Assembly: GCF_030269125.1 (NCBI RefSeq) | Contig: NZ_BSSM01000001.1 | Span: 310,001 to 374,000 of the forward strand | Reading direction: 5' to 3' | Length of the DNA stretch: 64,000 nt | DNA from: Streptomyces hygroscopicus subsp. hygroscopicus | GTDB lineage: Bacteria; Actinomycetota; Actinomycetes; Streptomycetales; Streptomycetaceae | Part shown: piece after piece, positions 1 through 64,000 of the stretch | Position numbering within the stretch: position 1 is the stretch's first letter | How the letters are laid out: each line of letters starts with the position of its first letter | Position numbers and translations under genes: made by a program | Notes under the pieces: model-generated | Told to the model about the DNA's origin: nothing | Seen by the model: only the letters and a program-made list of their open reading frames with translations | Database searches by the model: none

Positions 1-14
1 GCGGCATTCCTCTC

Positions 15-1118
15 ATGCGGACGCTGGCCACCGCTCTCACTGTGCTCGACGCGGCCACCGGCCCTGACGCCTTCGCCCTGCCCTACCCGCCCGAGGTGCA
101 GCGCGCCCTCGACCGGACGGTGCTGGCCTGCTTGGAGCGCGGGGCCGAACCTCCGGTGAGCCTTCCGGACCTGCTGTCGTGGTGCCGCGAGCGGCCGGTG
201 GCCGACTGGCCGGTGGACCTGCCGGCCGAGGCGGCCGGACCGGACGATCTGCTGCTCGACCCGAACTCCTCACGCCCGACCGAGCTGTGCTACGAGTGGG
301 CGGAGCAGTTCTCCGACAGCGCGCTGGTTCTCTACGACCGTGAGATCGTCCGCGCCGCGCTGCGGTTGTGCCGCGAGTACGGCGAGGAGGACGCGTACAC
401 CGAGTTCCGGCGGCTCCTGGTCACCCGGCCCGTCCTCACCTCGGCCGAGGAGTGGGCCGTGTCGTTGGACCATGTGCTCGACCCGGTGAAGGAGCTCCTG
501 AGCCGCATCTACCGCCCTGTCCCGGACAGCTATCTGCGCGGTGACGTCTACGCGACCTGCGGCCGGTGTCTCACCCTGCTGACGCCGCTGCCCGACGGCG
601 GCTGGTGGTGCGAGCGGGACCGCTGCCGCCGCCGGGGTCGTCCGCCGGTGGGGCGCCGCATCCCGCAGGAGGAGGCCGGTGAACTGCTCCAGCTGGCAAG
701 GCCGTTGCGTCAGTTCGTCACCGGTCCGGGGCGGGCGGAGATACAGCTGGAAGGGCGGCTCACCGGGCTCGGGCTGAAGGTCCGGATGTGGCCGGCATAC
801 GACGCCTACGACATGCACGTCACCTTCCCCGACGGCTGGGTCTGGGCGGTGGACGTGAAGGACTGGGCTCATCCGGCGTTCCTGGGGCGGGCCGCCCGTC
901 CGGTGCCGCAGGAACCCCGGTACGACGAGGCGTTCTGGGTGGTGCCGCAGGACCGCGTCGACGACCGGCCGGGCTACATCGCCACGTACGAGCGCAACCG
1001 CCCAGCAGCCGCGCGCCGTGTTCCGTTGCTCACCGACACTCACCTGCTCGCCCGCGCCGAGGACCGGCTCGCGCGGGTCGGCGGAGCCACGCGTAAGGAG
1101 GAGACCGGCGATGCGTGA
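15..1118 (+). CDS. pPIWI-RE system restriction-endonuclease-like protein (REase_pPIWI_RE type)
   Basis: Predicted DNA nuclease of a pPIWI-RE cluster. The N-terminal ~170 residues are helical. A zinc ribbon follows at about residues 180-205 (CGRC, then CERDRC). The C-terminal domain contains a PD-(D/E)XK-like core, with AYDMHVTF followed by VDVKDW near residue 280 and an ELEG-like acidic helix upstream. Its stop codon overlaps the start of the next gene by 8 bases (ATGCGTGA), indicating translational coupling in one operon. The frame is open from the window edge to the chosen ATG, so the true start may lie outside the window. Role as part of pPIWI-RE rests on the gene order nuclease - DinG-like helicase - PIWI-RE, known from comparative genomics of this family; the molecular target is unknown. 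Confidence 0.8.
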   Translation: MRTLATALTVLDAATGPDAFALPYPPEVQRALDRTVLACLERGAEPPVSLPDLLSWCRERPVADWPVDLPAEAAGPDDLLLDPNSSRPTELCYEWAEQFSDSALVLYDREIVRAALRLCREYGEEDAYTEFRRLLVTRPVLTSAEEWAVSLDHVLDPVKELLSRIYRPVPDSYLRGDVYATCGRCLTLLTPLPDGGWWCERDRCRRRGRPPVGRRIPQEEAGELLQLARPLRQFVTGPGRAEIQLEGRLTGLGLKVRMWPAYDAYDMHVTFPDGWVWAVDVKDWAHPAFLGRAARPVPQEPRYDEAFWVVPQDRVDDRPGYIATYERNRPAAARRVPLLTDTHLLARAEDRLARVGGATRKEETGDA

Positions 1119-4100
1119 CCGCGACAGTTGGCACCACCCAGTCAGCCGGGAGGTCGCCCGCTTGTGGGACGAGGTTCCCGACGAACTCGGCGATGTGAAG
1201 CCCGGCCTGCTGTGCCAGGCGGAACTGGCCCTGCGGATCCTGGAGCGCATCGCGCCGGACGAGCCCGCCCGCGGTGCCTACGTCCTGCTCGGCGGTTACG
1301 AGTTCGCCGCCGCCCGGGGATACGTGTCCTGTCCCGAGCACGAGGTCATGCTTAGCGCGGGCCGTCATCTGCTGTGGCACCTGCGCCGCGGCCGCGCCTG
1401 GGAGCGCACGCTGGAGACCTACCGGGCCCTGCCGGACCGGCTGCGGGCCTATGAGGTCCTCGCGCTCGACCGGCCGGCGCGACGACGCGAGCCGACCGTC
1501 GCCTCGGACCGATTCGCTGTGTACGACGTCGCCCTCGCCGCCCTGCCCCCGTTGGCCCGCAAGGAGCTGCCCCTGGCCCCGGCGGGGCGCGCCACCTTCG
1601 TCGACCGGCGCCGGCCCGCCTCCGTGACGCTGCCCGAGGAACTACGTCCCGACCCGGTTCCCGGTCATGATCCGGAGGCGGGGCGGCCGGGGAACGGTGA
1701 GCCGCTCGCGGTCAGCCGGGCCGACCTCGTCGAGACCGCCCACTGGATGGACGCGACGGAGCGGGAGAACGAGGTCGAGAACCCGGGTCACTGGGAGGAC
1801 CGCCTCACCGAGCTGCACATCTTCCCGCGTGATGCGGACAGGCTGGGCTTTTCACAGGAAGGCGATCTCCACCTGGACGGGCTGCTACACCTGGCCGGCA
1901 TGGTTGGTGCGGGCAAGTCGACCTTGATGACGCTGATCGCAGTCTGGGGAGCCCGCCGGACTCCGGCGCTGCGCACCACGCTCGTCGTGGGCGACGTGGC
2001 CGAACAACTGCGTCTGACCGCTCTGCTCCGCGATCTGGGGCTGACCGCCACGCCGGTGCTGGGTCTGACCACGCGGGAGACGCATGTGCAGCGGCTGCAC
2101 CGACGGCTCGCCTCTCGCGGCGTGCACAACCTGCTGGACCACGACGACCCGGGCTTCGACCACCTGAGCACCGTGTGCGTGGTGGACGCCCTGCGCGGCA
2201 CCGAGGCGGCGCAACCCCTGCGGTTCGCGGACGCGCCGTGCACCTCGCTCTACCCGGAGAAGAAGCGCACCCAGGACGAGAACCCGGTTTCCGGCGCGCT
2301 GCCCGGCCCCTACCGGCCGGGACAGCGGCGCTCCCCGTCCGAGGGCGACCGCCCGGCGGAGGTGAAGGGAGCCCCGCACGGGTGCCCCCTGTGGTACGCG
2401 TGCCCGCGTCACCGTGCGGCCCGGGAGCTGGTCGACTCTCTGATCTGGGTGGCCAACCCGGCAAGCCTCGTGCAGTCGGCCGTGCCGCGCCACTTGGGCG
2501 AGGAGCGACTGCGCCATCTGGAACTGGCCTGCCTGCGCAGCGACATCATCGTCGTGGACGAGGCCGACTCGGTGCAGATGAAGCTGGACGAGATCTTCGC
2601 GCCCTCGGCGACGCTGGTCTCTCCCGGCCCCGAGTCCTGGCTGGACCAGGTACAGACCCATCGTATCGAGGAGCTGTCCCGGCAGGGCCGGCTGCCGCTC
2701 ACCGACCAGGAGGTCGAGCGCTGGTCCGCCTCGCTCACGGTGGTCCACGCCGCCACGGACCGCCTGTACAAGCTGCTGATCTCCGACGCCGACCTGCGCG
2801 AGTGGGCCGACATCGAGTACTTCAGCCCCTGGACGCTCCAGGAGAAGCTGCTCGGCTCCTGGTTCGCGCAGGACTCCGATGTCGGCGCCCCGGACGGCGT
2901 GTCCGACGAATCGGAGCTGTACGAGGCGTACGAGGACGACGTTCCGGAGCCCGAGTCGGCCGGGCCGGAGGCGGACGCCCACCGGGCCGAACTGACCGAG
3001 CGGTTCGACGACTTCCGGGACGATCCCCTGGGCGGCCGAGGCCCGTACGGCAATGTGACGGACGAACTGGTGCGCCTCGTCCAGGACCTGCTGACCACGC
3101 TGTCCTCCTCAGGCACGCGCGAGCGGGTCCTCGCCGTGCTGCGCCCGCTGCTCGCGGACACCCCCGCGTCCGTGCGGGCCCAGGACGAGGCGTGGCTCGA
3201 CCTGACGGCCCGGCACCTGGAGTTCATGCTGCTGCTCAGCGCCCTGCACCAGCGTCTCGACCGGCTGGTCTTCCTCTGGCCCCAGGTGGAGGCCGCCCTG
3301 CACCTGGACTCGACCGGCAACGAGCTGTCCCGCCGTCCGCCGCTCGACTACGCCCCGCTGGTCCCGGAGGCTCCGATGGGCAACGTCCTGGGGTTCCAGT
3401 ACCTGCCGGACGAGCGGGAACGCGATGTCGAGGGGCGGCACAGCGGCACCCTGCGCTTCTTCAGGTGCGCGGGTGTGGGTCGCGAACTCCTGCTCTGCCT
3501 GCCCGACGTGGGTGCCGACCCGGGCCGCGGCCGCAGGGGTCCGCACGTCGTGCTGATGTCCGGCACCAGCTGGGCGGGCACCTCGACACGCGCGCACGTG
3601 GTCGCCCCGGTGGGCGCGGTGCTCACCCCGTCACCACGGTCCCTCAAAGCCGTGAGCGAGTCGGAATTCAGTACGCACTTCCTGTACGACGAGGAGGGCC
3701 GCCCCCTGAGCCTGTCGGGCACCGAGCCGAAGGCCCGGCCCGCGGCCTGCCGGGCGATGGTCAGCCGGCTCGGGTCGCCCGGCCGGGGCGGCGCCCCGAG
3801 CCCGTTGGAGCAGGAACTGGCCAGGGTCGCCGACAGCCGCCGGCGCCGGGCGATCCTCCTGGTGGGCAGCTACAAGGAGGCGCACACCGCGGCGGAGGTC
3901 CTGCACGAGATGGAGCGCTGGCACGGCCGCGTGCGGGTGCTGGCCCCCGACGACGCAGACCTGGAACAGGCCGTACGCGGCTCGGCACCGCCCAAGCCGG
4001 AAGCGGAGCGGGTCACGGCGTTGCGCCGGGGTGATCTCGCCACGTTCGCCCAGGATCCCACGGCGGAGATCCTCGTGGCCCCGCTGATGGCGGTGGAACG

Positions 4101-4716
4101 CGGGCACAACATCCTCAACGCCCAGCGCAACGCGGCCTTCGGCACGGCCTTGTTCCTCGCCCGGCCGCATCCACGCCCGGACGACCTCGCGCTGGCCGTG
4201 TTTGCGATCAACGACTGGGCGGCCCGTTTCGCCCGCGACGAGCCCAGGCTGCCGCAGGGCACGTTCGGCAAACTGGTCATGGCCGCTACGGACCTGGACG
4301 CGGCCGGGCTGGCCTTCCGGCATGTGGCGCGCGCCGAGTGGCGCCGGCTGCTGTCCCGCCGCTACATCTACTCCCGCCTGTCCGACCACGAGAAGACGTC
4401 CTTCACCTGGGACCAGCTGGTGACGATCTGGCAGGTCATCGGCCGTCTGGTGCGGGGTGGGGTGCCCGCCCGCGTGGTCTTCGTGGATGCCCGGTTCGCG
4501 CCGCGTACGGCCGAGTTGCTGTCCCCCGGCGCCGCGGCGGCGCCGCTGCCGCAGGAGGACGGCCTGCTGACCGGTCTGCGGGACGTGCTCGCCCCCTACT
4601 TCGCGGGAGGCGCTACGCCGCCCGACTGCCCCGATCCGGCGGACCCCGCGGTCGCCCGGCTGCTGTACGCGCCGCTGTACAAGGCGCTGCGCGAGATCGA
4701 ACACCACACGCCCTGA
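1111..4716 (+). CDS. DinG/XPD-like superfamily 2 helicase of the pPIWI-RE system
   Basis: About 1201-residue ATP-dependent helicase, the middle gene of the pPIWI-RE cluster. A Walker A motif (GMVGAGKSTLM) lies near residue 263 and a Walker B DEAD-like motif (VVDEAD) near residue 481. Between them several cysteines (APCTSLY, then HGCPLWYACPRH) resemble the Fe-S or metal cluster of DinG/XPD helicases. A C-terminal RecA-like half follows (LLVGSYKEAHTAAEVL, LVAPLMAVERGHNIL, and a VIGRLVRGG motif VI equivalent). ATG at 1111 was chosen because GGAGGAG lies just upstream and it overlaps the previous stop; a longer in-frame extension has no such site. It probably supplies strand separation for the PIWI-RE/nuclease complex (inference from family context). 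Confidence 0.85.
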   Translation: MRDRDSWHHPVSREVARLWDEVPDELGDVKPGLLCQAELALRILERIAPDEPARGAYVLLGGYEFAAARGYVSCPEHEVMLSAGRHLLWHLRRGRAWERTLETYRALPDRLRAYEVLALDRPARRREPTVASDRFAVYDVALAALPPLARKELPLAPAGRATFVDRRRPASVTLPEELRPDPVPGHDPEAGRPGNGEPLAVSRADLVETAHWMDATERENEVENPGHWEDRLTELHIFPRDADRLGFSQEGDLHLDGLLHLAGMVGAGKSTLMTLIAVWGARRTPALRTTLVVGDVAEQLRLTALLRDLGLTATPVLGLTTRETHVQRLHRRLASRGVHNLLDHDDPGFDHLSTVCVVDALRGTEAAQPLRFADAPCTSLYPEKKRTQDENPVSGALPGPYRPGQRRSPSEGDRPAEVKGAPHGCPLWYACPRHRAARELVDSLIWVANPASLVQSAVPRHLGEERLRHLELACLRSDIIVVDEADSVQMKLDEIFAPSATLVSPGPESWLDQVQTHRIEELSRQGRLPLTDQEVERWSASLTVVHAATDRLYKLLISDADLREWADIEYFSPWTLQEKLLGSWFAQDSDVGAPDGVSDESELYEAYEDDVPEPESAGPEADAHRAELTERFDDFRDDPLGGRGPYGNVTDELVRLVQDLLTTLSSSGTRERVLAVLRPLLADTPASVRAQDEAWLDLTARHLEFMLLLSALHQRLDRLVFLWPQVEAALHLDSTGNELSRRPPLDYAPLVPEAPMGNVLGFQYLPDERERDVEGRHSGTLRFFRCAGVGRELLLCLPDVGADPGRGRRGPHVVLMSGTSWAGTSTRAHVVAPVGAVLTPSPRSLKAVSESEFSTHFLYDEEGRPLSLSGTEPKARPAACRAMVSRLGSPGRGGAPSPLEQELARVADSRRRRAILLVGSYKEAHTAAEVLHEMERWHGRVRVLAPDDADLEQAVRGSAPPKPEAERVTALRRGDLATFAQDPTAEILVAPLMAVERGHNILNAQRNAAFGTALFLARPHPRPDDLALAVFAINDWAARFARDEPRLPQGTFGKLVMAATDLDAAGLAFRHVARAEWRRLLSRRYIYSRLSDHEKTSFTWDQLVTIWQVIGRLVRGGVPARVVFVDARFAPRTAELLSPGAAAAPLPQEDGLLTGLRDVLAPYFAGGATPPDCPDPADPAVARLLYAPLYKALREIEHHTP

Positions 4717-4739
4717 CCTTCACCGGAGAGGACCTGACC

Positions 4740-7709
4740 ATGGCTCGCCCTTACGACTCCATCCGCACCGCCGCCGCACGTCCCGTCTCCTCGGACGCCT
4801 CGGTGGCCGAGCGCTACCGCGCGCTGCCCTTTCCCGAGGAGTGGACCGGGGCGCTGCTGGCCCTGTGCAACGCGGGCCGTGACAAACCGCTGGAGACGGT
4901 GCCCACGTTCCGCATGGACCAGGTCGTGCAGGCGCTCGCCCCCGACGTCCTGGTGCGGCCCCGCCCCAACCGCCACCGCGGGGAGGGCCGGGACTTCTGG
5001 CTGTACGCCCCGGAGGACGTGCCCGATCCGCTGCCTGACGCGGCGTTCAGGGGGCTCCTCGCCACCTGGCTGAAGGACCTGCGGCCGGAGCCCGAGTTCC
5101 GTTCGCTGCTGTCCGAGACCCGCTCGGCGCTGCTGGAGAACCCGCCCCGGTGGCAGGAAGGAGTACCGGTCGAGCTGCTGCGTCACGAGCGGCCCACCGA
5201 CGGTGGCACGGCCGCACCGGAGCCGCGCCAGTTCCAGTTGTCCACCGACTGGCTAGCCCGGCGGATCCTCGCCCTGGAGCCCTACGACTTCGGGGGCGGG
5301 CGGCTCCGTTTCCGGGCGATGCCGCGCGGCCCGATGGACCGGGGCGCCGAACTCGTCTCGCAGGCGCTGGAGTTCGAGGGGGGCCGGGGTTCCGAGTGGT
5401 TCTCGGTCGTTCTGAACATCACGTTGCAGACTGTGCCGTTCGACCCGCTGCCCCGCTTCCATGTCCACAGTCATATCCGCCGGTACGCGACCCGGGTGAG
5501 TGCCAGGACGGGGCGGCTGTACCTGCCGTTCGGCCGTCGCACCACGGTGCTGCTGCGTCCGCGGGTGCCGTGGCTGCCCGGAGCGCCGGCGAGCGACCGG
5601 TTCGCGGTGGCGCGGCTCGCCTGGAGCCGCGGTGGGCACGACTGGGTCGGGGGCGGGCCCGCCGGGATGCTGCGGAACATGTCCCTCACGGAGTCGTTCC
5701 CGGACGCCGACGCCATCCTCACCGACCCGGCCGGCTGGCTCGCGGACGACATGCGCGCGGCCGTCCTCTACAGCACGGCCATGGGGACGCACGAGGTCGG
5801 AGCCGGCCTGATGACCGACCAGCGCTCGAAGATCGTGGAATGGGCCCTGCAGGCACTTCCGGAGCAGCTGGAGCCGGTGCCCGCGCTGGCGCGAACCCGC
5901 CTGTCGGGCAGCACGCCCGGCAACCCCCGCCAGGAACCCTCCAAGGAACCGGCAAAGGCCGAGGAGGAACGCAGGCGCGCCCAGGCCCGGCGGCGCGGCA
6001 CGGCGTTCGCGCTGCGCCACTTGCCCCAGGACCTCGCCCCGGGCGAACTCCCCAACCTGGAGGCGTGGTTGCTGTGGCAGACCCCGGTGATGCGGGACAC
6101 CGCGGTCCACGCGCTCGTCACGCACCTCGGTCTCAAGGGTGACGGCGGCGCACCGGCTACCGAGGAGGCCTACGACGGGACGGTGGTCCTTCAGTGGGAG
6201 TCCCCCGAGCTCACCGTGCGCCTGCGCTGCCGCAGGCTCTCCCGCTCCCTCGGCCAGGACCTCGCCCTGCCGGAGGGGACCCGGCACTCCCGGGCCGCGG
6301 TCACCACGGCGATCCGCGACCGCCGCCGGGAGATGACGGCCTTCCTCGCCGAGGAGGGTGTCTCCTCGCCCGCGCCCACGCTCACCCTGGTGGAGATCGA
6401 CCGGGCCAAGGACTTCTCGTCCCCCGGCCATGACGCGAAGTTCGCGCTGCGGCTGGGATGCGCGGACGCCGGCGTGCTCACGCAGTTCATGGCCGTGCCG
6501 AAGAAGGCCCAGGGCTACAACAGCGAGAAGAACAAGGAGTTCCGCGCGGCGAAGGCCTGGGACGACGGACTGCGGCAGCTGGGTGTGCGGGTCCACCCCG
6601 AGCACAGCCTCGGTGAACGCCTGCCCGGCGGCCTGCGGTACGCGGCGGTGTGGATGGTGCGCAAGAACCGGCGCAGCCGCACCCGGTGGGCAGGGCATGT
6701 GCCCGTCGCCGTGCTGGTCACGCCGGAGCCCTCCGGTGAGGGGCTGGCCCGGGTGGAGGGCTGGGACGACGAGGCGCGTGCCTGGGTGCCTTACCCGGTG
6801 ATGCTGCTGAAGCTGACCAGGCAGTGCGAGGTACCTAAGGACCTCGTCCCCGCGCCGCGCGACGGAGAGGCCCCGGTGACCCGGCCGTCCTGGTGGGCGG
6901 ACATGGCTCAGCAGCGGCGGGAGACCGAGGAGTGGCTCCAGCGGGTGCGCCGCACGCTGCGCTCCACGCCGACCATGCTGCTGGCCCACGGACAGAACAT
7001 GCGCTCGCACTGGACGTGGCTGCAGGACGGCACCGTGGTGGCGGACAAGTTCCGCGACGGCCACGCCCCCGCGCGCCGCCTGGATCCGGACCTGCGACTG
7101 GTGCGGGTGCGTACGGCGCGCAACCGGGAAACCGCCCAGTGGTGGGGCGTGAACCCTGACGGCCCCAACGGTCTGGCCGCCCACCTGTGGACAGACCCGA
7201 CTGCGGACCCCGACGAGGCCCGCGTCTTCTGGTCCACCACACCCAAGGCCCGCACCTTCAAGCTGTCGGTGGCCGCCGACAAACTGGCGCCCCGCGTCAA
7301 CACCAAGGGCAAGGTAACCATCGACACGGACAAGGCCGCGTGGAACCCGGGGCTGGTGGAGATCGCCGTTCTGGGGTGTCACCCCGGCGATGGTGACGTT
7401 CCTGAGGCGCTCGCGCTCGCCGCGCACCAGCTCCGGCAGGCCCCCGACCTGCCGGACGCACTGAGCCTGCCGTTGCCCCTGCACCTCGCTGGACTCGCCC
7501 AGGAGTACGTGCTGCCGACCCAGAACGAGGACGGCGGGGACGGCGGCGACGCCCACGACTCCGTCGCCGACGCCGACCCGGACACGGGGGCGGCCCCGGG
7601 CGTCGAGACGGCTCCCGAGCCGGAGGAGACGGACTGGGAGCAGCTCGCTCTGGTCATCCCGGCGCAGCCCGCCTCTGAGGAAAGGTTGAAGGAGACCGAG
7701 CCGCGCTGA
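4740..7709 (+). CDS. pPIWI-RE protein (prokaryotic PIWI/Argonaute relative)
   Basis: About 989 residues. The layout fits pPIWI-RE proteins: an N-terminal X-like region to about residue 370, a MID-like stretch, and an RNase H-fold PIWI domain beginning near LVEIDRAKDF (about 551). The C-terminus shows the family's recognisable pattern: an arginine/glutamate pair region (VRTARNRETAQWWG then WNPGLVEIAVLG), a short LR helix, and PLPLHLA-GLAQEYVLP. The family was named for its conserved R and E residues and is predicted to bind nucleic-acid guides or DNA ends. ATG 4740 is preceded by GGAGAGGA. The acidic, low-complexity C-terminal tail (about residues 930-989) looks disordered. Last gene of the operon; the next gene is on the opposite strand. 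Confidence 0.88.
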   Translation: MARPYDSIRTAAARPVSSDASVAERYRALPFPEEWTGALLALCNAGRDKPLETVPTFRMDQVVQALAPDVLVRPRPNRHRGEGRDFWLYAPEDVPDPLPDAAFRGLLATWLKDLRPEPEFRSLLSETRSALLENPPRWQEGVPVELLRHERPTDGGTAAPEPRQFQLSTDWLARRILALEPYDFGGGRLRFRAMPRGPMDRGAELVSQALEFEGGRGSEWFSVVLNITLQTVPFDPLPRFHVHSHIRRYATRVSARTGRLYLPFGRRTTVLLRPRVPWLPGAPASDRFAVARLAWSRGGHDWVGGGPAGMLRNMSLTESFPDADAILTDPAGWLADDMRAAVLYSTAMGTHEVGAGLMTDQRSKIVEWALQALPEQLEPVPALARTRLSGSTPGNPRQEPSKEPAKAEEERRRAQARRRGTAFALRHLPQDLAPGELPNLEAWLLWQTPVMRDTAVHALVTHLGLKGDGGAPATEEAYDGTVVLQWESPELTVRLRCRRLSRSLGQDLALPEGTRHSRAAVTTAIRDRRREMTAFLAEEGVSSPAPTLTLVEIDRAKDFSSPGHDAKFALRLGCADAGVLTQFMAVPKKAQGYNSEKNKEFRAAKAWDDGLRQLGVRVHPEHSLGERLPGGLRYAAVWMVRKNRRSRTRWAGHVPVAVLVTPEPSGEGLARVEGWDDEARAWVPYPVMLLKLTRQCEVPKDLVPAPRDGEAPVTRPSWWADMAQQRRETEEWLQRVRRTLRSTPTMLLAHGQNMRSHWTWLQDGTVVADKFRDGHAPARRLDPDLRLVRVRTARNRETAQWWGVNPDGPNGLAAHLWTDPTADPDEARVFWSTTPKARTFKLSVAADKLAPRVNTKGKVTIDTDKAAWNPGLVEIAVLGCHPGDGDVPEALALAAHQLRQAPDLPDALSLPLPLHLAGLAQEYVLPTQNEDGGDGGDAHDSVADADPDTGAAPGVETAPEPEETDWEQLALVIPAQPASEERLKETEPR

Positions 7710-7723
7710 GGCCCGGCGGCCCG

Positions 7724-8686
7724 CTACTGCGCCCCGTCCGCCTCCCTGGCCCACTGGCGGACGGGCCGCGCGTCCGGTGCCATGGGGAATCGGAACGGCC
7801 GGCACGGATCGGCCTCGGTCCAGGGCACCAGGGCCCCCTCCGGGTTTCCGGGCGCGGGCAGGTGAGCGGCGAGACGCCGGTACACCTCACCCGCGTGTGC
7901 GGGGCGGTCTCCCGGTTTCTTGGCGAGGAGTTCCAGGACCAGACTTTCGACGTCCTCCGGGGCGTCTGGCCGCAGCGCACGCAGCCGTTCGGGCGCGGCC
8001 TCGGTATGCAGGCCCGGCACCATCAGCGGTGACTCGTGCTCGAAAACCGGTCGGCCGGTCAGCATTTCGTGGATCAGGCAGCCGAGGGCATAGAGGTCCG
8101 TGCGCCGGTCCACGGGCTCGCCCAGCACCTGTTCCGGCGCCATGTACTGGAGGCTGCCGAGCCGTTCTCCGGTCGTGGTGAGCTTGGTGTCCGCGTCGAG
8201 GATGGCGGCGACACCGAAATCCAGCACTTTGACCACGCCGTCGGTGCGGATGCGCACGTTGCCCGGTTTGAGGTCCCGGTGGACGACGCCCCGAGCGTGT
8301 GCGGCGGCCAGCACCGAACAGATCTGTGCCCCGACGGCCGCGGCCTCCTCGATGCTGAGCCTCTCGTGCTCCGCGATGTAGTCCGCGAGATCCAGCCCCT
8401 GGACGTACTGCATGACCAGGTAGTGCGTGCCGGTCTCGACGCCCAGGTCGTACACCGCCGCGAGGCCGGTGTGGTCGAGCCTGGCGACCGCCTTTGCCTC
8501 GCGCTCGAAGCGGGCCGCGTCCTGCGCTACCTGCCGAGCCGTCAGCCCGCCACTGGGAGTCATCGTCTTGACGGCGACACCTCGGCCCAGGTGTTCGTCA
8601 TCCGCCATCCACACCTGCCCCATACCGCCGTGGCCGATGGCGCTCTTGATGCGATAGCGCTTGGCGATGAGCGTTCCGATGTCCAT
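7724..8686 (-). CDS. Soluble Ser/Thr protein kinase (PknB-like, Hanks type)
   Basis: Complete eukaryotic-type kinase domain in 320 residues: glycine loop GHGGMGQVW (about 18-26), VAIK-equivalent lysine AVKTM (about 40), catalytic loop HRDLKPGNV, DFGVA, and GSLQYMAPEQ. All catalytic residues are present. There is no transmembrane helix or PASTA domain, unlike the housekeeping PknB group, so it should act in the cytoplasm on soluble partners. It lies convergent to the pPIWI-RE operon (14 bases apart) and divergent from the helicase/methylase operon that follows, sharing its upstream region. Kinases occur in several defence systems, so a signalling role in the island is possible but is inference; it could equally be an unrelated passenger. 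Confidence 0.9.
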   Translation of the reverse strand: MDIGTLIAKRYRIKSAIGHGGMGQVWMADDEHLGRGVAVKTMTPSGGLTARQVAQDAARFEREAKAVARLDHTGLAAVYDLGVETGTHYLVMQYVQGLDLADYIAEHERLSIEEAAAVGAQICSVLAAAHARGVVHRDLKPGNVRIRTDGVVKVLDFGVAAILDADTKLTTTGERLGSLQYMAPEQVLGEPVDRRTDLYALGCLIHEMLTGRPVFEHESPLMVPGLHTEAAPERLRALRPDAPEDVESLVLELLAKKPGDRPAHAGEVYRRLAAHLPAPGNPEGALVPWTEADPCRPFRFPMAPDARPVRQWAREADGAQ

Positions 8687-8743
8687 AGGTGACCGAGTGT
8701 GCCACCGTCATACACGATGGGACATGACACCCCCTTCCATGAC

Positions 8744-8786
8744 AGTTCACAAATCCGGGAAGCCGCAAGCGTTGACTTAGTTCACA
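8744..8786. repeat. Direct repeat AGTTCACA in the kinase/helicase divergent promoter region
   Basis: The octamer AGTTCACA occurs twice (8744-8751 and 8779-8786), 35 bases apart, in the 201-base gap between the divergent kinase and helicase genes. The second copy lies between the candidate -35 and -10 of the helicase promoter, a position suited to an operator. The regulator is not known. Confidence 0.4.
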
Positions 8787-8801
8787 GACCGATGATGTCA
8801 T
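8772..8801 (+). promoter_or_regulatory. Candidate sigma-70 (HrdB-type) promoter of the helicase/methylase operon
   Basis: TTGACT at 8772-8777 followed after 18 bases by TGTCAT (8796-8801). The -35 is good and the -10 only fair. A start here would give a leader of about 80 bases before the preferred GTG start at 8888. Confidence 0.35.
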
Positions 8802-8887
8802 AGGAAGCCATATCATTGCGGCCCGCCGCCCCTACATCACCCGGTACGGTGAACACGCAGGTCGGCGCGGAATTGAGTGAGGGTTTT

Positions 8888-11800
8888 GTGGACGTCTTCA
8901 AGGTGCACGAGCAGCTGATCGCCGACTACCGGTCCTTCACCACCAGCTCCGTCCTCGTGAAGAACGACCGCATCCAGAACACCGTCGACGAGGCGCTCGT
9001 CCAGGGCGACCAGTGGCCCGACCCGTGGCTGTCGCTCAACCCGAGCTTCGCTCCCGGTGGCACGGTGACCCAGCTCGTGCGGGAGGGGCTGCTGCACCCG
9101 GAGTGCGAGCGGATCTTCCGCGTGGGCAAGGAGAAGGACGGCTCCCTTCAGCAGGGCCGGCCCATCGCCTTCCACCGGCACCAGCGGGACGCCATCGAGG
9201 CCGCCGGCGCCGGCGGCAGCTACGTCCTGACCACGGGCACGGGCTCCGGCAAGAGCCTCGGCTACATCGTGCCGATCGTGAACCAGGTGCTGCGGGCCAA
9301 GCAGGAGGGCACCGCCTCCGGTATCCAGGCGATCATCGTGTATCCGATGAACGCCCTGGCCAACAGTCAGCGGTTCGAGCTGGAGAAGTTCCTGCGTCAC
9401 GGCTACGGGGAGGGCCGGGAGCCGGTCACGTTCGAGCGCTACACCGGGCAGGAGAAGGAGGACGAGCGTGAGCGGATCCTCAAGGAGCTGCCGGACATCC
9501 TGCTGACCAACTACGTGATGCTGGAACTGATGCTCACCCGGCCCCGCGAGCGCAAGGCCCTGATGCGGGCGGCCGAGGGCCTGAAGTTCCTGGTCCTGGA
9601 CGAGCTCCACACCTACCGCGGCCGCCAGGGTGCGGACGTCGCGCTACTCGTGCGCCGGGTCCGTGACGCCTGTGCCGCGCCGGACCTCCAGGTCGTCGGC
9701 ACGTCGGCGACGATGTCCAGCAAGGGCACCCTCCAGGAGCGGCGCCAGGACGTGGCCGACGTCGCGACCACTCTCTTCGCCTCCAAGGTGACGCCGGACC
9801 GCGTGGTGGGCGAGACCCTGGTGCGCGCCACCCGCGACCACGTGCCGAGCGACGCCGAACTGACGGAGCGGATCAAGGCGAACGCGCCCTCGACGGAGTA
9901 CGACGTCCTCAAGGACGACCCGCTCGCCTGCTGGATCGAGACCGAGTTCGGGCTGCGCACGCTCACCGAGGGTCCGGACTCGGGGACGCTCGTCCGGGCC
10001 GAGCCCACGACGGTGGAGAAGGCGGCCCGCGACCTCGCCGAGCGCACCGGCGAGTCGTACGAGGCCTGCGTCGCCGCCATCCGCGACACGCTGCACGCCG
10101 GTTCGCAGGCCAAGGACGACGAGACCGGCCGGCCGCTTTTCGCCTTCCGTCTGCACCAGTTCCTGTCCAAGGGCAGCTCGGTGTACGTGTCTCTGGAGGA
10201 CGAGGAGACCCGGCACATCAGCCGCACCTACCAGCTTCGGGTGCCCGGCGCCAAGGACAAGGTCCTGCTTCCGCTGTCCTTCTGCCGGGAGTGCGGCCAG
10301 GAGTACCTGACCGTCGCCCGCGAGGAACGCAAGGACGGCTCCCTCGCCTTCCGGCCGCGCACCGAGGAGGACGAGGACAACGGCTACCTGTACGTGAGTG
10401 CCGAGCACCCGTGGCCCGACGACACCGGCCGGGCGATCGACGAGCAGCGTTTCCCGGACAGTTGGATCGTGACGGACGACAAGAAGGGCGGCGCCCAGGT
10501 ACTGGCCGACAGCCGGCGCAAGCGGGTGCCGCAGCCGGTGTGGGTCCGGCCCGACGGATCGGTCGTCGACCGCGGGCAGGGCCTGCACGCGGCCTACATC
10601 CCCATGCCGTTCATGTTCTGCCTCAACTGCGGGGTGAGCTACGAGTCCCCGCGCGGCAACGACTTCGGCAAGCTGATGACGATGGACCGCGAGGGCCGCT
10701 CCACGGCGACCTCCCTCATCAGCTCCAGCATCGTGCGCCACCTGAAGGAACTCCCGGCAGACGAGCTCGACGAGGACGCCCGCAAGCTGCTCACCTTCGT
10801 CGACAACCGGCAGGACGCCAGCCTCCAGGCCGGTCACTTCAACGACTTCGTCCTGGTCACCCAGTTGCGGGGCGCCCTCTACCAGGCCATGGTCGAGGCC
10901 GGTGAGGACGGACTGCTGCACGAGGAGCTCGCGCCCGCCGTGGTGGCCAAGCTGGGCCTGCGGCCGCAGAACTACTCCAAGAATCCCAAGGAGGCCTCCC
11001 ATCAGGCGAAGCGCACCCTGCGGGCCCTGACCAAGGTGGTCGAGTACCGGCTGTACCTGGACCTGGAGCGCGGCTGGCGGGTCACCATGCCCAACCTGGA
11101 GCAGACCGGCCTGCTGCGGCTGGAGTACGCGGACCTGCGGGAGATCACCGAGGACGAGGAGCGGTGGACGAAGGCCTGCGGACCGCTGCGGACCGCCGGC
11201 CCCGGCAAGCGCGCGGAGCTCGCCCGGATCTTCTTCGACGAGCTGCGGCGCGTGCGCGCGGTGGACTTCCCCACCTTCGAGCAGGCCGACTTCGACGAGC
11301 TGCGCAAGGTGTCGTACATGCTGAACGACGCCTGGGGGCTGGCCGAGACGGAGCGCACTCCGCCGCCGCCCGGTACCGCGTACGTCCGTCCCGGCCGCCC
11401 CAACCGCGCGCGCACCGAGCTGAACGTCACCGCCCGGGCCGGCTTCGGCCGGTTCCTGCGCAGGCCGGGCCAGTTCCCGGCGCTGGGGCGTCCGCTGGAC
11501 ATGACCGAGACGCAGCAGGTGATCGTCGATCTCGCGGACGTGCTGGCGGAGGCCGGGTTGCTCACCGAGGTACCCACCGGGCGCGGTGAGGAGCCCGGCT
11601 ACCGCATCAACCACACGGCGGTGGTGTGGACGGCCCGCGACGACGAGTTCGGCGCGGTCGACCGGGTGCGCCGGACCTACGGCAAGGACCGCGGCCCGCG
11701 CGTGAACCCGTTCTTCAAGAACCTCTACAAGGAGGTCGCCTCCACGCTCGCCGGCCTGGTCGCCCGGGAGCACACCGCCCAGGTGCCCACGGAGGTCCGC

Positions 11801-14119
11801 GAGGAGCGCGAGGAGGACTTCCGCGACGGCACCAAGCTGCCCCTGCTGTACTGCTCCCCCACCATGGAACTGGGCGTCGACATCGCCAGCCTGAACGCGG
11901 TCGCGATGCGCAACGTCCCGCCGACCCCGGCGAACTACGCGCAGCGCAGCGGCCGTGCCGGCCGGTCCGGCCAGCCCGCGCTGGTCACCACGTACTGCGC
12001 CACGGGCAACAGCCACGACCAGTACTACTTCCGCCGGTCCAACCAGATGGTGGCGGGCGCCGTCGCCCCGCCCCGGCTGGACCTCGCCAACGAGGACCTG
12101 GTCCGCTCGCACGTCCACGCCATCTGGCTCGCCGAGACGGGTCTGGAGCTGGGCAAGCGCATCCCGCACATCCTGGACGCGGCCGGTGAGGCACCTTCGC
12201 TGCGGCTGTTCCCGCACGTGCTCGAGCAGATCCAGGACCCCGCCGCCCAGCGGCGTGCGCTGCGCCGGGCCACCGCGGTCCTCAAGGAGTCGGCGGACCG
12301 CCTCTCCGACACCTCGTGGTGGGACGAACAGTGGCTGGAGCGGACCGTCGACAAGGCGCCGGGGAGGTTCAGGAAGGCGCTGGGCCGCTGGGAGGAGCTG
12401 TTCCGCAAGGCGCTGAAGGAGCGGGAGGTCCAGCACCGGCGCATCCTCGACAACACCCTGAACAAGGACGCCTCCGCCCAGGCCGAGCGCCGCCGGCACC
12501 AGGCGGAGACCCAGCTCAAGCTGCTGAAGAACGAGGAGACCGGCGGCAACAGCCCGCTGTCGGACTTCACGCCGTACCGCTACCTGGCCTCCGAGGGGTT
12601 CCTTCCGGGCTACTCCTTCCCCCGGCTGCCGCTGGCCGCGTTCATCCCCGGCACGGGCCGGGCCGCGCGCGGCGGGCGGGACGGCGACTACCTCCAGCGT
12701 TCCCGCTTCATCGCGATCCGCGAGTTCGGTCCGGGCGCCTTCATCTACCACGAGGGCAGCCGGTTCCAGGTGGACCGCGTCCAGCTTCCGACCAGCGCCG
12801 CGGGGGACCTGCAGACCGAGGAGGCCAAGGTGTGCGAGCGCTGCGGCTACCTGCACGTCGGCGAACAGCTCGAGAACACCTGCGACTCCTGCGGCTCCGA
12901 GCTGACGGAGTCCCGGTACAATCTGCTCCAGCTGCGCACGGTCTTCACCAGGCGCCGGGACCGGATCTCCTCCGACGAGGAGGAGCGGCAGCGCACCGGC
13001 TACGTCGTCGAGGTGTCGTACAAGTTCAACAAGCACGGCGAGCGCGACGGTTCCCTGAACGCGGCCGCCCGCGACGCCGACGGCGCCTCGCTCGCCGCGC
13101 TGACCTACGGCGACAGCGCGACGGTCCGCCTCACCAACCTCGGCTACCGCCGCAGCAGGCAGCGTTCCGGCTTCTGGCTGGACCCGGTCGAGGGCAAGTG
13201 GCTGGACGCCAAGAAGGACCAGGACAAGCCGGGCAAGCAGACCTCCGAGGAGCAGGAGGGCCTGGAGAGCGCGGAGAAGGCCGACCGCAAGGTTCCGGTG
13301 GTCCCCTATGTTCAGGACACCCGCAACATCCTGGTGCTCCAGCTCGCCGAGAAGGTCGCCCCGGACGTGGCGGTGACCCTCCAGTACGCGCTGGAGCGGG
13401 GCATCGAGGCCGAGTTCCAGCTCGAGGACGGCGAGTTGGACACCGAGCAGTTGCCGCCCTACGACGGTCCGCGCGACCGCGTCCTGTTCATCGAGAGCGC
13501 CGAGGGCGGCGCCGGTGTGCTGCGCCGTCTCCAGGCCGAGCCGGACGCCCTGCGCCGTGCCGCCGCCCGCGCTCTGGAGATCGCCCACTTCCACGCGGAC
13601 GGCACCGACAAGGGCGGCCCGGAGGGCGGCCCCGCCTGCGAGATGGGCTGCTACGACTGCCTGCTGTCGTTCGGCAACCAGCGCGACCACCAGGTCATCG
13701 ACCGCAAGCTGGTGCGGGACCTGCTGCTGCGCTTCGCCGGCGCCCGAGTCGCCGGAACCGTCCCCGGCGTCTCCCGCGACGAGCACGCGCAGGCGCTGCT
13801 GGACGGCGCCGACAGCACGCTGGAGCAGCGGTTCGTGGCGTTCCTGACCCGCAACGGGCTGCGGCTGCCGGACAAGCAGCAGTACTTCGTCTCCAGCGCC
13901 CTGTCCCGCCCGGACTTCGTGTACGAGACGAAGGTGGGCCCGGTCGCGGTCTTCATCGACGGCCCGCACCACGACTCGGAGGTGCAGGCGCAGCGCGACG
14001 AGGACGCGCAGGAGCGGCTGTACGACGACGGGTGGGAGGTCATCCGCTTCCGCCACGACGACGACTGGTCCGAGATCGCCCGCAGGTACGGCTCGGTGTT
14101 CGGCGCCGGAGACGACTGA
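8888..14119 (+). CDS. DruE/MrfA-like DEAD-box helicase with DUF1998-type cysteine motif and C-terminal Vsr/DUF559-like nuclease
   Basis: About 1743 residues. Domains in order: DEAD-type ATPase (TTGTGSGKS near residue 115, LDELH near 238), two small zinc clusters (FCRECGQEY near 466, CLNCGVSYE near 578), helicase C domain with YAQRSGRAGRSG (about 1018), another zinc ribbon (CERCGY...CDSCGSEL, about 1316), a DUF1998-like motif CEMGCYDCLLSF (about 1584), and a terminal Vsr/DUF559-like endonuclease (RPDFVY, FIDGPHHDSE, GWEVIRFRHDD; about 1647-1738). The architecture resembles Druantia DruE and the DISARM DrmA/DrmB parts in one chain. GTG 8888 is preferred over the TTG 72 bases upstream because GAGTGAGGG precedes it and the family-like MDVF start follows. 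First gene of an apparent four-gene operon. Confidence 0.85.
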   Translation: MDVFKVHEQLIADYRSFTTSSVLVKNDRIQNTVDEALVQGDQWPDPWLSLNPSFAPGGTVTQLVREGLLHPECERIFRVGKEKDGSLQQGRPIAFHRHQRDAIEAAGAGGSYVLTTGTGSGKSLGYIVPIVNQVLRAKQEGTASGIQAIIVYPMNALANSQRFELEKFLRHGYGEGREPVTFERYTGQEKEDERERILKELPDILLTNYVMLELMLTRPRERKALMRAAEGLKFLVLDELHTYRGRQGADVALLVRRVRDACAAPDLQVVGTSATMSSKGTLQERRQDVADVATTLFASKVTPDRVVGETLVRATRDHVPSDAELTERIKANAPSTEYDVLKDDPLACWIETEFGLRTLTEGPDSGTLVRAEPTTVEKAARDLAERTGESYEACVAAIRDTLHAGSQAKDDETGRPLFAFRLHQFLSKGSSVYVSLEDEETRHISRTYQLRVPGAKDKVLLPLSFCRECGQEYLTVAREERKDGSLAFRPRTEEDEDNGYLYVSAEHPWPDDTGRAIDEQRFPDSWIVTDDKKGGAQVLADSRRKRVPQPVWVRPDGSVVDRGQGLHAAYIPMPFMFCLNCGVSYESPRGNDFGKLMTMDREGRSTATSLISSSIVRHLKELPADELDEDARKLLTFVDNRQDASLQAGHFNDFVLVTQLRGALYQAMVEAGEDGLLHEELAPAVVAKLGLRPQNYSKNPKEASHQAKRTLRALTKVVEYRLYLDLERGWRVTMPNLEQTGLLRLEYADLREITEDEERWTKACGPLRTAGPGKRAELARIFFDELRRVRAVDFPTFEQADFDELRKVSYMLNDAWGLAETERTPPPPGTAYVRPGRPNRARTELNVTARAGFGRFLRRPGQFPALGRPLDMTETQQVIVDLADVLAEAGLLTEVPTGRGEEPGYRINHTAVVWTARDDEFGAVDRVRRTYGKDRGPRVNPFFKNLYKEVASTLAGLVAREHTAQVPTEVREEREEDFRDGTKLPLLYCSPTMELGVDIASLNAVAMRNVPPTPANYAQRSGRAGRSGQPALVTTYCATGNSHDQYYFRRSNQMVAGAVAPPRLDLANEDLVRSHVHAIWLAETGLELGKRIPHILDAAGEAPSLRLFPHVLEQIQDPAAQRRALRRATAVLKESADRLSDTSWWDEQWLERTVDKAPGRFRKALGRWEELFRKALKEREVQHRRILDNTLNKDASAQAERRRHQAETQLKLLKNEETGGNSPLSDFTPYRYLASEGFLPGYSFPRLPLAAFIPGTGRAARGGRDGDYLQRSRFIAIREFGPGAFIYHEGSRFQVDRVQLPTSAAGDLQTEEAKVCERCGYLHVGEQLENTCDSCGSELTESRYNLLQLRTVFTRRRDRISSDEEERQRTGYVVEVSYKFNKHGERDGSLNAAARDADGASLAALTYGDSATVRLTNLGYRRSRQRSGFWLDPVEGKWLDAKKDQDKPGKQTSEEQEGLESAEKADRKVPVVPYVQDTRNILVLQLAEKVAPDVAVTLQYALERGIEAEFQLEDGELDTEQLPPYDGPRDRVLFIESAEGGAGVLRRLQAEPDALRRAAARALEIAHFHADGTDKGGPEGGPACEMGCYDCLLSFGNQRDHQVIDRKLVRDLLLRFAGARVAGTVPGVSRDEHAQALLDGADSTLEQRFVAFLTRNGLRLPDKQQYFVSSALSRPDFVYETKVGPVAVFIDGPHHDSEVQAQRDEDAQERLYDDGWEVIRFRHDDDWSEIARRYGSVFGAGDD

Positions 14120-14169
14120 CCGCGCCCCTCACTCCTCTTCTTCGTACGTCTCTTCCGAAAGGTCCGCCG

Positions 14170-17100
14170 ATGACGCCGCCCACCACCGCCGCTCCCGCCC
14201 GGGACGGCAGCCGGGAGTTCGCGGTCGGTTCGCTCGTGCACGCGCGCGGCCGCGAGTGGGTCGTCCTGCCCGACTCCACCCCCGAGTTGCTCGTCCTGCG
14301 CCCGCTGGGCGGCACGGACGACGACATCGCCGGGGTGCTGCCCGCCCTGGAGGAGGTCGAACACGCCCGCTTCGCCCCGCCGAGCGCCTCCGACCTGGGC
14401 GACCAGGCGGCGGCCGGGCTGCTGCGCAGCGCCCTGCGCATCGGCTTCCGCTCCAGCGCCGGGCCGTTCCGCTCGCTGGCCGGCATCTCCGTGGAACCGC
14501 GCCCGTACCAGCTCGTACCGCTGCTGATGGCACTGCGCCAGGAGACGGTGCGGCTGCTGATCGCCGACGACGTCGGCATCGGCAAGACCGTCGAGTCCGG
14601 TCTGATCGCGGCCGAGCTGCTGGCGCAGGGTGATGCCCGCGGCCTGGTGGTGCTGTGCAGTCCGGCGCTGGCCGAGCAGTGGCGGGCGGAGCTGCGCGGG
14701 AAGTTCGGCATCGACGCCGAGCTGGTCCTGGCGTCGACGATCGGGCGGCTGGAGCGGAGCCGCCTGTACGGCCAGTCGGTGTTCCGCACCGACCGCAACT
14801 ACGTCGTGTCGACCGACTTCATCAAGTCCCCCCGCCACCGGGACGACTTCATCAAGAACTGCCCCGACCTGGTCATCGTCGACGAGGCGCACACGTGCGT
14901 CGCGGACACCGGCCAGGGCGGCGCCCGGCAGCAGCGCCAGCAGCGGTACACCCTGCTGCGCGCGCTCGCCGACGACCCGAACCGCCACCTGCTGCTGGTG
15001 ACGGCGACCCCGCACAGCGGCAAGGAGGAGCCCTTCCGTAATCTGCTGGGGCTGCTGGACGAGCGGCTGGAGACGCTCAGCCTGGACCGGCAGGCGGGCC
15101 GCGACCTGCTCGCGCAGCACTTCGTGCAGCGCCGCCGCGCCGACATCCGGGACGACTTCCGCGAGGACGCCAACTTCCCCAGCGACCGGAAGTCCCGGGA
15201 GGACGACTACACCCTGCACCCCGAATACCGTCGCTTGCTGGAGGAGGTGCTCTCCTACGCCCGGGAGACCGTCCGCAGCGCCGACGGCGCGCTCCAGCAG
15301 CGCATCCGCTGGTGGTCGGCGCTCGCCCTGCTGCGCGCCCTGGGCTCCTCCCCGGCCGCAGTGCGCAAGACCCTCCACACGCGGGCCGGCGTGCAGGACG
15401 CCGACTCGGTGACCGAGGCGGACGCCATCGGCAGCCGGACGGTCACCGACCCGGCCGACGACGAGGCGGCGGAGTCCGCGGACGCCGTCCCCGGCGCGCT
15501 GCTCGCCCCCGGCACGGCCGCCCCGGACGCGATGGCCCTCGACGAGGAGGACAGGGCCCGGCTGCTGGCCATGGCGGAGAGGGCCGAGGCGCTCAAGGGT
15601 CCCGCGAAGGACCGCAAGCTGAAGCAGCTCATCGACACGGTGAGGGAGCTGCTGGACGAGGGCTACAATCCGATCGTCTTCTGCCGTTTCATCTCCACCG
15701 CCGAGTACGTCAAGGAGCACCTCGACGCGGCCCTCAACAAGGGCGGGAAGAGCAGGAAGGGCGCGTCCGGGAAGAAGGCGTACGCCGTCGAGGCGGTCAC
15801 CGGCGAGCTCTCGCCCGACCAGCGCATCGCCCGCATCGCCGCGCTGACGGAGGAGGACGAGGACGGCGAGGCGCCCCCGGAACGCCGCGTCCTGGTCGCC
15901 ACCGACTGCCTCTCCGAGGGCGTGAACCTCCAGGAGAGCTTCGACGCGGTCGTCCACTACGACCTCGCCTGGAACCCGACCCGGCACGAGCAGCGGGAGG
16001 GCCGCGTCGACCGCTTCGGGCAGCGCCGGGACGTCGTCAAGGCGGTCACTCTGTACGGCTCGGACAACGCGATCGACGGCATCGTGCTGGACGTCCTGCT
16101 GCGCAAGCACGCCCGGATCCGCAAGGCGACCGGCATCTCGGTGCCGGTGCCTGACTCCTCCGAGAACGTGATGCAGGCGGTGCTGGAGGGCCTGATCCTG
16201 CGCGGTGAGCGCCCGCAGTACGAGCAAGAGGGCCTGTTCGCGGTGGAGTCGCCGGCCGGCCGGCAGACGGCCGAGCTGCACGAGGCGTGGCAGAGCGCCG
16301 CCGAGCGGGAGAAGGCCTCGCGCTCCCGGTACGCGCAGAACGCGATCAAGCGCGACGAGGTGGCGCAGGAGGTCGCCGAGGTGCGGGCCTCCCTGGGCAC
16401 CGGCGAGGAGGTGCGCCGCTTCGCCCATCACGCCCTCACGGCCCTGCGCGGCGTCCCCGGCACCCTGCCCGGCGAGCCGGACGGCTTCACGATGAACTCC
16501 GAGGCGCTTCCGGCTCCCCTGCGGGACGCCTTCACCACGCTCCTGGGCCCGCGCCACCCCCGCCCGGTGGCCTTCCACGACGCCCCGACCGCCCCGCGCG
16601 GCGAGGTGGCCCTGACCCGCACCGACCCGGTGGTCGCGTCGGTGGCCCGCTTCGTGCTCGACGCGGCGCTGGACGACCGGATGGACCAGTGGCAGCGGCC
16701 CGCCCGCCGCTGCGGAGTGGTCCGTACGACGGCCGTGGCCAAGCGCACCACGCTGCTCCTGGTCCGCTACCGCTTCCAGCTCTCGCTGCCCGGCCGGGAC
16801 GGCGTGCTCCGGCAGCAACTCGCCGAGGACGCCCGCCTGCTGGCCTTCCGGGGGTCGGCGGCGAACCCCGACTGGCTGCCGGAGGACGAAGCGATCGCCC
16901 TGCTGGAGGCCCGGGCCGCCCAGAACACCGACCGCGCCTTCGCCCAGGAGCGCATCGAGGGCGTCCTCGGCTCCCTGGAGTCGCTGATGCCGACGCTGGA
17001 GGAGCGCGGCGAACAGCTCGCGGCGCGCCTCCTCGACTCCCACCGCCGGGTGCGCGGCGCCTTCCGCGACGTGCGCGGCGCGACCGGGCCGGCCCGCCGG

Positions 17101-17205
17101 GGCCTGCGCGTGGACGTCCAGGGCCGCCCCGACGTCCTCGGCGTGTACCACTACCTCCCGGTCCCCGTCCTCGACGGCACGACCACGAACGGGGAAGCCC
17201 GCTGA
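14170..17205 (+). CDS. drmD-like: SNF2-family helicase, DrmD-like
   Basis: About 1011 residues. A conserved N-terminal segment carries a typical pre-helicase motif (RPYQLVPLLMAL). Next come Walker A DDVGIGKTVE (about 134), DEAH box VIVDEAHTCV (about 236) and TATPHSGK. The C-terminal half has LVATDCLSEGVNLQ and the SNF2 motif VI HEQREGRVDRFGQ (about 600). Size, motif set and the adenine methylase immediately downstream match DrmD of class 1 DISARM. It starts 50 bases after the helicase-nuclease and overlaps the methylase start by one base (TGATG), so the three are almost certainly co-transcribed. Presumed DNA translocase controlling access of the nuclease or methylase to DNA; ATPase activity is expected from intact motifs. 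Confidence 0.85.
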   Translation: MTPPTTAAPARDGSREFAVGSLVHARGREWVVLPDSTPELLVLRPLGGTDDDIAGVLPALEEVEHARFAPPSASDLGDQAAAGLLRSALRIGFRSSAGPFRSLAGISVEPRPYQLVPLLMALRQETVRLLIADDVGIGKTVESGLIAAELLAQGDARGLVVLCSPALAEQWRAELRGKFGIDAELVLASTIGRLERSRLYGQSVFRTDRNYVVSTDFIKSPRHRDDFIKNCPDLVIVDEAHTCVADTGQGGARQQRQQRYTLLRALADDPNRHLLLVTATPHSGKEEPFRNLLGLLDERLETLSLDRQAGRDLLAQHFVQRRRADIRDDFREDANFPSDRKSREDDYTLHPEYRRLLEEVLSYARETVRSADGALQQRIRWWSALALLRALGSSPAAVRKTLHTRAGVQDADSVTEADAIGSRTVTDPADDEAAESADAVPGALLAPGTAAPDAMALDEEDRARLLAMAERAEALKGPAKDRKLKQLIDTVRELLDEGYNPIVFCRFISTAEYVKEHLDAALNKGGKSRKGASGKKAYAVEAVTGELSPDQRIARIAALTEEDEDGEAPPERRVLVATDCLSEGVNLQESFDAVVHYDLAWNPTRHEQREGRVDRFGQRRDVVKAVTLYGSDNAIDGIVLDVLLRKHARIRKATGISVPVPDSSENVMQAVLEGLILRGERPQYEQEGLFAVESPAGRQTAELHEAWQSAAEREKASRSRYAQNAIKRDEVAQEVAEVRASLGTGEEVRRFAHHALTALRGVPGTLPGEPDGFTMNSEALPAPLRDAFTTLLGPRHPRPVAFHDAPTAPRGEVALTRTDPVVASVARFVLDAALDDRMDQWQRPARRCGVVRTTAVAKRTTLLLVRYRFQLSLPGRDGVLRQQLAEDARLLAFRGSAANPDWLPEDEAIALLEARAAQNTDRAFAQERIEGVLGSLESLMPTLEERGEQLAARLLDSHRRVRGAFRDVRGATGPARRGLRVDVQGRPDVLGVYHYLPVPVLDGTTTNGEAR

Positions 17206-20200
17206 TGAGCCTCGCGAAGACCATCGTCACCGACTCCGTCCTCACCGTGGGCGGCCTGCTGCCGCCGGACATGCTGACCCGTGTCCGCGACGGCAAGGAT
17301 GTGCCGGGCGCCCAGCCGAAGGACTACGGTCTGTTCGCGGCCAACGACACGGTCCGGGACGCGGCCGAGCGCTCCTGGGCGTACCTGAAGGGCGTGTGGA
17401 CGGCCTACCGGGACTCCCTCGCCAAGGACGGGGCCCTGGACAACGAGGGCATCCCGGCGGTCGGCGTGACCGTCGAGCGCTGGCTGCTGCCCCTGTTCGA
17501 GCAGCTCGGCTACGGCCGCCTGCCCGACGCCCCGGCCGGGGGCCTGCCGTCGGCGGACGGCGAGAAGCGGTTCCCGGTCAGCCACGCCTGGCAGTCCGCG
17601 CCGGTCCACCTGACCGGCTGGAACGTCGACCTGGACCATAGGTCCCCCACCCTTCCCGGCCCTGCCCCGCAGTCACTGCTCCAGGAATACCTGAACCGCA
17701 GCGGCGCGGACACCCTGTGGGGCCTGCTGTCCAACGGCCGGCTGCTGCGCCTGCTGCGCGACTCGACGTCTATGGTCGGCTCGGCGTACGTCGAGTTCGA
17801 CGTCGAGGCGATCTTCGAGGGCGACCGCTTCGCCGACTTCCTGCTGCTGTGGCGCCTGACGCACCGTTCCCGCTTCGAGGCACACGGCGACGGCGGCGCG
17901 GCCGGCTGCTGGCTGGAGCGGTGGCGCACGGAGGCGATCGCCAGCGGCACCCGCGCCATGGAGCAGCTCCGCAAGGGCGTGGAGAAGGCCCTGGTGATCC
18001 TGGGCACCGGCTTCATCCAGCATCGGGACAACGCGGACTTCCGGCGGCGGCTGGACGAGTCCGAGGTGACGGTCCGCGCCATGCACCCGGCGCTCCTCAA
18101 CCTGGTCTACCGCCTGCTGTTCCTTTTCGTCGCCGAGGACCGGAGCCTGCTGATCCCGCCGGACGCCCCCGACGACGCCCGCGAACGCTACGAGAAGTAC
18201 TTCTCCACCGCCCGCCTGCGCCGCACCGCCATCCGCCGCACCGGCGGCCCGCACGGCGACCAGTGGCACGCGCTGCGCCTGGTCCTGGAGGGCCTGGGCC
18301 GGGAGGGCGGCCGGCCCGAGATCGGCCTGCCCGGCCTGGGCGGCCTGTTCGAGCGCTCGGCGGCGGACGCCGTCCTGGACGGCCTGGAGCTGCCGAACGA
18401 GGCGCTGTTCACGGCCGTGCGGGCCCTGTCCGTGGTGATCGACCCCAAGCTGAACCGTCCGCGCCGGGTGGACTACCGCCACCTGGGCGCGGAGGAGCTG
18501 GGCTCCATCTACGAGTCGCTGCTGGAGCTGGTCCCCCGCTTCAACCCGGCGGTCAACTCCTTCGAGCTGCGCACCCTCGCGGGCAACGAGCGCAAGACGA
18601 CCGGCTCGTACTACACGCCGTCGTCGCTGATCGACTGCCTGCTCGACTCGGCCCTGGACCCGGTGATAGACGACGCCGTCAAGTCGGGCGCGACCCGGGA
18701 GGAGCAGGAGGCCGCGCTGCTGCGGCTGACGATCTGCGACCCGGCCTGCGGTTCGGGCCACTTCCTGGTGGCGGCGGCCCGCCGGATCGCCAAGCGGCTG
18801 GCCGCGGTGCGCACGGACTCGCCCGAGCCGAGCGCGGAGGCGACCCGCACGGCGCTGCGGGACGTCATTGGCCGGTGCATCTACGGCGTCGACCTCAACG
18901 AGATGGCCGTGGAACTGGCCAAGGTGTCGCTGTGGATCGAGTCCCTGGAGCCGGGCAAGCCGCTCAGCTTCCTGGACTCCCACATCAAGCACGGCAACGG
19001 CCTGGTGGGCGCCACGCCGAAGCTGCTGGCCGAGGGCCTCCCCGACGACGCCTTCAAGGTGATCGAGGGCGACGACAAGAAGTGGGTCGCCGCGCTGAAG
19101 AAGCGCAACAAGGCCGAGCGGGACGCCTGGAAGGCCCGCCTGGCCGGCGTCCACCAGGGCGAGCTGTTCGGGTCGGCGACGGCGCTGGCGTCCTCCAACA
19201 CGAAGCTGGCGCGCGCCGCGGCGGACATCACGGCGGCGCGGAACGACAAGCTGGAGTACGTCCACGAGCAGCGGGACGCGTACGTGGCGCTGACCCGCGA
19301 CCCCGACTCGGACTACGTACGGGAGCGGGAACTGGCCGATGCGTGGTGCGCCGCGTTCGTCTGGGAGAAGACCCCGGAGGCCGCTCCGCCGCCGCTGACG
19401 CTGGAAGGGCTGCTGAGCCTGCGGGCGGACGGCTGGAAGAAGCTGCCGGAGGGGACGAAGGAGGCGGTCGCCCGGCTGCGGAGCGAGTACCGGTTCTTCC
19501 ACTGGCACCTCGAGTTCCCCGAGGTGTACTCGGTACCCGAGGACACGGACGCCCTGGCGGCGGGCGTGGACGAGCGGACCCGGTGGGGCGGGGGCTTCAG
19601 TTGTGTGCTGGGGAATCCGCCGTGGGAGCGGGTCAAGCTCCAGGAGCAGGAGTTCTTCGCCACCCGCAGCGAGAAGATCGCCACGGCGCCGAACAAGGCG
19701 GCCCGGGAGCGGCTGATCAAGGCACTGGCGACGAGCGAGGAACCGGCGGAGCGGACCCTTCTGACGGACTTCGCCGAGGCCAAGCGCCAGTCGGAGGGCG
19801 TGAGCCACCTGCTGCGCGACTCCGGCCGCTTCCCGCTCGCCGGCCGGGGCGACGTCAACACGTACGCGGTGTTCGCCGAGGCGGCGTCCCTCGGCATCGC
19901 CCCGCAGGGCCGCTTCGGGCTGGTCCTGCCGACGGGCATCGCCACGGACGCGACGACGGCGCCGTTCTTCTCGGACCTGGTACGCAGCGCACGGCTGGCG
20001 TCCTTCCTGGACTTCGAGAACGAGGCGTTCCTGCTGAGCCGGGCGGTGGACCACCGGGTCCGCTTCTGCCTGCTGACGGTCGCGGGCCGCGAGGAACGGG
20101 TGCGGGAGGCTTCGTTCGCCTTCGGCACGCGCTACATGGAGGACCTGCCGAGCCGCCGCTTCGCGATGCCGCCGGAGGAGATCCTGCTGGTCAACCCCAA

Positions 20201-21332
20201 CACGGGGACGCTGCCGGTGTTCCGGTCCCGGCGGGACGCGGAGATCACGCTGGGGATCTACCGCCGGGTGCCGGTACTGATCAGGGAGGGGGACCCGGAG
20301 GGCAACCCGTGGGGCCTGTCGTTCATGAGGATGTTCGACATGTCCAACGACTCGCACCTGTTCCGCTCGCAGGAGCAGTTGGCGTCCGAGGGCTGGACCC
20401 TGAACGGCAACGTCTTCGAGCGGGACGGCCAGCGGTACCTCCCGCTGTACGAGGCGAAGATGCTGCACCACTTCGACCATCGCCTCGGCACGTACGAGGG
20501 GCAGACCGAAGCCCAGGCCAACATGGGCACACTGCCCCGGGTGACGCCGGAGCAGCACGACGATCCCGAGTTCGCGCCGATGCCGCGGTACTGGGTGCCG
20601 GAGTTCGACGTGTTCACCGGCAAGCAGGACAGGAAGGGCAACCCGGTGAGGGAGCCGGGGGTGGCTTCGCGGCTGGCGGAGAAGGGGTGGCACCGTGGTT
20701 GGCTGATGGGGTGGCGGGACATTGCCCGGTCGACCGATACGCGGACGACGATGGCCACGGTGCTTCCTCCGTACGGTATCGGTCACACGTACCCGCTCAT
20801 GTTCCCCGAGAACGCACCCTCCGCAGCCTTTCTGCAAGCGTGCCTGAGCTCGTTCGCATTCGACTACGCCATCCGGCAGAAGATCGTTGGCACACACCTG
20901 ACGTACGGCTACATGTACCAGTTGCCCGTACCGTCGTTGTCCGCCCTCGACGAGCAAGAGCTGGATGTCACCTGGTTCACGAGTCGGGTCACGGAACTCG
21001 TCTATACCTCCAATGACATGGCCGACTTCGCTCGTGACTTGCATGACAGCGGTCCCGCGTTCCGCTGGGACAAGGCTCGCCGCGACCTGCTCCGCGCAGA
21101 GTTGGAAGCCGCCTTCTTCCACCTCTACGGACTCGACAGCGCAGAAGTCGAGCACGTTATGAATACGTTTCCCGTCGTCAAGCGAGAAGACGAGGCTGCC
21201 CACGGCACCTACCGCACCAAAAACCTGATCCTCGACATCTACAACCGCATGGCCGAGGCTCAGCAGACCGGCACCGCCTACCAGACTGTCCTCGACCCGC
21301 CCCCCGGCCAGGGCCCCCGCCACCCGGCGTAA
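17205..21332 (+). CDS. drmMI-like: N6-adenine DNA methyltransferase, DrmMI / type IIG-like
   Basis: About 1375 residues. The SAM-binding motif I DPACGSGHFLVAAA is near residue 512 and the adenine-methylase catalytic motif NPPW at about 804-807, the hallmark of Eco57I/PglX-like gamma-type N6-adenine methyltransferases. GSYYTPSSLIDCLL before motif I is typical. The long C-terminal part is probably the target-recognition region. The N-terminal ~450 residues lack an obvious PD-(D/E)XK site, so this looks like a methylase without its own nuclease. By analogy with DISARM it would mark host DNA as self (family knowledge); the site cannot be read from sequence. Coupled to the SNF2 gene upstream by a TGATG overlap. 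Confidence 0.87.
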   Translation: MSLAKTIVTDSVLTVGGLLPPDMLTRVRDGKDVPGAQPKDYGLFAANDTVRDAAERSWAYLKGVWTAYRDSLAKDGALDNEGIPAVGVTVERWLLPLFEQLGYGRLPDAPAGGLPSADGEKRFPVSHAWQSAPVHLTGWNVDLDHRSPTLPGPAPQSLLQEYLNRSGADTLWGLLSNGRLLRLLRDSTSMVGSAYVEFDVEAIFEGDRFADFLLLWRLTHRSRFEAHGDGGAAGCWLERWRTEAIASGTRAMEQLRKGVEKALVILGTGFIQHRDNADFRRRLDESEVTVRAMHPALLNLVYRLLFLFVAEDRSLLIPPDAPDDARERYEKYFSTARLRRTAIRRTGGPHGDQWHALRLVLEGLGREGGRPEIGLPGLGGLFERSAADAVLDGLELPNEALFTAVRALSVVIDPKLNRPRRVDYRHLGAEELGSIYESLLELVPRFNPAVNSFELRTLAGNERKTTGSYYTPSSLIDCLLDSALDPVIDDAVKSGATREEQEAALLRLTICDPACGSGHFLVAAARRIAKRLAAVRTDSPEPSAEATRTALRDVIGRCIYGVDLNEMAVELAKVSLWIESLEPGKPLSFLDSHIKHGNGLVGATPKLLAEGLPDDAFKVIEGDDKKWVAALKKRNKAERDAWKARLAGVHQGELFGSATALASSNTKLARAAADITAARNDKLEYVHEQRDAYVALTRDPDSDYVRERELADAWCAAFVWEKTPEAAPPPLTLEGLLSLRADGWKKLPEGTKEAVARLRSEYRFFHWHLEFPEVYSVPEDTDALAAGVDERTRWGGGFSCVLGNPPWERVKLQEQEFFATRSEKIATAPNKAARERLIKALATSEEPAERTLLTDFAEAKRQSEGVSHLLRDSGRFPLAGRGDVNTYAVFAEAASLGIAPQGRFGLVLPTGIATDATTAPFFSDLVRSARLASFLDFENEAFLLSRAVDHRVRFCLLTVAGREERVREASFAFGTRYMEDLPSRRFAMPPEEILLVNPNTGTLPVFRSRRDAEITLGIYRRVPVLIREGDPEGNPWGLSFMRMFDMSNDSHLFRSQEQLASEGWTLNGNVFERDGQRYLPLYEAKMLHHFDHRLGTYEGQTEAQANMGTLPRVTPEQHDDPEFAPMPRYWVPEFDVFTGKQDRKGNPVREPGVASRLAEKGWHRGWLMGWRDIARSTDTRTTMATVLPPYGIGHTYPLMFPENAPSAAFLQACLSSFAFDYAIRQKIVGTHLTYGYMYQLPVPSLSALDEQELDVTWFTSRVTELVYTSNDMADFARDLHDSGPAFRWDKARRDLLRAELEAAFFHLYGLDSAEVEHVMNTFPVVKREDEAAHGTYRTKNLILDIYNRMAEAQQTGTAYQTVLDPPPGQGPRHPA

Positions 21333-21361
21333 CCTGACCGCCCCGCCTGAGCACCCCCACC

Positions 21362-21390
21362 GGCGTGCCGCCCGCCCCGGGCGGCACGCC
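21362..21390 (+). terminator. Perfect 12-bp hairpin between methylase and the 550-residue gene
   Basis: GGCGTGCCGCCC (21362-21373) pairs perfectly with GGGCGGCACGCC (21379-21390) around a GCCCC loop. There is no strong U tract, as usual in Streptomyces. It could end the three-gene transcript or act as an attenuator that lowers expression of the downstream gene; the next ATG is only 51 bases away with no separate promoter evident. Confidence 0.6.
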
Positions 21391-21440
21391 GTACTCGGCG
21401 TATCCATCGCCCGTCCACCTCACCGCACAGGCAGCCGCCC

Positions 21441-23093
21441 ATGGAACCGCGCAACTACCGCATGGTCGTCTCGACCAAACAGGACTTCGTCACGGCCTCC
21501 GCCATCGCAGACCGCCAGCTTCACCACTGGCTGGGGGTGATGAAGCGATACGACACCTCGGTTCTGGACGAGGGGCGCAATGAGATTGCCGAGGGAGTGA
21601 CCCTCGACTACGACACTGTGTCCGGCCGGCACGGCGCCTACTCCCGCTGGCGCCTGCGCGAGTGGAAGGAGCGGCCGGTTCCGGGCACCTGGCAGTCCAC
21701 CCTCGTCGTCCGCTCGGACCCCCGGGAGGACGACCGCCGGACCTGGATCCAGGTCGACATCGAACACCTTCCGGCGTCATCGGACGTACGGCCCGTCCCC
21801 GCCAACACCCCCGGTATATCCAAGCTGCTGCTCGACGCGCTCGACGCCCAGGACGGCCTCGCCGACGTCGGCACGGTCCCGAAGTTCATCGAGCCGGACG
21901 ACGTGGAGGAGGTGATCGAGGAACTCTGCGACCTGGACCGCCGGCTCCCCATCGTCGTGGCGAGCGTGCCCTACGGACAGGACGCGGAAGCCTGGACCGA
22001 GAGGGTCGTCGAACCCGCCTTCAAGCACCTCACCGGCATCGCCGTGATGTACGTGCTCCCCACGGACGCCCAGCAACTGTTCGAGAGAACCTTCGACTAC
22101 CACCGCGTCTTCGGCGGCGGCATCCGCACCTACCTCCCCGGCGTGGATCCGGCCTGGCAGCCCGACGCCCAACGCCACCCGGTGATGTCGCGGGCCACGC
22201 TGGAGGCGAACCCGAAACGGGCGGCGGCCATACTCGCCGCCCTCCCCCAGCGGTTAGCCCTGCGCCTGCCGCTCCCCGGCCCACTGGACAACCTGCCCGT
22301 CCAGCGCACCCGCCCCCGCCCGGCGGCCCACGGCTCGAGCCTGAACGAACTCCGCGCGGAGAACGCCACCCTGACCAAGATGCTCGCCGAGGCGGAACAG
22401 CGGGAGGACGCCAACGCGGACGTCCTGCGCGACCTGCGCCAGCAGCTCCAGATCGCCGAGGAGCTGGAGTTCGACCAAGCCGCCGAGAACCAGGACCTCT
22501 ACGCCAAGCTCAAGCACGCCGAGCGGCAGGTACGGGCTCTTCAGGTTCGACTGGAAAGGGCGGGTCAGCACGACCTCGCGCACACACCCATCGAGGAACC
22601 CGCCGACTACCCGGCCACCTTCGCGAAGATCCTCGATCGGATGGGCGAGTTCCGTCACCTGCGTTTCACGGGCAACCGGAAGATCACAAAGGAACTCGAT
22701 GCCCAGTGCATCGGTAACTGGGTCGAGGTCGCCTGGGATGCTCTCCACACCCTCAACGACTACGCCGCCGCGTCAACCGCCGGAACGGCGGGCGGCGACT
22801 TCCGCTACTGGTGCTCCCACCTGCCGGACGACTGCGAGCACCCCTTCCCGGCGGGCAAGGTCAAGATGAAGGAGTCCAAGACCGTCGGGAGCCGCGAGGA
22901 CTGGCGCCGTGAGCGCACGTTCCCGGTTCCCGAGGCCGTCGACGCGAGCAAGAAGCTGTTCATGGAAGCCCACCTCCGCATCGGCGGCGGCAACACGGTG
23001 GCCCCCCGGCTCTACTTCCACGACGACGGCCCCAACACCGGTTTCGTGTACGTCGGTTACTTGGGCCCGCACCCGACCAACACGAAGACCTAA
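21441..23093 (+). CDS. Unrecognised 550-residue protein with central coiled coil, last gene of the helicase/methylase operon
   Basis: I do not recognise the family. The N-terminal ~280 residues are a mixed alpha/beta region rich in conserved-looking W/R positions (RWRLREWKERP, RTWIQVDIEHLP). About residues 299-375 form a strong heptad coiled coil (ELRAENATLTKMLAEAEQ, then ELEFDQAAENQDLYAKLK). The C-terminal ~150 residues form a second globular domain containing WVEVAWDALHTLNDYA and a YWCSHLPDDCEH cysteine/histidine cluster. No ATPase, nuclease or methylase motif is visible. Same strand and 108 bases after the methylase, behind a hairpin. The two-domains-around-coil plan would suit a DNA-binding or oligomeric sensor or specificity subunit, which is inference only. 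Confidence 0.7.
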   Translation: MEPRNYRMVVSTKQDFVTASAIADRQLHHWLGVMKRYDTSVLDEGRNEIAEGVTLDYDTVSGRHGAYSRWRLREWKERPVPGTWQSTLVVRSDPREDDRRTWIQVDIEHLPASSDVRPVPANTPGISKLLLDALDAQDGLADVGTVPKFIEPDDVEEVIEELCDLDRRLPIVVASVPYGQDAEAWTERVVEPAFKHLTGIAVMYVLPTDAQQLFERTFDYHRVFGGGIRTYLPGVDPAWQPDAQRHPVMSRATLEANPKRAAAILAALPQRLALRLPLPGPLDNLPVQRTRPRPAAHGSSLNELRAENATLTKMLAEAEQREDANADVLRDLRQQLQIAEELEFDQAAENQDLYAKLKHAERQVRALQVRLERAGQHDLAHTPIEEPADYPATFAKILDRMGEFRHLRFTGNRKITKELDAQCIGNWVEVAWDALHTLNDYAAASTAGTAGGDFRYWCSHLPDDCEHPFPAGKVKMKESKTVGSREDWRRERTFPVPEAVDASKKLFMEAHLRIGGGNTVAPRLYFHDDGPNTGFVYVGYLGPHPTNTKT

Positions 23094-23117
23094 CCGGACA
23101 GTACCGAGCGGAGTGGG

Positions 23118-23312
23118 TCAGCGTTCCTCGGCGAACCGCACGAACGCGGCCCACTCCCCTGCGGTGACAGTGAGTTGGGCACGGGCGGGCGCCTTGGAGT
23201 CACGGATGTGGATGATGCCGGGCGTGACGGCGACCTCCAGGCATTCGCCACCCTCGTTGCCGCTGTAGCTGCTCTTGAACCAGGCGCGGGGAGCGGATTC
23301 CGCAGCACTCAT
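23118..23312 (-). CDS. DUF397 small protein
   Basis: 64 residues with the actinobacterial DUF397 signature: WFKSSYSGNEGGECLEVA near the start, RDSK in the middle, and WAAFVRFA at the end. It follows the XRE gene with an ATGA overlap. DUF397 proteins are usually partners of XRE/DUF5753 regulators in Streptomyces (BldB/WhiJ-like loci), as here. Biochemical function is unsettled. Confidence 0.93.
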   Translation of the reverse strand: MSAAESAPRAWFKSSYSGNEGGECLEVAVTPGIIHIRDSKAPARAQLTVTAGEWAAFVRFAEER

Positions 23313-24172
23313 AGCTCTGCCACCATCTTCTCGATCAAGGCAAGGGACTCCTGCATCGTAAGGGCCTGCGCCCTGATGCTGCCGTACCGCGCGGCAAGGA
23401 TGCGGACTTCCTCGACATCCGTGACCAGTCGGCTGGAGCTCTGCGCCTCGACATACCCCAGCTGAGGCTTCCCCTTGGGGGTCAGCAGGATGAAGGATCC
23501 ACCCATTCCTGCGTGCTGGGTACGCCCGGTCGGCATCACTTGCAGTTCTACGTTGCGCAGTCGGGCCAGTCGAAGTAGTTGCTCCAACTGTTCCCTGTGA
23601 ACGTCCCGCTCACCGAGTGGGCGTTGCAGGACCACTTCCTCAACTACAGCCGTGATCATCGGCGGGGGCCACTGGGTGAGGATGTCTTGCCGCGCCAGCC
23701 GGGAAATTACCCGCTGCTCTACCGTTTCCTCGTCCAGCAGCGGCTTACGCATCTCGTACAAGGCCCGGATCCGCCGTTCGGTCTGAAACAGGCCGGGGAC
23801 GTCATGGCAGTTGTAGAAGTCGATCTCAACCGCCTCCCGCTCCAACCGCGCATAGTCCCGGAACCAGGCAGGATGCCGAACCCGCGCCTTCGCCTTGGCC
23901 CTCTCCACGTCCTCGATCGTGGCCCGCAGCAACCCGTCCGCATCCAACAGCTCATCCGCCGCCTCCAGGAACTCCCGCTGCGGCGTCCGCCTCCCCCGTT
24001 CCAGCGAGGAGACGAGGTCCTCGCTGTACCCGAGCCGGTCCCCCAGCTCCCGCTGTGTGAGCCCGGCCCGTTCCCGGAGCAGCTTGACCTGCTTGCCCAC
24101 CGCACGCATCAGGTCACCGCTCAACTCCCCCTCGTCGTAGGCTTCCTGCGCCTCCACCACCGCCTCCGACAC
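23309..24172 (-). CDS. XRE-family helix-turn-helix regulator with DUF5753 domain
   Basis: 287 residues. The N-terminal HTH (about 28-85: LRERAGLTQRELGDRLGYSE, then SLERGRRTP) binds DNA. The C-terminal DUF5753-like domain (about 110-285) contains FYNCHDVPGLFQTE and GGSFILLTPKG. It is translated just ahead of the DUF397 partner and stands divergent from a HATPase gene, the usual WhiJ-type trio. Such trios tune development or stress responses; one sitting between two defence modules might regulate them, which is inference. Confidence 0.93.
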   Translation of the reverse strand: MSEAVVEAQEAYDEGELSGDLMRAVGKQVKLLRERAGLTQRELGDRLGYSEDLVSSLERGRRTPQREFLEAADELLDADGLLRATIEDVERAKAKARVRHPAWFRDYARLEREAVEIDFYNCHDVPGLFQTERRIRALYEMRKPLLDEETVEQRVISRLARQDILTQWPPPMITAVVEEVVLQRPLGERDVHREQLEQLLRLARLRNVELQVMPTGRTQHAGMGGSFILLTPKGKPQLGYVEAQSSSRLVTDVEEVRILAARYGSIRAQALTMQESLALIEKMVAEL

Positions 24173-24307
24173 GACTGCCCCCTTGTCTCAGGCTTGTCTC
24201 AGACACGACCGACACCCCGCACACGGCACCTTCCGTGTCGGTACGGGCACCCTCCGTACCGGGGGATGTGCTGGTCAGAGTAGAGCGGACCGACCACGCT
24301 CGGTGAC

Positions 24308-24736
24308 GTGAAGACGCAGATCTCCCCCCTTCGATTCAGTCAGCTCCTCAGTTCCACCCCGCGCGGCGCTCGTCTGGCCCGTCTGCTGGCCGTGCAGCAG
24401 CTCGACGCGTGGGGCTGGCCGCCGGCCTGCACGGTGAGTGAGTCCGCCGCGCTCGTCGTCGCCGAGCTGGCGGCGAACGCGGTGACCCACGGCCGGGCTC
24501 AGGGCCGCGGGTTCCGGCTCACGCTCACCGTCGAGGCGTCCGACACCGGCACCCTCCGGGTCGAGGTCACCGACGCCCGAGGCGACCGCGCGCCCCGGCC
24601 CCGTACGACCGTCCCCGAGCCCACCGCCGACTCCGGCCGCGGCCTGCTCCTCGTCGAAGCCCTCGCCGCCCGCTGGGGATGGGAGCCCTGGCCGCCCTCC
24701 GGGAAGACCGTGTGGGCATGTCTGCCGCTCTCCTGA
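24308..24736 (+). CDS. Histidine-kinase-like ATPase (HATPase_c / RsbW-like anti-sigma factor type)
   Basis: 142 residues, GTG start. It carries the GHKL-fold boxes: VVAELAANAVTHG (N box, about 56-68), VEVTDARGDRAPR (G1-like), and DSGRGLLLVEALAARWG (G2). Streptomyces has dozens of such short stand-alone ATPases, often beside XRE/DUF397 pairs; they can act as anti-sigma or serine-kinase-like proteins. Divergent from the XRE gene with a 135-base gap that should hold both promoters. Confidence 0.88.
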   Translation: MKTQISPLRFSQLLSSTPRGARLARLLAVQQLDAWGWPPACTVSESAALVVAELAANAVTHGRAQGRGFRLTLTVEASDTGTLRVEVTDARGDRAPRPRTTVPEPTADSGRGLLLVEALAARWGWEPWPPSGKTVWACLPLS

Positions 24737-24839
24737 CGGCGAATGCGAGACAGTCTGTCCACAGACGGGCACACACCGTGGACAACCCCCCGGGGAGGTG
24801 GAGAGAATTCCGATCACGCTGTGGGGGAAGGACGTACCG

Positions 24840-25658
24840 GTGGGGGAAGACAGTGCCGTGGACGGCGCCGTGCCGCGCATCTCGCAGGGGATCGAGGTGT
24901 ACGCCGGCAAGGACGGGGCCGTGTCGTGGAGCGGCGTCGAACTGACGGCCGACGTGATGCGGGAGTTACGCGGGGGGCCGTGGGCCGAGCGGGTCGGTGA
25001 TCTCGCCGCCACCCGCGACTTCCTGAGCGAGTTACGGGGCCTCGCCACGACGGACATGGAGACCGACACCCTCAAGGCCCTCCTGGCGAGCGAACCGGAA
25101 CCCCTGCCCTGGCAGGTCGGCGAGGCCCTCGCCGAGGTGCTGCTGGAGCACTGGCACGGGGCCCTGTGGCTGTGGGACGGCGCCCGTGACCGGCGTACGC
25201 GCAAGGCGAGCCTCCCGGGCGCCGACCTGGTCGGCCTGTGCGTCGCGGACGGCTCGGCGCGGCTGCTGTTCGGCGAGGTCAAGTCGTCCTCCGAGCAGTC
25301 CGCCCCGCCGGGCGTCATGAACGGCGCGGACGGCATGATCAATCAGCTCAGAAAGCTGTCCGCGAAGGACGACCACCTCACGCTCATGAAGTGGCTGCGC
25401 TTCCGGTGCCTGACCCCCGAACACCAGGAGGCCTACCGGACGGCGGCCGGCCGTTGGGTGAAGTCGATGGGCAAGGACGTCCAGCTCTTCGGCTGCCTGG
25501 TGCGCGACACCGCCCCGGAGCCGAGGGACCTGAGCAACCGGGCCAAGGACCTGGCCAAGACGGTCGTGGAGCCGATGCATGCTCTGCTCACGGCCTGGTA
25601 CCTCCCCGTGGCCATGTCTTCATGGCCCGACCACGTGGGGGTGCTCGACCATGGCTGA
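24840..25658 (+). CDS. hamA-like: HamA-like (DUF1837-type) nuclease of a Hachiman-like system
   Basis: About 272 residues. Partner of the following Ski2-like helicase, which it overlaps by 8 bases (ATGGCTGA). A PD-(D/E)XK-like core is visible at about residues 127-149: GADLVGL, a short strand, then LLFGEVKSS, giving the D...E-x-K triad of HamA nucleases. GTG 24840 is preferred because GGGGGAAGGA ends 7 bases upstream; a longer GTG start at 24798 directly abuts its purine tract. In Hachiman, HamB restrains HamA until DNA damage or foreign DNA is sensed, then HamA degrades DNA (family knowledge). Assignment rests on nuclease core, size and partner; overall identity to characterised HamA is not measurable here. 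Confidence 0.72.
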   Translation: MGEDSAVDGAVPRISQGIEVYAGKDGAVSWSGVELTADVMRELRGGPWAERVGDLAATRDFLSELRGLATTDMETDTLKALLASEPEPLPWQVGEALAEVLLEHWHGALWLWDGARDRRTRKASLPGADLVGLCVADGSARLLFGEVKSSSEQSAPPGVMNGADGMINQLRKLSAKDDHLTLMKWLRFRCLTPEHQEAYRTAAGRWVKSMGKDVQLFGCLVRDTAPEPRDLSNRAKDLAKTVVEPMHALLTAWYLPVAMSSWPDHVGVLDHG

Positions 25659-28600
25659 CCTGGGCTGGCTGGACGACGTACTCGACCCGGCCCTCGTGGC
25701 CGAGGCCGGTGAGCGGGCGCACCGCGTGCTCATCGGGTCCGCGCTGCGCGCCGTGGAGGGGGAGGTCCCGCCCGGTCCCGAGGAGGGCCACGAGGCGGTC
25801 GGTTTCGCGGTGGACGCCCTGGACCTGCTGGCCTGGGACGCGATCGCCGAGGATCCGAAGGCGGAGTCGACGCGGCGGCTGTGCGGGCAGATGTTCGCGC
25901 TGGCGCGGGGCCGGCTGCCCGCCGGGGACTCTCCGGAGGCCCGGCTGGAGCTGCTGCGCACGGCGTGCCTGGGCTGGATCGCGGACGAGACACCGCTCGC
26001 CGCCCGGCTGCTGGCGGACGTGGAACTGCCGTCCGAGCCGCGGTTGGCCGACGACTGGGAGTCCCGGGTGCGGCGCGGCACAGCCGACGCCTGGCTGCTG
26101 CTGCTGCGCAAGCGCGGGTGGGACGACCTCGACGCGCTGGACCGGCTCCTGCTGCGGCTGCGGCGGGAGCAGGACGTGCTGGAAGAGCCGTATCTCTCGG
26201 CGGCGGGCGACGACGCGCGTCCCGCGGCCTGGTCGCTGGCCGCCCACTACCACCTGCTCAAGACGGCGGAGCTGCTCGCCGAGTACCTGGCGACGGGTGC
26301 GCTGATGCGGGGGCGGCGGCCGAGCCGTCACTACGGGGTGCGCGAACGCGTGCAGTCGCACTGCGATCGCGCACTGGAGGCGGCCATGGCCTCGGCCGAC
26401 CCGGACCTGGAAGTGCTCGTACGGCTGCTGACCGCGACCGCCGACCAGATCATCGACAACAGCCTGTGGACGGTGGCGCGCGCGGTCAGCCCGGAGGTGA
26501 ACGCCTTCGTGGCCTCACTGGTCGACCGGGGGCGGCCGCGTCCGATCTTCGAGGTGCTGCCGCCGCAGCGGGTGGCCCTCGCGGAGCAGGGGCTGATCCG
26601 CACAGCGCACCGGAGTGTGGTGGTCAGTCTCCCGACAAGTGCGGGCAAGACCCTGATCGCCCAGTTCCGCATCCTCCAGGCGCTCAACGCCTACGACAAG
26701 CAGCAGGGCTGGGTCGCCTACGTCGCCCCGAACCGGGCGCTGGTGAATCAGGTGACGCGGCGGCTGCGCCGCGACTTCGCGGGCCTCGGCATCGGGGTGG
26801 AGCGGGTCAGCCCCGCCCTGGAGTTCGACGGCCTGGAGGAGGACATGCTCACGGACCGCGGTGAGAAGCGGTTCCGGGTGCTGGTGTCGACTCCGGAGAA
26901 ACTGGACCTGCTGCTGCGGTCGGGATGGCAGGAGAGGATCGGCCGTCCGCTCTGCCTGGTGGTGGCCGACGAGGCCCACCAACTGGGCGAGGGCAAACGC
27001 GCGATCAAACTGGAACTGTTGCTGGCGACCGTCAACCGGGAGGCCCTGGACGCCGGTTTCCTGCTGCTGACGCCGTTCATCGACAACGGGGACGTCATCG
27101 CCGAATGGCTGGACAGCGGCAGCCGCCAGTCGGTCGGGCTGTCCGTGGACTGGGCACCGAACGACCGCATCCTCGCGCTCGCCCTGCGGGAACGCACCCC
27201 GGGCGCCGGCGGTTTCCGGGTCGCCCTGGAGACCCTGGTCACCAGCCGCAGGACGCTCAGCGTGCCGGACACCCTGCCGCTGGACGGCGACCGGCCGCTC
27301 GGAATGACCTGGTCGCAGGCGGGCAGCCCGACCAAGCTGGCCGCCGCCACGGCGTCCGTGCTGGCCGAGCGGGGACAGACCATCACCCTCGCCGGACGGC
27401 CGGACTACGCCTGGTCGATCGCCAAGCTGCTCGCCGGCGGCCAGGAGGACCTGCCGGATCCCGGCGAGGATCTGCGGGCCGTCCAGGACGTGGTGGCGGA
27501 GGAGTTCGGCCCGGACTTCCCGCTGGTGGGGTTGCTGGCCAAGGGCATCGGGATCCACCACCGCGGCCTGCCCGACGACATCCGCACCCTCACCGAGTAC
27601 CTGATGGAGGCCGGAGACCTGACCCACCTGGTCTCCACCACCACCATCGCCCAGGGCGTCAACTTCCCCGTGGCGAACGTCGTCCTGGCCTCCCACCAGT
27701 TCCCGTACGGAGAGGACATCCCCGCCCCGGACTTCTGGAACCTGGCCGGGCGCGCCGGCCGGGTCGAACAGGGCGAGGTGGGTCTGATCGCGCTGGCGGC
27801 CACGGACGAGGTACGGGCCGGGAAACTGCGGGCGTTCGTCGGACGCCAGGTGACGGCGCTGAACTCCACCCTCGTCGAAATGGTGCGGACAGCCATGAAC
27901 AGTTACGGTCACCTGGATCTGCGCACCCTCGCCCATCTCCCCCAGTGGTCGGCGTTCGTGCAGTACCTGGCCCACACCTACCGGCAGATCGGGGACGCCG
28001 AGGAGTTCGCGGAGGAGATCGAGCAGATCCTGCGCGGCACGCTGGGCTTCCAGGACCTGCGGCGCACGGACCGCGGCTGGGCGGCGGAACTGACCCGCAG
28101 TGTGCGGACGTACGCGGAACGGCTGTCCGGGCAGCCGCTGGCCCTCGTCGACAGCACGGGCTTCTCCTGGGAGAGCGTGTCGGCGACCCTGGGCCGGCTG
28201 AGCGATGCGCACATCGGCCGCGACGTGTGGGAGCAGCCCCTGTTCGAGGGCGACCGCCGCCCGCTGGCCCAGCTCATCGGCGTCATGCTGGAGGTCCCCG
28301 AACTCAGGGACAACCTGGTCGAGGTGACCAGCGAGCACGAGGGCCGCAGTGGAGACTTTGTCGCCCGCGTCATGCAGGACTGGGTGAACGGCGCGTCGAT
28401 GCGGCAACTCGCCGACGACCACTTCACGAAGGCCGGCACGAGGGACGACCTCAAGGCGATCACCAAATGCTGCCAGCGCCTGTTCGGCGAGCTGGCGCCC
28501 ACGGTCTCCTGGGGCCTGTCAGCGCTGCAGTCCCTCACCCTGGGCCGGGACTTCACCACCATGCCGGCCGAGGCCCAGCGCGAGCTGCGCAACATCCCGT

Positions 28601-28836
28601 CGTACGCCTACTACGGCGTCCGCACCGAGGAGGCCATCGCGATGCGGCTCGCGGGCGTACCGCGGTCGGCTGCGGCCCGCATGGCCGCGACGATCACCGA
28701 CGAGGGCCCCACAAGAGGTCCCGCGGCGGCGCGCACCCGCCTCGCCGCGCTGCCCGAGACGGCCTGGCGGTCGGCTCTGGGCACCAAGGGCCGGGCCTAT
28801 CGGACGGTCTGGCGGATCCTCGACGGGGTGCGGTGA
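25651..28836 (+). CDS. hamB-like: HamB-like superfamily 2 (Ski2-like) helicase
   Basis: About 1061 residues. The N-terminal ~310 residues are helical. The helicase core shows SLPTSAGKTLIAQF (Walker A, about 328), VVADEAHQLGEGKRAIKLEL (about 440), and STTTIAQGVNFPVANVVLAS with NLAGRAGRVEQGE (motifs V/VI, about 660-700). A helical C-terminal third follows. Motifs V and VI are of the Ski2/Brr2-like type found in HamB and AbpB. ATG 25651 is chosen over an upstream in-frame ATG inside hamA. Likely ATP-dependent DNA sensor controlling the coupled HamA-like nuclease (family knowledge plus inference). Confidence 0.78.
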   Translation: MADLGWLDDVLDPALVAEAGERAHRVLIGSALRAVEGEVPPGPEEGHEAVGFAVDALDLLAWDAIAEDPKAESTRRLCGQMFALARGRLPAGDSPEARLELLRTACLGWIADETPLAARLLADVELPSEPRLADDWESRVRRGTADAWLLLLRKRGWDDLDALDRLLLRLRREQDVLEEPYLSAAGDDARPAAWSLAAHYHLLKTAELLAEYLATGALMRGRRPSRHYGVRERVQSHCDRALEAAMASADPDLEVLVRLLTATADQIIDNSLWTVARAVSPEVNAFVASLVDRGRPRPIFEVLPPQRVALAEQGLIRTAHRSVVVSLPTSAGKTLIAQFRILQALNAYDKQQGWVAYVAPNRALVNQVTRRLRRDFAGLGIGVERVSPALEFDGLEEDMLTDRGEKRFRVLVSTPEKLDLLLRSGWQERIGRPLCLVVADEAHQLGEGKRAIKLELLLATVNREALDAGFLLLTPFIDNGDVIAEWLDSGSRQSVGLSVDWAPNDRILALALRERTPGAGGFRVALETLVTSRRTLSVPDTLPLDGDRPLGMTWSQAGSPTKLAAATASVLAERGQTITLAGRPDYAWSIAKLLAGGQEDLPDPGEDLRAVQDVVAEEFGPDFPLVGLLAKGIGIHHRGLPDDIRTLTEYLMEAGDLTHLVSTTTIAQGVNFPVANVVLASHQFPYGEDIPAPDFWNLAGRAGRVEQGEVGLIALAATDEVRAGKLRAFVGRQVTALNSTLVEMVRTAMNSYGHLDLRTLAHLPQWSAFVQYLAHTYRQIGDAEEFAEEIEQILRGTLGFQDLRRTDRGWAAELTRSVRTYAERLSGQPLALVDSTGFSWESVSATLGRLSDAHIGRDVWEQPLFEGDRRPLAQLIGVMLEVPELRDNLVEVTSEHEGRSGDFVARVMQDWVNGASMRQLADDHFTKAGTRDDLKAITKCCQRLFGELAPTVSWGLSALQSLTLGRDFTTMPAEAQRELRNIPSYAYYGVRTEEAIAMRLAGVPRSAAARMAATITDEGPTRGPAAARTRLAALPETAWRSALGTKGRAYRTVWRILDGVR

Positions 28837-28837
28837 C

Positions 28838-29476
28838 TCACCGGACGCAGGACGCCCACAGCCCGTAGGCCCGACGAGCTTCCGCGAGCAGTGCGGCCGT
28901 GGCGCCCGGCGTACCGAAGGAGTCCGCCGCCCTCACGGTCACCGCGCGCAGGTGATCGGCGGCGATCTGGGTCCGCTCCCGCCGGACCTCGTGCTGCCGT
29001 GAGGCGAGCGCTTGGTCCCGCTCCCACATGTCCTCCAGCGTGCTGTCCCCCGGGTCCTCCACGTCGTGCACCGTGGGAACCCGCGGCAGGTCGTCCGCAG
29101 TGAGGCGCGGAACCGCGCATGCGCCGACGGCGTCGGCCAGTTCGTCGTCCTCGTCTTCGCCGAAGAGAATGCGACGCACCACCACGCGGTCCGCTTCCGA
29201 CCTGGCCACCTCGGCCGCGAGCGCGTCGAGCCGGTCAAGGAGGGCCGGGACGGCCGGGTGCTCGCGGCGGCGCAGCAACTCGTCGAGCTCTCGGATCGCC
29301 TCGTCACCGGATTCCTGCGCGTGATCGAGCAGTCGGTTGCACCGGCCGATCTCGTCGAATGCCCGCTGTGCGGTGCGCACCGCCTGCTCGATGTTCCGCA
29401 GTGACTCGTCCAGGTCGTCGTCCTCGCGGTCACCCGGAATCTCCGCGTCGGGCTTTGTGCCGTACATCGTGGTCAC
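28838..29476 (-). CDS. Acidic, largely helical hypothetical protein next to HamB
   Basis: About 212 residues, unrecognised. Acidic N-terminus (EIPGDREDDDLDESLRNIEQ) then heptad-rich helices (RTAQRAFDEIGRCNRLLDH, VPALLDRLDALAAEVARSEAD) and another helix near the C-terminus (ERDQALASRQHEVRRERTQI). No catalytic motif. GTG 29476 is preferred because GGGGGA lies 5-6 bases upstream; the longer ORF has no support. Convergent with HamB with one intervening base, so read-through or antisense interference between them is possible. It might be a Hachiman accessory or an unrelated cytoskeleton-like protein. Confidence 0.65.
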   Translation of the reverse strand: MTTMYGTKPDAEIPGDREDDDLDESLRNIEQAVRTAQRAFDEIGRCNRLLDHAQESGDEAIRELDELLRRREHPAVPALLDRLDALAAEVARSEADRVVVRRILFGEDEDDELADAVGACAVPRLTADDLPRVPTVHDVEDPGDSTLEDMWERDQALASRQHEVRRERTQIAADHLRAVTVRAADSFGTPGATAALLAEARRAYGLWASCVR

Positions 29477-29567
29477 GCCGTTCCCCCTTGCCCTCGTTCC
29501 CGCGACTGAGCATAAGGACACCCGGGTGACCACCTGACCGCACCAGCAGCCCGGCACGCCGATCACC

Positions 29568-29599
29568 TTGACACCCCTACGCAATTTGAACGTTATTAG
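29568..29599 (+). promoter_or_regulatory. Candidate promoter for a leaderless transcript of the RHH-RAMA gene
   Basis: TTGACA (29568-29573) and an AT-rich -10 region (TTATTA/TATTAG, 29593-29599) end only 5-6 bases before ATG 29604, and no ribosome binding site is present. That spacing is what leaderless mRNAs of Streptomyces show. The spacer of 19-20 bases is long. The patch is unusually AT-rich for this window. Confidence 0.45.
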
Positions 29600-29603
29600 C
29601 GCT

Positions 29604-29981
29604 ATGCCGACTATCGAACTCGATGAGCGGACTCACGAGAAGGTCGTCTTCGCCGCACATCTCATGGCGTGCACGCCGTCCGAGGTGGTACGGCGGCTGG
29701 TGGAGTCATGGAGCACCCCCGAGAAGCCCGACGACGAGTCGGACGGCGTCCGTGTCCACGCGGTGTACCGGGGCGAGCGGATCCAGAGACTCTTCCACCC
29801 GGACACGCGCACCCTGACCGTCACCCAGGGGCCGCAGGCCGGTCAGTCCTTCCCCTCGCCCAGCGCCGCCGCCATGGCGGTGATCCAGGAACTCAACCCG
29901 GACCGGTCCCCGAACACGAACGGCTGGCTGTTCTGGCGTGTCACAAGCAGCGGCGACGAACTGAAGTCCCTACGCAGGTAG
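29604..29981 (+). CDS. Small protein with RHH-like N-terminus and RAMA-like C-terminal domain
   Basis: 125 residues. The first ~40 look like a ribbon-helix-helix DNA-binding fold (TIELDERTHEKVVFAAHL, then TPSEVVRRLVESW). The C-terminal part resembles the RAMA (restriction enzyme adenine methylase associated) domain: a GQSFPSPSAAAMAV turn-helix followed by NGWLFWRVTSSGDELKSL. RAMA domains are predicted readers of modified DNA. ATG 29604 has no Shine-Dalgarno but an apparent leaderless promoter. It sits next to an EVE-like gene and McrB relics, consistent with a modified-DNA theme. A stand-alone reader or repressor role is inference. Confidence 0.68.
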   Translation: MPTIELDERTHEKVVFAAHLMACTPSEVVRRLVESWSTPEKPDDESDGVRVHAVYRGERIQRLFHPDTRTLTVTQGPQAGQSFPSPSAAAMAVIQELNPDRSPNTNGWLFWRVTSSGDELKSLRR

Positions 29982-30054
29982 CCGGACTCGCACAGCAGCC
30001 GATTCTCCGCAGCCCATCGGCACGACCGCCGCCTCTCACCAAGGACGCACCCTC

Positions 30055-30571
30055 ATGACCGCCTCGGACGCACCCACCACCCACCACCCACCTGCTGATC
30101 ATCAACGCCCACGAACCCCTCGCCTGGGTTCTGACAAATCAGCGGATGGCCTTCCCCGCCGGCCGCACCCAGCAGTCCCTCTCCCTCCGCAAGGGCGACG
30201 AGATCCTGCTGTACACCACACGGGGCTGCTTCGGGAACCCGACCCGGGACCTCGGACGCGTGATCGGCCTGGCCACCATCACCAGCGAGGTCCGCACCCT
30301 GGACACCCCCGTCGTCTTCCAGGAGCGCCGTTTCACCGAAGGGTGCCGACTACGCGTCCACGGTCTTACGCCCTTCCGCGAGGGCGTCGTCCTGCGCGAC
30401 CTCGTCAACGACCTCCAGATCTTCCCCGACCCCGCTCACTGGAGCTTCCGCATGCGCCGGGCCTCGCTACGGCTGCCGGACACCGACGCGGCCCTGATCA
30501 AGCGGGAACTGCAGCCGCTCCTGAAGCCCTACGGCTCAGTGGTGAGTGCATATTCCCTCAAGCACCGGTGA
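30055..30571 (+). pseudogene. EVE/PUA-like protein gene, out of frame through a 7-bp tandem repeat
   Basis: ATG 30055 has a good AAGGA site, but its frame leaves the real coding frame after about 12 codons. The downstream frame (through 30571) encodes a convincing EVE/PUA-like domain: LAWVLTNQRMAFPAG, KGDEILLYTTRGCF, GRVIGLATITSEV. Upstream of ATG 30146 this frame has no start codon back to a stop at 30056, and ATG 30146 has no ribosome binding site. Removing one of three CACCCAC heptamers at 30071-30091 restores a single frame reading MTASDAPTTHLLIINAHE. The intact protein would be about 170 residues. EVE domains bind modified bases in DNA or RNA (family knowledge). Confidence 0.75.
30071..30091 (+). 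repeat. Three tandem copies of heptamer CACCCAC inside the EVE-like gene
   Basis: Three perfect 7-bp copies follow codon 5 of the EVE-like gene. Seven is not a multiple of three, so each gain or loss changes frame; two copies (or five) give an open gene, three copies close it. Confidence 0.85.
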
Positions 30572-30652
30572 CGAAGCGGCCTACGCTGCGACGGGGCACC
30601 ACGACACCGCCGCCCGTCGACCGCGCGGACCACCCCGACAGGAGTTAAGTCC

Positions 30653-31216
30653 TTGCCCTTCCCGCCTCGTGACATGGTCGCCGCTTTAGGCATACACATG
30701 CACTTCCAAACCCTGGAACAGACTCTGCGTGAACGCCACCCCGAACTGGCCGAACGGGTCCGCTTCCACGACTTGGCGGGGCGGCCGCTCCTCAAAATCC
30801 TCCTCTCCCGAACTCAGTCGGTCGGCCTGGCCTTCGTACGCATGGGGCACAACATCGTCTGGGCGGTGATGGATCCCGTCCTGAACAGCGAGCCGTCCCT
30901 CTGGCCGCTGAACACTCCCAACGATGTGCTCGTAGACGCCTTGCACGCCCACGCCTCGGCCCATCTCACCGGAGAGCCGGTCTCGTCCCCTTGGCGCTGG
31001 AACGAGAGCGAGCCGTCCGAGACGACCGAGCTGGCCGACCTCCTGGACATGCGGGGTGTACGCGTGCGGCGGGTGGTCGGCGGGAACGGGTACGTCGCCT
31101 ACGGGCCACGCCACGCATTGAAGCTCGGCGTCTTCGACGCGCACGAGGCGGCGTTCCTGGAAGCCGAGTTTCCCGAGGCTTTCGTGCGCGTCTCGCTCAA
31201 GCCCAGGCTCGGATGA
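30653..31216 (+). CDS. Hypothetical protein, 187 residues
   Basis: Unrecognised. TTG start with GACAGGAGT 7-8 bases upstream. It contains a basic central segment (VGLAFVRMGHNIVWAVMD), a Trp-rich middle (SSPWRWNESEP) and a C-terminal alpha/beta stretch (RRVVGGNGYVAYGPRH, LGVFDAHEAAFLEAEFPEAFVRVS). No catalytic motif or membrane segment. Same direction as the EVE-like and RAMA genes, 81 bases after the EVE-like stop; probably part of the same accessory cluster. Confidence 0.6.
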   Translation: MPFPPRDMVAALGIHMHFQTLEQTLRERHPELAERVRFHDLAGRPLLKILLSRTQSVGLAFVRMGHNIVWAVMDPVLNSEPSLWPLNTPNDVLVDALHAHASAHLTGEPVSSPWRWNESEPSETTELADLLDMRGVRVRRVVGGNGYVAYGPRHALKLGVFDAHEAAFLEAEFPEAFVRVSLKPRLG

Positions 31217-31305
31217 CTGGTGGACGTGCACACACCGCGATGGAGCGGTGAGGCCGTGCCGAACTCGCCTGGCGCCTCCGCGGCACATCGTCCCCCACAC
31301 CGGGC

Positions 31306-31936
31306 GTGCCGCGCGCGGACGCATCCGTGGAGGAGCTCGCCGACTTGCTGGGCAAAGGACCGGAAGCGTGGGACACGGAGCCGCCGTGGGCACCGCCGGA
31401 GCCCACCGCCCCGACCCTCAAAGGCGCGGATCCGCCGTACAGAACAGCCTTTTCGCAGACCTGCCTGTGCAGTACGACGCATCCGAGTGGATGGAGGAGT
31501 TCTCCGATCTCCTGGACGGGCTCGAGGAGAGCGCGCCCGAACGCCGCCCGGGCCCGCTGACTCCTCGGGGGAAGCGGTCCTCCATCAACTCACCACGCTC
31601 GGATTCTCGGCCCTCCTAGAAGGCGAGGCCGACATCCCGATCGAGTCCGAGGTGTTCCGCATCGAGTGGCGCAGCAATGGCAAGGACTTGTCGGCTCGGG
31701 AGATCCAGTGGCTGAACGGCATGGCCGCTGCGGCCGGCGAGAAGCTGCCCAAGCATCTGATCCTCATCACGGGCGGTGGTCTCACCCGCCCGGCGGCGGG
31801 CTTCGCCGACAAAGCCAAGGCGTGCGCCTTCCACCAGGACCCCACGACGGGCAGGCTGACCGCCCTCAACTACCGTGCGCGAGAGGCGTCGCTGCCCGAA
31901 GATACGCCCGGCACACCGGAGCTCGAACCCTGGTGA
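31306..31936 (+). pseudogene. Frameshifted gene, restriction-endonuclease-like C-terminus
   Basis: Coding-like sequence runs through all three frames in turn. The first part starts at GTG 31306 (MPRADASVEELADLLGKG). The second, from about 31440, reads SLFADLPVQYDASEWMEEFS. The third, from about 31565, reads VFRIEWRSNGKDLSAREIQW and KLPKHLILITGGG through to 31936. Two indels would rejoin them into a protein of about 210 residues. The last part has a weak Mrr-like nuclease feel (EVFRIEW..., RPAAGFADKAKAC) but no certain active site. It lies in the decayed stretch between the reader genes and the McrB relic. Family assignment is tentative; the frame disruption is visible directly. Confidence 0.55.
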
Positions 31937-32040
31937 CCGCACAGGCGGGACAGGACGGTGTCTAAGCGGCCTCCCCGTTCCGGCGCCGGCCAGGGACTTC
32001 CCCAGCTCAGCCCTCCTGATGCCATGATTCCGGCGGCATC

Positions 32041-32975
32041 ATGACCTTCATGGCGGACGAACCGGACCTGGAGGCGGCGACAGCCCAATTCGACCGGAGC
32101 ACGGTGACCGAGGCGGGAACGGCCGCCGAAGATCAACGCAAGCAGGTGCTGTCGCAGTTCCCTCTGGAAGGGTGGACAGCGATGCCATTGTCGCGCTATG
32201 CCCTGGGGCAGCCCGCACCGAGGGTGGACGGACCGACGTGCTGCCGGCTGATGGAGTTCGGCACCCCGAACCTCGGCACCATCAAGGGCGGCAGCGCCGC
32301 GAAGCACGTACCACCACAACTCCGGCGAGTGGCGACTGGCCGCCCCGCTGCGCAGGATGGAGCCGCAGGAAGGGTGGGAGGAACTGCGCGGACAGTTCGT
32401 GCAAGCCTTCGAGGCTGTGGGCGCCGGGGACTCCGACGCCGTGGACGATCTGGAGGTGCTGCGCTTCGGACCGACACTGGTGACCACGTCCCTGGCCACA
32501 TACTTCCCCGAGCGCTTTCTGCCCATCTACGCGGCCGAGCATCTGCGCCGGTTCATCACCCTCCTGGGAGGCTCAGCGCAGACCGACGCACCGGCCTGGC
32601 GCAGCAACCGCCGTCTGCCGGAACGCGTCCGCTCCCGCCCTGAGTTCGACGGATGGAGCGGACAGGAGGTCATGCGCTTCCTGTACCTGAAATTCGATCC
32701 GCGGCCGCGACAGAACACGATCTGGAAGATCGCACCCGGTGAGCGCGGCCGACTGTGGAAGGAATGCCGTGACGGCGCGGTGATCCGCGTCGGGTGAGAC
32801 GAGCTCGGTGATCTGGGTCAGTACCAGAGCGACACCGAGCTCAAGCAGGCGCTCGACGCACGCTGGCCGCGCAGCAGCGGAGGCAGCCTGACACTCGCCC
32901 GGCGGTTGCTCGCCTTCCGGGACCTGGAGCCCGGGGACCGGATCGTTCCAGCCTCAGGACGGACGAGGTCCGGCC
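32041..32975 (+). pseudogene. McrB-like modification-dependent restriction gene, N-terminal relic
   Basis: Remnant of a 5-methylcytosine-dependent restriction protein related to the N-terminal part of McrB-type AAA proteins. The first frame runs from ATG 32041 to about 32305 (LGTIKGGSAAKH) and resumes in another frame as YHHNSGEWRLAAP. The resumed frame carries the usual helical region (LATYFPERFLPIYAAEHLRRF) and the EVE-like start IWKIAPGERGRLWKECRDG. A TGA at 32795-32797 replaces the Trp expected in the family's IRVGWDELGDL. The same frame continues through DELGDLGQYQSDTELKQ to LEPGDRIVPASGRT, then joins unrelated transposase-like sequence. The AAA ATPase part is absent. Three independent lesions make it a clear pseudogene. 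Confidence 0.75.
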
Positions 32976-33889
32976 CGGCCGCCCTGCGCGCCATCCAGCC
33001 GGCCTTCGAACGAGGCCTGGTCAAAGACCTGTTCTGCGCCGACCGGGGCATCACCCAGGCCAAGCCTCACAACCTGCATCTGCAGCTGCTCAAACTCGGC
33101 CTCAACGCGGTGAAGCACTACAACGACGACAAGGTCGACCGGCAGGGAGAGTTCCGCGGCATGCAGCTGGTCGGCGGCGAGTTCTACTGCCCGCTGATGC
33201 CCACCCCGCTCATCACTGCGGGCGCCACATACATCGACAGCCGCACGGATGAGGACCGCGCCCACGCACTCAACCTGATCCAGTCCCGGCAGGACTACCA
33301 GACCAAGATCAAGGAGTACGGGCCCGCAGGGGATCAGCGTCGACAGTGCCCCGCCCTCGGGTCCCACGCCACGGTCACCTGCTACCGCCGGCCCCAGCCA
33401 CGCCCGTCCACCGTCGTCGACCTCGACGCCCCCACTGTCCGTACCCCAGCAGCCCTGCCCACCATCCCCAGGCCCAAGCGGGACGCCCCCGTCTACCCCG
33501 ATATCTGCAGGGGGAAGAGCATCACCGTCCCGGGCACCGTGTTGGCCAAGTGGCGGCAGAAATACCCCCTGTTCACCCCTCTGTGGCAGGAAGCCTGGTC
33601 CGGACTGCGCAGTCAGAACGAGGGCGGCAACGGCAACCTCAAGAAGTCCGCCCTCGACAGCATCGACAATCCCCAGCTCCGCCTGCCGCACGGACGTGTC
33701 GCACAGACCCTGCTCAATGCCGTCATCATCTTTGTGGCGAACCTCAGAGCCATCCGACGGTTCCTCCGCGACCAGGGCATCCAGCCCCGCAAAGCCGGCA
33801 CGCAGAGCGCCCAACCCAGTGAGCCCTTGGACCCGTCCCTCGCGCGACGGCTTACGGCCGAGCAGGTCGAGCCTCCGCCACGCGAGTGA
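32976..33889 (+). pseudogene. Transposase-like (DDE-type) remnant fused in frame to the McrB relic
   Basis: From about 32976 the frame changes character: LVKDLFCADRGITQAKPHNL, GMQLVGGEFYCPLMPTPLI, then AWSGLRSQNEGGNGNLKKSA and VAQTLLNAVIIFVANLRAIR. Layout and the AD-R-G-T...N/E pattern near the C-terminus resemble DDE transposase-like proteins common in Actinobacteria. It lacks its own start and N-terminal part, so it is a 5'-truncated relic; one end of the element probably lay near 32976. No clean terminal inverted repeat was identified. Confidence 0.5.
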
Positions 33890-33924
33890 CGCACCTCCGC
33901 CGCGCTCCGCCCCCTGAAAACCCC

Positions 33925-33965
33925 ACATGCCTGCGCCACGGCTACCAGCCGTCGCGCAGGCATGT
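33925..33965. terminator. Long near-perfect inverted repeat
   Basis: ACATGCCTGCGC pairs with GCGCAGGCATGT, and inner ACGGC pairs with GCCGT around TACCA, with a single C/C mismatch: 17 of 18 pairs. It lies 36 bases after the transposase-like relic and 172 bases from the tRNA. It may be a terminator for the relic or part of the element's end or attachment region. The stretch 33,890-34,136 holds this, two smaller palindromes and no gene. Confidence 0.6.
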
Positions 33966-34063
33966 CCTGTTTCCGCAGGTGAGGGGCGCAGTACCTGGAC
34001 CGCCACCGCCTCACCCCCTCACCGAGCCGATCACGAGGCCTGAAGGCCCCAGAAACGACGAAA

Positions 34064-34092
34064 TACCGGTGAGTCACATGACTCGACCGGTA
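34064..34092. repeat. Imperfect palindrome near the tRNA-Leu 3' end
   Basis: TACCGGT-GAGTCA-CA-TGACTC-g-ACCGGTA: 13 pairs with one bulged base. It lies between the island edge and the tRNA 3' end, the place where integrases bind in attL/attR sites, but it could equally be a regulatory palindrome. Confidence 0.5.
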
Positions 34093-34106
34093 ATTCGTGA
34101 ACGCTT

Positions 34107-34130
34107 CGGGACGATCTCGTGAACGTCCCG
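34107..34130 (-). terminator. Hairpin downstream of tRNA-Leu
   Basis: CGGGACG (34107-34113) pairs with CGTCCCG (34124-34130) around a 10-base loop, beginning 7 bases past the tRNA 3' end on the minus strand. Probable tRNA terminator or processing element. Confidence 0.5.
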
Positions 34131-34136
34131 TGATTG

Positions 34137-34221
34137 TGTCCGAGGGGGGACTTGAACCCCCACGCCCGATAAAGGGCACTAGCACCTCAAGCTAGCGCGT
34201 CTGCCATTCCGCCACCCGGAC
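34137..34221 (-). tRNA. tRNA-Leu (anticodon GAG)
   Basis: The minus strand folds into a complete class II tRNA. The acceptor stem is GTCCGGG paired with CCTCGGAC-type bases and an A discriminator, and the anticodon arm is CTAGC-TTGAGGT-GCTAG with anticodon GAG. A long variable arm follows, and the T arm is GGGGG-TTCAAGT-CCCCC. No CCA is encoded. Its 3' end points toward the accessory region at lower coordinates, and tRNA 3' ends are common integration sites for actinomycete mobile elements. Confidence 0.95.
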
Positions 34222-34414
34222 TAGGTGTCTGCCGCCTTGCGAGGGCTTCCCTCGCGGCGACATGGACAACAATACCAAGGTTTCGGAGTGCGTTTCACCT
34301 GCGTATTTCGCCCGGCTGGACGGGGAGGCGGGGGGTGCGGCAGCCGTGTACGCGGGGCGAGGAGCCGTGTGCGCAGAGCGATCGGGGCCCCTCCGGGGCG
34401 GCCGCCCGGCGTCC

Positions 34415-35362
34415 CTACGGGCAGTGGATGACCTGACCGGCGTACGACAGGTTTCCGCCGAAGCCGAAGAGGAGCACCGGCGCGCCGCCGGACAGGGTGC
34501 CCTGTTCGACGAGTTTGGAGAGGGCGAGGGGGATGCTCGCGGCGGAGGTGTTGCCGGACTCGGTGACGTCGCGGGCGATCACGGCGTTGACGGCGCCCAG
34601 CTTCTCGGCGAGGGGTTCGATGATGCGCAGGTTGGCCTGGTGGAGGACGACGCCGGCGAGGTCCTCGGGGGCGATCCCGGCACGCTCGCAGGTCCGTCGG
34701 GCGATGGCGGGCAGCCGGGTGGTGGCCCAGCGGTAGACGCTCTGGCCCTCCTGCGCGAACCGCGGCGGCGTGCCCTCGATGCGCACCGAGTGGCCCATCT
34801 CGGGCACCGACCCCCACAGCACGGGCCCGATCCCCGGCTCCTCCCCCGGCGCGCACGCCTCCACCACCGCGGCCCCGGCGCCGTCGCCGACGAGGACGCA
34901 GGTGCTGCGGTCACTCCAGTCGGCGACGGCGGACATCTCGTCGGCGCCGATCACCAGGGCACGGGTGGCCGCACCCGCGCGGACGGTGTGGTCGGCGGTG
35001 GCCAGGGCGTGGGTGAAGCCGGCGCACACCACGTTGACGTCGATGGCGGCCGGGCCCGGGATGCCGAGCCGGGCCGCGACCCGGGCGGCGGTGTTCGGGG
35101 ACCGGTCGACCGCGGTGGAGGTGGCGACGAGGACGAGGTCGATGTCCGCGGGCCCGAGCCCCGCGGCCGCGAGGGCCTTGGCGGCGGCGTGCGCGGCCAG
35201 CTCGTCCACCGGCTCGTCGGGCCCGGCGATGTGCCGAGTGCGGATGCCCACCCGCGTGCGGATCCACTCGTCGCTGGTGTCGACCATGCCGGCCAGGTCC
35301 TCGTTGGTGAGCACCCGGGTGGGCTGATAATGGCCGATGGCGGCGATGCGTGAGCCGTGCAT
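34415..35362 (-). CDS. Beta-ketoacyl-ACP synthase III (KASIII, FabH family)
   Basis: About 315 residues. It condenses an acyl-CoA starter with malonyl-ACP in fatty-acid or polyketide-like biosynthesis. Catalytic triad visible: Cys in VVCAGFTHAL (about 112), His in HQANLRI (about 245) and Asn in GNTSAAS (about 275). The N-terminus SRIAAIGHYQPTRVLTNEDL and DEWIRTRVGIRTRHI are typical. ATG 35362 is preferred with AAGGGGGA about 9 bases upstream. It stands alone, away from any fab cluster, so it may supply a special starter unit or be a secondary FabH. Confidence 0.93.
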   Translation of the reverse strand: MHGSRIAAIGHYQPTRVLTNEDLAGMVDTSDEWIRTRVGIRTRHIAGPDEPVDELAAHAAAKALAAAGLGPADIDLVLVATSTAVDRSPNTAARVAARLGIPGPAAIDVNVVCAGFTHALATADHTVRAGAATRALVIGADEMSAVADWSDRSTCVLVGDGAGAAVVEACAPGEEPGIGPVLWGSVPEMGHSVRIEGTPPRFAQEGQSVYRWATTRLPAIARRTCERAGIAPEDLAGVVLHQANLRIIEPLAEKLGAVNAVIARDVTESGNTSAASIPLALSKLVEQGTLSGGAPVLLFGFGGNLSYAGQVIHCP

Positions 35363-35598
35363 GACGGAGGTCCCCCTTGTTGCCACGGTGAACGGGATCC
35401 ACAGTCTGGTCAGTGACTCGCCGGTACGACGGCACGTGAAGCCACAGGAAACGGGCATACGAATTGTCGGCTCCCCTCAGCACCACCGACCCCTGCGCAC
35501 GGGATATGGCACCGCCCTGCCGGTGCAGGAGAATGGGATCTCCGCATCAAGGGCCGCCGCGGCCGCCAGCACGCAAAGGAACCGGGGCTGATCAGGAC

Positions 35599-36447
35599 AT
35601 GGGACGAGTCACGGAACGACGCAAGGTCCTCCGCATACGGGACGGCGTGGTCTCCACCCGTTCGGACACGCTCGTCGCCGAGGAGCCCCTGGAGATCCGG
35701 CTGAACGGCAAGCCCCTGGCGATCACCATGCGCACCCCGGGCGACGACTTCGCGCTCGCGGCCGGTTTCCTGGTGAGCGAGGGCGTGCTCGCCGCCGCGT
35801 CCGACGTGCAGAACATCGTCTACTGCGCCGGGGCGACCGCGGACGGTGTGAACACCTACAACGTGGTCGACGTGAAGACCGCGCCCGGCGTCTCCCTGCC
35901 CGACTTCGGCCTCGAACGGAACGTCTACACCTCCTCCTCGTGCGGACTGTGCGGCAAGGCCAGCCTGGACGCGGTGCGTACGACCGCCCACTGGCCCATC
36001 GCCGACAGCCCCCGGCTCCGCGTCACACCCGCGCTGCTGGCCGAGCTGCCCGAGCGGCTGCGGGCGGCCCAGCGGGTGTTCGACCGCACGGGGGGCCTGC
36101 ACGCGGCGGCCCTGTTCACCGAGGACGGCGAACTGCTGGACGTCAAGGAGGACGTGGGCCGGCACAACGCGGTCGACAAGCTGGTGGGCCGTGCGCTGCA
36201 GAACGCCGGGCTGCCCCTGTCCCGGACGGTCCTGCTGGTCTCCGGCCGGGCCTCGTTCGAGCTGGCGCAGAAGGCGGTGATGGCCGGGATTCCGGTGCTG
36301 GCGGCCGTGTCGGCGCCGTCGTCGCTGGCGGTGGACCTCGCGGCGGAGACCGGCCTGACGCTCGTCGGCTTCCTGCGGGGCAGCTCCATGAACGTCTACG
36401 CGGGGGACGACCGGATCGTCCTGGCGGAGGAGACGGCCGAGGACTGA
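35599..36447 (+). CDS. fdhD: FdhD, formate dehydrogenase sulfurtransferase
   Basis: 282 residues. FdhD transfers sulfur from IscS to the molybdenum cofactor before its insertion into formate dehydrogenase. The catalytic cysteine pair is seen in SSCGLCGKAS (about 114-118), and conserved blocks include RTPGDDFALAAGFLVSEG and EDVGRHNAVDKLVG. Length is normal. ATG 35599 is followed by a typical GRVTERRKV start; the longer ORF upstream is not coding-like. Divergent from the KASIII gene. No formate dehydrogenase gene is in the window. Confidence 0.95.
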   Translation: MGRVTERRKVLRIRDGVVSTRSDTLVAEEPLEIRLNGKPLAITMRTPGDDFALAAGFLVSEGVLAAASDVQNIVYCAGATADGVNTYNVVDVKTAPGVSLPDFGLERNVYTSSSCGLCGKASLDAVRTTAHWPIADSPRLRVTPALLAELPERLRAAQRVFDRTGGLHAAALFTEDGELLDVKEDVGRHNAVDKLVGRALQNAGLPLSRTVLLVSGRASFELAQKAVMAGIPVLAAVSAPSSLAVDLAAETGLTLVGFLRGSSMNVYAGDDRIVLAEETAED

Positions 36448-36451
36448 CCCC

Positions 36452-37363
36452 TCAACCGGCTCGCCACGCACCTCCACCGGCGTTCCCCGTACCTCTACCG
36501 GCGTTCCCCGTACCTCTACCGGCGTTCCCCGCACCCGCACCGGCTTCACCCTGCACCTCGGCCGCGATCTCGGCGAAGGCCGCCACCAGCGGGGAGTGCC
36601 GGCCCTCCGCCCACGCCAGCAGCACCTCGTCGGGCTCGGCGTCGGCGACGGGCACGTAGCTGATGTCGGGGCGCGAGTACTGCTCGGCGACCGAGCGCGG
36701 TACGAGCGTGACGGCGCTGCCCGCCGCGACGCACTCGAACTTCTCCTCGATCGTGCGGATCGGCAGGTCCCCCGGCCGGGGATCGGAGTACCGCAGCCAC
36801 CGCTCGCCGTCGAGGTCGGCGAGGCTCAACTCCTGTTTACCGGCGAGCCGATGGTCCCGCCGGAGCATCGCCACGCGGGGCTCGCGGTACAGCGGCCGCA
36901 GCCGGAGCCCCTCCTCGCGGACCGGCCGCCGTACGTAAGCGATGTCGACCGTGCCGTCGAGGACCAGTCGCTCCTGGTCGTCCCACTCGACCCGGCGCGC
37001 GTTGCCCTGCGCGTCCGGGTGGGCTTCGGCGAAGGCGCGCAGCGCGGGGGCGACGACGACGCCTGCGCGGAAGCCGACGAGGAGCCGCCGGGACCCGTGC
37101 GCGGCACGCAGCACACGGCGCCGGGCCCCGTCGGCCGATGCGAGCAACTGTCGTCCCTCGTCGAGCAGTTGGCGCCCGGCATCGGTCAACCGCACGCCGT
37201 GACTGTCACGTACGAGCAGTTCGGCGCCCAAGTCCTTCTCCAGAGCGCGGATCTGGCGGCTCAGCACCGGCTGGGCGATGTGCAGACGCTCGGCGGCACG
37301 CCCGAAGTGGAGCAGTTCGGCGACTGCCGTGAAGTAGCGGACCTTGCGCAGATCCAGGTCCAT
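36452..37363 (-). CDS. LysR-family transcriptional regulator
   Basis: 303 residues. The N-terminal winged HTH begins MDLDLRKVRYFTAVAELLHF and contains RAAERLHIAQPVLSRQIRAL. A substrate-binding domain follows (LVGFRAGVVVAPALRAFAEA, DIAYVRRPVREEG, AAGSAVTLVPRSVAEQYSRP). The last ~30 residues are a repetitive Gly/Asn/Ala/Arg tail created by a 21-bp tandem repeat. It is divergent from the SDR gene and very likely controls it through the T-N11-A palindrome at 37389. Confidence 0.95.
   Translation of the reverse strand: MDLDLRKVRYFTAVAELLHFGRAAERLHIAQPVLSRQIRALEKDLGAELLVRDSHGVRLTDAGRQLLDEGRQLLASADGARRRVLRAAHGSRRLLVGFRAGVVVAPALRAFAEAHPDAQGNARRVEWDDQERLVLDGTVDIAYVRRPVREEGLRLRPLYREPRVAMLRRDHRLAGKQELSLADLDGERWLRYSDPRPGDLPIRTIEEKFECVAAGSAVTLVPRSVAEQYSRPDISYVPVADAEPDEVLLAWAEGRHSPLVAAFAEIAAEVQGEAGAGAGNAGRGTGNAGRGTGNAGGGAWRAG
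36477..36539. repeat. 21-bp tandem repeat at the 3' end of the LysR gene
   Basis: Three copies (36477-36497, 36498-36518, 36519-36539; the last degenerate) of CCGGCGTTCCCCGTACCTC followed by TA. In the minus frame it encodes repeating RGTGNAG, giving the regulator a variable-length tail. Confidence 0.85.
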
Positions 37364-37388
37364 GGGCCGCCCCTTCCGTCGTCCGGGT

Positions 37389-37409
37389 GCGATGCCCTCA
37401 GGGCATCGC
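37389..37409. promoter_or_regulatory. LysR-type operator (perfect 21-bp palindrome with T-N11-A)
   Basis: GCGATGCCCT-C-AGGGCATCGC lies between the divergent LysR and SDR genes; a T (37393) and A (37405) are separated by exactly 11 bases, the LysR-box pattern. Best candidate for autoregulation and SDR control. Confidence 0.7.
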
Positions 37410-37533
37410 CACGGCCGGAAGAGGTCTTGGACGGACCCGCCCCCGGAACCACAGGCTGGGAGGCGTCCGAGAGGCGTCCCGCGGGGTCGTCCTCACAAGA
37501 GAAACCGTCCGACGGGGCGGAGAAGGAGTTCCC

Positions 37534-38253
37534 ATGGGTCTGCGGGGACAGCGTGTCGTGGTGCTCGGCGGTACGTCCGGTATCGGGCTCGCGGTGGCCG
37601 AGGGCGCCGCGGCCGAGGGCGCCGAGGTGGTCGTCGCCTCGCGGCGGCAGGAGAACGTGGACGCGGCGCTGAAGCAGCTGCCGCAGGACGCGCGCGGGGA
37701 GGTGCTGGACACGACGGACGAGGCCGCCGTCCGCGCGTTCTTCGAACGGCTCGGCGCGTTCGACCACCTGGTGTACACGGCGGGCGAGACGCTGATGCTG
37801 GAGAGCGTGGCGGAGACCGGACTGGCGCGGGCGCAGCGGTTCCTGGACACCAGGCTGTGGGGTGCGTACGCGGCCGTGAGGTACGGCGCGGGGTCGGTCC
37901 GGGAGGGGGGTTCGGTGGTGCTGACCACGGGGACGGCGGGGCATCGGCCGCTGCCGGGTTCGAGCGTGGTGTCGGCGCTGTGCGGGGCGATGGAGGCGCT
38001 GACGCGGGCGCTCGCAGTGGAGTTGGCGCCGGTACGGGTCAACGTGGTCGCGCCCGGCCTCGTCCGCACGGAGCTGTGGCGCGAGCTGCCGGAGGCGGAG
38101 CGCGAGGGGCTGTACGCGGCGTCGGCCACCTCGCTGCCGGTGGGCCGGGTGGGCGAGCCCGCGGACGTGGCGGAGGCGTACCTGTATCTGATGCGCGGGG
38201 GCTACAGCACCGGTTCGGTGGTGGTCGTGGACGGAGGCGGGACGCTGGCCTGA
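37534..38253 (+). CDS. Short-chain dehydrogenase/reductase (SDR)
   Basis: 239 residues, NAD(P)-dependent oxidoreductase. The Rossmann motif VVVLGGTSGIGLAVAEG is at 8-24, a YTAGE segment replaces NNAG (about 82), and the classical catalytic Ser and Tyr/Lys are not cleanly placed: TTGTAGHRPLPGSSVVSALCGAM stands where S-Y-x-x-x-K is expected. That suggests an atypical or inactive member. The C-terminus GGYSTGSVVVVDGGGTLA is normal. ATG 37534 follows AGAAGGAG. Divergent from a LysR gene. Confidence 0.88.
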   Translation: MGLRGQRVVVLGGTSGIGLAVAEGAAAEGAEVVVASRRQENVDAALKQLPQDARGEVLDTTDEAAVRAFFERLGAFDHLVYTAGETLMLESVAETGLARAQRFLDTRLWGAYAAVRYGAGSVREGGSVVLTTGTAGHRPLPGSSVVSALCGAMEALTRALAVELAPVRVNVVAPGLVRTELWRELPEAEREGLYAASATSLPVGRVGEPADVAEAYLYLMRGGYSTGSVVVVDGGGTLA

Positions 38254-38269
38254 GGACGGGCCCCGCGGC

Positions 38270-38395
38270 CACAGCCGGCCGGGCTGGCCGGCCGACCAGG
38301 CCGACCAGGCCGCCCAGCCGGCCCGGTCGCCCAGTCGGCCCGGTCGAGCCCTCAGGTGGCCCGGTCGAGCGCTCAGGTGGCCCGGCCGGCGTCCG
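38270..38395. repeat. Short degenerate repeats between convergent genes
   Basis: The gap between the convergent SDR and MarR genes contains imperfect CCGACCAGG, CGGCCCGGTCG and TCAGGTGGCCCGG repeats. Nothing coding was seen; slippage-derived spacer sequence is the simplest reading. Confidence 0.6.
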
Positions 38396-38402
38396 CACCC
38401 CG

Positions 38403-38879
38403 TCACCCCTCCGCGCCGGAGATCCGTGTCAGCAGGAGCACGAACAGCTCGCGTTCGGCGGCCGAGAGGGGGGCGAGAAGTTCCTCGTTGGCCGTACGGG
38501 CGGCGCGCTCGCAGCGTTCGAGGAGCAGGCCGCCCTCCGCGGTGAGGGACACGGCGTTCTTGCGGCGGTCCCGGGGATCCGGCGCGCGGACGACCAGACC
38601 GGCGCTCTGCAGGTCGTTCAGGATGCCGACGAGGTCCTTGGGGTCGAGGGCGATCCCCCGCGCGAGGTCGGCCTGGGCCACGGGGGCGAGGTCTCGCACG
38701 GCGGAGAGAACGACGTGGTGCCACATCTTCAGGCCCTCGGCGGCGAGCGCCTCGGCGACGAGGGCGCGGCCCCGTGCGGCGGCCCGGCCGAGGATCCAGC
38801 TGGGCAGGGCGCGGATCGCGGTCAGGGGTGGTTCGGCGGTCGGGCGGGAATCGGTGGTCGGTCGTGGGTCGGCGGCCAT
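38403..38879 (-). CDS. MarR-family transcriptional repressor
   Basis: About 158 residues. The winged HTH is typical: PVAQADLARGIALDPKDLVG, then LQSAGLVVRAPDPRDRRKNAV and LTAEGGLLLERCERA. ATG 38879 (MAADPRP) is preferred; a longer start would run through the operator. Divergent from a quinone-oxidoreductase gene; two matching 21-bp palindromes fill the gap. MarR proteins usually respond to phenolics, oxidants or electrophiles. Confidence 0.93.
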   Translation of the reverse strand: MAADPRPTTDSRPTAEPPLTAIRALPSWILGRAAARGRALVAEALAAEGLKMWHHVVLSAVRDLAPVAQADLARGIALDPKDLVGILNDLQSAGLVVRAPDPRDRRKNAVSLTAEGGLLLERCERAARTANEELLAPLSAAERELFVLLLTRISGAEG

Positions 38880-38900
38880 GTGGGGGAGCCTATCCGAGAA

Positions 38901-38921
38901 ATCGTTGGACTCCCCCACGAT
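38901..38921. promoter_or_regulatory. MarR operator copy 1
   Basis: ATCGTTGG-N5-CCCACGAT, a 21-bp inverted repeat with one mismatch, 22 bases upstream of the MarR start. Confidence 0.75.
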
Positions 38922-38930
38922 CACGACTAT

Positions 38931-38951
38931 ATCGTTGGGGCTCCCAATGAT
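38931..38951. promoter_or_regulatory. MarR operator copy 2
   Basis: ATCGTTGG-N5-CCAATGAT, same layout as copy 1 and 30 bases away centre to centre (about three helical turns), suited to binding of two dimers on the same DNA face. Confidence 0.75.
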
Positions 38952-39019
38952 TTCGCGGGGTTCCCTCGGTCCCTTCCCCGCGACCCGTCACGCCGGTGCA
39001 GCCGGCCATGGAGGTTGCG

Positions 39020-39937
39020 ATGCGTCGCGTCCGGTACGACTCCCCCGGTGGCCCCCTGTTCACGGAGGAAGCCGCCGTCCCCGAACCCGGTCCGGGACAG
39101 TTGCTCGTGCGCTGCGCGGCGGTCGGGGTCACGCTGCCGGTCGTCCGCAAGGCCTCCGAGGGCGCCGAGCCGATCCCGCTGGGCGGCGAACTGGCGGGCG
39201 AGGTGGTGGCGGTCGGCGCGGGAGCGACCCGGTTCCGGACCGGTGACCGGGTGACCGGACTGTGCTTCGGCCACGGATACGCCGACTACGCGGTGCTGGA
39301 GGAGACCATGGCCTCGCCGGTGCCGGAGGGCGCCACCGATGTGGACGCGGTCGCACTCGTGCGCGGCGGGCTGGTGGCGTTCGGCGCCCTGTCCGCGGCG
39401 CGCCCGGAGCCGGGCGAGTCGGTGCTGGTGACGGCGGCGGCGAGCGGGGTGGGGCACCTGGCGGTCCAGCTGGCGCGGGCACGGGGAGCGGGCCGGGTGG
39501 TGGGGGCCGTGTCCGATCCGGCGAAGGCGGAGTTCATACGCTCCCTCGGCGCGGACGACTGCGTGCGGTACGCGGACGACAGCTGGGGAGACCCCGTCGA
39601 CTGCGTCCTGGACGCGGTCGGCGGCGACCTGCTCACCCCCGCCGTCGCCGCCCTCGCCCCGCACGGCCGGCTCGTCGCCTACAGCTCGGGCGGCGGCACG
39701 GTCCGGGCGTACGACCTGCTGGTGGGCGCCAAGTCGGTGATCGGCTTCCAGATGGCGCTGATCGCCCGCGGCAGGCCCGAGCTGTACGAGCGGTGGCGGC
39801 TGGAGCTGTGGCGGCTGTTCGCCGAGGGTGCCGTACGGCCGGTCGTGCACGCGGAGTTCGCCCTGGAGGAGGCGGCGCGGGCGCACGCGGTGATCGAGAG
39901 CCGGTCCAACCTGGGCAAGGTCGTGCTGCGCCCGTGA
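39020..39937 (+). CDS. Zinc-free quinone oxidoreductase-like MDR protein
   Basis: About 305 residues, medium-chain dehydrogenase/reductase. GroES-like N-terminus (RVRYDSPGGPLFTEEA, LGGELAGEVVAVGAGATRFRTGDRV) and NADPH-binding VLVTAAASGVGHLAVQLARA (about 140-160), with no structural-zinc cysteines. ATG 39020 is chosen because GGAGG lies 5 bases upstream. Divergent from MarR with two shared operators; a MarR/QOR divergon controlling quinone or electrophile detoxification is the likely reading. Confidence 0.92.
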   Translation: MRRVRYDSPGGPLFTEEAAVPEPGPGQLLVRCAAVGVTLPVVRKASEGAEPIPLGGELAGEVVAVGAGATRFRTGDRVTGLCFGHGYADYAVLEETMASPVPEGATDVDAVALVRGGLVAFGALSAARPEPGESVLVTAAASGVGHLAVQLARARGAGRVVGAVSDPAKAEFIRSLGADDCVRYADDSWGDPVDCVLDAVGGDLLTPAVAALAPHGRLVAYSSGGGTVRAYDLLVGAKSVIGFQMALIARGRPELYERWRLELWRLFAEGAVRPVVHAEFALEEAARAHAVIESRSNLGKVVLRP

Positions 39938-39992
39938 CCCCGGAAGCCCTGCCCTGCCGGCCTGCCCCGCCGACCCCGACCGGCGCCGCACC

Positions 39993-40771
39993 ATGATGAT
40001 CCGCTCATCGTACGACGGCGGCCGCACCTGGGACGGCGTGGACCGCGCAACGGTCGTCACCACCGACTGGTCGGGCTACTCGGACCTGGTGCGGAGGACC
40101 GGGGACACCGTGGGCCTGCTCTACGAGGGGGGTCGGTGGACGCGCGGGACGAGATCCGTTTCGCGCGGTTCACCGAGGACTGGCTCGCCCCGCGCCGGGG
40201 CCCCGACCCGGTCACCCCGGAGGGCGACGCCGTGCGTCTGCCGTACCGGGCGAGCCCGCCGCTCGGTACGAAGGACTTCGCCGCGTCGCTGCTCCCCGGT
40301 ACTCGGCGACGACCGGGGAGCAGCCGCTGCTGGGGGTGGGCGGGACAGGCACCAGCGAGCCGCAGGTGTGGCTGCGCGGGGAACCGGCGAACCACCGGAT
40401 ACAGGGGCTGATCACCGTGCGCGACGGCGCGGCGGCGCCGCGGACGGTGTACGCGCGCACGGACGCGGCGTACGACGACGGCCGGTGGCACCACGCGGCG
40501 CTGCGTCGCGGCGGCGGCGCGCTGTCGCTGTTCGTCGACGGTACGAAGACTTCGGTCGTCGATGTACCGGGCTCGGTGAGCCGCGACTCGCCGTTCGGCG
40601 TGCACATAGGTAGGTCAGCGCATGGACAGGCGGGCCTTCTTCACGGGCGCGATCGACGAGGTGCACGTGTGGGACCGGGCGCTGACGGACGAGGAGCTGG
40701 CGGACCCGAAGGCGCCGCGGTCACCGAAGGACACGGTTCTGTGGCCGCCCCTGGACCAGGTGAGCGGCTGA
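39993..40771 (+). pseudogene. Sialidase/BNR plus LamG-type gene relic
   Basis: Coding-like blocks in successive frames. The first starts at 39993 (SYDGGRTWDGVDRATVVTTD, a BNR Asp-box, then GDTVGLLYEGG). The second, near 40136, reads DEIRFARFTEDWLAP. The third, from about 40320, is a LamG-like domain (VWLRGEPANHRIQG, DDGRWHHAALRRGGGALSLF). The last block contains FFTGAIDEVHVWDRALTDEE and ends at TGA 40769-40771. At least three frameshifts and loss of the N-terminal part make it a decayed exo-alpha-sialidase-type secreted glycosidase gene. Its 3' end overlaps the convergent transporter gene by 51 bases. Confidence 0.72.
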
Positions 40772-41956
40772 GCCCTCGGCGCCGCCGCCCGCCCGGGGCC
40801 CAGCGGTGCCCCGTTCCTCGGCCCCGGTGGCACCGCTCGCCTCCGTCCCGGTGGCGCCGTCTCCCTCGGCCCCGGCACCCCGGTCGGACCCGGTGGCGCC
40901 GTCTCCCTCGGCCCCGGCACCCCGGTCGGACCCGGTGGCGCCACCGCCCTCGGCCCCGGCACTCCGGTCGGCGGCATCGGCGTCCGCCGCCGGGTCGTGG
41001 GCGCGGCGCTTGGCGATGACCGCGCACACCATCAGCTGCATCTGGTGGAAGAGCATCAGCGGGAGCACGGCCAGGGAGGCGTGGGCGCCGAAGAGGACGC
41101 TCGCCATGGGCAGGCCGGAGGCGAGGGACTTCTTGGAGCCGGCGAACTGGATGGCGATCCGGTCCTCCCGCCCGAAGCCCAGTGCCCTGCCGCCGTACCA
41201 GGTCCCCGCCAGCATCACGGCGAGCACCGCGGCCTCGACCACGAGGAGCGCGCCGAGCCGGGCGGGGCTGACCTGGTGCCAGATGCCCTGGACCATGCCC
41301 TCGCTGAACGCGGTGTAGACGACGAGCAGGATGGAGCCGCGGTCGACCAGCCCGAGGACCTTCTTGTGCCGGGTGATGAAGGCGCCGATCCAGCGCCGCA
41401 GGACCTGCCCGGCGAGGAACGGCACCAGCAGTTGCAGCACGATCTTGACGAGCGAGTCGGCGGAGAAGCCACCGCCGCTGTTGCCGAGCAGTCCGGCGGC
41501 GAGCAGCGGCGTGACCACGATGCCGACCAGGGAGGAGAAGGAGCCCGCGCAGATCGCGGCGGGCACGTTCCCGCGTGCGATGGAGGTGAAGGCGATGGAC
41601 GACTGGATCGTGGAGGGCACCAGGGTCAGGAAGAGCAGGCCCTGGTAGAGCGGCTGGGTGAGCAGCACCGGGACGGTGGCGCGGGCGGCCAGGCCGAGCA
41701 CGGGGAAGACGACGAAGGTGCAGGCCAGGACGGTGGCATGGAGCCGCCAGTGGCGCAGTCCGTCGAGCGCTTCGCGGGTGGAGAGGCGGGCGCCGTAGAG
41801 GAAGAAGAGGAACGCGATCGCGGCGGTCGAGGCGCCCGAGGCCACGGTGGCGCCGGTGCCGTGGGCCGGGAACAGCGCGGCCAGGCCCACCGTGCCGACG
41901 AGCAGCACGATGTACGGGTCGACGGGCATCCAGCTCGGCCAGCGCAGGCGTGTCAC
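40721..41956 (-). CDS. Bile acid:sodium symporter (BASS) family transporter
   Basis: About 411 residues with about ten hydrophobic segments (YIVLLVGTVGLAALFPAH, AIAFLFFLYGARLS, VLACTFVVFPVLGLAA, LVPSTIQSSIAFTSIARGN, and others). The IQSSIAFTSIARGNVPAA and FAGSKKSLASGLPMASVLF crossover motifs are those of the YfeH/BASS group of organic-anion:sodium symporters. GTG 41956 (GGAG 4 bases upstream) is preferred over ATG 42085. The hydrophilic C-terminal ~90 residues are a repetitive Gly/Ala/Asp tail from a 42-bp repeat. Divergent from a LysR gene that likely regulates it. Substrate unknown. Confidence 0.9.
   Translation of the reverse strand: MTRLRWPSWMPVDPYIVLLVGTVGLAALFPAHGTGATVASGASTAAIAFLFFLYGARLSTREALDGLRHWRLHATVLACTFVVFPVLGLAARATVPVLLTQPLYQGLLFLTLVPSTIQSSIAFTSIARGNVPAAICAGSFSSLVGIVVTPLLAAGLLGNSGGGFSADSLVKIVLQLLVPFLAGQVLRRWIGAFITRHKKVLGLVDRGSILLVVYTAFSEGMVQGIWHQVSPARLGALLVVEAAVLAVMLAGTWYGGRALGFGREDRIAIQFAGSKKSLASGLPMASVLFGAHASLAVLPLMLFHQMQLMVCAVIAKRRAHDPAADADAADRSAGAEGGGATGSDRGAGAEGDGATGSDRGAGAEGDGATGTEASGATGAEERGTAGPRAGGGAEGSAAHLVQGRPQNRVLR
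40806..40975. repeat. 42-bp tandem repeat at the 3' end of the transporter gene
   Basis: About three to four imperfect copies of a 42-bp unit containing GGCCCCGGCACCCCGGTCGG and ACCCGGTGGCGCC. In frame it encodes repeating GATGSDRGAGAEGD units in the cytoplasmic tail; unit length is a multiple of three so copy number can vary without frameshift. Confidence 0.8.
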
Positions 41957-42062
41957 GGTGCTCCGATGGTGTGCGACGGTGGTCCGGTCCGGGACCCGGG
42001 GGCCCCTCCCATGATCCCCTGCCCCGTGTCGATCGGGAAACCGGTACACCGTTCTCACTGTC

Positions 42063-42077
42063 ATCGCGATTCGCGAT
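42063..42077. promoter_or_regulatory. LysR-type operator (T-N11-A) between transporter and LysR genes
   Basis: ATCGCG-ATT-CGCGAT, a perfect 15-bp inverted repeat with T-N11-A, 20 bases before the LysR GTG start and upstream of the divergent transporter. Confidence 0.72.
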
Positions 42078-42096
42078 AGCGACATAGTCTGGGGGC

Positions 42097-42966
42097 GTGT
42101 ACGACCCCACCCAGCTGCGGACCTTCCTCGCGGTCGCCCAGACGCTGAGCTTCACCCGGGCGGCCCGGCGGCTCGGTCTGCGCCAGTCCACGGTGAGCCA
42201 GCACGTGCGAAGGCTGGAGGACGCGGTGGGGCGGCCGCTGTTCGCCCGGGACACCCACTCCGTGGAGCTGACCGAGGACGGCGAGGCGATGCTGGGCTTC
42301 GCGCGCCGGATCCTGGAGGTGCACGAGCAGGCGACGGCGTATTTCAGCGGGACCCGGGTGCGAGGCCGGCTGCGGTTCGGCGCGTCGGAGGACTTCGTGC
42401 TGACCCGGCTGCCGGAGATCCTGGAGGGCTTCCGCTACGACCACCCCGAGGTCGACCTGGAGCTGACGGTCGAGCTGTCCGGGATCCTGCACGAGCGGCT
42501 TGCCGCCGGGAAGCTCGACCTGGTGCTCGCCAAGCGGCGCCCTCAGGACCCGAGCGGCGCGCTGGTGTGGCGCGACGATCTGGTGTGGATCGGCGCGGAG
42601 CGGCTGCGCCTGGACGCCGAGCGGCCGGTCCCGCTGATCGTCTACCCGCCGCCCGGCATCACCCGGGCGCGGGCCCTGGAGGCGCTGGAGAGGCAGGGGC
42701 GCGACTGGCGGATCGTCTGCACCAGCGGCAGCCTCAACGGGTTGATCGCCGCCGCCCGCGCGGGCCTCGGGGTGATGGCGCACTCCCGTCGGCTGATCCC
42801 GGCGGGGCTGATCCGGCTGCCGGAGCGCGCCGGGCTGCCGGAGCTGGGCAAGGTCGACTTCGTCCTCGTGCACGGCCGCGGCCGGCCGGGGACGCGGGAG
42901 GCGGCGGACGCCCTGGCGGCGGCCGTCCTGGCGGGCGGGGAGCGGCTGCGGCGCCACGGGGGCTGA
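42097..42966 (+). CDS. LysR-family transcriptional regulator
   Basis: 289 residues, GTG start. HTH: YDPTQLRTFLAVAQTLSFTR, RRLGLRQSTVSQHVRRLEDA. Effector domain: GRLRFGASEDFVLTRLPEIL, ERLAAGKLDLVLAKRRP, GLGVMAHSRRLIPAGL. Divergent from the BASS-family transporter, with a perfect T-N11-A palindrome between them, so probable transporter regulator. Effector unknown. Confidence 0.95.
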   Translation: MYDPTQLRTFLAVAQTLSFTRAARRLGLRQSTVSQHVRRLEDAVGRPLFARDTHSVELTEDGEAMLGFARRILEVHEQATAYFSGTRVRGRLRFGASEDFVLTRLPEILEGFRYDHPEVDLELTVELSGILHERLAAGKLDLVLAKRRPQDPSGALVWRDDLVWIGAERLRLDAERPVPLIVYPPPGITRARALEALERQGRDWRIVCTSGSLNGLIAAARAGLGVMAHSRRLIPAGLIRLPERAGLPELGKVDFVLVHGRGRPGTREAADALAAAVLAGGERLRRHGG

Positions 42967-43143
42967 CTGCGGTGTGGCGCGCTTCACAGGGGCGCGGGCC
43001 GGGGCCGGGAGGCCGGCCGCCGCGAAGGCCGCGGGTCCCACGGCCGACGGCGCCCCGCACGCGGTGCGGTCATGGCCGTAACCGCCCTGTACAGAGGGGT
43101 AATCGGCGCGTACAGATTCAGTGGAGATTACGGCGCCGAAACT

Positions 43144-43159
43144 TACTGACCTGTCAGTA
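43144..43159. promoter_or_regulatory. 16-bp perfect-arm palindrome upstream of the acyl-CoA ligase
   Basis: TACTGAC-CT-GTCAGTA in the 365-base gap (42,967-43,331) before the ligase. Arms are perfect; the shape is that of TetR-type operators, which often control fatty-acid degradation genes in actinomycetes. No other clear element was seen in the gap. Confidence 0.55.
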
Positions 43160-43331
43160 TCGTGTCCGTCCCTTCCCCATGTGCGGGCATTTTCCGGACA
43201 ACGCTCGGGTGGAAGGCGAGGTTTGCTCTGTTTCCGCCCCCCTCCCCTCCCGTCGGGGTGTGAGGTAGCTTTCACGGCGCTGTGCCGAGCATCACCGGCG
43301 CGTTCAGGCAGCGAGGATCGGGGAGCGAGGA

Positions 43332-45158
43332 TTGCGCGAGTTCACCAACCCGCCTCTCACGTCGGCACCGCCGGTGGGTGGTCTGGCCGATGTGGTCTTC
43401 GAGCACGCCCTGGCGGATCCGGGGCGTGTCGCCCTCGGCCGCAAGGACGCCGCCGGAGAGTGGCGCGACGTGACCTCCGCCGAGTTCCGTGACGAGGTCC
43501 TCGCCCTGGCCAAGGGCCTGCTGGCGAGCGGGGTCCGGTTCGGCGACCGGGTCGCGATCATGTCCCGCACGCGCTACGAGTGGACGCTGTTCGACTTCGC
43601 CCTGTGGACGATCGGCGCCCAGGTGGTGCCGGTCTACCCCACGTCGTCGGCCGGGCAGTGCTTCTGGATGCTGCACGACGCCGAGGTCACCGCGGCGGTC
43701 GTGGAGCACGAGGACCACGCGATGACTATCGCCACGGTGATCGGCCGGCTGCCGCGGCTGCGCCAGCTGTGGCAGCTGGACGCGGGCTGCGTGCAGGAGC
43801 TGTACGACGCCGGCGCCCACCTGGACGACGAGGTCGTGCACCGGCACCGCCAGGCCGTCACCCCGGACTCGGCGGCCACCGTCATCTACACCTCGGGCAC
43901 CACCGGCCGCCCCAAGGGCTGCGTGCTCTCGCACGGGAACTTCATGTTCGAGGCGGACAGCGTGGTGGGCCGCTGGGAGCCGGTGTTCCACTCCAAGCGC
44001 GGCGACGAGGCCTCCACCCTGCTGTTCCTGCCGCTCGCCCATGTCTTCGGGCGCATGGTGGAGGTCGCCACGATCCGGGGCCGGGTGCGCCTCGGCCACC
44101 AGCCGCAGCTGAACGCGGCCGCCCTGCTGCCCGACCTCCAGGCGTTCAAGCCGACGTTCATCCTGGCGGTGCCCTACATCTTCGAGAAGGTGTTCAACGC
44201 CTCCCGGCGCAAGGCGGAGAAGGAGGGCAAGGCGGCGCCGTTCGAGAAGGCGGTCGATGTCGCGGTGCGGTACGCGGAGGCCGTCGAGGCGAAGGCGTGG
44301 GGACTCGGGCCGGGGCCGTCGGCCGGCCTCCGGATGCAGCACCAGCTGTTCGAGAAGCTGGTGTACGCGAAGGTCCGCGCCGCGATGGGCGGCCGGATCC
44401 GCAACGCCATGTCCGGCGGCTCGGGCATGGACCGCCGGCTCGGGCTGTTCTTCGCGGGCGCGGGCGTGCAGATCTACGAGGGCTACGGCCTGACCGAGTC
44501 GACGGCCGCGGCGACCGCGAACCCGCCCGAGCGCACCCGGTACGGCACCGTCGGCCAGGCGATCCCCGGGACGACCGTGCACATCGCGGACGACGGCGAG
44601 GTCTGGCTGTACGGCGGGAACGTCTTCCAGGGCTACCTGAACAACCCGAAGGCGACCGACGGGTCGCTGCACGACGGCTGGCTTGCCACCGGCGACCTCG
44701 GCTCCCTCGACGACGACGGCTATCTGACGATCACCGGCCGCAAGAAGGAGATCCTCGTGACCTCCGGCGGCAAGAGCGTCTCGCCCGGCGTGCTGGAGGA
44801 GCGGGTGCGCGATCATCCGCTGGTCAGCCAGTGCATCGTGGTCGGCAACGACCGCCCCTACGTCGCGGCCCTGGTCACGCTCGACCACGAGGCCGTCGAG
44901 CACTGGCTGCAGATGCGCGGCAAACCGGCGATGGCGCCCGCGCGGCTGGTGCGGGACCCGGATCTGGAGGCGGAGGTGCGGCGCGCGGTGGTCGCCGCGA
45001 ACACGCTGGTCTCCCAGGCCGAGTCGATCCGCACGTTCCGGATACTGGCGCAGCCGTTCACCGAGGAACAGGGGCTGCTGACACCGTCGTTGAAGCTGAA
45101 GCGGAAGGCGATCGAAAAGGCGTACGAGCGCGAGGTCGAGGCTCTGTACAGATCCTGA
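43332..45158 (+). CDS. Long-chain fatty-acid--CoA ligase (AMP-binding)
   Basis: 608 residues, TTG start. It adenylates a fatty acid and forms the acyl-CoA thioester. AMP-binding P-loop VIYTSGTTGRPKGCVLSHGN (about 182-201), GYGLTESTAA (about 385), TGDLGSLDDDGYLTITGRKK (about 455-475), and the catalytic-lysine hinge TPSLKLKRKAIEKAY near the C-terminus are all present. The order matches FadD15-type enzymes of actinobacteria. A TetR-like palindrome lies about 170 bases upstream. Cytosolic or membrane-peripheral; supports fatty-acid uptake, beta-oxidation or lipid synthesis. Confidence 0.95.
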   Translation: MREFTNPPLTSAPPVGGLADVVFEHALADPGRVALGRKDAAGEWRDVTSAEFRDEVLALAKGLLASGVRFGDRVAIMSRTRYEWTLFDFALWTIGAQVVPVYPTSSAGQCFWMLHDAEVTAAVVEHEDHAMTIATVIGRLPRLRQLWQLDAGCVQELYDAGAHLDDEVVHRHRQAVTPDSAATVIYTSGTTGRPKGCVLSHGNFMFEADSVVGRWEPVFHSKRGDEASTLLFLPLAHVFGRMVEVATIRGRVRLGHQPQLNAAALLPDLQAFKPTFILAVPYIFEKVFNASRRKAEKEGKAAPFEKAVDVAVRYAEAVEAKAWGLGPGPSAGLRMQHQLFEKLVYAKVRAAMGGRIRNAMSGGSGMDRRLGLFFAGAGVQIYEGYGLTESTAAATANPPERTRYGTVGQAIPGTTVHIADDGEVWLYGGNVFQGYLNNPKATDGSLHDGWLATGDLGSLDDDGYLTITGRKKEILVTSGGKSVSPGVLEERVRDHPLVSQCIVVGNDRPYVAALVTLDHEAVEHWLQMRGKPAMAPARLVRDPDLEAEVRRAVVAANTLVSQAESIRTFRILAQPFTEEQGLLTPSLKLKRKAIEKAYEREVEALYRS

Positions 45159-45245
45159 CATCCCGGGCGGGTCAGGAATGTATCGCGGTGTGTGATCGTT
45201 GACGATGGAGTCCCACGTCGTCGACAAGCGAAGGATCACCAGCTC

Positions 45246-46082
45246 GTGAGCAGCAAGGTCCCCCCGATCATCCTCAACAACGGCGTCGAGATGCCCCAGT
45301 TGGGCTTCGGCGTGTGGCAGGTTCCGGACGACGAGGCCGAGCGGGCCGTCGGTACGGCGCTGGAGGCCGGGTACCGCAGCATCGACACGGCCGCGGTGTA
45401 CGGCAACGAAGAGGGCACCGGCCGGGCCATCGCGGCCTCCGGTCTGCCCCGCGAGGAAATCTTCGTCACCACCAAGCTCTGGAACAGCGACCAGGGGTAC
45501 GACGCGACACTGCGTGCCTTCGACACGTCGCTCGGCAAGCTGGGGCTCGACCATCTCGACCTGTATCTGATCCACTGGCCGCTGCCGGCGCGGGACCTGT
45601 ACGTCGACACGTACAAGGCGCTGGAGAAGCTGTACGCCGACGGGCGGGTCCGGGCCATCGGTGTCTCCAACTTCCTGCCGGAGCACCTTCGGCGGCTCGC
45701 GGAGGAGACGTCCGTGATCCCCGCGGTCAACCAGATCGAACTGCATCCGCACCTTCAGCAGCACGCGGCGCGGGAGTACCACGAGGAGCAGGGCATCCGC
45801 ACGGAGGCCTGGTCGCCGCTCGGGCAGGGCAAGGGCCTGCTGGAGGTGCCGGCGATCGTGGCGATCGGGCAGAAGCACAACCGCACTCCCGCACAGGTGG
45901 TGCTGCGGTGGCACATCCAGCAGGGCACGATCGTGATCCCGAAGTCCGTGACGCCGTCGCGGATCAAGGAGAACATCGAGGTGTTCGACTTCAGCCTGGA
46001 CGAGGAGGACCTGGCGGCGATCGGCGCGCTGAACGAGGACCGGCGGCTCGGTCCCGACCCGGCGACGTTCGACATGGGCTGA
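45246..46082 (+). CDS. Aldo/keto reductase
   Basis: 278 residues, NADPH-dependent carbonyl reductase of the AKR5-like type. The catalytic tetrad is visible: Asp and Tyr in IDTAAVYGNEEGTG, Lys in VTTKLWN, His in LYLIHWPLP. IPKSVTPSRIKENIEVFDF is the cofactor-binding segment. GTG 45246 is preferred, with GAAGGAT upstream; the longer ORF runs into the intergenic region. Substrate unknown. Confidence 0.95.
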   Translation: MSSKVPPIILNNGVEMPQLGFGVWQVPDDEAERAVGTALEAGYRSIDTAAVYGNEEGTGRAIAASGLPREEIFVTTKLWNSDQGYDATLRAFDTSLGKLGLDHLDLYLIHWPLPARDLYVDTYKALEKLYADGRVRAIGVSNFLPEHLRRLAEETSVIPAVNQIELHPHLQQHAAREYHEEQGIRTEAWSPLGQGKGLLEVPAIVAIGQKHNRTPAQVVLRWHIQQGTIVIPKSVTPSRIKENIEVFDFSLDEEDLAAIGALNEDRRLGPDPATFDMG

Positions 46083-46122
46083 CGCACGCGGCGGCGTGGG
46101 GAGCGCCGCGCGGGCGACGGTG

Positions 46123-46153
46123 CCGCGGTTCCCCAGGGCGCGGGGAACCGCGG
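46123..46153. terminator. Bidirectional terminator hairpin
   Basis: CCGCGGTTCCCC pairs perfectly with GGGGAACCGCGG (12 bp) around a 7-base loop, between the convergent aldo/keto reductase and the ABM-like gene. Confidence 0.85.
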
Positions 46154-46205
46154 GAGCCGGTCAGGACCGGACGCCGCGGACCGCGACGGCACGGCGGGGC
46201 CGCGG

Positions 46206-46817
46206 TCAGAGCGTGTGCGGGTCCGCGTGGATCACGTCGAACTCCTCCAGCGCCACCACCGTCACGTGCGCTTTCGCCGTGACGGACCGGCGGATGGCGG
46301 ACTGCGCGGCGCGGGACGCGGCCAGGGTGCGGTGGTCGGTGAACACCGTGCCCACGATGCCCCTGCCCCGGTCGCGGTCGAGGAACAGCGCCGCGCGGGC
46401 AAGCCCCTGCACCGTCTCCAGCCGCGGCAGCGCGGACGCGTGGAAGGTGTCGGCCAGCAGGTCCGCGTCCCTCGGGTCGAACTCCAGGCGGGCGACGCGC
46501 AGGGCGCCGCCCACCACCGGCCGGGGCAGCGCGTGGAAGACCGCGACGCGATAGTGCTCGACCGCCACCGACGCGGCGAACGGTTCCAGCAGGGCCGGGC
46601 GCCGCTCGCGCATGACCTCGTCGCTGTTGACCTGCGCCTCTTCGGACTCCCACCAGCTGACCGTGAGCAGCTTGCCCAGCTCACGGTCGACGAAGACGCC
46701 CGCACCCCGGTAGCCGGGCCGCTCCTCCAGCAGATCGTGGCCCTGGCTGTTCAGGACCCGCAGCGCCGAGTCCAGCAGGGCCGGATCCCCGGTCGCGTAC
46801 ACGGTGCGTACGAACAT
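46206..46817 (-). CDS. Protein with two antibiotic-biosynthesis-monooxygenase (ABM)-like repeats
   Basis: About 203 residues. The first half (MFVRTVYATGDPALLDSALR, PGYRGAGVFVDRE, TVSWWESEEAQVNSDEV) has the ferredoxin-like ABM pattern, and the second half (ALRVARLEFDPRDADLLADT, ARAALFLDRDRGRGIVGTVF) repeats it. No certain catalytic residue. Such proteins range from monooxygenases to simple small-molecule binders. ATG 46817 chosen. Confidence 0.68.
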   Translation of the reverse strand: MFVRTVYATGDPALLDSALRVLNSQGHDLLEERPGYRGAGVFVDRELGKLLTVSWWESEEAQVNSDEVMRERRPALLEPFAASVAVEHYRVAVFHALPRPVVGGALRVARLEFDPRDADLLADTFHASALPRLETVQGLARAALFLDRDRGRGIVGTVFTDHRTLAASRAAQSAIRRSVTAKAHVTVVALEEFDVIHADPHTL

Positions 46818-46973
46818 GAAGCCTCGCCTCCCGGGTGCGGATGACGCGGACCCCTCCCGTCCCTCCAGTCTCGCCATGGGCGCAAACCACCGCAATACGC
46901 ATGAGTTTCGCGCGTTCCCGGGCGCAGGGTTGACGCGCACATGGCACCTACGCCACCGTGGAGCCGCCCGGTA

Positions 46974-46986
46974 AGGAAAGTTTCCT
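46974..46986. promoter_or_regulatory. CsnR-type chitosanase operator
   Basis: AGGAAA-G-TTTCCT, a 13-bp palindrome 19 bases before the chitosanase start. It matches, as far as I recall it, the palindrome bound by the ROK-family repressor CsnR upstream of Streptomyces chitosanase genes. No ROK gene is present in the window. Confidence 0.65.
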
Positions 46987-47005
46987 AACAGAAGGGTCCC
47001 CCACA

Positions 47006-47701
47006 GTGCGTCTTCGATCACTGACCCTCGCCGCGGCCTCCGGGGCCGCCCTGCTCGCCGCCGGCCTCGTGCCCGCGCACGCGCTCGCGACCCCCGCGCC
47101 GAAGGCCGCCCAGGAGGGCTCGGTCAGCGCGGCCGACCTGCTCGCCAAGGTGAAGTCCTGCTCGCAGATCTCCAACGGCAAGTACAAGACCGACGACGAG
47201 ACCTCGGCCACGGTCCCGGTGTGCGGCAAGAACGGCGCGGTGTTCTGGAAGGCCGACATGGACATCGACTGCGACGGCCAGCGCACCACCGACTGCAACG
47301 AGGACCGCGACCCCTGGTACCAGGACGACACCGCCTTCCACCAGTCCGACGGCAAGCCGCTGAAGGCCGAGTCGCTGCCCTACGTGGTGGTGCCCAGCAC
47401 CAGCGGCATCTGGAACTACTCGAACGCCGGTATCAAGGGCGGCGGCGTGGTCGCCGTGATCTACGCCGGCAAGGTGGAGTACGCCGTCGTCGGCGACACC
47501 GGTCCCACGAAGATCATCGGAGAGGCGTCGTACGCCACCGCCAAGGCGCTCGGGATCGACCCCGACCCGGCGACCGGCGGCGCGGACTCGGGGGTGACCT
47601 ACATCCTGTTCAAGAACTCCAAGGTCTCCCCCATCGAGAGCCACAGCGCCGCCGTCTCCCTCGGCAATCAGCTGGCCCAGCAGTTCATAGCGAACAACTG
47701 A
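47006..47701 (+). CDS. Secreted GH75 chitosanase
   Basis: 231 residues, GTG start after GAAGGG. Signal peptide: positively charged start (MRLRSLT) then LAAASGAALLAAGLVPAHA, with probable cleavage near AHA/ALA at about 28-32. Mature domain carries the family motif FWKADMDIDCDGQRTTDC and GDTGPTKIIGEASYATAKAL typical of fungal-type GH75 chitosanases. It hydrolyses beta-1,4 links in chitosan outside the cell. A CsnR-like operator lies just upstream. Confidence 0.92.
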   Translation: MRLRSLTLAAASGAALLAAGLVPAHALATPAPKAAQEGSVSAADLLAKVKSCSQISNGKYKTDDETSATVPVCGKNGAVFWKADMDIDCDGQRTTDCNEDRDPWYQDDTAFHQSDGKPLKAESLPYVVVPSTSGIWNYSNAGIKGGGVVAVIYAGKVEYAVVGDTGPTKIIGEASYATAKALGIDPDPATGGADSGVTYILFKNSKVSPIESHSAAVSLGNQLAQQFIANN

Positions 47702-47714
47702 AGCCGCCACTACG

Positions 47715-48416
47715 TCAGTTGGGCTGACCCAACGGACGTACGACCACGGTGTTGACGTCGACCCCGGCCGGCTGCCGGATCGCCCAGACCACGGAGTCGG
47801 CGATCTGGCCGGCGGTCAGCAGGTGCCCCGGGGGCAGGCTGCCGTAGCCGTCCCAGAACGGGGTCTCCACCCGGCCGGGGGCGACCAGCGTCACCCCGAC
47901 ACCGAACTCGGTGACCTGGCGCCGGGTGTTCTCGGCAAGGCCCGTGACCGCCCACTTGGTGGCCCCGTAGAGGTTGCCGGGCGTGTTGACGAACCCGGCG
48001 ACGCTGCCGACGAGCACGATCCGGCCGCGGGTCTCCTTCAGCGCCTCGATCGAGGCGCGGACGAGCAGGGCCGGGCCGAGGACGTTGGTGAGGACCATCT
48101 CGGACCAGCCGGCCGGATCGCCCTCGGCTACGGAGTCGTGGGTGGCGACGCCCGCGTTGGCGACGACGGTGTCCAGCCGGCCGTACGCCTCGAGCGTGCG
48201 GTCGACCGCGTTCCGCACGTCGTCGTACACCGCCGCGTCACCCACGACCGTCCGCAGCGCCCCGGGATTCCCCAGGCTGTCGGCGAGGTCCCGCAGCCGC
48301 CGCTCCGTGCGGCCCGTGACGGTGACGCGGTGTCCCGCCTCCAGCAGTTGCCGGGCGACGGCCGCCCCGATGCCGCTGCCGCCGCCGGTGATGAGCGCGA
48401 CCGGAGAGTCGTTCAT
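47715..48416 (-). CDS. Short-chain dehydrogenase/reductase
   Basis: 233 residues, classical SDR. TGGGSGIGAAVARQLLEAGH binds NAD(P), VANAGVA is the NNAG equivalent, and the catalytic Ser (LVGSVAGF) and YGATK (Tyr and Lys) are present. Convergent with the chitosanase (13 bases between stops). Physiological substrate not inferable. Confidence 0.94.
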   Translation of the reverse strand: MNDSPVALITGGGSGIGAAVARQLLEAGHRVTVTGRTERRLRDLADSLGNPGALRTVVGDAAVYDDVRNAVDRTLEAYGRLDTVVANAGVATHDSVAEGDPAGWSEMVLTNVLGPALLVRASIEALKETRGRIVLVGSVAGFVNTPGNLYGATKWAVTGLAENTRRQVTEFGVGVTLVAPGRVETPFWDGYGSLPPGHLLTAGQIADSVVWAIRQPAGVDVNTVVVRPLGQPN

Positions 48417-48494
48417 CGCTTCCCCCTCGGATGTCGTCGGACGAGGGGGAAGTCCACCACGTGAAGCACTCTCGAAGTCAAGCGCTCCGCGCGG

Positions 48495-49463
48495 TCAGGA
48501 CGGGCGTACGGCCGTGTACACCGTGTGGGCGGACAGCACGAAGACGTCCGGCCGCTGGTGGACGCTCGCGGGGTCGGCGGGGTCCAGGAGCCGGTCGAGG
48601 GTGTCCCGGTCCTCGGCGGTGAGGCCGTCGGCGAGGCCCTCGCGCAGGCGGGTGAGGGAGGCGGTGACGTAGGCGCGGGTCCGGTCGTCGGCCGGGGCGG
48701 GCAGGTCGAGCAGGAAGCTGCGGGTGCCGGTGTGCCGCAGACCCGCGGCGGTCAGCAGCACCGGCCAGTCCTCGGTCTCGGCGACGGAGCCGGGCAGTTC
48801 GGCGCGCATGCGGGTGAACCACTCCTCCTCCAGCGCGTCGATCCGCGCCTGGAGTCCGGGGCGGCCGATGCCGAGGTCCCGGGGCAGGAAGCGGGAGGGC
48901 AGGCCGCCTTCGAGCAGGGCCAGGGTGCCGCCGGGGGCGAGCCGCTGCGCGAAGGCGGTGAGCGCGGCCCGCTGGTCGCCGAGGTGGTGCAGGCTGCGGC
49001 TCGCCCACAGCAGGTCGGCCGGCTTCTCCAACCCGTCGAGCACGTCCGGGAGTTCACCGGCGAGGGTGCCGAAGCGGTCCGCGAAGCCCTGGCGGCCGGC
49101 GCGGGCTCGGGCCCGGTCGAGGAGCGGCGCGGTGCCGTCCGCGGCGATGACCCGGGCGCCGGGGAAGGTCTCGGCGAACAGGCAGGAGAGGACCCCCGGC
49201 CCGCTGCCCGCGTCCACGATCAGTCCCGGCTCCGCGACCTCGTCCGCGAGCCAGGACAGTGCCTGCCGGTACAGCGGGGTGAACAGTTCGGCCTGGGCCT
49301 CCAAGAGGGGGGCCATCTCGTTCCAGTCGATGTCCGTGCCGTGACCGTGGCCGTGGCCGTGCTTATAACCGTGGCCGTGCTTGTGGCCGTGGCCGTCTCC
49401 CTGGTCCCGGCCCTGTCCGTCACCGTGTCCGTGGCCGTGATCGCTGTTGTGGTCGTGCGCCAT
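48495..49463 (-). CDS. SAM-dependent methyltransferase with a histidine-rich N-terminus
   Basis: 322 residues. The first ~43 residues contain about 13 His in an HGHGHG pattern with Asp and Lys, an obvious metal-binding or disordered tail (DHNSDHGHGHGDG, then HKHGHGYKHGHGHG). The methyltransferase domain follows: motif I LIVDAGSGPGVLSCLFAE (about 82-99), ADGTAPLL, and a class I Rossmann core to about 190. A C-terminal helical part is probably for substrate. Divergent from the PhyH gene. Could be a metal-responsive or metal-delivering methylase; substrate unknown. Confidence 0.85.
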   Translation of the reverse strand: MAHDHNSDHGHGHGDGQGRDQGDGHGHKHGHGYKHGHGHGHGTDIDWNEMAPLLEAQAELFTPLYRQALSWLADEVAEPGLIVDAGSGPGVLSCLFAETFPGARVIAADGTAPLLDRARARAGRQGFADRFGTLAGELPDVLDGLEKPADLLWASRSLHHLGDQRAALTAFAQRLAPGGTLALLEGGLPSRFLPRDLGIGRPGLQARIDALEEEWFTRMRAELPGSVAETEDWPVLLTAAGLRHTGTRSFLLDLPAPADDRTRAYVTASLTRLREGLADGLTAEDRDTLDRLLDPADPASVHQRPDVFVLSAHTVYTAVRPS

Positions 49464-49610
49464 GGTGGTCAGCCTCTCTTCCGGATGCCGTCAGGGTGCG
49501 ACGGCACACCGGGCGGGGGCCAGTTCCGTTGCCGACCCGGCAAATCCTCGGCGGGCCGGCCGGGAAAATCCGGATGCCCCGGGCCGCTCCCCTCGTCCAC
49601 CATCCTCCGC

Positions 49611-50375
49611 ATGGGCAACGACATGGTGGAACGGTTCATCGCCGACGGGTTCGTGAAGATCGAGGGCGCGGTGCCGCCCCGGGTCGCCGAGGACTGCGCA
49701 CGGCTGCTGTGGCGGGAGACGGGGTACGACCCGGAGGACCCCGGCACCTGGAGGGAACCGGTGGTGCGGATCGGCGGCATGGCGCAGGGACCGTTCGCCG
49801 CCGCCGCCAACTCCCCCGTCCTGCATGAGGCGTTCGACCTGCTGGTGGGTGAGCGGCGGTGGCTGCCGCGGTACTCGCTGGGCACGTTCCCGCTGCGCTT
49901 CCCGCACCCCGACGAGCCGGGCGACGCCGGCTGGCACATCGAGGGCAGCTATCTGCCCAAGGGCGCGACCTGGTTCCACACCAACCTCCGCTCGCGGGAC
50001 CGGGCGCTGCTGATGCTGTTCCTCTTCAGCGAGGTGACCGAGGAGGACGCCCCGACGCGGATCCGGGCCGGCTCGCACCTGGACGTGCCGCCGATCCTCG
50101 AACCGTACGGCGAGGCCGGCGTCTCGGGACTGGAGATCGCCCCCGCGCTGGCCACGGCGAGCGGGCACCGGCCGCTCGCCCTGGCCACCGGCCGCCCCGG
50201 CGATGTCTATCTGTGCCATCCGTTCCTGGTGCACGCGGCGCAGCCGCACCACGGCACCCGGCCGCGCTTCATGGCGCAGCCGCCGCTGGAGCCGGCGGTG
50301 CCGTACGAGCTGGAGCGGCCGGACGGGGCGTACTCGCCGGTGGAGTCGGCCATCCGCCGAGGGCTCGGGCGATAG
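49611..50375 (+). CDS. Phytanoyl-CoA dioxygenase (PhyH) family Fe(II)/2-oxoglutarate oxygenase
   Basis: 254 residues. Iron ligands are suggested by WHIEGSY (His and acidic residue, about 103-105) and CHPFLVHAAQPH (second His), with R of TRPRFMAQPP for 2-oxoglutarate. PhyH family enzymes hydroxylate or halogenate diverse substrates. ATG 49611 lacks a clear ribosome binding site; ATG 49623 is an alternative. Divergent from the His-rich methyltransferase and convergent with the next methyltransferase. Confidence 0.85.
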   Translation: MGNDMVERFIADGFVKIEGAVPPRVAEDCARLLWRETGYDPEDPGTWREPVVRIGGMAQGPFAAAANSPVLHEAFDLLVGERRWLPRYSLGTFPLRFPHPDEPGDAGWHIEGSYLPKGATWFHTNLRSRDRALLMLFLFSEVTEEDAPTRIRAGSHLDVPPILEPYGEAGVSGLEIAPALATASGHRPLALATGRPGDVYLCHPFLVHAAQPHHGTRPRFMAQPPLEPAVPYELERPDGAYSPVESAIRRGLGR

Positions 50376-50435
50376 CGCAGGCGGCAGCGGCAGCCCACCG
50401 AAGCCCCCGCGCCCGCCCGCACCCGCCAGGGCCCG

Positions 50436-51176
50436 TCAGGGTTTACGGAAGGCGTGCAGGGTGAACGTCGGGTCCGCGCGCGGGCGGTCCTGGTCCGGGA
50501 GCGCGGCGAGCCGGGCGGAAAACGTCTCCCTGCGGGGATCGCCGGGCGGCAGCTGGCTGAACCAGCCCCGGTGCAGATCGTCGATGGTGCTGCGGGGGCT
50601 GCGGCCCTGGCCGACGCCGCGGAACGCGGAGTGCCCCGCGGGCCCGAGTCCGTGCCGGGCGGCGTGCGCCGCGACGAGGGCGGCGGCGTCCGCGGCCGGG
50701 CGGATCGGGCGGTCGGCGAGGGCGGCCTCGATGTCGCTGCCCACGTCGTGCGCGGCGGCCTTGTCGACGGTGGTGACGTACACCCCGCCGGGTCTGAGGA
50801 CGCGGGCGCACTCGGCGATGACGGCACGCAGATCGTCCGGGTCGGTCAGCAGATGGAGCAGCCAGACGCTGATGACGGAGTCGAAGGTGGCGGCCGGGAA
50901 GGGCAGTCGGCGGCTGTCGGCGCGGACGACCGCGCCGGGCAGGCGGACGGCGGCCCTGCGGATCATGCCGGGGGCGAGGTCCGCGCCGGTCACCCGGAGC
51001 GCGGGGCGGGCCGCGGCGAGCCGGCGGGTGACGATGCCGGTGCCGCAGGCGAGGTCGAGGAGGCGGCCTGGGCGGTCGGGTATCAGGTCGAGGACGGCGG
51101 CCGCGGCGGCTTCGGCGCGGGCCTCGCCGCCGCGTGACGCGTCGTAGACACGGGCTTCCTTGTCGTAGTCCAGCAC
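50436..51176 (-). CDS. Class I SAM-dependent methyltransferase
   Basis: 246 residues, GTG start. Motif I LLDLACGTGIVTRRLA (about 39-54), acidic ADLAPGM, post-I RADSRRLPF and ECARVLRPGGVYVTTVD: a UbiE/Methyltransf_11-type small-molecule methylase. Starts 5 bases after the pterin dehydratase stop, so probably co-transcribed with it. Substrate unknown. Confidence 0.92.
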   Translation of the reverse strand: MLDYDKEARVYDASRGGEARAEAAAAAVLDLIPDRPGRLLDLACGTGIVTRRLAAARPALRVTGADLAPGMIRRAAVRLPGAVVRADSRRLPFPAATFDSVISVWLLHLLTDPDDLRAVIAECARVLRPGGVYVTTVDKAAAHDVGSDIEAALADRPIRPAADAAALVAAHAARHGLGPAGHSAFRGVGQGRSPRSTIDDLHRGWFSQLPPGDPRRETFSARLAALPDQDRPRADPTFTLHAFRKP

Positions 51177-51181
51177 AACGC

Positions 51182-51487
51182 TCAGTGTGCGCCGTGGCCT
51201 TGGGCGATGTCCTCCACTCTGCGGGCGAGCGTGAAGTCCTTCCCGGTGAGCGCCCCGCCGGCGCTGTGGGTGGTGATGGCGAGCGCCACCGAGTGGTAGC
51301 CGAGGGTGCAGTCGGAATGGTGGTCCAGCTCGTCCTGGATGCCCGCGATGTGCATGACCAGGGTGGCCGCGGCGAAGTGCGAGGCGAGCCGGTAGGTGCG
51401 GGTGAGCCGGCCGCCGTCCGCGGACCAGCCGGGGAGTTCGGCGAGCCGGTCCTCGATCTCCTTCTGCGACAGCGGTGCGACGGCCAT
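51182..51487 (-). CDS. phhB: Pterin-4a-carbinolamine dehydratase
   Basis: 101 residues, full length for the family. The motif DELDHHSDCTLGYHSVALAI (the family's HHP-type histidines, here HHS) and the start PLSQKEIEDRLAELPGWSAD identify it. It dehydrates 4a-hydroxytetrahydrobiopterin, recycling pterin for aromatic amino acid hydroxylases. No hydroxylase gene is visible nearby. AGGGAGA precedes ATG 51487. Confidence 0.92.
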   Translation of the reverse strand: MAVAPLSQKEIEDRLAELPGWSADGGRLTRTYRLASHFAAATLVMHIAGIQDELDHHSDCTLGYHSVALAITTHSAGGALTGKDFTLARRVEDIAQGHGAH

Positions 51488-51639
51488 GGCACGGTCTCCC
51501 TTCGGGGTGGGGCGGAAGTCTGCGCTCAGCCTGCCACGCGCCGGGCCGGGACAGCCGGGCGACGCGTCATGGGCGCGTCCTCGGCGCGTCCGCGGGTGCG
51601 AGGTCGTTGTGGCGGACACTCCTCGTTTAGGGTCGAGGT

Positions 51640-52470
51640 ATGACCATGGTCGCCACCGAAGCTTCCGTGTCCGCCGCCGCACCCGACACCAGGGGGGTGG
51701 GTCCGCTGCTCCGTGCCTGGCGTGAGCGGCGCCGCATCTCCCAGCTGGAGCTGGCCCTGCGGGCCGACTCCTCCGCCCGGCACATCAGTTTCGTGGAGAC
51801 CGGCAGGTCCCGGCCGAGCGAGGAGATGGTGCTGCGGCTCGCCGAGCATCTGGACGTCCCGGTGCGGGAGCGCAACGCCCTTCTCCTGGCCGCCGGTTAC
51901 GCCCCGCGCTACCCGGAGACCCCGCTGGACGATCCCGCGCTCGACGCCCTGCGCGACGGGATGGAGCGGCTCATCCAGGGCTACGAGCCGTACCCGGCGC
52001 TGGTGGTCGACGCCGGGTACACGGTCGTCGCCGCCAACCGGGGGATCACCATGCTGCTGGACGGCGTGCCGGAGAAGCTGTTGCAGCCGGCGCCGAACGC
52101 GATGCGCCTGACGCTGCACCCCGAGGGGCTCGCGCCGCGGATCCGGAACCTCCGGGAGTGGCGCGGGCATCTCGTGGCGCAGATGGAGCGTCAGCTCGCG
52201 CTGCACCGCTCGGACCAACTCCGCGCTCTGTACGAGGAAGTGACGGCATATCCGGTCGCCGGAGACGCGCCGGGCGAGGAACCGGAAGAGCCGGTGCCGT
52301 ACTTCGCGCTGCCGATGCGGATCGAGCACGAGGGCCGCATCCTGTCGTTCGTGTCGTCCATCTCCACCTTCAACACCCCGATGGACGTCACCGTCGCCGA
52401 ACTGGCGATCGAGACCTTCCTGCCGGCCGATCCGGCGACCGCCAAGTTCCTCCACGGACTGGAGGGTTGA
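51640..52470 (+). CDS. XRE regulator with MmyB-like C-terminal domain
   Basis: 276 residues. HTH: LLRAWRERRRISQLELALRA, RHISFVETGRSRPSEEMVL. The C-terminal MmyB/MLTR-like domain (about 100-270: YPALVVDAGYTVVAANRGI, NAMRLTLHPEGLAPRIRN) typically binds fatty acids or similar ligands. Common stand-alone regulator in Streptomyces, often of a neighbouring SDR or oxidoreductase gene. Divergent from the pterin dehydratase gene. Confidence 0.93.
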   Translation: MTMVATEASVSAAAPDTRGVGPLLRAWRERRRISQLELALRADSSARHISFVETGRSRPSEEMVLRLAEHLDVPVRERNALLLAAGYAPRYPETPLDDPALDALRDGMERLIQGYEPYPALVVDAGYTVVAANRGITMLLDGVPEKLLQPAPNAMRLTLHPEGLAPRIRNLREWRGHLVAQMERQLALHRSDQLRALYEEVTAYPVAGDAPGEEPEEPVPYFALPMRIEHEGRILSFVSSISTFNTPMDVTVAELAIETFLPADPATAKFLHGLEG

Positions 52471-52565
52471 CGATCCTGTGATCTTCGCTTCCGCTCGATC
52501 CGCTGTGCGAAACGGAGTCCCGTGACAGACTGCTGCGCGCCGAAGACGGCAGGGGAGGGCGTGGC

Positions 52566-53429
52566 GTGAGTGAGCGGCGGGCTGCACCCACCGTGGGTCA
52601 GGTGGTGCTCGGCAAGCGGCTGCAGGAACTGCGGGAGGCCGCGGGGCTCAGCCGCGAGGAGGCCGCCGGGGTCCTGCGGGTGGCGGCGGCGACGGTACGG
52701 CGCATGGAGACGGCCGAAGTCGGACTGAAAATACCGTACTTGCAGGTGCTCCTGGAGACCTACGGGGTGGCGCGGGAGGAGGCGGCCGCGTTCGTGCGGC
52801 TGGCGGAGGAGGCCAACCAGCCGGGCTGGTGGCAGCGGTTCCACGATGTGCTGCCCGACTGGTTCAGCCTCTACGTCAGCCTGGAGGGCGCCGCCCGGAT
52901 CATCCGCTCCTACGAGCCGCACTTCGTACCCGGCCTGCTCCAGACGGAGGCGTACGCGCGGGCGGTGCTGGAGGCGGGGACCATCGGGCAGAGCGAGCCG
53001 GAGTCCGTGCAGCGGCACGTGTCGCTGCGCATGGAGCGGCAGCGGCTGCTGGAACGCGAGGATCCCCCGCACCTGTGGGTGATCATGGACGAGACGGTGT
53101 TCCGGCGCCCGGTGAGCACCTCCCCCGACGTGCTGCGCGACCAGTTGGACCGGCTCATCGAGTGCGCCGAGCGGGACCACGTCACGCTCCAGATCGCGGA
53201 GTTCGCGTCGGGCCCGCACCCGGGGACGTACGCGCCGTTCACCCTGTTCCGGTTCGCCGAACCGGAGTTGCCGGACATGGTGTTCACGGAGTATCTGACC
53301 GGCGCCCTGTACCTGGACGCGCGGCGGGAGGTCGCCGCGCATCTGGAGGTGCTGGACCACATGACGGCCCGAGCCGCCTCGGCGCGCCGCACGCGGGAGA
53401 TCCTGCGGGAGTACCGCGCGCGGATCTGA
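52566..53429 (+). CDS. XRE regulator with DUF5753 domain
   Basis: 287 residues, GTG start after GGGGAGGG. HTH: VLGKRLQELREAAGLSREEA, AATVRRMETAEVGLK. DUF5753-like part from about 95: IRSYEPHFVPGLLQTEAYAR, ADVTLQIAEFASG-like segment, GTYAPFTLFRF. No DUF397 partner gene follows, unlike the pair at 23,118-24,172. Same strand as the preceding XRE gene, 95 bases later. Confidence 0.93.
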   Translation: MSERRAAPTVGQVVLGKRLQELREAAGLSREEAAGVLRVAAATVRRMETAEVGLKIPYLQVLLETYGVAREEAAAFVRLAEEANQPGWWQRFHDVLPDWFSLYVSLEGAARIIRSYEPHFVPGLLQTEAYARAVLEAGTIGQSEPESVQRHVSLRMERQRLLEREDPPHLWVIMDETVFRRPVSTSPDVLRDQLDRLIECAERDHVTLQIAEFASGPHPGTYAPFTLFRFAEPELPDMVFTEYLTGALYLDARREVAAHLEVLDHMTARAASARRTREILREYRARI

Positions 53430-53485
53430 CTTCTGCGAGGCCGGGGTGCCGGGTCCTACGACGCCGGGGTGCCGCGCTCCCGCAC

Positions 53486-53543
53486 GGGGCGCGGCACCGA
53501 TGCGTCGACCGGTCGGGGCGCGGCACCGATGCGTCGACCGGCC
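53486..53543. repeat. Two tandem 29-bp repeats
   Basis: GGGGCGCGGCACCGATGCG continues to TCGACCGG; copies at 53486-53514 and 53515-53543 differ at one base. They lie between the convergent XRE and OsmC genes, with nothing coding in 53,430-53,564. Only two copies and no spacer, so not a CRISPR. Confidence 0.85.
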
Positions 53544-53564
53544 GGGTCCGGGCCGGGCCGGCGG

Positions 53565-53990
53565 TCAGGCCAGTTCGGCGGTCAGGGTGATGGTCGTACC
53601 GGTGAGGGCCTGGCTGACCGGGCAGTTCTTCTTGGCGTCCTCGGCGGCCGCCTGGAAGCCCTGCTCGTCCAGGCCGGGCACCTCGCCGCGCACGGTGAGG
53701 TGGATGCCGGTGATGCCGGTGCCGGGCTGGAAGGTGACGTCGGCCTTGGTCTCCAGCTTGGTGGGCGGGTTGCCGGCGCCCGCCAGGCCGTGTGCGAGGG
53801 CCATGGAGAAGCAGCTGGAGTGGGCGGCCGCGATCAGCTCCTCGGGGCTGGTCCTGCCGTTCGCCTGCTCGGCGCGCGACGGCCACGACACCGGCTGCTG
53901 CCCGATGCCGGACGAGTCGAAGCTGACGACGCCCCTGCCCTCAAGAAGGTTGCCTTCCCATTCGGTGTGCGCGGTGCGCGTGGTGGCCAC
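53565..53990 (-). CDS. OsmC/Ohr family organic hydroperoxide reductase
   Basis: 141 residues. Catalytic cysteines in AAHSSCFSMALAH (about 62) and KKNCPVSQAL (about 125), and the usual start TRTAHTEWEGNLLEGRGVV. Reduces organic peroxides in the cytoplasm. Convergent with the XRE gene and 112 bases from the phosphodiesterase gene. Confidence 0.93.
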   Translation of the reverse strand: MATTRTAHTEWEGNLLEGRGVVSFDSSGIGQQPVSWPSRAEQANGRTSPEELIAAAHSSCFSMALAHGLAGAGNPPTKLETKADVTFQPGTGITGIHLTVRGEVPGLDEQGFQAAAEDAKKNCPVSQALTGTTITLTAELA

Positions 53991-54102
53991 GATGGTTCCT
54001 TTCGCGAGGGGACGCGGTCCCGTTGCCGGGTGTCCGGGTTCCCTATCCGATCACATCCGGGCGGTGGAGGCGGGCGTTCGGCGGCGACCGTGGGACGCGT
54101 CG

Positions 54103-56205
54103 TCACGCCGCCCGCTCGTCCTCCTCGGCGGTGGCCGCGCCGAGCGGGACCTCGGGTCCGGACAGCTCGCCGAGCCAGCGGCGCAGCACCCGGTGCACCT
54201 GCTCGGCCCCGGTCAGCCGCTCGCTCTCGCCGATGGGCGCGGACAGCTCCAGCGGGGACAGCAGGAACGGTCGGGACTGGGCGCCGCCGAGCCCGCCGTG
54301 CGAACCGATCTGCTCCTCGAAGGCGAGCACTTCGCCGTCGGCCGGGTCGTACGCGGAGTTCACCATGATGTCGGCGGTGTGCGGGAAGGAGTGGGTGCGG
54401 CGGACCGCGTCGGCGGCACCGGGGCCGAAGCGGGCCAGCGGTCCGGGGTCGCGGTCGAGGTCGGCCAGCGGGATCCCGGTGCCGCCCGGACCGAGCACCA
54501 GGCCGTCGTGCTCCTCGCTCGCCACCAGCAGGAAGGCCACGCCGGGGTGGTTGGCGAGGGTGGTGAGCAGGGCGGGGTGGCGGGCGTCGATCTCCTCCCT
54601 GGTCATGCGGTGGTGCACGTCCGGGAAGGAGACGAGACCCAGGTTGCCGGAGGCCAGTACGACGGGCTCGCGACGGCGGGCCGGGCGGTGCCGCTCGCCC
54701 TCCTCCACCGGCCGGCGCAGGGCGGCCCGCACGGCGGCACGGGCCTCGGCACCGCTGTGCGTGCGCTCGGCCCGGCGCGGCACGGGCAGCCCGCAGCCGG
54801 CCCGCACGAGGTCGGTGAGGGTGAGGCCGTAGCGGGCGTGGAACGTCTCGCCGGGGCTCTGGCCGTGGTCGGAGAGGACCACGATGCGGTAGGGGCGCGG
54901 GGCGTGGTCGGCGACCCGGGCGAGCAGGGCGAGGCAGCGGTCGAGGCGCTGGAGCACCTTCGCGGCGTCGCGGCTGTGCGGCCCGGAGTGGTGGGCGACC
55001 TCGTCGTAGGCGACCAGGTCGGCGTAGACGGCGGTGCGGCCGGCGAGCATGTCGCCCATCACCGCGGCGACGACGACGTCCCGTTCCACGACGGTGGCGA
55101 AGGCGCGGACCAGCGGGTAGAGGCCGCCGCGCGAGACCCGGGGGCGCTGTCCCCGGATCCGGGCGCGGACGGACTCGCCGATCTCGCGGGCGACCTCGGC
55201 GGTGAAGGACAGGGCGGTGCGGACGGCGTTGGCCGGGTCGGAGAAATAGGCGAAGTACCCGGCGCGGGAACGGTTCTCCCGGCCCCGGCGGCGGGCCGTT
55301 ATGGACAGCACGAGGGCCTGCTCCCCGGCGCCGCCGCTGAAGAGGTTGCCCCGGCTCGCGCCGTCCTCGGTGAGCAGCCCGCCGTCGCCGGTGTGCGCGA
55401 CGGCGCGGCGCTGGAGTTCGGCGGCGCTCGTCGGCCGGTTGCAGACCATCACCTCCCCGCGGTCCTTCTCGTACCAGCGGAAGGCGGGCACGTCGTAGGT
55501 GCTGCCGTGCAGGATGCCGAGCTGGCTGGCGCCGGTCTGGCTGGACCAGTCGGTGTGCCAGGGCGTGAGGCGGTGGGTCGGGCGGGTGCCGTCGGCCCTG
55601 GGTCGCGCGCCCTCGCCCGCGGCCAGCCAGCGGGCGACCGTCGGCATCAGCCCCTCGGCCACGGCCCCGGTCAGCACGTCGTGGCCGACGCCGTCGAGCT
55701 GGAGGAACAGCACCCCGGGGGTGACCGGACAGGGCGGATCGGTTCCGCGCCGGCGGGTCGCGAGGCGGTGCAGCCGGCGCCGGTACGCCTCGTCGTCACG
55801 CACGGCCAGCGCCCCGCCCGTGGCCGAGGCCACGGCGGACATGACCGCGGCCACGATGACGGCCGTCTCCGGCGCGACCGCGCCCCGGCCGGACGGGTTG
55901 AGGTCCAGGGCGACCAGCAGCAGGGAGCCGTTGAGGAAGAAGACCAGCAGGCCGAGGATCAGGGCGGGGACGAGCAGCAGCAGCCGGACGAGCAGCGGCC
56001 ACACCACCGCGGACAGGATGCCGAACGCGCCCGCGCCGAGGGCGGCGGTGAGGGCGATCCGGGTGGCGCTGTCGCCGTCGGCGGACTGGAGCCGGAAGTC
56101 GGGCAGGAGCAGCGCGAGGACCAGCATGGTGAGCGTGGAGACGGCCCATACGACGACGCTGCGCCCGATCTGACTGGCGATCCGCCGCCACCGTACGCCC
56201 CGCAC
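54103..56205 (-). CDS. Membrane-anchored alkaline-phosphatase-superfamily phosphodiesterase
   Basis: About 700 residues. Four hydrophobic helices in the first ~130 residues (VVVWAVSTLTMLVLALLLPD, ALGAGAFGILSAVVWPLLV, LLVPALILGLLVFFLNGSL, VIVAAVMSAVASATGGALA) resemble a phage-holin-like/DUF membrane unit. The large metal-dependent hydrolase domain has LFLQLDGVGHDVL (first metal ligand Asp), TDWSSQTGASQLGILHGS (nucleophile Thr/Ser region), VVLSDHGQSPGE and SHGGLGG. GTG 56205 is preferred, with GGAGGAAG upstream; the 32-residue longer ORF has low-complexity Gly/Pro. Conserved in Streptomyces; substrate (phosphodiester or phospho-glycan) unknown. Confidence 0.87.
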   Translation of the reverse strand: MRGVRWRRIASQIGRSVVVWAVSTLTMLVLALLLPDFRLQSADGDSATRIALTAALGAGAFGILSAVVWPLLVRLLLLVPALILGLLVFFLNGSLLLVALDLNPSGRGAVAPETAVIVAAVMSAVASATGGALAVRDDEAYRRRLHRLATRRRGTDPPCPVTPGVLFLQLDGVGHDVLTGAVAEGLMPTVARWLAAGEGARPRADGTRPTHRLTPWHTDWSSQTGASQLGILHGSTYDVPAFRWYEKDRGEVMVCNRPTSAAELQRRAVAHTGDGGLLTEDGASRGNLFSGGAGEQALVLSITARRRGRENRSRAGYFAYFSDPANAVRTALSFTAEVAREIGESVRARIRGQRPRVSRGGLYPLVRAFATVVERDVVVAAVMGDMLAGRTAVYADLVAYDEVAHHSGPHSRDAAKVLQRLDRCLALLARVADHAPRPYRIVVLSDHGQSPGETFHARYGLTLTDLVRAGCGLPVPRRAERTHSGAEARAAVRAALRRPVEEGERHRPARRREPVVLASGNLGLVSFPDVHHRMTREEIDARHPALLTTLANHPGVAFLLVASEEHDGLVLGPGGTGIPLADLDRDPGPLARFGPGAADAVRRTHSFPHTADIMVNSAYDPADGEVLAFEEQIGSHGGLGGAQSRPFLLSPLELSAPIGESERLTGAEQVHRVLRRWLGELSGPEVPLGAATAEEDERAA

Positions 56206-56337
56206 GCCCGCCGCTTCCTCCGTTCCGGCCCCTCCCCCACCCCTCGGCGAGGACGCTGTCCCGGTCCGTTGGGGGGACCGGGCCGCCCCCCACCTTGTCA
56301 TACCGGGTGGGAACCACCCGAAGGGGTTACCGCGGTA

Positions 56338-56769
56338 TCACCGTCCGTCGTATCCGGCGGTCGGCATGGACAGCCGGCGGTGCACACGCGCCTTCATCTG
56401 CGCGTCGTACGACGGCTCCGCCCGCCCCACCGTGACCACCCGTACCCCGCGCCGCGCGCACTCGGCGGTGAACTCCTCCACGTCCGACACGGCCCGGCGC
56501 AGCACCCGCAGGCTGGGCGCGACGAACACGTCCACGCCGGGGCGCACGCCGTCCCACAGGGCGCGGTGGTCGAAGCGGAGTCCGCCGACGAGGAGTTCCC
56601 GGGCGACGACATAGCCGTGGTCGGCGGCCCAGCGGGCGCACATGGCGTGCTGGGTGCGGCTGTCCACGAGGAAGGGTTCGGCGTCGAGTTCCTCAAGGGG
56701 GGTCAGACTGGCGATGGCGATGACCCGTGCCGGTGTGCGCGCGCCGGAGGCGCCCCGCGGCTGTCCCAT
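56338..56769 (-). CDS. Serine-recombinase-like fold protein lacking the catalytic serine
   Basis: 143 residues. The pattern of a resolvase N-terminal domain is visible: start strand ARVIAIASLTPLEELDAEPF in place of Y-x-R-x-S, then SRTQHAMCARWAADHGYVVA (Q...C..A...GY), and GVRPGVDVFVAPSLRVLRRA with CARRGVRVVTVGR. The catalytic R and S are replaced, so recombinase activity is unlikely. Small actinobacterial hypothetical proteins of this kind exist; function unknown. GAGGGGGA precedes ATG 56769. Confidence 0.55.
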   Translation of the reverse strand: MGQPRGASGARTPARVIAIASLTPLEELDAEPFLVDSRTQHAMCARWAADHGYVVARELLVGGLRFDHRALWDGVRPGVDVFVAPSLRVLRRAVSDVEEFTAECARRGVRVVTVGRAEPSYDAQMKARVHRRLSMPTAGYDGR

Positions 56770-56853
56770 GGCGTCCCCCTCACCTCCGGTTTTCGCCGCC
56801 GACCCTACTCCTGCCCGTAGGCTTCGGACAGGCGCGTGAAGGAGGCGAAGAAG

Positions 56854-57627
56854 GTGCCGGTGGAGATCACCTGGTGGGGTCATGCCACCTGCACGATCGA
56901 GGATTCGAACACACGAGTGCTCACCGATCCTCTCTTCGCCCGTCGGCTCGCGCATCTGCGGCGCCGGCGGGGCGCGATCCCCCCGGACGAGGCGCGGCGC
57001 GCGGACGTGGTGCTCGTCTCCCACCTGCACGCCGACCATCTGCATCTGCCGTCGCTGGGGGCGCTCGACCCGGGCACGCGCCTGCTTGTGCCCCGGGGCG
57101 CACCCCAGGTGGTGCCTGGCGTGCGCCGGCTGCGACACCTGCGCATCACCGAGGTCGTCCCGGGGGACGGGATACGCGTCGGCGAGCTGCTGGTACGGGT
57201 GGTGCCCGCACGGCACGACGGACGGCGGCTGCCGGTGGGCCCGCACCGCTCGCCCGCGCTGGGCTTCGTGATCGAGGGCGAGGCTCGGACCTACTTCGCC
57301 GGGGACACCGGGCTGTTCGACACCATGGCCGAGTGGGTGGGCCCGGTGGAGGTGGCGCTGCTGCCGGTGGGCGGCTGGGGGCCGTGCCTCGGGGAGGGGC
57401 ACCTGGACGCGGGGCGCGCGGCGCGGGCCCTCGGCCTGCTGGCGCCTCGGGCGGCGGTGCCGGTGCACTACGGGACGTACTGGCCGATCGGCCTCGACGC
57501 GGTGCGGCCGCACGAGTTCCACTCGCCGGGAGACGAGTTCGTACGACTCGCCGCGGGGCTCGCCCCGGACGTGGCGGTGCACAAGCTGGGGCACGGGGAG
57601 AGCGCCCGGCTGGAGGTCGCCCGGTGA
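56854..57627 (+). CDS. MBL-fold metal-dependent hydrolase (UlaG-like)
   Basis: About 257 residues. TWWGHATCTIEDSNTRVLTD start and metal-binding SHLHADHLHL (about 60), with GDTGLFDTM Asp and PVHYGTYWPIG. Simple two-metal beta-lactamase fold; substrate unknown. GTG 56854 with AAGGAGG 8 bases upstream is preferred over GTG 56836. Its stop overlaps the DedA-like start (GTGA), so co-translated. Confidence 0.9.
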   Translation: MPVEITWWGHATCTIEDSNTRVLTDPLFARRLAHLRRRRGAIPPDEARRADVVLVSHLHADHLHLPSLGALDPGTRLLVPRGAPQVVPGVRRLRHLRITEVVPGDGIRVGELLVRVVPARHDGRRLPVGPHRSPALGFVIEGEARTYFAGDTGLFDTMAEWVGPVEVALLPVGGWGPCLGEGHLDAGRAARALGLLAPRAAVPVHYGTYWPIGLDAVRPHEFHSPGDEFVRLAAGLAPDVAVHKLGHGESARLEVAR

Positions 57628-58256
57628 GCTTGCTGCCCCCGGCCGCCGTGCTGGCCGCCGCGTCGACGTCGGCCGTGCCGCCGGAATCCACGCAACAGGC
57701 GCTCGGTTACCCGTCGTTGTTCCTGCTGGTGCTCATCGGCGCGCTGGTGCCGGTGGTGCCGACGGGAGCGCTGGTGAGTTCGGCGGCGGTGGTGGCGTTC
57801 CATCAGACGGCGCCGTTCGCGCTGGCGTTGGTGTTCGTCACGGCGTCGCTGGCCGCGTTCCTCGGGGACGCGGCGCTGTACTGGCTGGGGCGGCGGGGAA
57901 TGCGGTCGCGCAACGGGTCGCGGTGGCTGGAGGCGATACGGTCGCGGGCCCCGGAGGAGCGACTCGCGCAGGCACGGGGGAAGCTGGCGGAGCACGGGGT
58001 CGCGGTGCTCGTCCTGTCCCGGCTGGTGCCGGCCGGTCGTGTTCCCGTGATGCTCGCGTGTCTGATGGCCGAGTGGCCGTTGCGGCGGTTCTCGCGGGGG
58101 AACGTGGCGGCGTGCCTGGCGTGGGCGGCGACATATCAGGTGATCGGGATCGTGGGGGGCTCGTTGTTCCCGCAGCCGTGGGAGGGGGTCCTGGTGGCGG
58201 TGGTGCTGACGGTCCTGATCAGCGCGGTGCCCGGTCTGCTCCGGCGGGTTCGCTAG
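57624..58256 (+). CDS. DedA-family (VTT domain) membrane protein
   Basis: 210 residues with about five membrane segments (SLFLLVLIGALVPVVPTGAL, FALALVFVTASLAAFLGDAA, VLVLSRLVPAGRVPVMLACL, and others). The family's DxxxYWLGRRGM-like sequence (GDAALYWLGRRGM) and SRLVPAGRVP are seen. DedA proteins act in membrane lipid/undecaprenyl-phosphate flipping and envelope homeostasis. Coupled to the MBL hydrolase upstream. Confidence 0.9.
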   Translation: MSLLPPAAVLAAASTSAVPPESTQQALGYPSLFLLVLIGALVPVVPTGALVSSAAVVAFHQTAPFALALVFVTASLAAFLGDAALYWLGRRGMRSRNGSRWLEAIRSRAPEERLAQARGKLAEHGVAVLVLSRLVPAGRVPVMLACLMAEWPLRRFSRGNVAACLAWAATYQVIGIVGGSLFPQPWEGVLVAVVLTVLISAVPGLLRRVR

Positions 58257-58610
58257 GGGGTGTCCGATGGGTCAGCAAGCCTGCTGTGTCCGGTCAGTTG
58301 ACTGCAGTGACTCAGTTGACTGGCTCGACTCCCCGAAGGCTCATCAGGGGCGGCAGTCGCGTGCCCGACGGCGAAGGCGGCAACCGGCCCTGCGTGGCCC
58401 CTCGCCACGACCGCGTGAGCCCGAGGAGCCGGTGCGCCCATGCACCTTCGTGAACCAGCGGGCTACGCGCCGCGTCCTCCTGATGCGCGCCCCGTGCCGG
58501 GCGGGCGCTGTGCGAGGGAGAGCAGGGGACGGATGACGGGTGAAACGATCGATCGTCGGCCTGTTCGTCGGAGCCATGCTCTGGCTCTCGGCCGTGGACC
58601 AGCCCTGCGC
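58257..58610. other. Gene-free stretch with an 18-bp spaced direct repeat
   Basis: CAGTTGACTG occurs at 58295-58304 and 58313-58322 (18-base period). No ORF in the stretch has convincing codon usage or a recognised product. The rest shows nothing I can name. Confidence 0.5.
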
Positions 58611-59027
58611 TCAGAGTGAACGGTCGAATGCTTCCTGATCGAGCTGAATCTGTGGCATGTGCGTCTCCGCCCACTCTCGCAACTGTGACAGGGGTTGTGC
58701 CAACGACTTTCCACGCGCGGTGAGCCCGTAGAACACCCGTGGCGGAACGGAAGGCTCGACCCGGCGGGTGACGAGGCCATCCCGCTCGAGCGACCTCAGG
58801 GTCTGCGTCAGCATCTTCTGGGAGATCCCGGTCAGGGCTCGCTTGAGTTCGGTGAAACGAAGTTCGCCATCGGTCTGGTCGAGGGTCAGGACGAGCATTG
58901 TCGTCCACTTCGTGCCGACCCGGTCGAGCAGCTGCCTGGTGGGGCAGGCTGCATCGAAGAGGTCGCCGCGGTGAGGGGTTACCCCGAGGTGACCAGGGTT
59001 CCGGGAAGTGCCTCCTTGAACGTCCAC
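58611..59027 (-). CDS. HxlR-family transcriptional regulator
   Basis: About 138 residues. DAACPTRQLLDRVGTKWTTM, FTELKRALTGISQKMLTQTL, LERDGLVTRRVEPSVPPRVF and YGLTARGKSL give the typical HxlR winged helix with an N-terminal CP motif that may sense electrophiles. GTG 59027 has AGGAGA 7 bases upstream and leaves out an implausible N-terminal extension. Divergent from the hydrolase/esterase pair it probably controls. Confidence 0.9.
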   Translation of the reverse strand: MDVQGGTSRNPGHLGVTPHRGDLFDAACPTRQLLDRVGTKWTTMLVLTLDQTDGELRFTELKRALTGISQKMLTQTLRSLERDGLVTRRVEPSVPPRVFYGLTARGKSLAQPLSQLREWAETHMPQIQLDQEAFDRSL

Positions 59028-59084
59028 GGTCGGTCTCCTATGTTCGCCTGGTATCCGATAGTAACCGACTGGATGAGATGAACG

Positions 59085-59954
59085 ATGTTGACTGCCTACC
59101 TGGCGGACGCCCAAGCGCGGTACATCTCGGTGAACGACGTCCGCCTCGCGGTCGAGGTGGCGGGTGAGGGCCCCGCGGTCCTGCTGCTGCACGGTTTTCC
59201 GCACACGCGGGCGATCTGGTCCGACGTCGCGCCGCTGCTGACGGCGGCCGGGCTTCGTGTCGTCGCGCCGGATCTACGCGGTCTGGGCGACAGCGACCGG
59301 GCGACCGGCGGTTACCTGGCGACCGAGCTCGCCGGGGATCTGGTCGGACTCCTCGACGCGCTTGACATCGACCGGGCGCACGTCGTCGGCATCGACCTCG
59401 GCACCGCACCGGCGTTCGCGCTGGCGGCGGCCCACGCGCACCGCGTGTCCAGCCTGACGCTGAGTGAGGCGGTGATCGGCACACTGCCCGGAGCTGAATC
59501 CTTCACGGCGAGCGGCGCCCCCTGGTGGTTCGGGCTCCATTCGGCTCCGGGCGGGTTCGCCGAGGACCTGCTGGAGGGACGGGAAGACCGCTACATCCGG
59601 TTCTTCCTCGACGGCGGAAGCCGCCGCGGGCTCTCGGAGGCGCTGACCGCCCGGATCGTCGAGGCGTACTGTGGGCGGGAGTCCTTGCGGGCCGCTTTCG
59701 AGCATTACCGCGCGATGCCCGCGAACGCGGGCTGGATCTCCTCGTGGGTGACGCACAACGTGTTCACACTTCCGGTGCTCACGATCGGCGGAGGCGCCGT
59801 CGGCGAGGGCACCGCGCGTCAACTCGCCCCGTTCAGCGAGAAGCTGACCGCCAGCCTGCTGCCCAGCGCCGGCCACATCGTTCCGATCGACGAGCCAGAA
59901 GAGTTCTCGGCACTGGTAGCGCAGCACGTCAAGTCGGCGGAGGAGCGATCATGA
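59085..59954 (+). CDS. Alpha/beta hydrolase, epoxide-hydrolase-like
   Basis: 289 residues. VLLLHGFPHTRAIW oxyanion strand, nucleophile elbow VVGIDLGTAPAF with an Asp nucleophile (about 105, as in epoxide hydrolases and haloalkane dehalogenases), and base His in SAGHIVPIDEPEEF (about 267). It therefore likely opens epoxides or removes halides. Ends with an ATGA overlap onto the next small ORF. Confidence 0.9.
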   Translation: MLTAYLADAQARYISVNDVRLAVEVAGEGPAVLLLHGFPHTRAIWSDVAPLLTAAGLRVVAPDLRGLGDSDRATGGYLATELAGDLVGLLDALDIDRAHVVGIDLGTAPAFALAAAHAHRVSSLTLSEAVIGTLPGAESFTASGAPWWFGLHSAPGGFAEDLLEGREDRYIRFFLDGGSRRGLSEALTARIVEAYCGRESLRAAFEHYRAMPANAGWISSWVTHNVFTLPVLTIGGGAVGEGTARQLAPFSEKLTASLLPSAGHIVPIDEPEEFSALVAQHVKSAEERS

Positions 59955-60034
59955 CGAACAAGCGCACCGTCATCCTCAGCCCGGTCGAACGTCCACACCG
60001 CACCGGCCTCGAAACCAGGCAGGTGACAGCATGA
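59951..60034 (+). CDS. 27-residue ORF coupled on both sides
   Basis: MTNKRTVILSPVERPHRTGL and seven more residues, linked to its neighbours by ATGA overlaps at both ends. It resembles no complete family. It may be the 5' relic of a deleted gene kept as a translational bridge, or a leader peptide. Confidence 0.35.
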   Translation: MTNKRTVILSPVERPHRTGLETRQVTA

Positions 60035-60951
60035 CTCGTGAGCAACGCGAGCAGGTCCGCGAACTCCGGCGGAACTCGCCGCTCGACCTGGGTGGCGATC
60101 TCGACGTCCAACGGCCGCTGTTCGAACAGATCCTCAGCTCGCAGCCGGTGCCCACCGACGCCATCGTCGAGAAGCTCGACCTGGCGGGTGTCGCCGCGCT
60201 GTCGGTCACGATCAGCGGTGCGCCGCAACCGGTCGGCACCGCGCTCTACTTCCACGGCGGCGCGTTCGCACTGGGTTCGGCGAACAGCTCCTTGGGCTTG
60301 GTGAGCCAGATCGCCCGGCGATCGGGACTGCGGGTCGTCACCGTGGATTACCGGCTTGCGCCGGAGCACCCGGCACCGGCCGCGGCGACCGATGCCGCGA
60401 CGTGTTATGAAGCGCTGCTGGACTCGGGTATCGGCGCCGACGAACTGATCGTGATCGGGGAGTCCGCCGGAGGCGGGGTGGCACTGAGACTGCTCACGTC
60501 ACTGGTGGCGGGAGACCGGCCCGTACCGGCGGGCGCGGTGTTGCTGTCGCCCTGGGTCGACTTGACATTGGCCGGCGACTCGATGACGACGCGGGCGTCC
60601 GTAGACGTCGCGGTGAACCGGGAAGCGCTCGCCCGGCGCGTGCTCGACTACGCCGGCGAAGGTGCTACCGCGGCGCGGGAGCACAGCCCGCTGTTCGACG
60701 GCCTGCACGGGTTGCCGCCCACTCTCGTGCAGGTCGGAACGCACGAAACACTGCTCGACGACTCCATCCGGCTCGCCTCCCGCCTGGCGGCCGCCGACGT
60801 CTCGGTCATCCTCGACATCACCGCGGAAGTGCCACACGTCTTCCAGGGCTTCGCGCCGATCCTGGACGAGGGCGCATCGGCGCTCGACCGCGCGGGCCAG
60901 TTCGTCCGAACCGCGCTGGAACAACCGGCACGCGATCTTCTGCCCGGCTGA
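60031..60951 (+). CDS. Alpha/beta hydrolase fold-3 esterase/lipase (HSL family)
   Basis: 306 residues. The HSL oxyanion motif YFHGGAFALGS (about 72) and nucleophile GESAGGGVAL (about 142-151), with DYRLAPEHPAPAA between them. C-terminal Asp and His: GTHETLLDDS and ITAEVPHVFQGFAP. A short-chain ester hydrolase. Translationally coupled to the small ORF and to the epoxide-hydrolase-like gene, and probably under the same HxlR control. Confidence 0.92.
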   Translation: MTREQREQVRELRRNSPLDLGGDLDVQRPLFEQILSSQPVPTDAIVEKLDLAGVAALSVTISGAPQPVGTALYFHGGAFALGSANSSLGLVSQIARRSGLRVVTVDYRLAPEHPAPAAATDAATCYEALLDSGIGADELIVIGESAGGGVALRLLTSLVAGDRPVPAGAVLLSPWVDLTLAGDSMTTRASVDVAVNREALARRVLDYAGEGATAAREHSPLFDGLHGLPPTLVQVGTHETLLDDSIRLASRLAAADVSVILDITAEVPHVFQGFAPILDEGASALDRAGQFVRTALEQPARDLLPG

Positions 60952-61337
60952 CCCCCGTCATGAGAACGTCCGCCGGCCACATGTCTCACGGCGACGAGCC
61001 GGCCAGGAGGAGCGCATGGCCGAAACGACGCGAGCCGTTGCGCTCGACGCGCGGGCAGCTAGTACCCAGGTGATCTTCGCTGCGAGGGCGTGTTCTTGCT
61101 CGTGTCGCTGTCGGATCTCCGGCGGGAGCGCACTTCGTCGGCCAGGTCCTCGTCGACGCGCCGAAGGACGTCGTGCCGGCTCCGCAGGCGCCGCGCGATG
61201 AGCAGGTGGAGTCCCGCGCGGTGGTGGACACCGTGGTGGCTCTGCACCGGTGACCGCACCACCGGTGCGGGGGGGATGCGCACCAGCGCCGCGGGGATGG
61301 CGAGGCGCGGTTCTCCGCGCCCCTCGGCAGGGGCGCC
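60952..61337. other. Gene-free stretch with short coding-like relics
   Basis: An ATG at 61016 with AGGAG upstream gives MAETTRAVALDARAASTQV and then loses coding character. From about 61084 to 61253 another frame reads as a protein end (AHFVGQVLVDAPKDVVPAPQ ... VVALHR stop). These look like the two ends of a gene with its middle deleted, but neither is recognised. Confidence 0.35.
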
Positions 61338-62489
61338 TCAGTCCAGGACTCTCGACGCGCCTACCGGCAGGTCCCACAGGTCTTCCTGGGCGAGTCCCGC
61401 CTTTTCCCAGGCCGTTCGCACCCGGGTCAGCGGTTCGAGGATCGGTTCCGCCGAGAGGACGAAGGTGGCCCAGTGCATGGGGGCCATGCGGCGGGCGCCC
61501 AGGTCGAGGGTGGCCCGGACGGCTTCCTCGGGGTCGCAGTGGACGTCGCTGAGCCACCAGCGGGGGTCGTAGGCGCCGATGGGCATGAGGGCCAGGTCGA
61601 TGCCGGGATAGCGGCGGCCGATGCGGGAGAACCAGTGGCCGTAGCCGGTGTCGCCGGCGAAGTAGAGGCGCGGGCCCGCGGGTGCGGTGACGACCCAGCC
61701 GCCCCACAGGCTGTGGCAGGTGTCGGTCAGGGTGCGCTTGGACCAGTGGTGGGCGGGCACGAAGTCGAACCGGACGCCCGCGAGTTCGGCACCCTCCCAC
61801 CAGTCCAGCTCGGTGACGCAGGTGAACTCGCGGCGCCGGAACCAGCGGCCGAGCCCGGCGGGCGCGAACACCGGGGTGCCGCGCGGGAGTCGGCGCAGGG
61901 TCGGGGCGTCCAGGTGGTCGTAGTGGTTGTGGCTGATGACGACCGCGTCGATGCGGGGCAGCCGGTCCCACGGCACGCCCACGGGGGTGATGCGGGCCGG
62001 GGTGCCGAGGATGCGGCGTGACCATACCGGGTCGGTGAGCACGGTCAGGCCGCCCACCTGGACGATCCAGCTGGCGTGTCCCGCCCAGGTGACGGCGAGG
62101 GTGCGGGGGTCGGCGCGGGGCAGCGGGGCGGGCTCGTACGGCAGCAGGGAGATGTCGGCGAGACCGTCCGGGCCGGGCCGTACGGCGCCCTCGCGGGCGA
62201 AGCGGGCCAGCGCCTTGAGGCCGGGCAGGGGAGCGGTGAGCCGGTCGTGGAAGGTGCGCGGCCACACCCGGCGTTCGCCCAGCGGGCGGGGTTCGGCCAG
62301 TGGCGGGAAGGGGGGTGCGCCGGGGGCCGGCGGGGCGGCGACCACACGGGCGGCGCCCGTCTCCGTCTCCGTCTCCGTCTCCGTCTCCGTCTCCGCGGTC
62401 ACCGTCGCCGTCGCCGTCGATGTCGTCGTAGCGGTGGGTGAGTTGCCGGTCGTCGGGGTCGATCCGGGCTCATGCGTCTGCTGCGTCAT
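61338..62489 (-). CDS. MBL-fold hydrolase, UlaG/NAPE-PLD-like
   Basis: 383 residues. N-terminal ~65 residues low-complexity (Thr/Glu/Ala repeats from a hexamer tract). Catalytic domain: TWAGHASWIVQVGGLTVLTD, SHNHYDHLDAPTLRRL (metal motif, about 185), FVPAHHWSKR, LYFAGDTGYG and MAPMHWATFVLSAEP. Closest in layout to N-acylphosphatidylethanolamine phospholipase D-type MBL proteins. ATG 62489 overlaps the aminotransferase-fold stop (ATGA), so the two are coupled. Confidence 0.9.
   Translation of the reverse strand: MTQQTHEPGSTPTTGNSPTATTTSTATATVTAETETETETETETGAARVVAAPPAPGAPPFPPLAEPRPLGERRVWPRTFHDRLTAPLPGLKALARFAREGAVRPGPDGLADISLLPYEPAPLPRADPRTLAVTWAGHASWIVQVGGLTVLTDPVWSRRILGTPARITPVGVPWDRLPRIDAVVISHNHYDHLDAPTLRRLPRGTPVFAPAGLGRWFRRREFTCVTELDWWEGAELAGVRFDFVPAHHWSKRTLTDTCHSLWGGWVVTAPAGPRLYFAGDTGYGHWFSRIGRRYPGIDLALMPIGAYDPRWWLSDVHCDPEEAVRATLDLGARRMAPMHWATFVLSAEPILEPLTRVRTAWEKAGLAQEDLWDLPVGASRVLD
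62359..62394. repeat. Six tandem GTCTCC hexamers
   Basis: 36 bp of perfect hexamers in the 5' part of the MBL gene, encoding repeating Thr-Glu on the minus strand. In frame, so copy changes alter only linker length. Confidence 0.9.
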
Positions 62490-63742
62490 CGAGGAGGCTC
62501 CCATCGCTGGGCGTCGTCGCGGAGATCGTCGAAGACCGACCTCAAGGAGGCCAACGAGCTGTGCACAAAGGGCTCTTCCCATGGTGTGGGTGAAACGAGG
62601 GACTGTGTCCGCTCCTCGTCCGTGCCGCCCAGCAGGGGCCCGGTGGAGAGGCGTACGCGCAGCGCCGCCAGATCGTCGCCGAAGCGGTGGCCGCCGGGGG
62701 CGGGCATGCCGAGCCGGGTGGCGAGGAAGTCCTCCAACTCCTGTGCGTCACCGACACCCTGGGCGGCGAGTGGCTCGCGCAGCGGGCTCAGGTCGGCGTA
62801 GAGGTGGCGGCCGGCCTGCGGGGGGCGGGCGAGGGCGCCGGCGGAGGTGACGGCGGTGTGCGCGGCGGCGGCCAGGCGGGCGTGCAACCGGGCGGTCGCC
62901 TCGCGGCGTTCGACGACGGGCGAGGGTTCGTCGAGGGCGTAGCAGGCGGCCGCGGCGACGGGGGCGGAGAGGCGGGCGCCGAGCGCGGTCAGGATGTCCA
63001 GGACCCGTGCGTGCAGGCGCTGTCCGGTGCCGGACGCGGGGAAGCGGGCGACGGCGGCCGGCCAGCCGGGCGGCAGCAGGGCGCCGGCCAGGTCGGTGAC
63101 GACGGTGACGCTTTCGGGCTGCATCTCGGCGGGGCTGAGCAGGACGGTGTCGTGCGGGGCGTGCAGGGTGTCGCGCCAGGTCTCGTCGCTGACCAGGTGC
63201 AGGCCCTCCGCGGTGGCGGCCTCGACGGTCTCGTGCAGCAGTTCGGGCGGGGCGACGGTGGCGGTGGGGTCGTCGGCGACGGAGAGCACCAGCAGCTTGG
63301 GGTCGCCGCCCTCGGCGCGCACCCGGCGCACGGTCTCCAGCAGGGCGTAGGGATCGGGGACGCCGCCGCTCTCGGCGGGCGTGGGCACATGGAAGACGGG
63401 CCGGCCGAGGACGCGCGCGTACGGAGCCCACCAGGCGGCGCAGGGCCGGGGGACGAGGACGTCGGCGCCGTCCCCGGCAAGCGCGGCGGTGAGGGCGAGG
63501 AGCAGCGTGGGGGCGCCGGGTCCGGCGGCGACCTGGTCGGGGACGCTGGTCAGGGCGCGGCGGGTCCAGTAACCGCAGGCCGACTCCAGCAGGGCGGGGG
63601 CGCCGCCGACGGGCTGGGCGTCGGCGCGGCCCGCGGCGGCGGCGACCACGGCGGTCAGTTCGGGGAGCACGGGCAGGCCGTCACCGGGCAGCGGGGGGCC
63701 GTAGCGGACGGGGCCGTGGCCCTCGGGGTCCGTCCGCCGCAT
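62486..63742 (-). CDS. Fold-type I aminotransferase-like protein lacking the PLP lysine
   Basis: 418 residues with the class I/II aminotransferase layout: early GAPALLESACGYWTRRAL, GPGAPTLLLALTAALAGDG, VLVPRPCAAWWAPYARVLGR, PKLLVLSVADDPTATVAPPE and HLVSDETWRDTLHAP (the D-x-Y strand equivalent). About 30 residues later, where S-x-x-K-x-x-G-x-x-G-x-R is expected, it reads VVTDLAGALLPPGWPAAVAR: no lysine. The only lysine in the whole protein is in DPKLL, far upstream. It therefore cannot form the usual internal aldimine. GGAGG lies 5 bases before ATG 63742. Function unknown; coupled to the MBL hydrolase. Confidence 0.8.
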   Translation of the reverse strand: MRRTDPEGHGPVRYGPPLPGDGLPVLPELTAVVAAAAGRADAQPVGGAPALLESACGYWTRRALTSVPDQVAAGPGAPTLLLALTAALAGDGADVLVPRPCAAWWAPYARVLGRPVFHVPTPAESGGVPDPYALLETVRRVRAEGGDPKLLVLSVADDPTATVAPPELLHETVEAATAEGLHLVSDETWRDTLHAPHDTVLLSPAEMQPESVTVVTDLAGALLPPGWPAAVARFPASGTGQRLHARVLDILTALGARLSAPVAAAACYALDEPSPVVERREATARLHARLAAAAHTAVTSAGALARPPQAGRHLYADLSPLREPLAAQGVGDAQELEDFLATRLGMPAPGGHRFGDDLAALRVRLSTGPLLGGTDEERTQSLVSPTPWEEPFVHSSLASLRSVFDDLRDDAQRWEPPR

Positions 63743-63934
63743 GTCCGCCTCCGCGCAGTCCGTGGTGCCGCCCGGCACCGGGCCGAGCCGTCCTGGTGCC
63801 GCCCGGGGCTGCCCGCGCCGGACGGTGCCGGAGGTGCGGCGACCGGTGGGTGGGTCTGGTGGGTTGGGTGGTGTCCTCGGGATGCTGTGTACCCGCTGGG
63901 CGTATGTCCATGGGCGCACCGGGAGTTGTGCGGA

Positions 63935-64000
63935 TCACACGTCCGCCGGCCGGCCGCCTCCGCCGCTGCGGAGGCGGCCGTGGAGCCGGTAGCCGGCGCC
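63935..64000 (-). CDS. Possible 3' end of a minus-strand gene running off the window
   Basis: The minus frame from the edge reads GAGYRLHGRLRSGGGGRPAD plus V and a stop at 63935-63937. Too short to identify; composition is coding-like only at the start. Confidence 0.25.
   Translation of the reverse strand, partial: GAGYRLHGRLRSGGGGRPADV
63952..63979 (-). terminator. Perfect 12-bp hairpin
   Basis: GGCCGCCTCCGC pairs with GCGGAGGCGGCC around a 4-base loop. It sits upstream of the aminotransferase-like gene (63,743-64,000 otherwise shows no gene) and may end a gene beyond the window edge. Confidence 0.55.

Follow-up and report, generated by a model that had tools for sequence, protein, structure and literature searches.

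An ARMADA type I-layout locus in Streptomyces with a divergent Ser/Thr kinase gene and the accessory protein P0004

The locus and its genes

The window, a stretch of 64,000 nucleotides from Streptomyces hygroscopicus subsp. hygroscopicus, carries four genes on the same strand with gaps of 50, -1 and 108 bases between them, as the original prediction stated and the coordinates confirm (Table 1). Three starts have been given for the first gene: the GTG at 8888 of that prediction, a TTG at 8816 from a mechanical open reading frame, and position 8849 from a gene caller. Two further features, a divergent kinase gene and a strong hairpin between the third and fourth genes, are both absent from the original prediction. 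The entire gap that holds the hairpin has a folding energy of -49.2 kcal/mol (z -4.1). No T-run accompanies the hairpin, and the terminator scan gave no flag there; it is possibly an attenuator or a terminator. The 3' end of a tRNA-Leu gene near 34136, considered as a candidate integration site, occurs only once in the window; one exact copy is present elsewhere in the genome (C19), which proves nothing.

Table 1. Features of the locus, by position in the window
Feature	Position	Strand	Remark
Hanks-type Ser/Thr kinase, divergent from helicase	7724..8686	-	201 bases to helicase start
YprA-family helicase, ArmC-like, 1743 aa	8888..14119	+	GTG start
SNF2/RapA/BrxHII-like ATPase, ArmA-like, 1011 aa	14170..17205	+	
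PglX/DrmMI-like N6-adenine DNA methylase, ArmB-like, 1375 aa	17205..21332	+	
Hairpin with 14-bp stem, in the methylase-P0004 gap	21361..21391	+	
P0004, accessory protein of several domains, PADLOC HEC-07-like, 550 aa	21441..23093	+	
P0004 thioredoxin-like fold without CxxC, residues 129-277	21825..22271	+	
P0004 long helix, predicted coiled coil, residues 300-373	22338..22559	+	
P0004 C-terminal domain, RelE-like by model, residues 388-550	22602..23090	+	

The first gene was originally described as a fusion of a DEAD helicase, DUF1998-type cysteines and a Vsr/DUF559-like nuclease. The helicase and DUF1998 parts stand, with Pfam matches above cut-off to DEAD (89.7 bits), Helicase_C (50.5) and MZB/DUF1998 (33.5), and several CxxC pairs are visible in the sequence. 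The nuclease end matches Pfam families only below cut-off (MTES_1575 at 17.2 bits and DUF559 at 15.6 bits), with PD and IDG motif-like residues in the C-terminal part (13907-13972), and the 3' end of the gene likely encodes a Vsr-type nuclease. The best PADLOC matches of this protein, all PADLOC profiles being used here without a cut-off, are partial ones to DruE profiles at 357 bits.

The SNF2 gene has a Walker A motif (14566-14589) and a DEAH motif (14878-14892). Its proposed match to DrmD is weaker than had been stated, at 318.9 bits against an NCBIfam cut-off of 610. The best PADLOC profile for this protein is PDLC02853, labelled DpdE, which matches over the full length with 1122.5 bits, compared with 278.3 for DrmD; the NCBIfam DpdE model gives 164.9 bits where 500 are required, and no further Dpd gene appeared as a best match among the scanned genes. 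For the third gene DrmMI, named in the original prediction, is the best PADLOC profile, in a partial match (198 bits). The methylase also matches Eco57I and N6_Mtase above the Pfam cut-offs, and carries a SAM motif (18735-18758) and an NPPW motif (19611-19625). The fourth gene, initially unrecognised, indeed has no Pfam family above cut-off.

Relation of the core genes to known defence systems

The main text of Bell 2025 (PMC12458937) lays out ARMADA type I as a YprA helicase with a Vsr-type end, a BrxHII/RapA-like protein and a PglX-like methylase, and describes the helicase as also having a BrxA-like insert, a beta-barrel zinc module and an HTH with a coiled-coil finger. As judged from their sequences, genes 1-3 have this layout, in which a YprA helicase with DUF1998 and a likely Vsr-like end comes first, followed by the SNF2 protein and the PglX-like methylase; such a composite had already been described, under the name ARMADA type I, and the core is therefore not new. 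ARMADA had in fact been raised as a candidate name in the original prediction, and the gene order matches the published type I. The order YprA-SNF2-methylase recurs in 23 of 25 loci of the same genus, the exceptions being one at a contig edge (G129) and one in which the methylase was not called (G021b). The window helicase aligns over nearly its full length with those of four kinase-less actinobacterial cassettes (47-55%); with one Brachybacterium type II helicase only 217 residues align, at 38%.

What sets the window apart from type I, as presented in that main text, is the Ser/Thr kinase, divergent here and fused to the helicase in 21 of 25 same-genus genes, and the P0004 gene in fourth place. 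The word "kinase" is absent from the main text of PMC12458937, and as recurrent companions of ARMADA I the kinase and P0004 go beyond it. In the same main text the type II order is SNF2-methylase-YprA-ArmD, with ArmD consisting of a RelE-like domain and a GajB-like helicase; the experiments reported there are on type II only, and show its defence to be direct and non-abortive. The window shares with type II the three homologous enzymes and a fourth gene bearing a (predicted) RelE-like domain, but the gene order differs and the gene that comes next is P0004 rather than a GajB-like one. Unlike ArmD, P0004 lacks a helicase part and carries the toxin-like domain at its C-terminal end.

DISARM class 1 likewise has SNF2 and PglX-like enzymes and a YprA-type helicase, but DISARM divides helicase and DUF1998 between two genes and typically includes a PLD nuclease, whereas in the window helicase and DUF1998 form a single chain. 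The likeness to Druantia lies in the DruE profiles that top the helicase matches, to which the window adds an SNF2 protein and a methylase. The original prediction observed that drmC was missing, that the A and B roles were merged in one chain, and that the set fitted neither DISARM nor Druantia. All of this is borne out: no DrmB or DrmC profile, and none for the Druantia partners druH, druABCD or DruMFG, matched in the PADLOC-scanned genes (window 15-23093 and 24798-28836). The reading first put forward, a novel composite built from DISARM and Druantia components, is very improbable: DruE, DrmD and DrmMI profiles match genes 1-3, but a cassette with this order received the name ARMADA type I in the 2025 description, which refutes the claim of novelty, and the further parts of both systems were not found in the genes scanned.

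Linkage of P0004 to ARMADA and other systems

Whether the helicase and the 550-residue gene are linked across genomes was a point on which the original prediction was to be judged, and they are. A close copy of P0004 is present in 12 of 150 genomes of the genus, and in 11 of the 12 the helicase shares both contig and strand with it (hypergeometric P = 1e-9, with genomes treated as independent). The helicase is found in 23 of the 150, with a P0004-family match nearby in 12 (11 close, and one distant and on the other strand); the P0004 gene is optional in ARMADA I loci. In two Brachybacterium genomes relatives of P0004 come after ARMADA II, and in another genome (G363) HmaABC is followed by a homologue.

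The same distribution could be read differently, with P0004 as a free-standing defence gene that shares the island hotspot of ARMADA without acting together with it, and the slot after the methylase as a place where defence genes collect. The gene in that slot does vary, being c14, c44, an EcsC or a PASTA protein, a DNA methylase-like protein or a gene on the opposite strand (in the class and named loci, clusters are labelled by best BLAST hit). P0004 is also found at a distance of 20-29 kb, where its cassette includes an SMC/LmuB-like ATPase and a small protein and adjoins McrBC-like genes. ARMADA is missing from the flank in 19 of 38 named P0004 loci, which overlap the 150-genome sample and so are not independent of it (L157, with no P0004 called, was left out), and a hairpin separates the methylase and P0004 genes. 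A Mantel comparison gave r of only 0.45 over all 22 loci, after three repeats of G077, G084 and G110 and loci with incomplete P0004 had been dropped, but r rose to 0.92 in the 14 close-placed loci. Also against a free-standing gene are the strand and contig agreement of 11 of the 12 close copies, and the fact that relatives are paired with two further systems combining SNF2 with an adenine methylase, ARMADA II and Hma. We regard the free-standing gene as possible, and to be taken seriously, if somewhat improbable.

In the class sample 27 genomes carry the helicase; 20 loci were taken from them, with G000, G012 and G384 in addition, while those of G228, G233, G280 and G383, which are fragmentary, were left out, as was the second of the copies in G374. 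Genes in the compared loci were called with our own codon-usage script rather than a standard gene finder.

Domains of P0004

By its homologues, P0004 belongs to an actinobacterial protein family. Among the 7995 scored candidates sharing most words, 211 were homologues, of which the best 120 are listed; the sequence sets comprised 45 (A1, P0004 and 44 of those listed), 73 (A2) and 29 (A3) proteins. The predicted architecture combines a beta-rich part with a thioredoxin-like fold that lacks CxxC, a coiled-coil segment and a domain at the C-terminus. PADLOC, again without cut-off, gave a partial match to HEC-07 (74.7 bits, residues 117-390 of 550), a term not found in the literature searched, and one of 31 bits to NsnC (residues 391-544). 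With the whole model, Foldseek returned no match at E <= 0.001, and the viral structure library gave none that was significant. A PDB sequence search with the whole-protein profile found mostly coiled coils (best E 0.0039), and with the C-domain profile two chance-level matches only.

Nearly all matches of the C-terminal domain model are to toxins of the RelE/YoeB/YafQ kind, with the whole toxin fold covered, and on this evidence, which is moderate and from structure only, we predict that the domain has the fold of these RNA-cutting toxins. Compared profile to profile, the C-domain matched neither YoeB (13 sequences) nor the GajB-like N-terminal domain, the alignments being shallow. Two GajB-like N-termini had no clear toxin match, and therefore the description of these N-termini as "RelE-like" rests on PMC12458937. 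An alternative is that the C-domain is a binding or sensing module of unrelated or decayed fold, which would make P0004 an adaptor between the ARMADA motors and a target and not an RNase. We consider this unlikely: the polar residues E478, R492, H511, R523 and H544, all near-invariant (at least 110 of 111 homologues), resemble an active site, and the model matches are nearly all to one kind of toxin over its entire fold.

The Ser/Thr kinase

Kinase domains related to the window kinase stand at the front of the helicase in 21 of the 25 same-genus helicase genes examined. The window helicase, unlike most of these homologues, has no fused kinase, and within its short-helicase group a separate divergent kinase gene is present in 5/5 loci with upstream flank examined. 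The trees do not favour a recent origin of the window kinase by splitting from a fused gene, because the clade of the window helicase stands as sister to the fused-kinase clade and not inside it (quick-method tree of 44 rows with SH-aLRT only, omitting G341 for its broken gene call), and because the window kinase, besides two orthologues, groups closest with a paralogue elsewhere in the genome.

That paralogue, together with 38 other kinase-like matches in the genome and a pPIWI-RE system that ends 14 bases before the kinase stop, could point to a routine housekeeping role for the divergent kinase, or to a place in the neighbouring pPIWI-RE system, instead of one in ARMADA. Such an assignment seems improbable, given that the kinase recurs in all five of the short-helicase loci, that it adjoins the helicase in G021b with no pPIWI-RE gene on the kinase side, and that the sister loci have the kinase within the helicase chain itself.

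The Pgl/BREX-2 system of Streptomyces is a defence that has a kinase (PglW) and a PglX-like methylase. Window and Pgl/BREX-2 thus share kinase, methylase and genus, but the core of the window is a helicase-nuclease, and no PglZ or PglY profile matched among the genes scanned with PADLOC.

Proposed mechanism

Based on gene content, order and motifs, the recurrent fusion of the kinase, and the linkage and conservation of P0004, we tentatively propose, at somewhat less than even confidence, that the ARMADA I-layout trio with its kinase and P0004 (7724-23093) is a switchable, two-stage phage defence. The methylase would mark host DNA, and the two motors, SNF2 and YprA, would translocate on unmodified invading DNA and deliver the nuclease to cut it, as an analogy with ARMADA type II suggests. 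Upon sensing of infection, the kinase might phosphorylate the helicase or its partners, the analogue here being the PglW kinase of Streptomyces Pgl/BREX-2. P0004 may dock through its N-terminal and coiled-coil parts, with its C-domain acting in a second stage as a conditional RNase, the counterpart of the RelE-like domain of ArmD in ARMADA type II.

More broadly, actinobacterial ARMADA I could be kinase-gated, a Hanks kinase in cis or adjacent switching the helicase-nuclease, and P0004 could be a portable second-stage killer common to ARMADA I, ARMADA II and Hma, with a thioredoxin-like and coiled-coil scaffold carrying its RelE-like RNase; this wider generalization is doubtful. Should kinase and toxin-like partner both prove to belong to the system, type I of Streptomyces would be a restriction system controlled by signalling, the kinase logic of Pgl/BREX would be joined to YprA helicases, and one accessory family would be common to several helicase-methylase defences. 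The parts through which these proposals can be tested are the kinase, P0004 residues R523 and H544, and the inter-gene hairpin.

The four-gene set and its identity

The original prediction described four same-strand genes separated by gaps of 50, -1 and 108 bases, and these are borne out (see the table). With G+C near 70%, long open frames come cheap in this region of the genome (8.5 Mb in 92 contigs), but all four also win on codon usage in our own gene calling, in which the first starts at 8849, and all have full-length homologues. Database entries for near homologues carry Streptomyces names, and the genus is accordingly taken to be Streptomyces. The motor and methylase motifs that were searched for are present in genes 1-3. 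In the ARMADA description (Bell et al. 2025, PMC12458937), the type I order is generally YprA, BrxHII-like and PglX-like, with a Vsr-type end, and genes 1-3 very probably have this layout. The core set is not new, having already been named ARMADA type I, and it lacks at least one defining feature of each of DISARM, Druantia, Dpd and ARMADA type II. The PADLOC model PDLC02853 (labelled DpdE) covers the full length of the SNF2 protein (1122 bits), so an ARMADA I locus may appear as Dpd in PADLOC output.

Features of the window, with its left flank and two methylase remnants from other loci
Position	Strand	Feature
G000:C1:307184-308146		L204, a further kinase, long-tailed at its C-terminus; lies ~1.9 kb outside the left edge of the window
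15-7709		pPIWI-RE system of three genes (PprRE, PprDinG, PprPIWI), immediately upstream of the 7724-8686 kinase
7724-8686	-	Ser/Thr kinase
8888-14119	+	gene 1, YprA-family helicase with DUF1998/MZB; Vsr/DUF559-type end matches weakly
14170-17205	+	gene 2, SNF2/RapA-like ATPase
17205-21332	+	gene 3, PglX/DrmMI-like adenine methylase
21441-23093	+	gene 4, P0004
23118-24736		DUF397, XRE/DUF5753 and HATPase genes
24798-28836		candidate defence pair PDC-M23A/B, the B protein being a HamB-like helicase (1328 bits)
29604-29981		small protein beyond the right-hand end of the island genes, matching the RAMA domain weakly (below cut-off)
L119:8771-9097		108-aa ARMADA methylase-end remnant upstream of intact P0004
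L131:8875-9201		108-aa ARMADA methylase-end remnant upstream of intact P0004

Linkage of P0004 to ARMADA

Database search gives at least 211 relatives of P0004. In the genus sample, relatives at E <= 1e-20 occur in 19 of 150 genomes, and in 12 of the 19 the identity is at least 49%. An ARMADA helicase lies 7-29 kb upstream, on the same strand of the same contig, in 11 of these 12 close-copy genomes (the exception is G025). With genomes treated as independent, the chance of such an overlap by genome is 1e-9. Two placements are seen. At five loci P0004 is near the methylase, directly in the window, G116 and G110 and with one gene between in G077 and G084. At six others it lies 20-29 kb from the helicase, in a cassette (gene names from a scan of one locus, G023) of c11 (an SMC/LmuB-like ATPase), c12 (132 aa), P0004, McrB-like, McrC-like and GajB-like genes and a convergent methylase; G384 has this arrangement as well. 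Mantel correlations, computed without species-tree control, give r 0.92 for P0004 versus SNF2 protein distances over 14 loci with P0004 closely after the methylase, 0.77 for SNF2 versus methylase, and 0.45 for P0004 versus SNF2 over all 22 loci with both.

Among 38 loci from named genomes, ARMADA genes lie within the 10-kb upstream flank of P0004 in 19 and are absent from that flank in the other 19. The 19 positive loci comprise 13 with all three genes, four with a methylase fragment or contig edge, and two from Brachybacterium; the latter run SNF2, methylase, YprA, GajB-like, (a 248-aa protein in one) and the P0004 homologue, which is the ARMADA II gene order. In G363, HmaA, HmaB and HmaC are followed by a P0004 homologue. 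It is slightly favoured that P0004 works with ARMADA; that its tail is a RelE-like RNase, as modelling suggests, is a tentative assignment falling just short of even. The boldest reading compatible with the data would have three SNF2-methylase systems share P0004 as a partner.

Several class-sample genomes of family f17 carry a P0004 homologue in a similar neighbourhood without ARMADA (L165, L166, L168, L174, L175, L180, L181), as judged by gene lengths and, for two genomes, protein starts; these homologues may have a housekeeping role. The remnants at L119 and L131 look as if ARMADA had been swapped out and P0004 retained; elsewhere in its genome, L119 still has an ARMADA helicase gene. P0004 is broken across two frames in two named genomes (L139, L145), through decay or sequencing error, and proteins of ~420-460 aa from actinobacterial family f19 (L104, L105, L107-L109) match mainly its N-terminal half.

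The slot after the methylase

Other occupants of this slot are a 416-aa protein, a small basic protein, EcsC, PASTA and one DNA-methylase-like protein. In eight of 20 class-sample loci (L183, L185-L188, L190-L192) a kinase-less ARMADA I is followed directly by an McrB-like gene, and by an McrC-like gene too where the flank reaches, which fits the DISARM-like cassette beside McrBC noted by Bell 2024 (PMC11090510).

The methylase-P0004 gap holds a hairpin with a 14-bp stem (gap energy -49.2 kcal/mol, z -4.1), which weakens any claim of one simple operon. Hairpins with changed letters stand at the equivalent place in G116 and L121, and L120 folds more weakly. The hairpin has no T-run after it and goes unflagged in the terminator scan; its possible roles are those of a terminator, of an attenuator keeping P0004 low, or of an end-of-message stem.

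A kinase beside or within the helicase

Comparison of 25 helicase genes (from the 23 positive genomes of the 150 in the genus sample) shows that 21 begin with a Ser/Thr kinase of ~300 residues that shares 39.6-43.5% identity with the window kinase. The four without the fusion are those of the window, G116, G021b and G146, the last beginning 70 bases from a contig end; in the other three a kinase is a divergent neighbour. The same holds for S. radicis (helicase 90% identical to that of the window) and S. tibetensis (85%). All five short-helicase loci with an examined upstream flank have such a divergent kinase (short frames in G450 and G443 are outside this count). The fusion recurs in eight of 20 fetched class-sample loci; the other 12 show no relative of the window kinase in the flank that was fetched, a short one at some loci.

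In a quick helicase-body tree (44 rows) the window clade is sister to the fused-gene clade, with other loci outside. In the kinase tree the window kinase falls outside the fused clade, grouping with a paralogue encoded elsewhere in the same genome, which counts against a single recruitment. On either view a kinase joined the ARMADA helicase in cis, whether in one early event or in several, and it is probably a working part of the system. The word "kinase" is absent from the main text of PMC12458937, and no title or abstract opening among the literature matches listed describes a kinase-helicase fusion. In G021b a kinase related to L204 precedes a pPIWI-RE gene.

Proposed mechanism

To the parts, order, linkage and conservation observed here, a mechanism may be fitted by analogy with ARMADA II and from what is generally known about methylases of the PglX type and about SNF2/YprA motors; the protection demonstrated in PMC12458937 was that of a type II system only. 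Host DNA would be marked by the methylase, while the SNF2/YprA motors would work on phage DNA lacking the mark, which the Vsr-like end would cut. Setting the active state would fall to the kinase, and a further RNase stage, held back until triggered, would come from P0004. New beyond the named ARMADA core are the kinase and the toxin-like partner.

Other neighbours

Homologues of the PDC-M23A/B pair also lie near P0004 in G116, L121 and L123. Of the 25 same-genus ARMADA loci, 20 contain a homologue of the XRE gene, which is possibly an island regulator.
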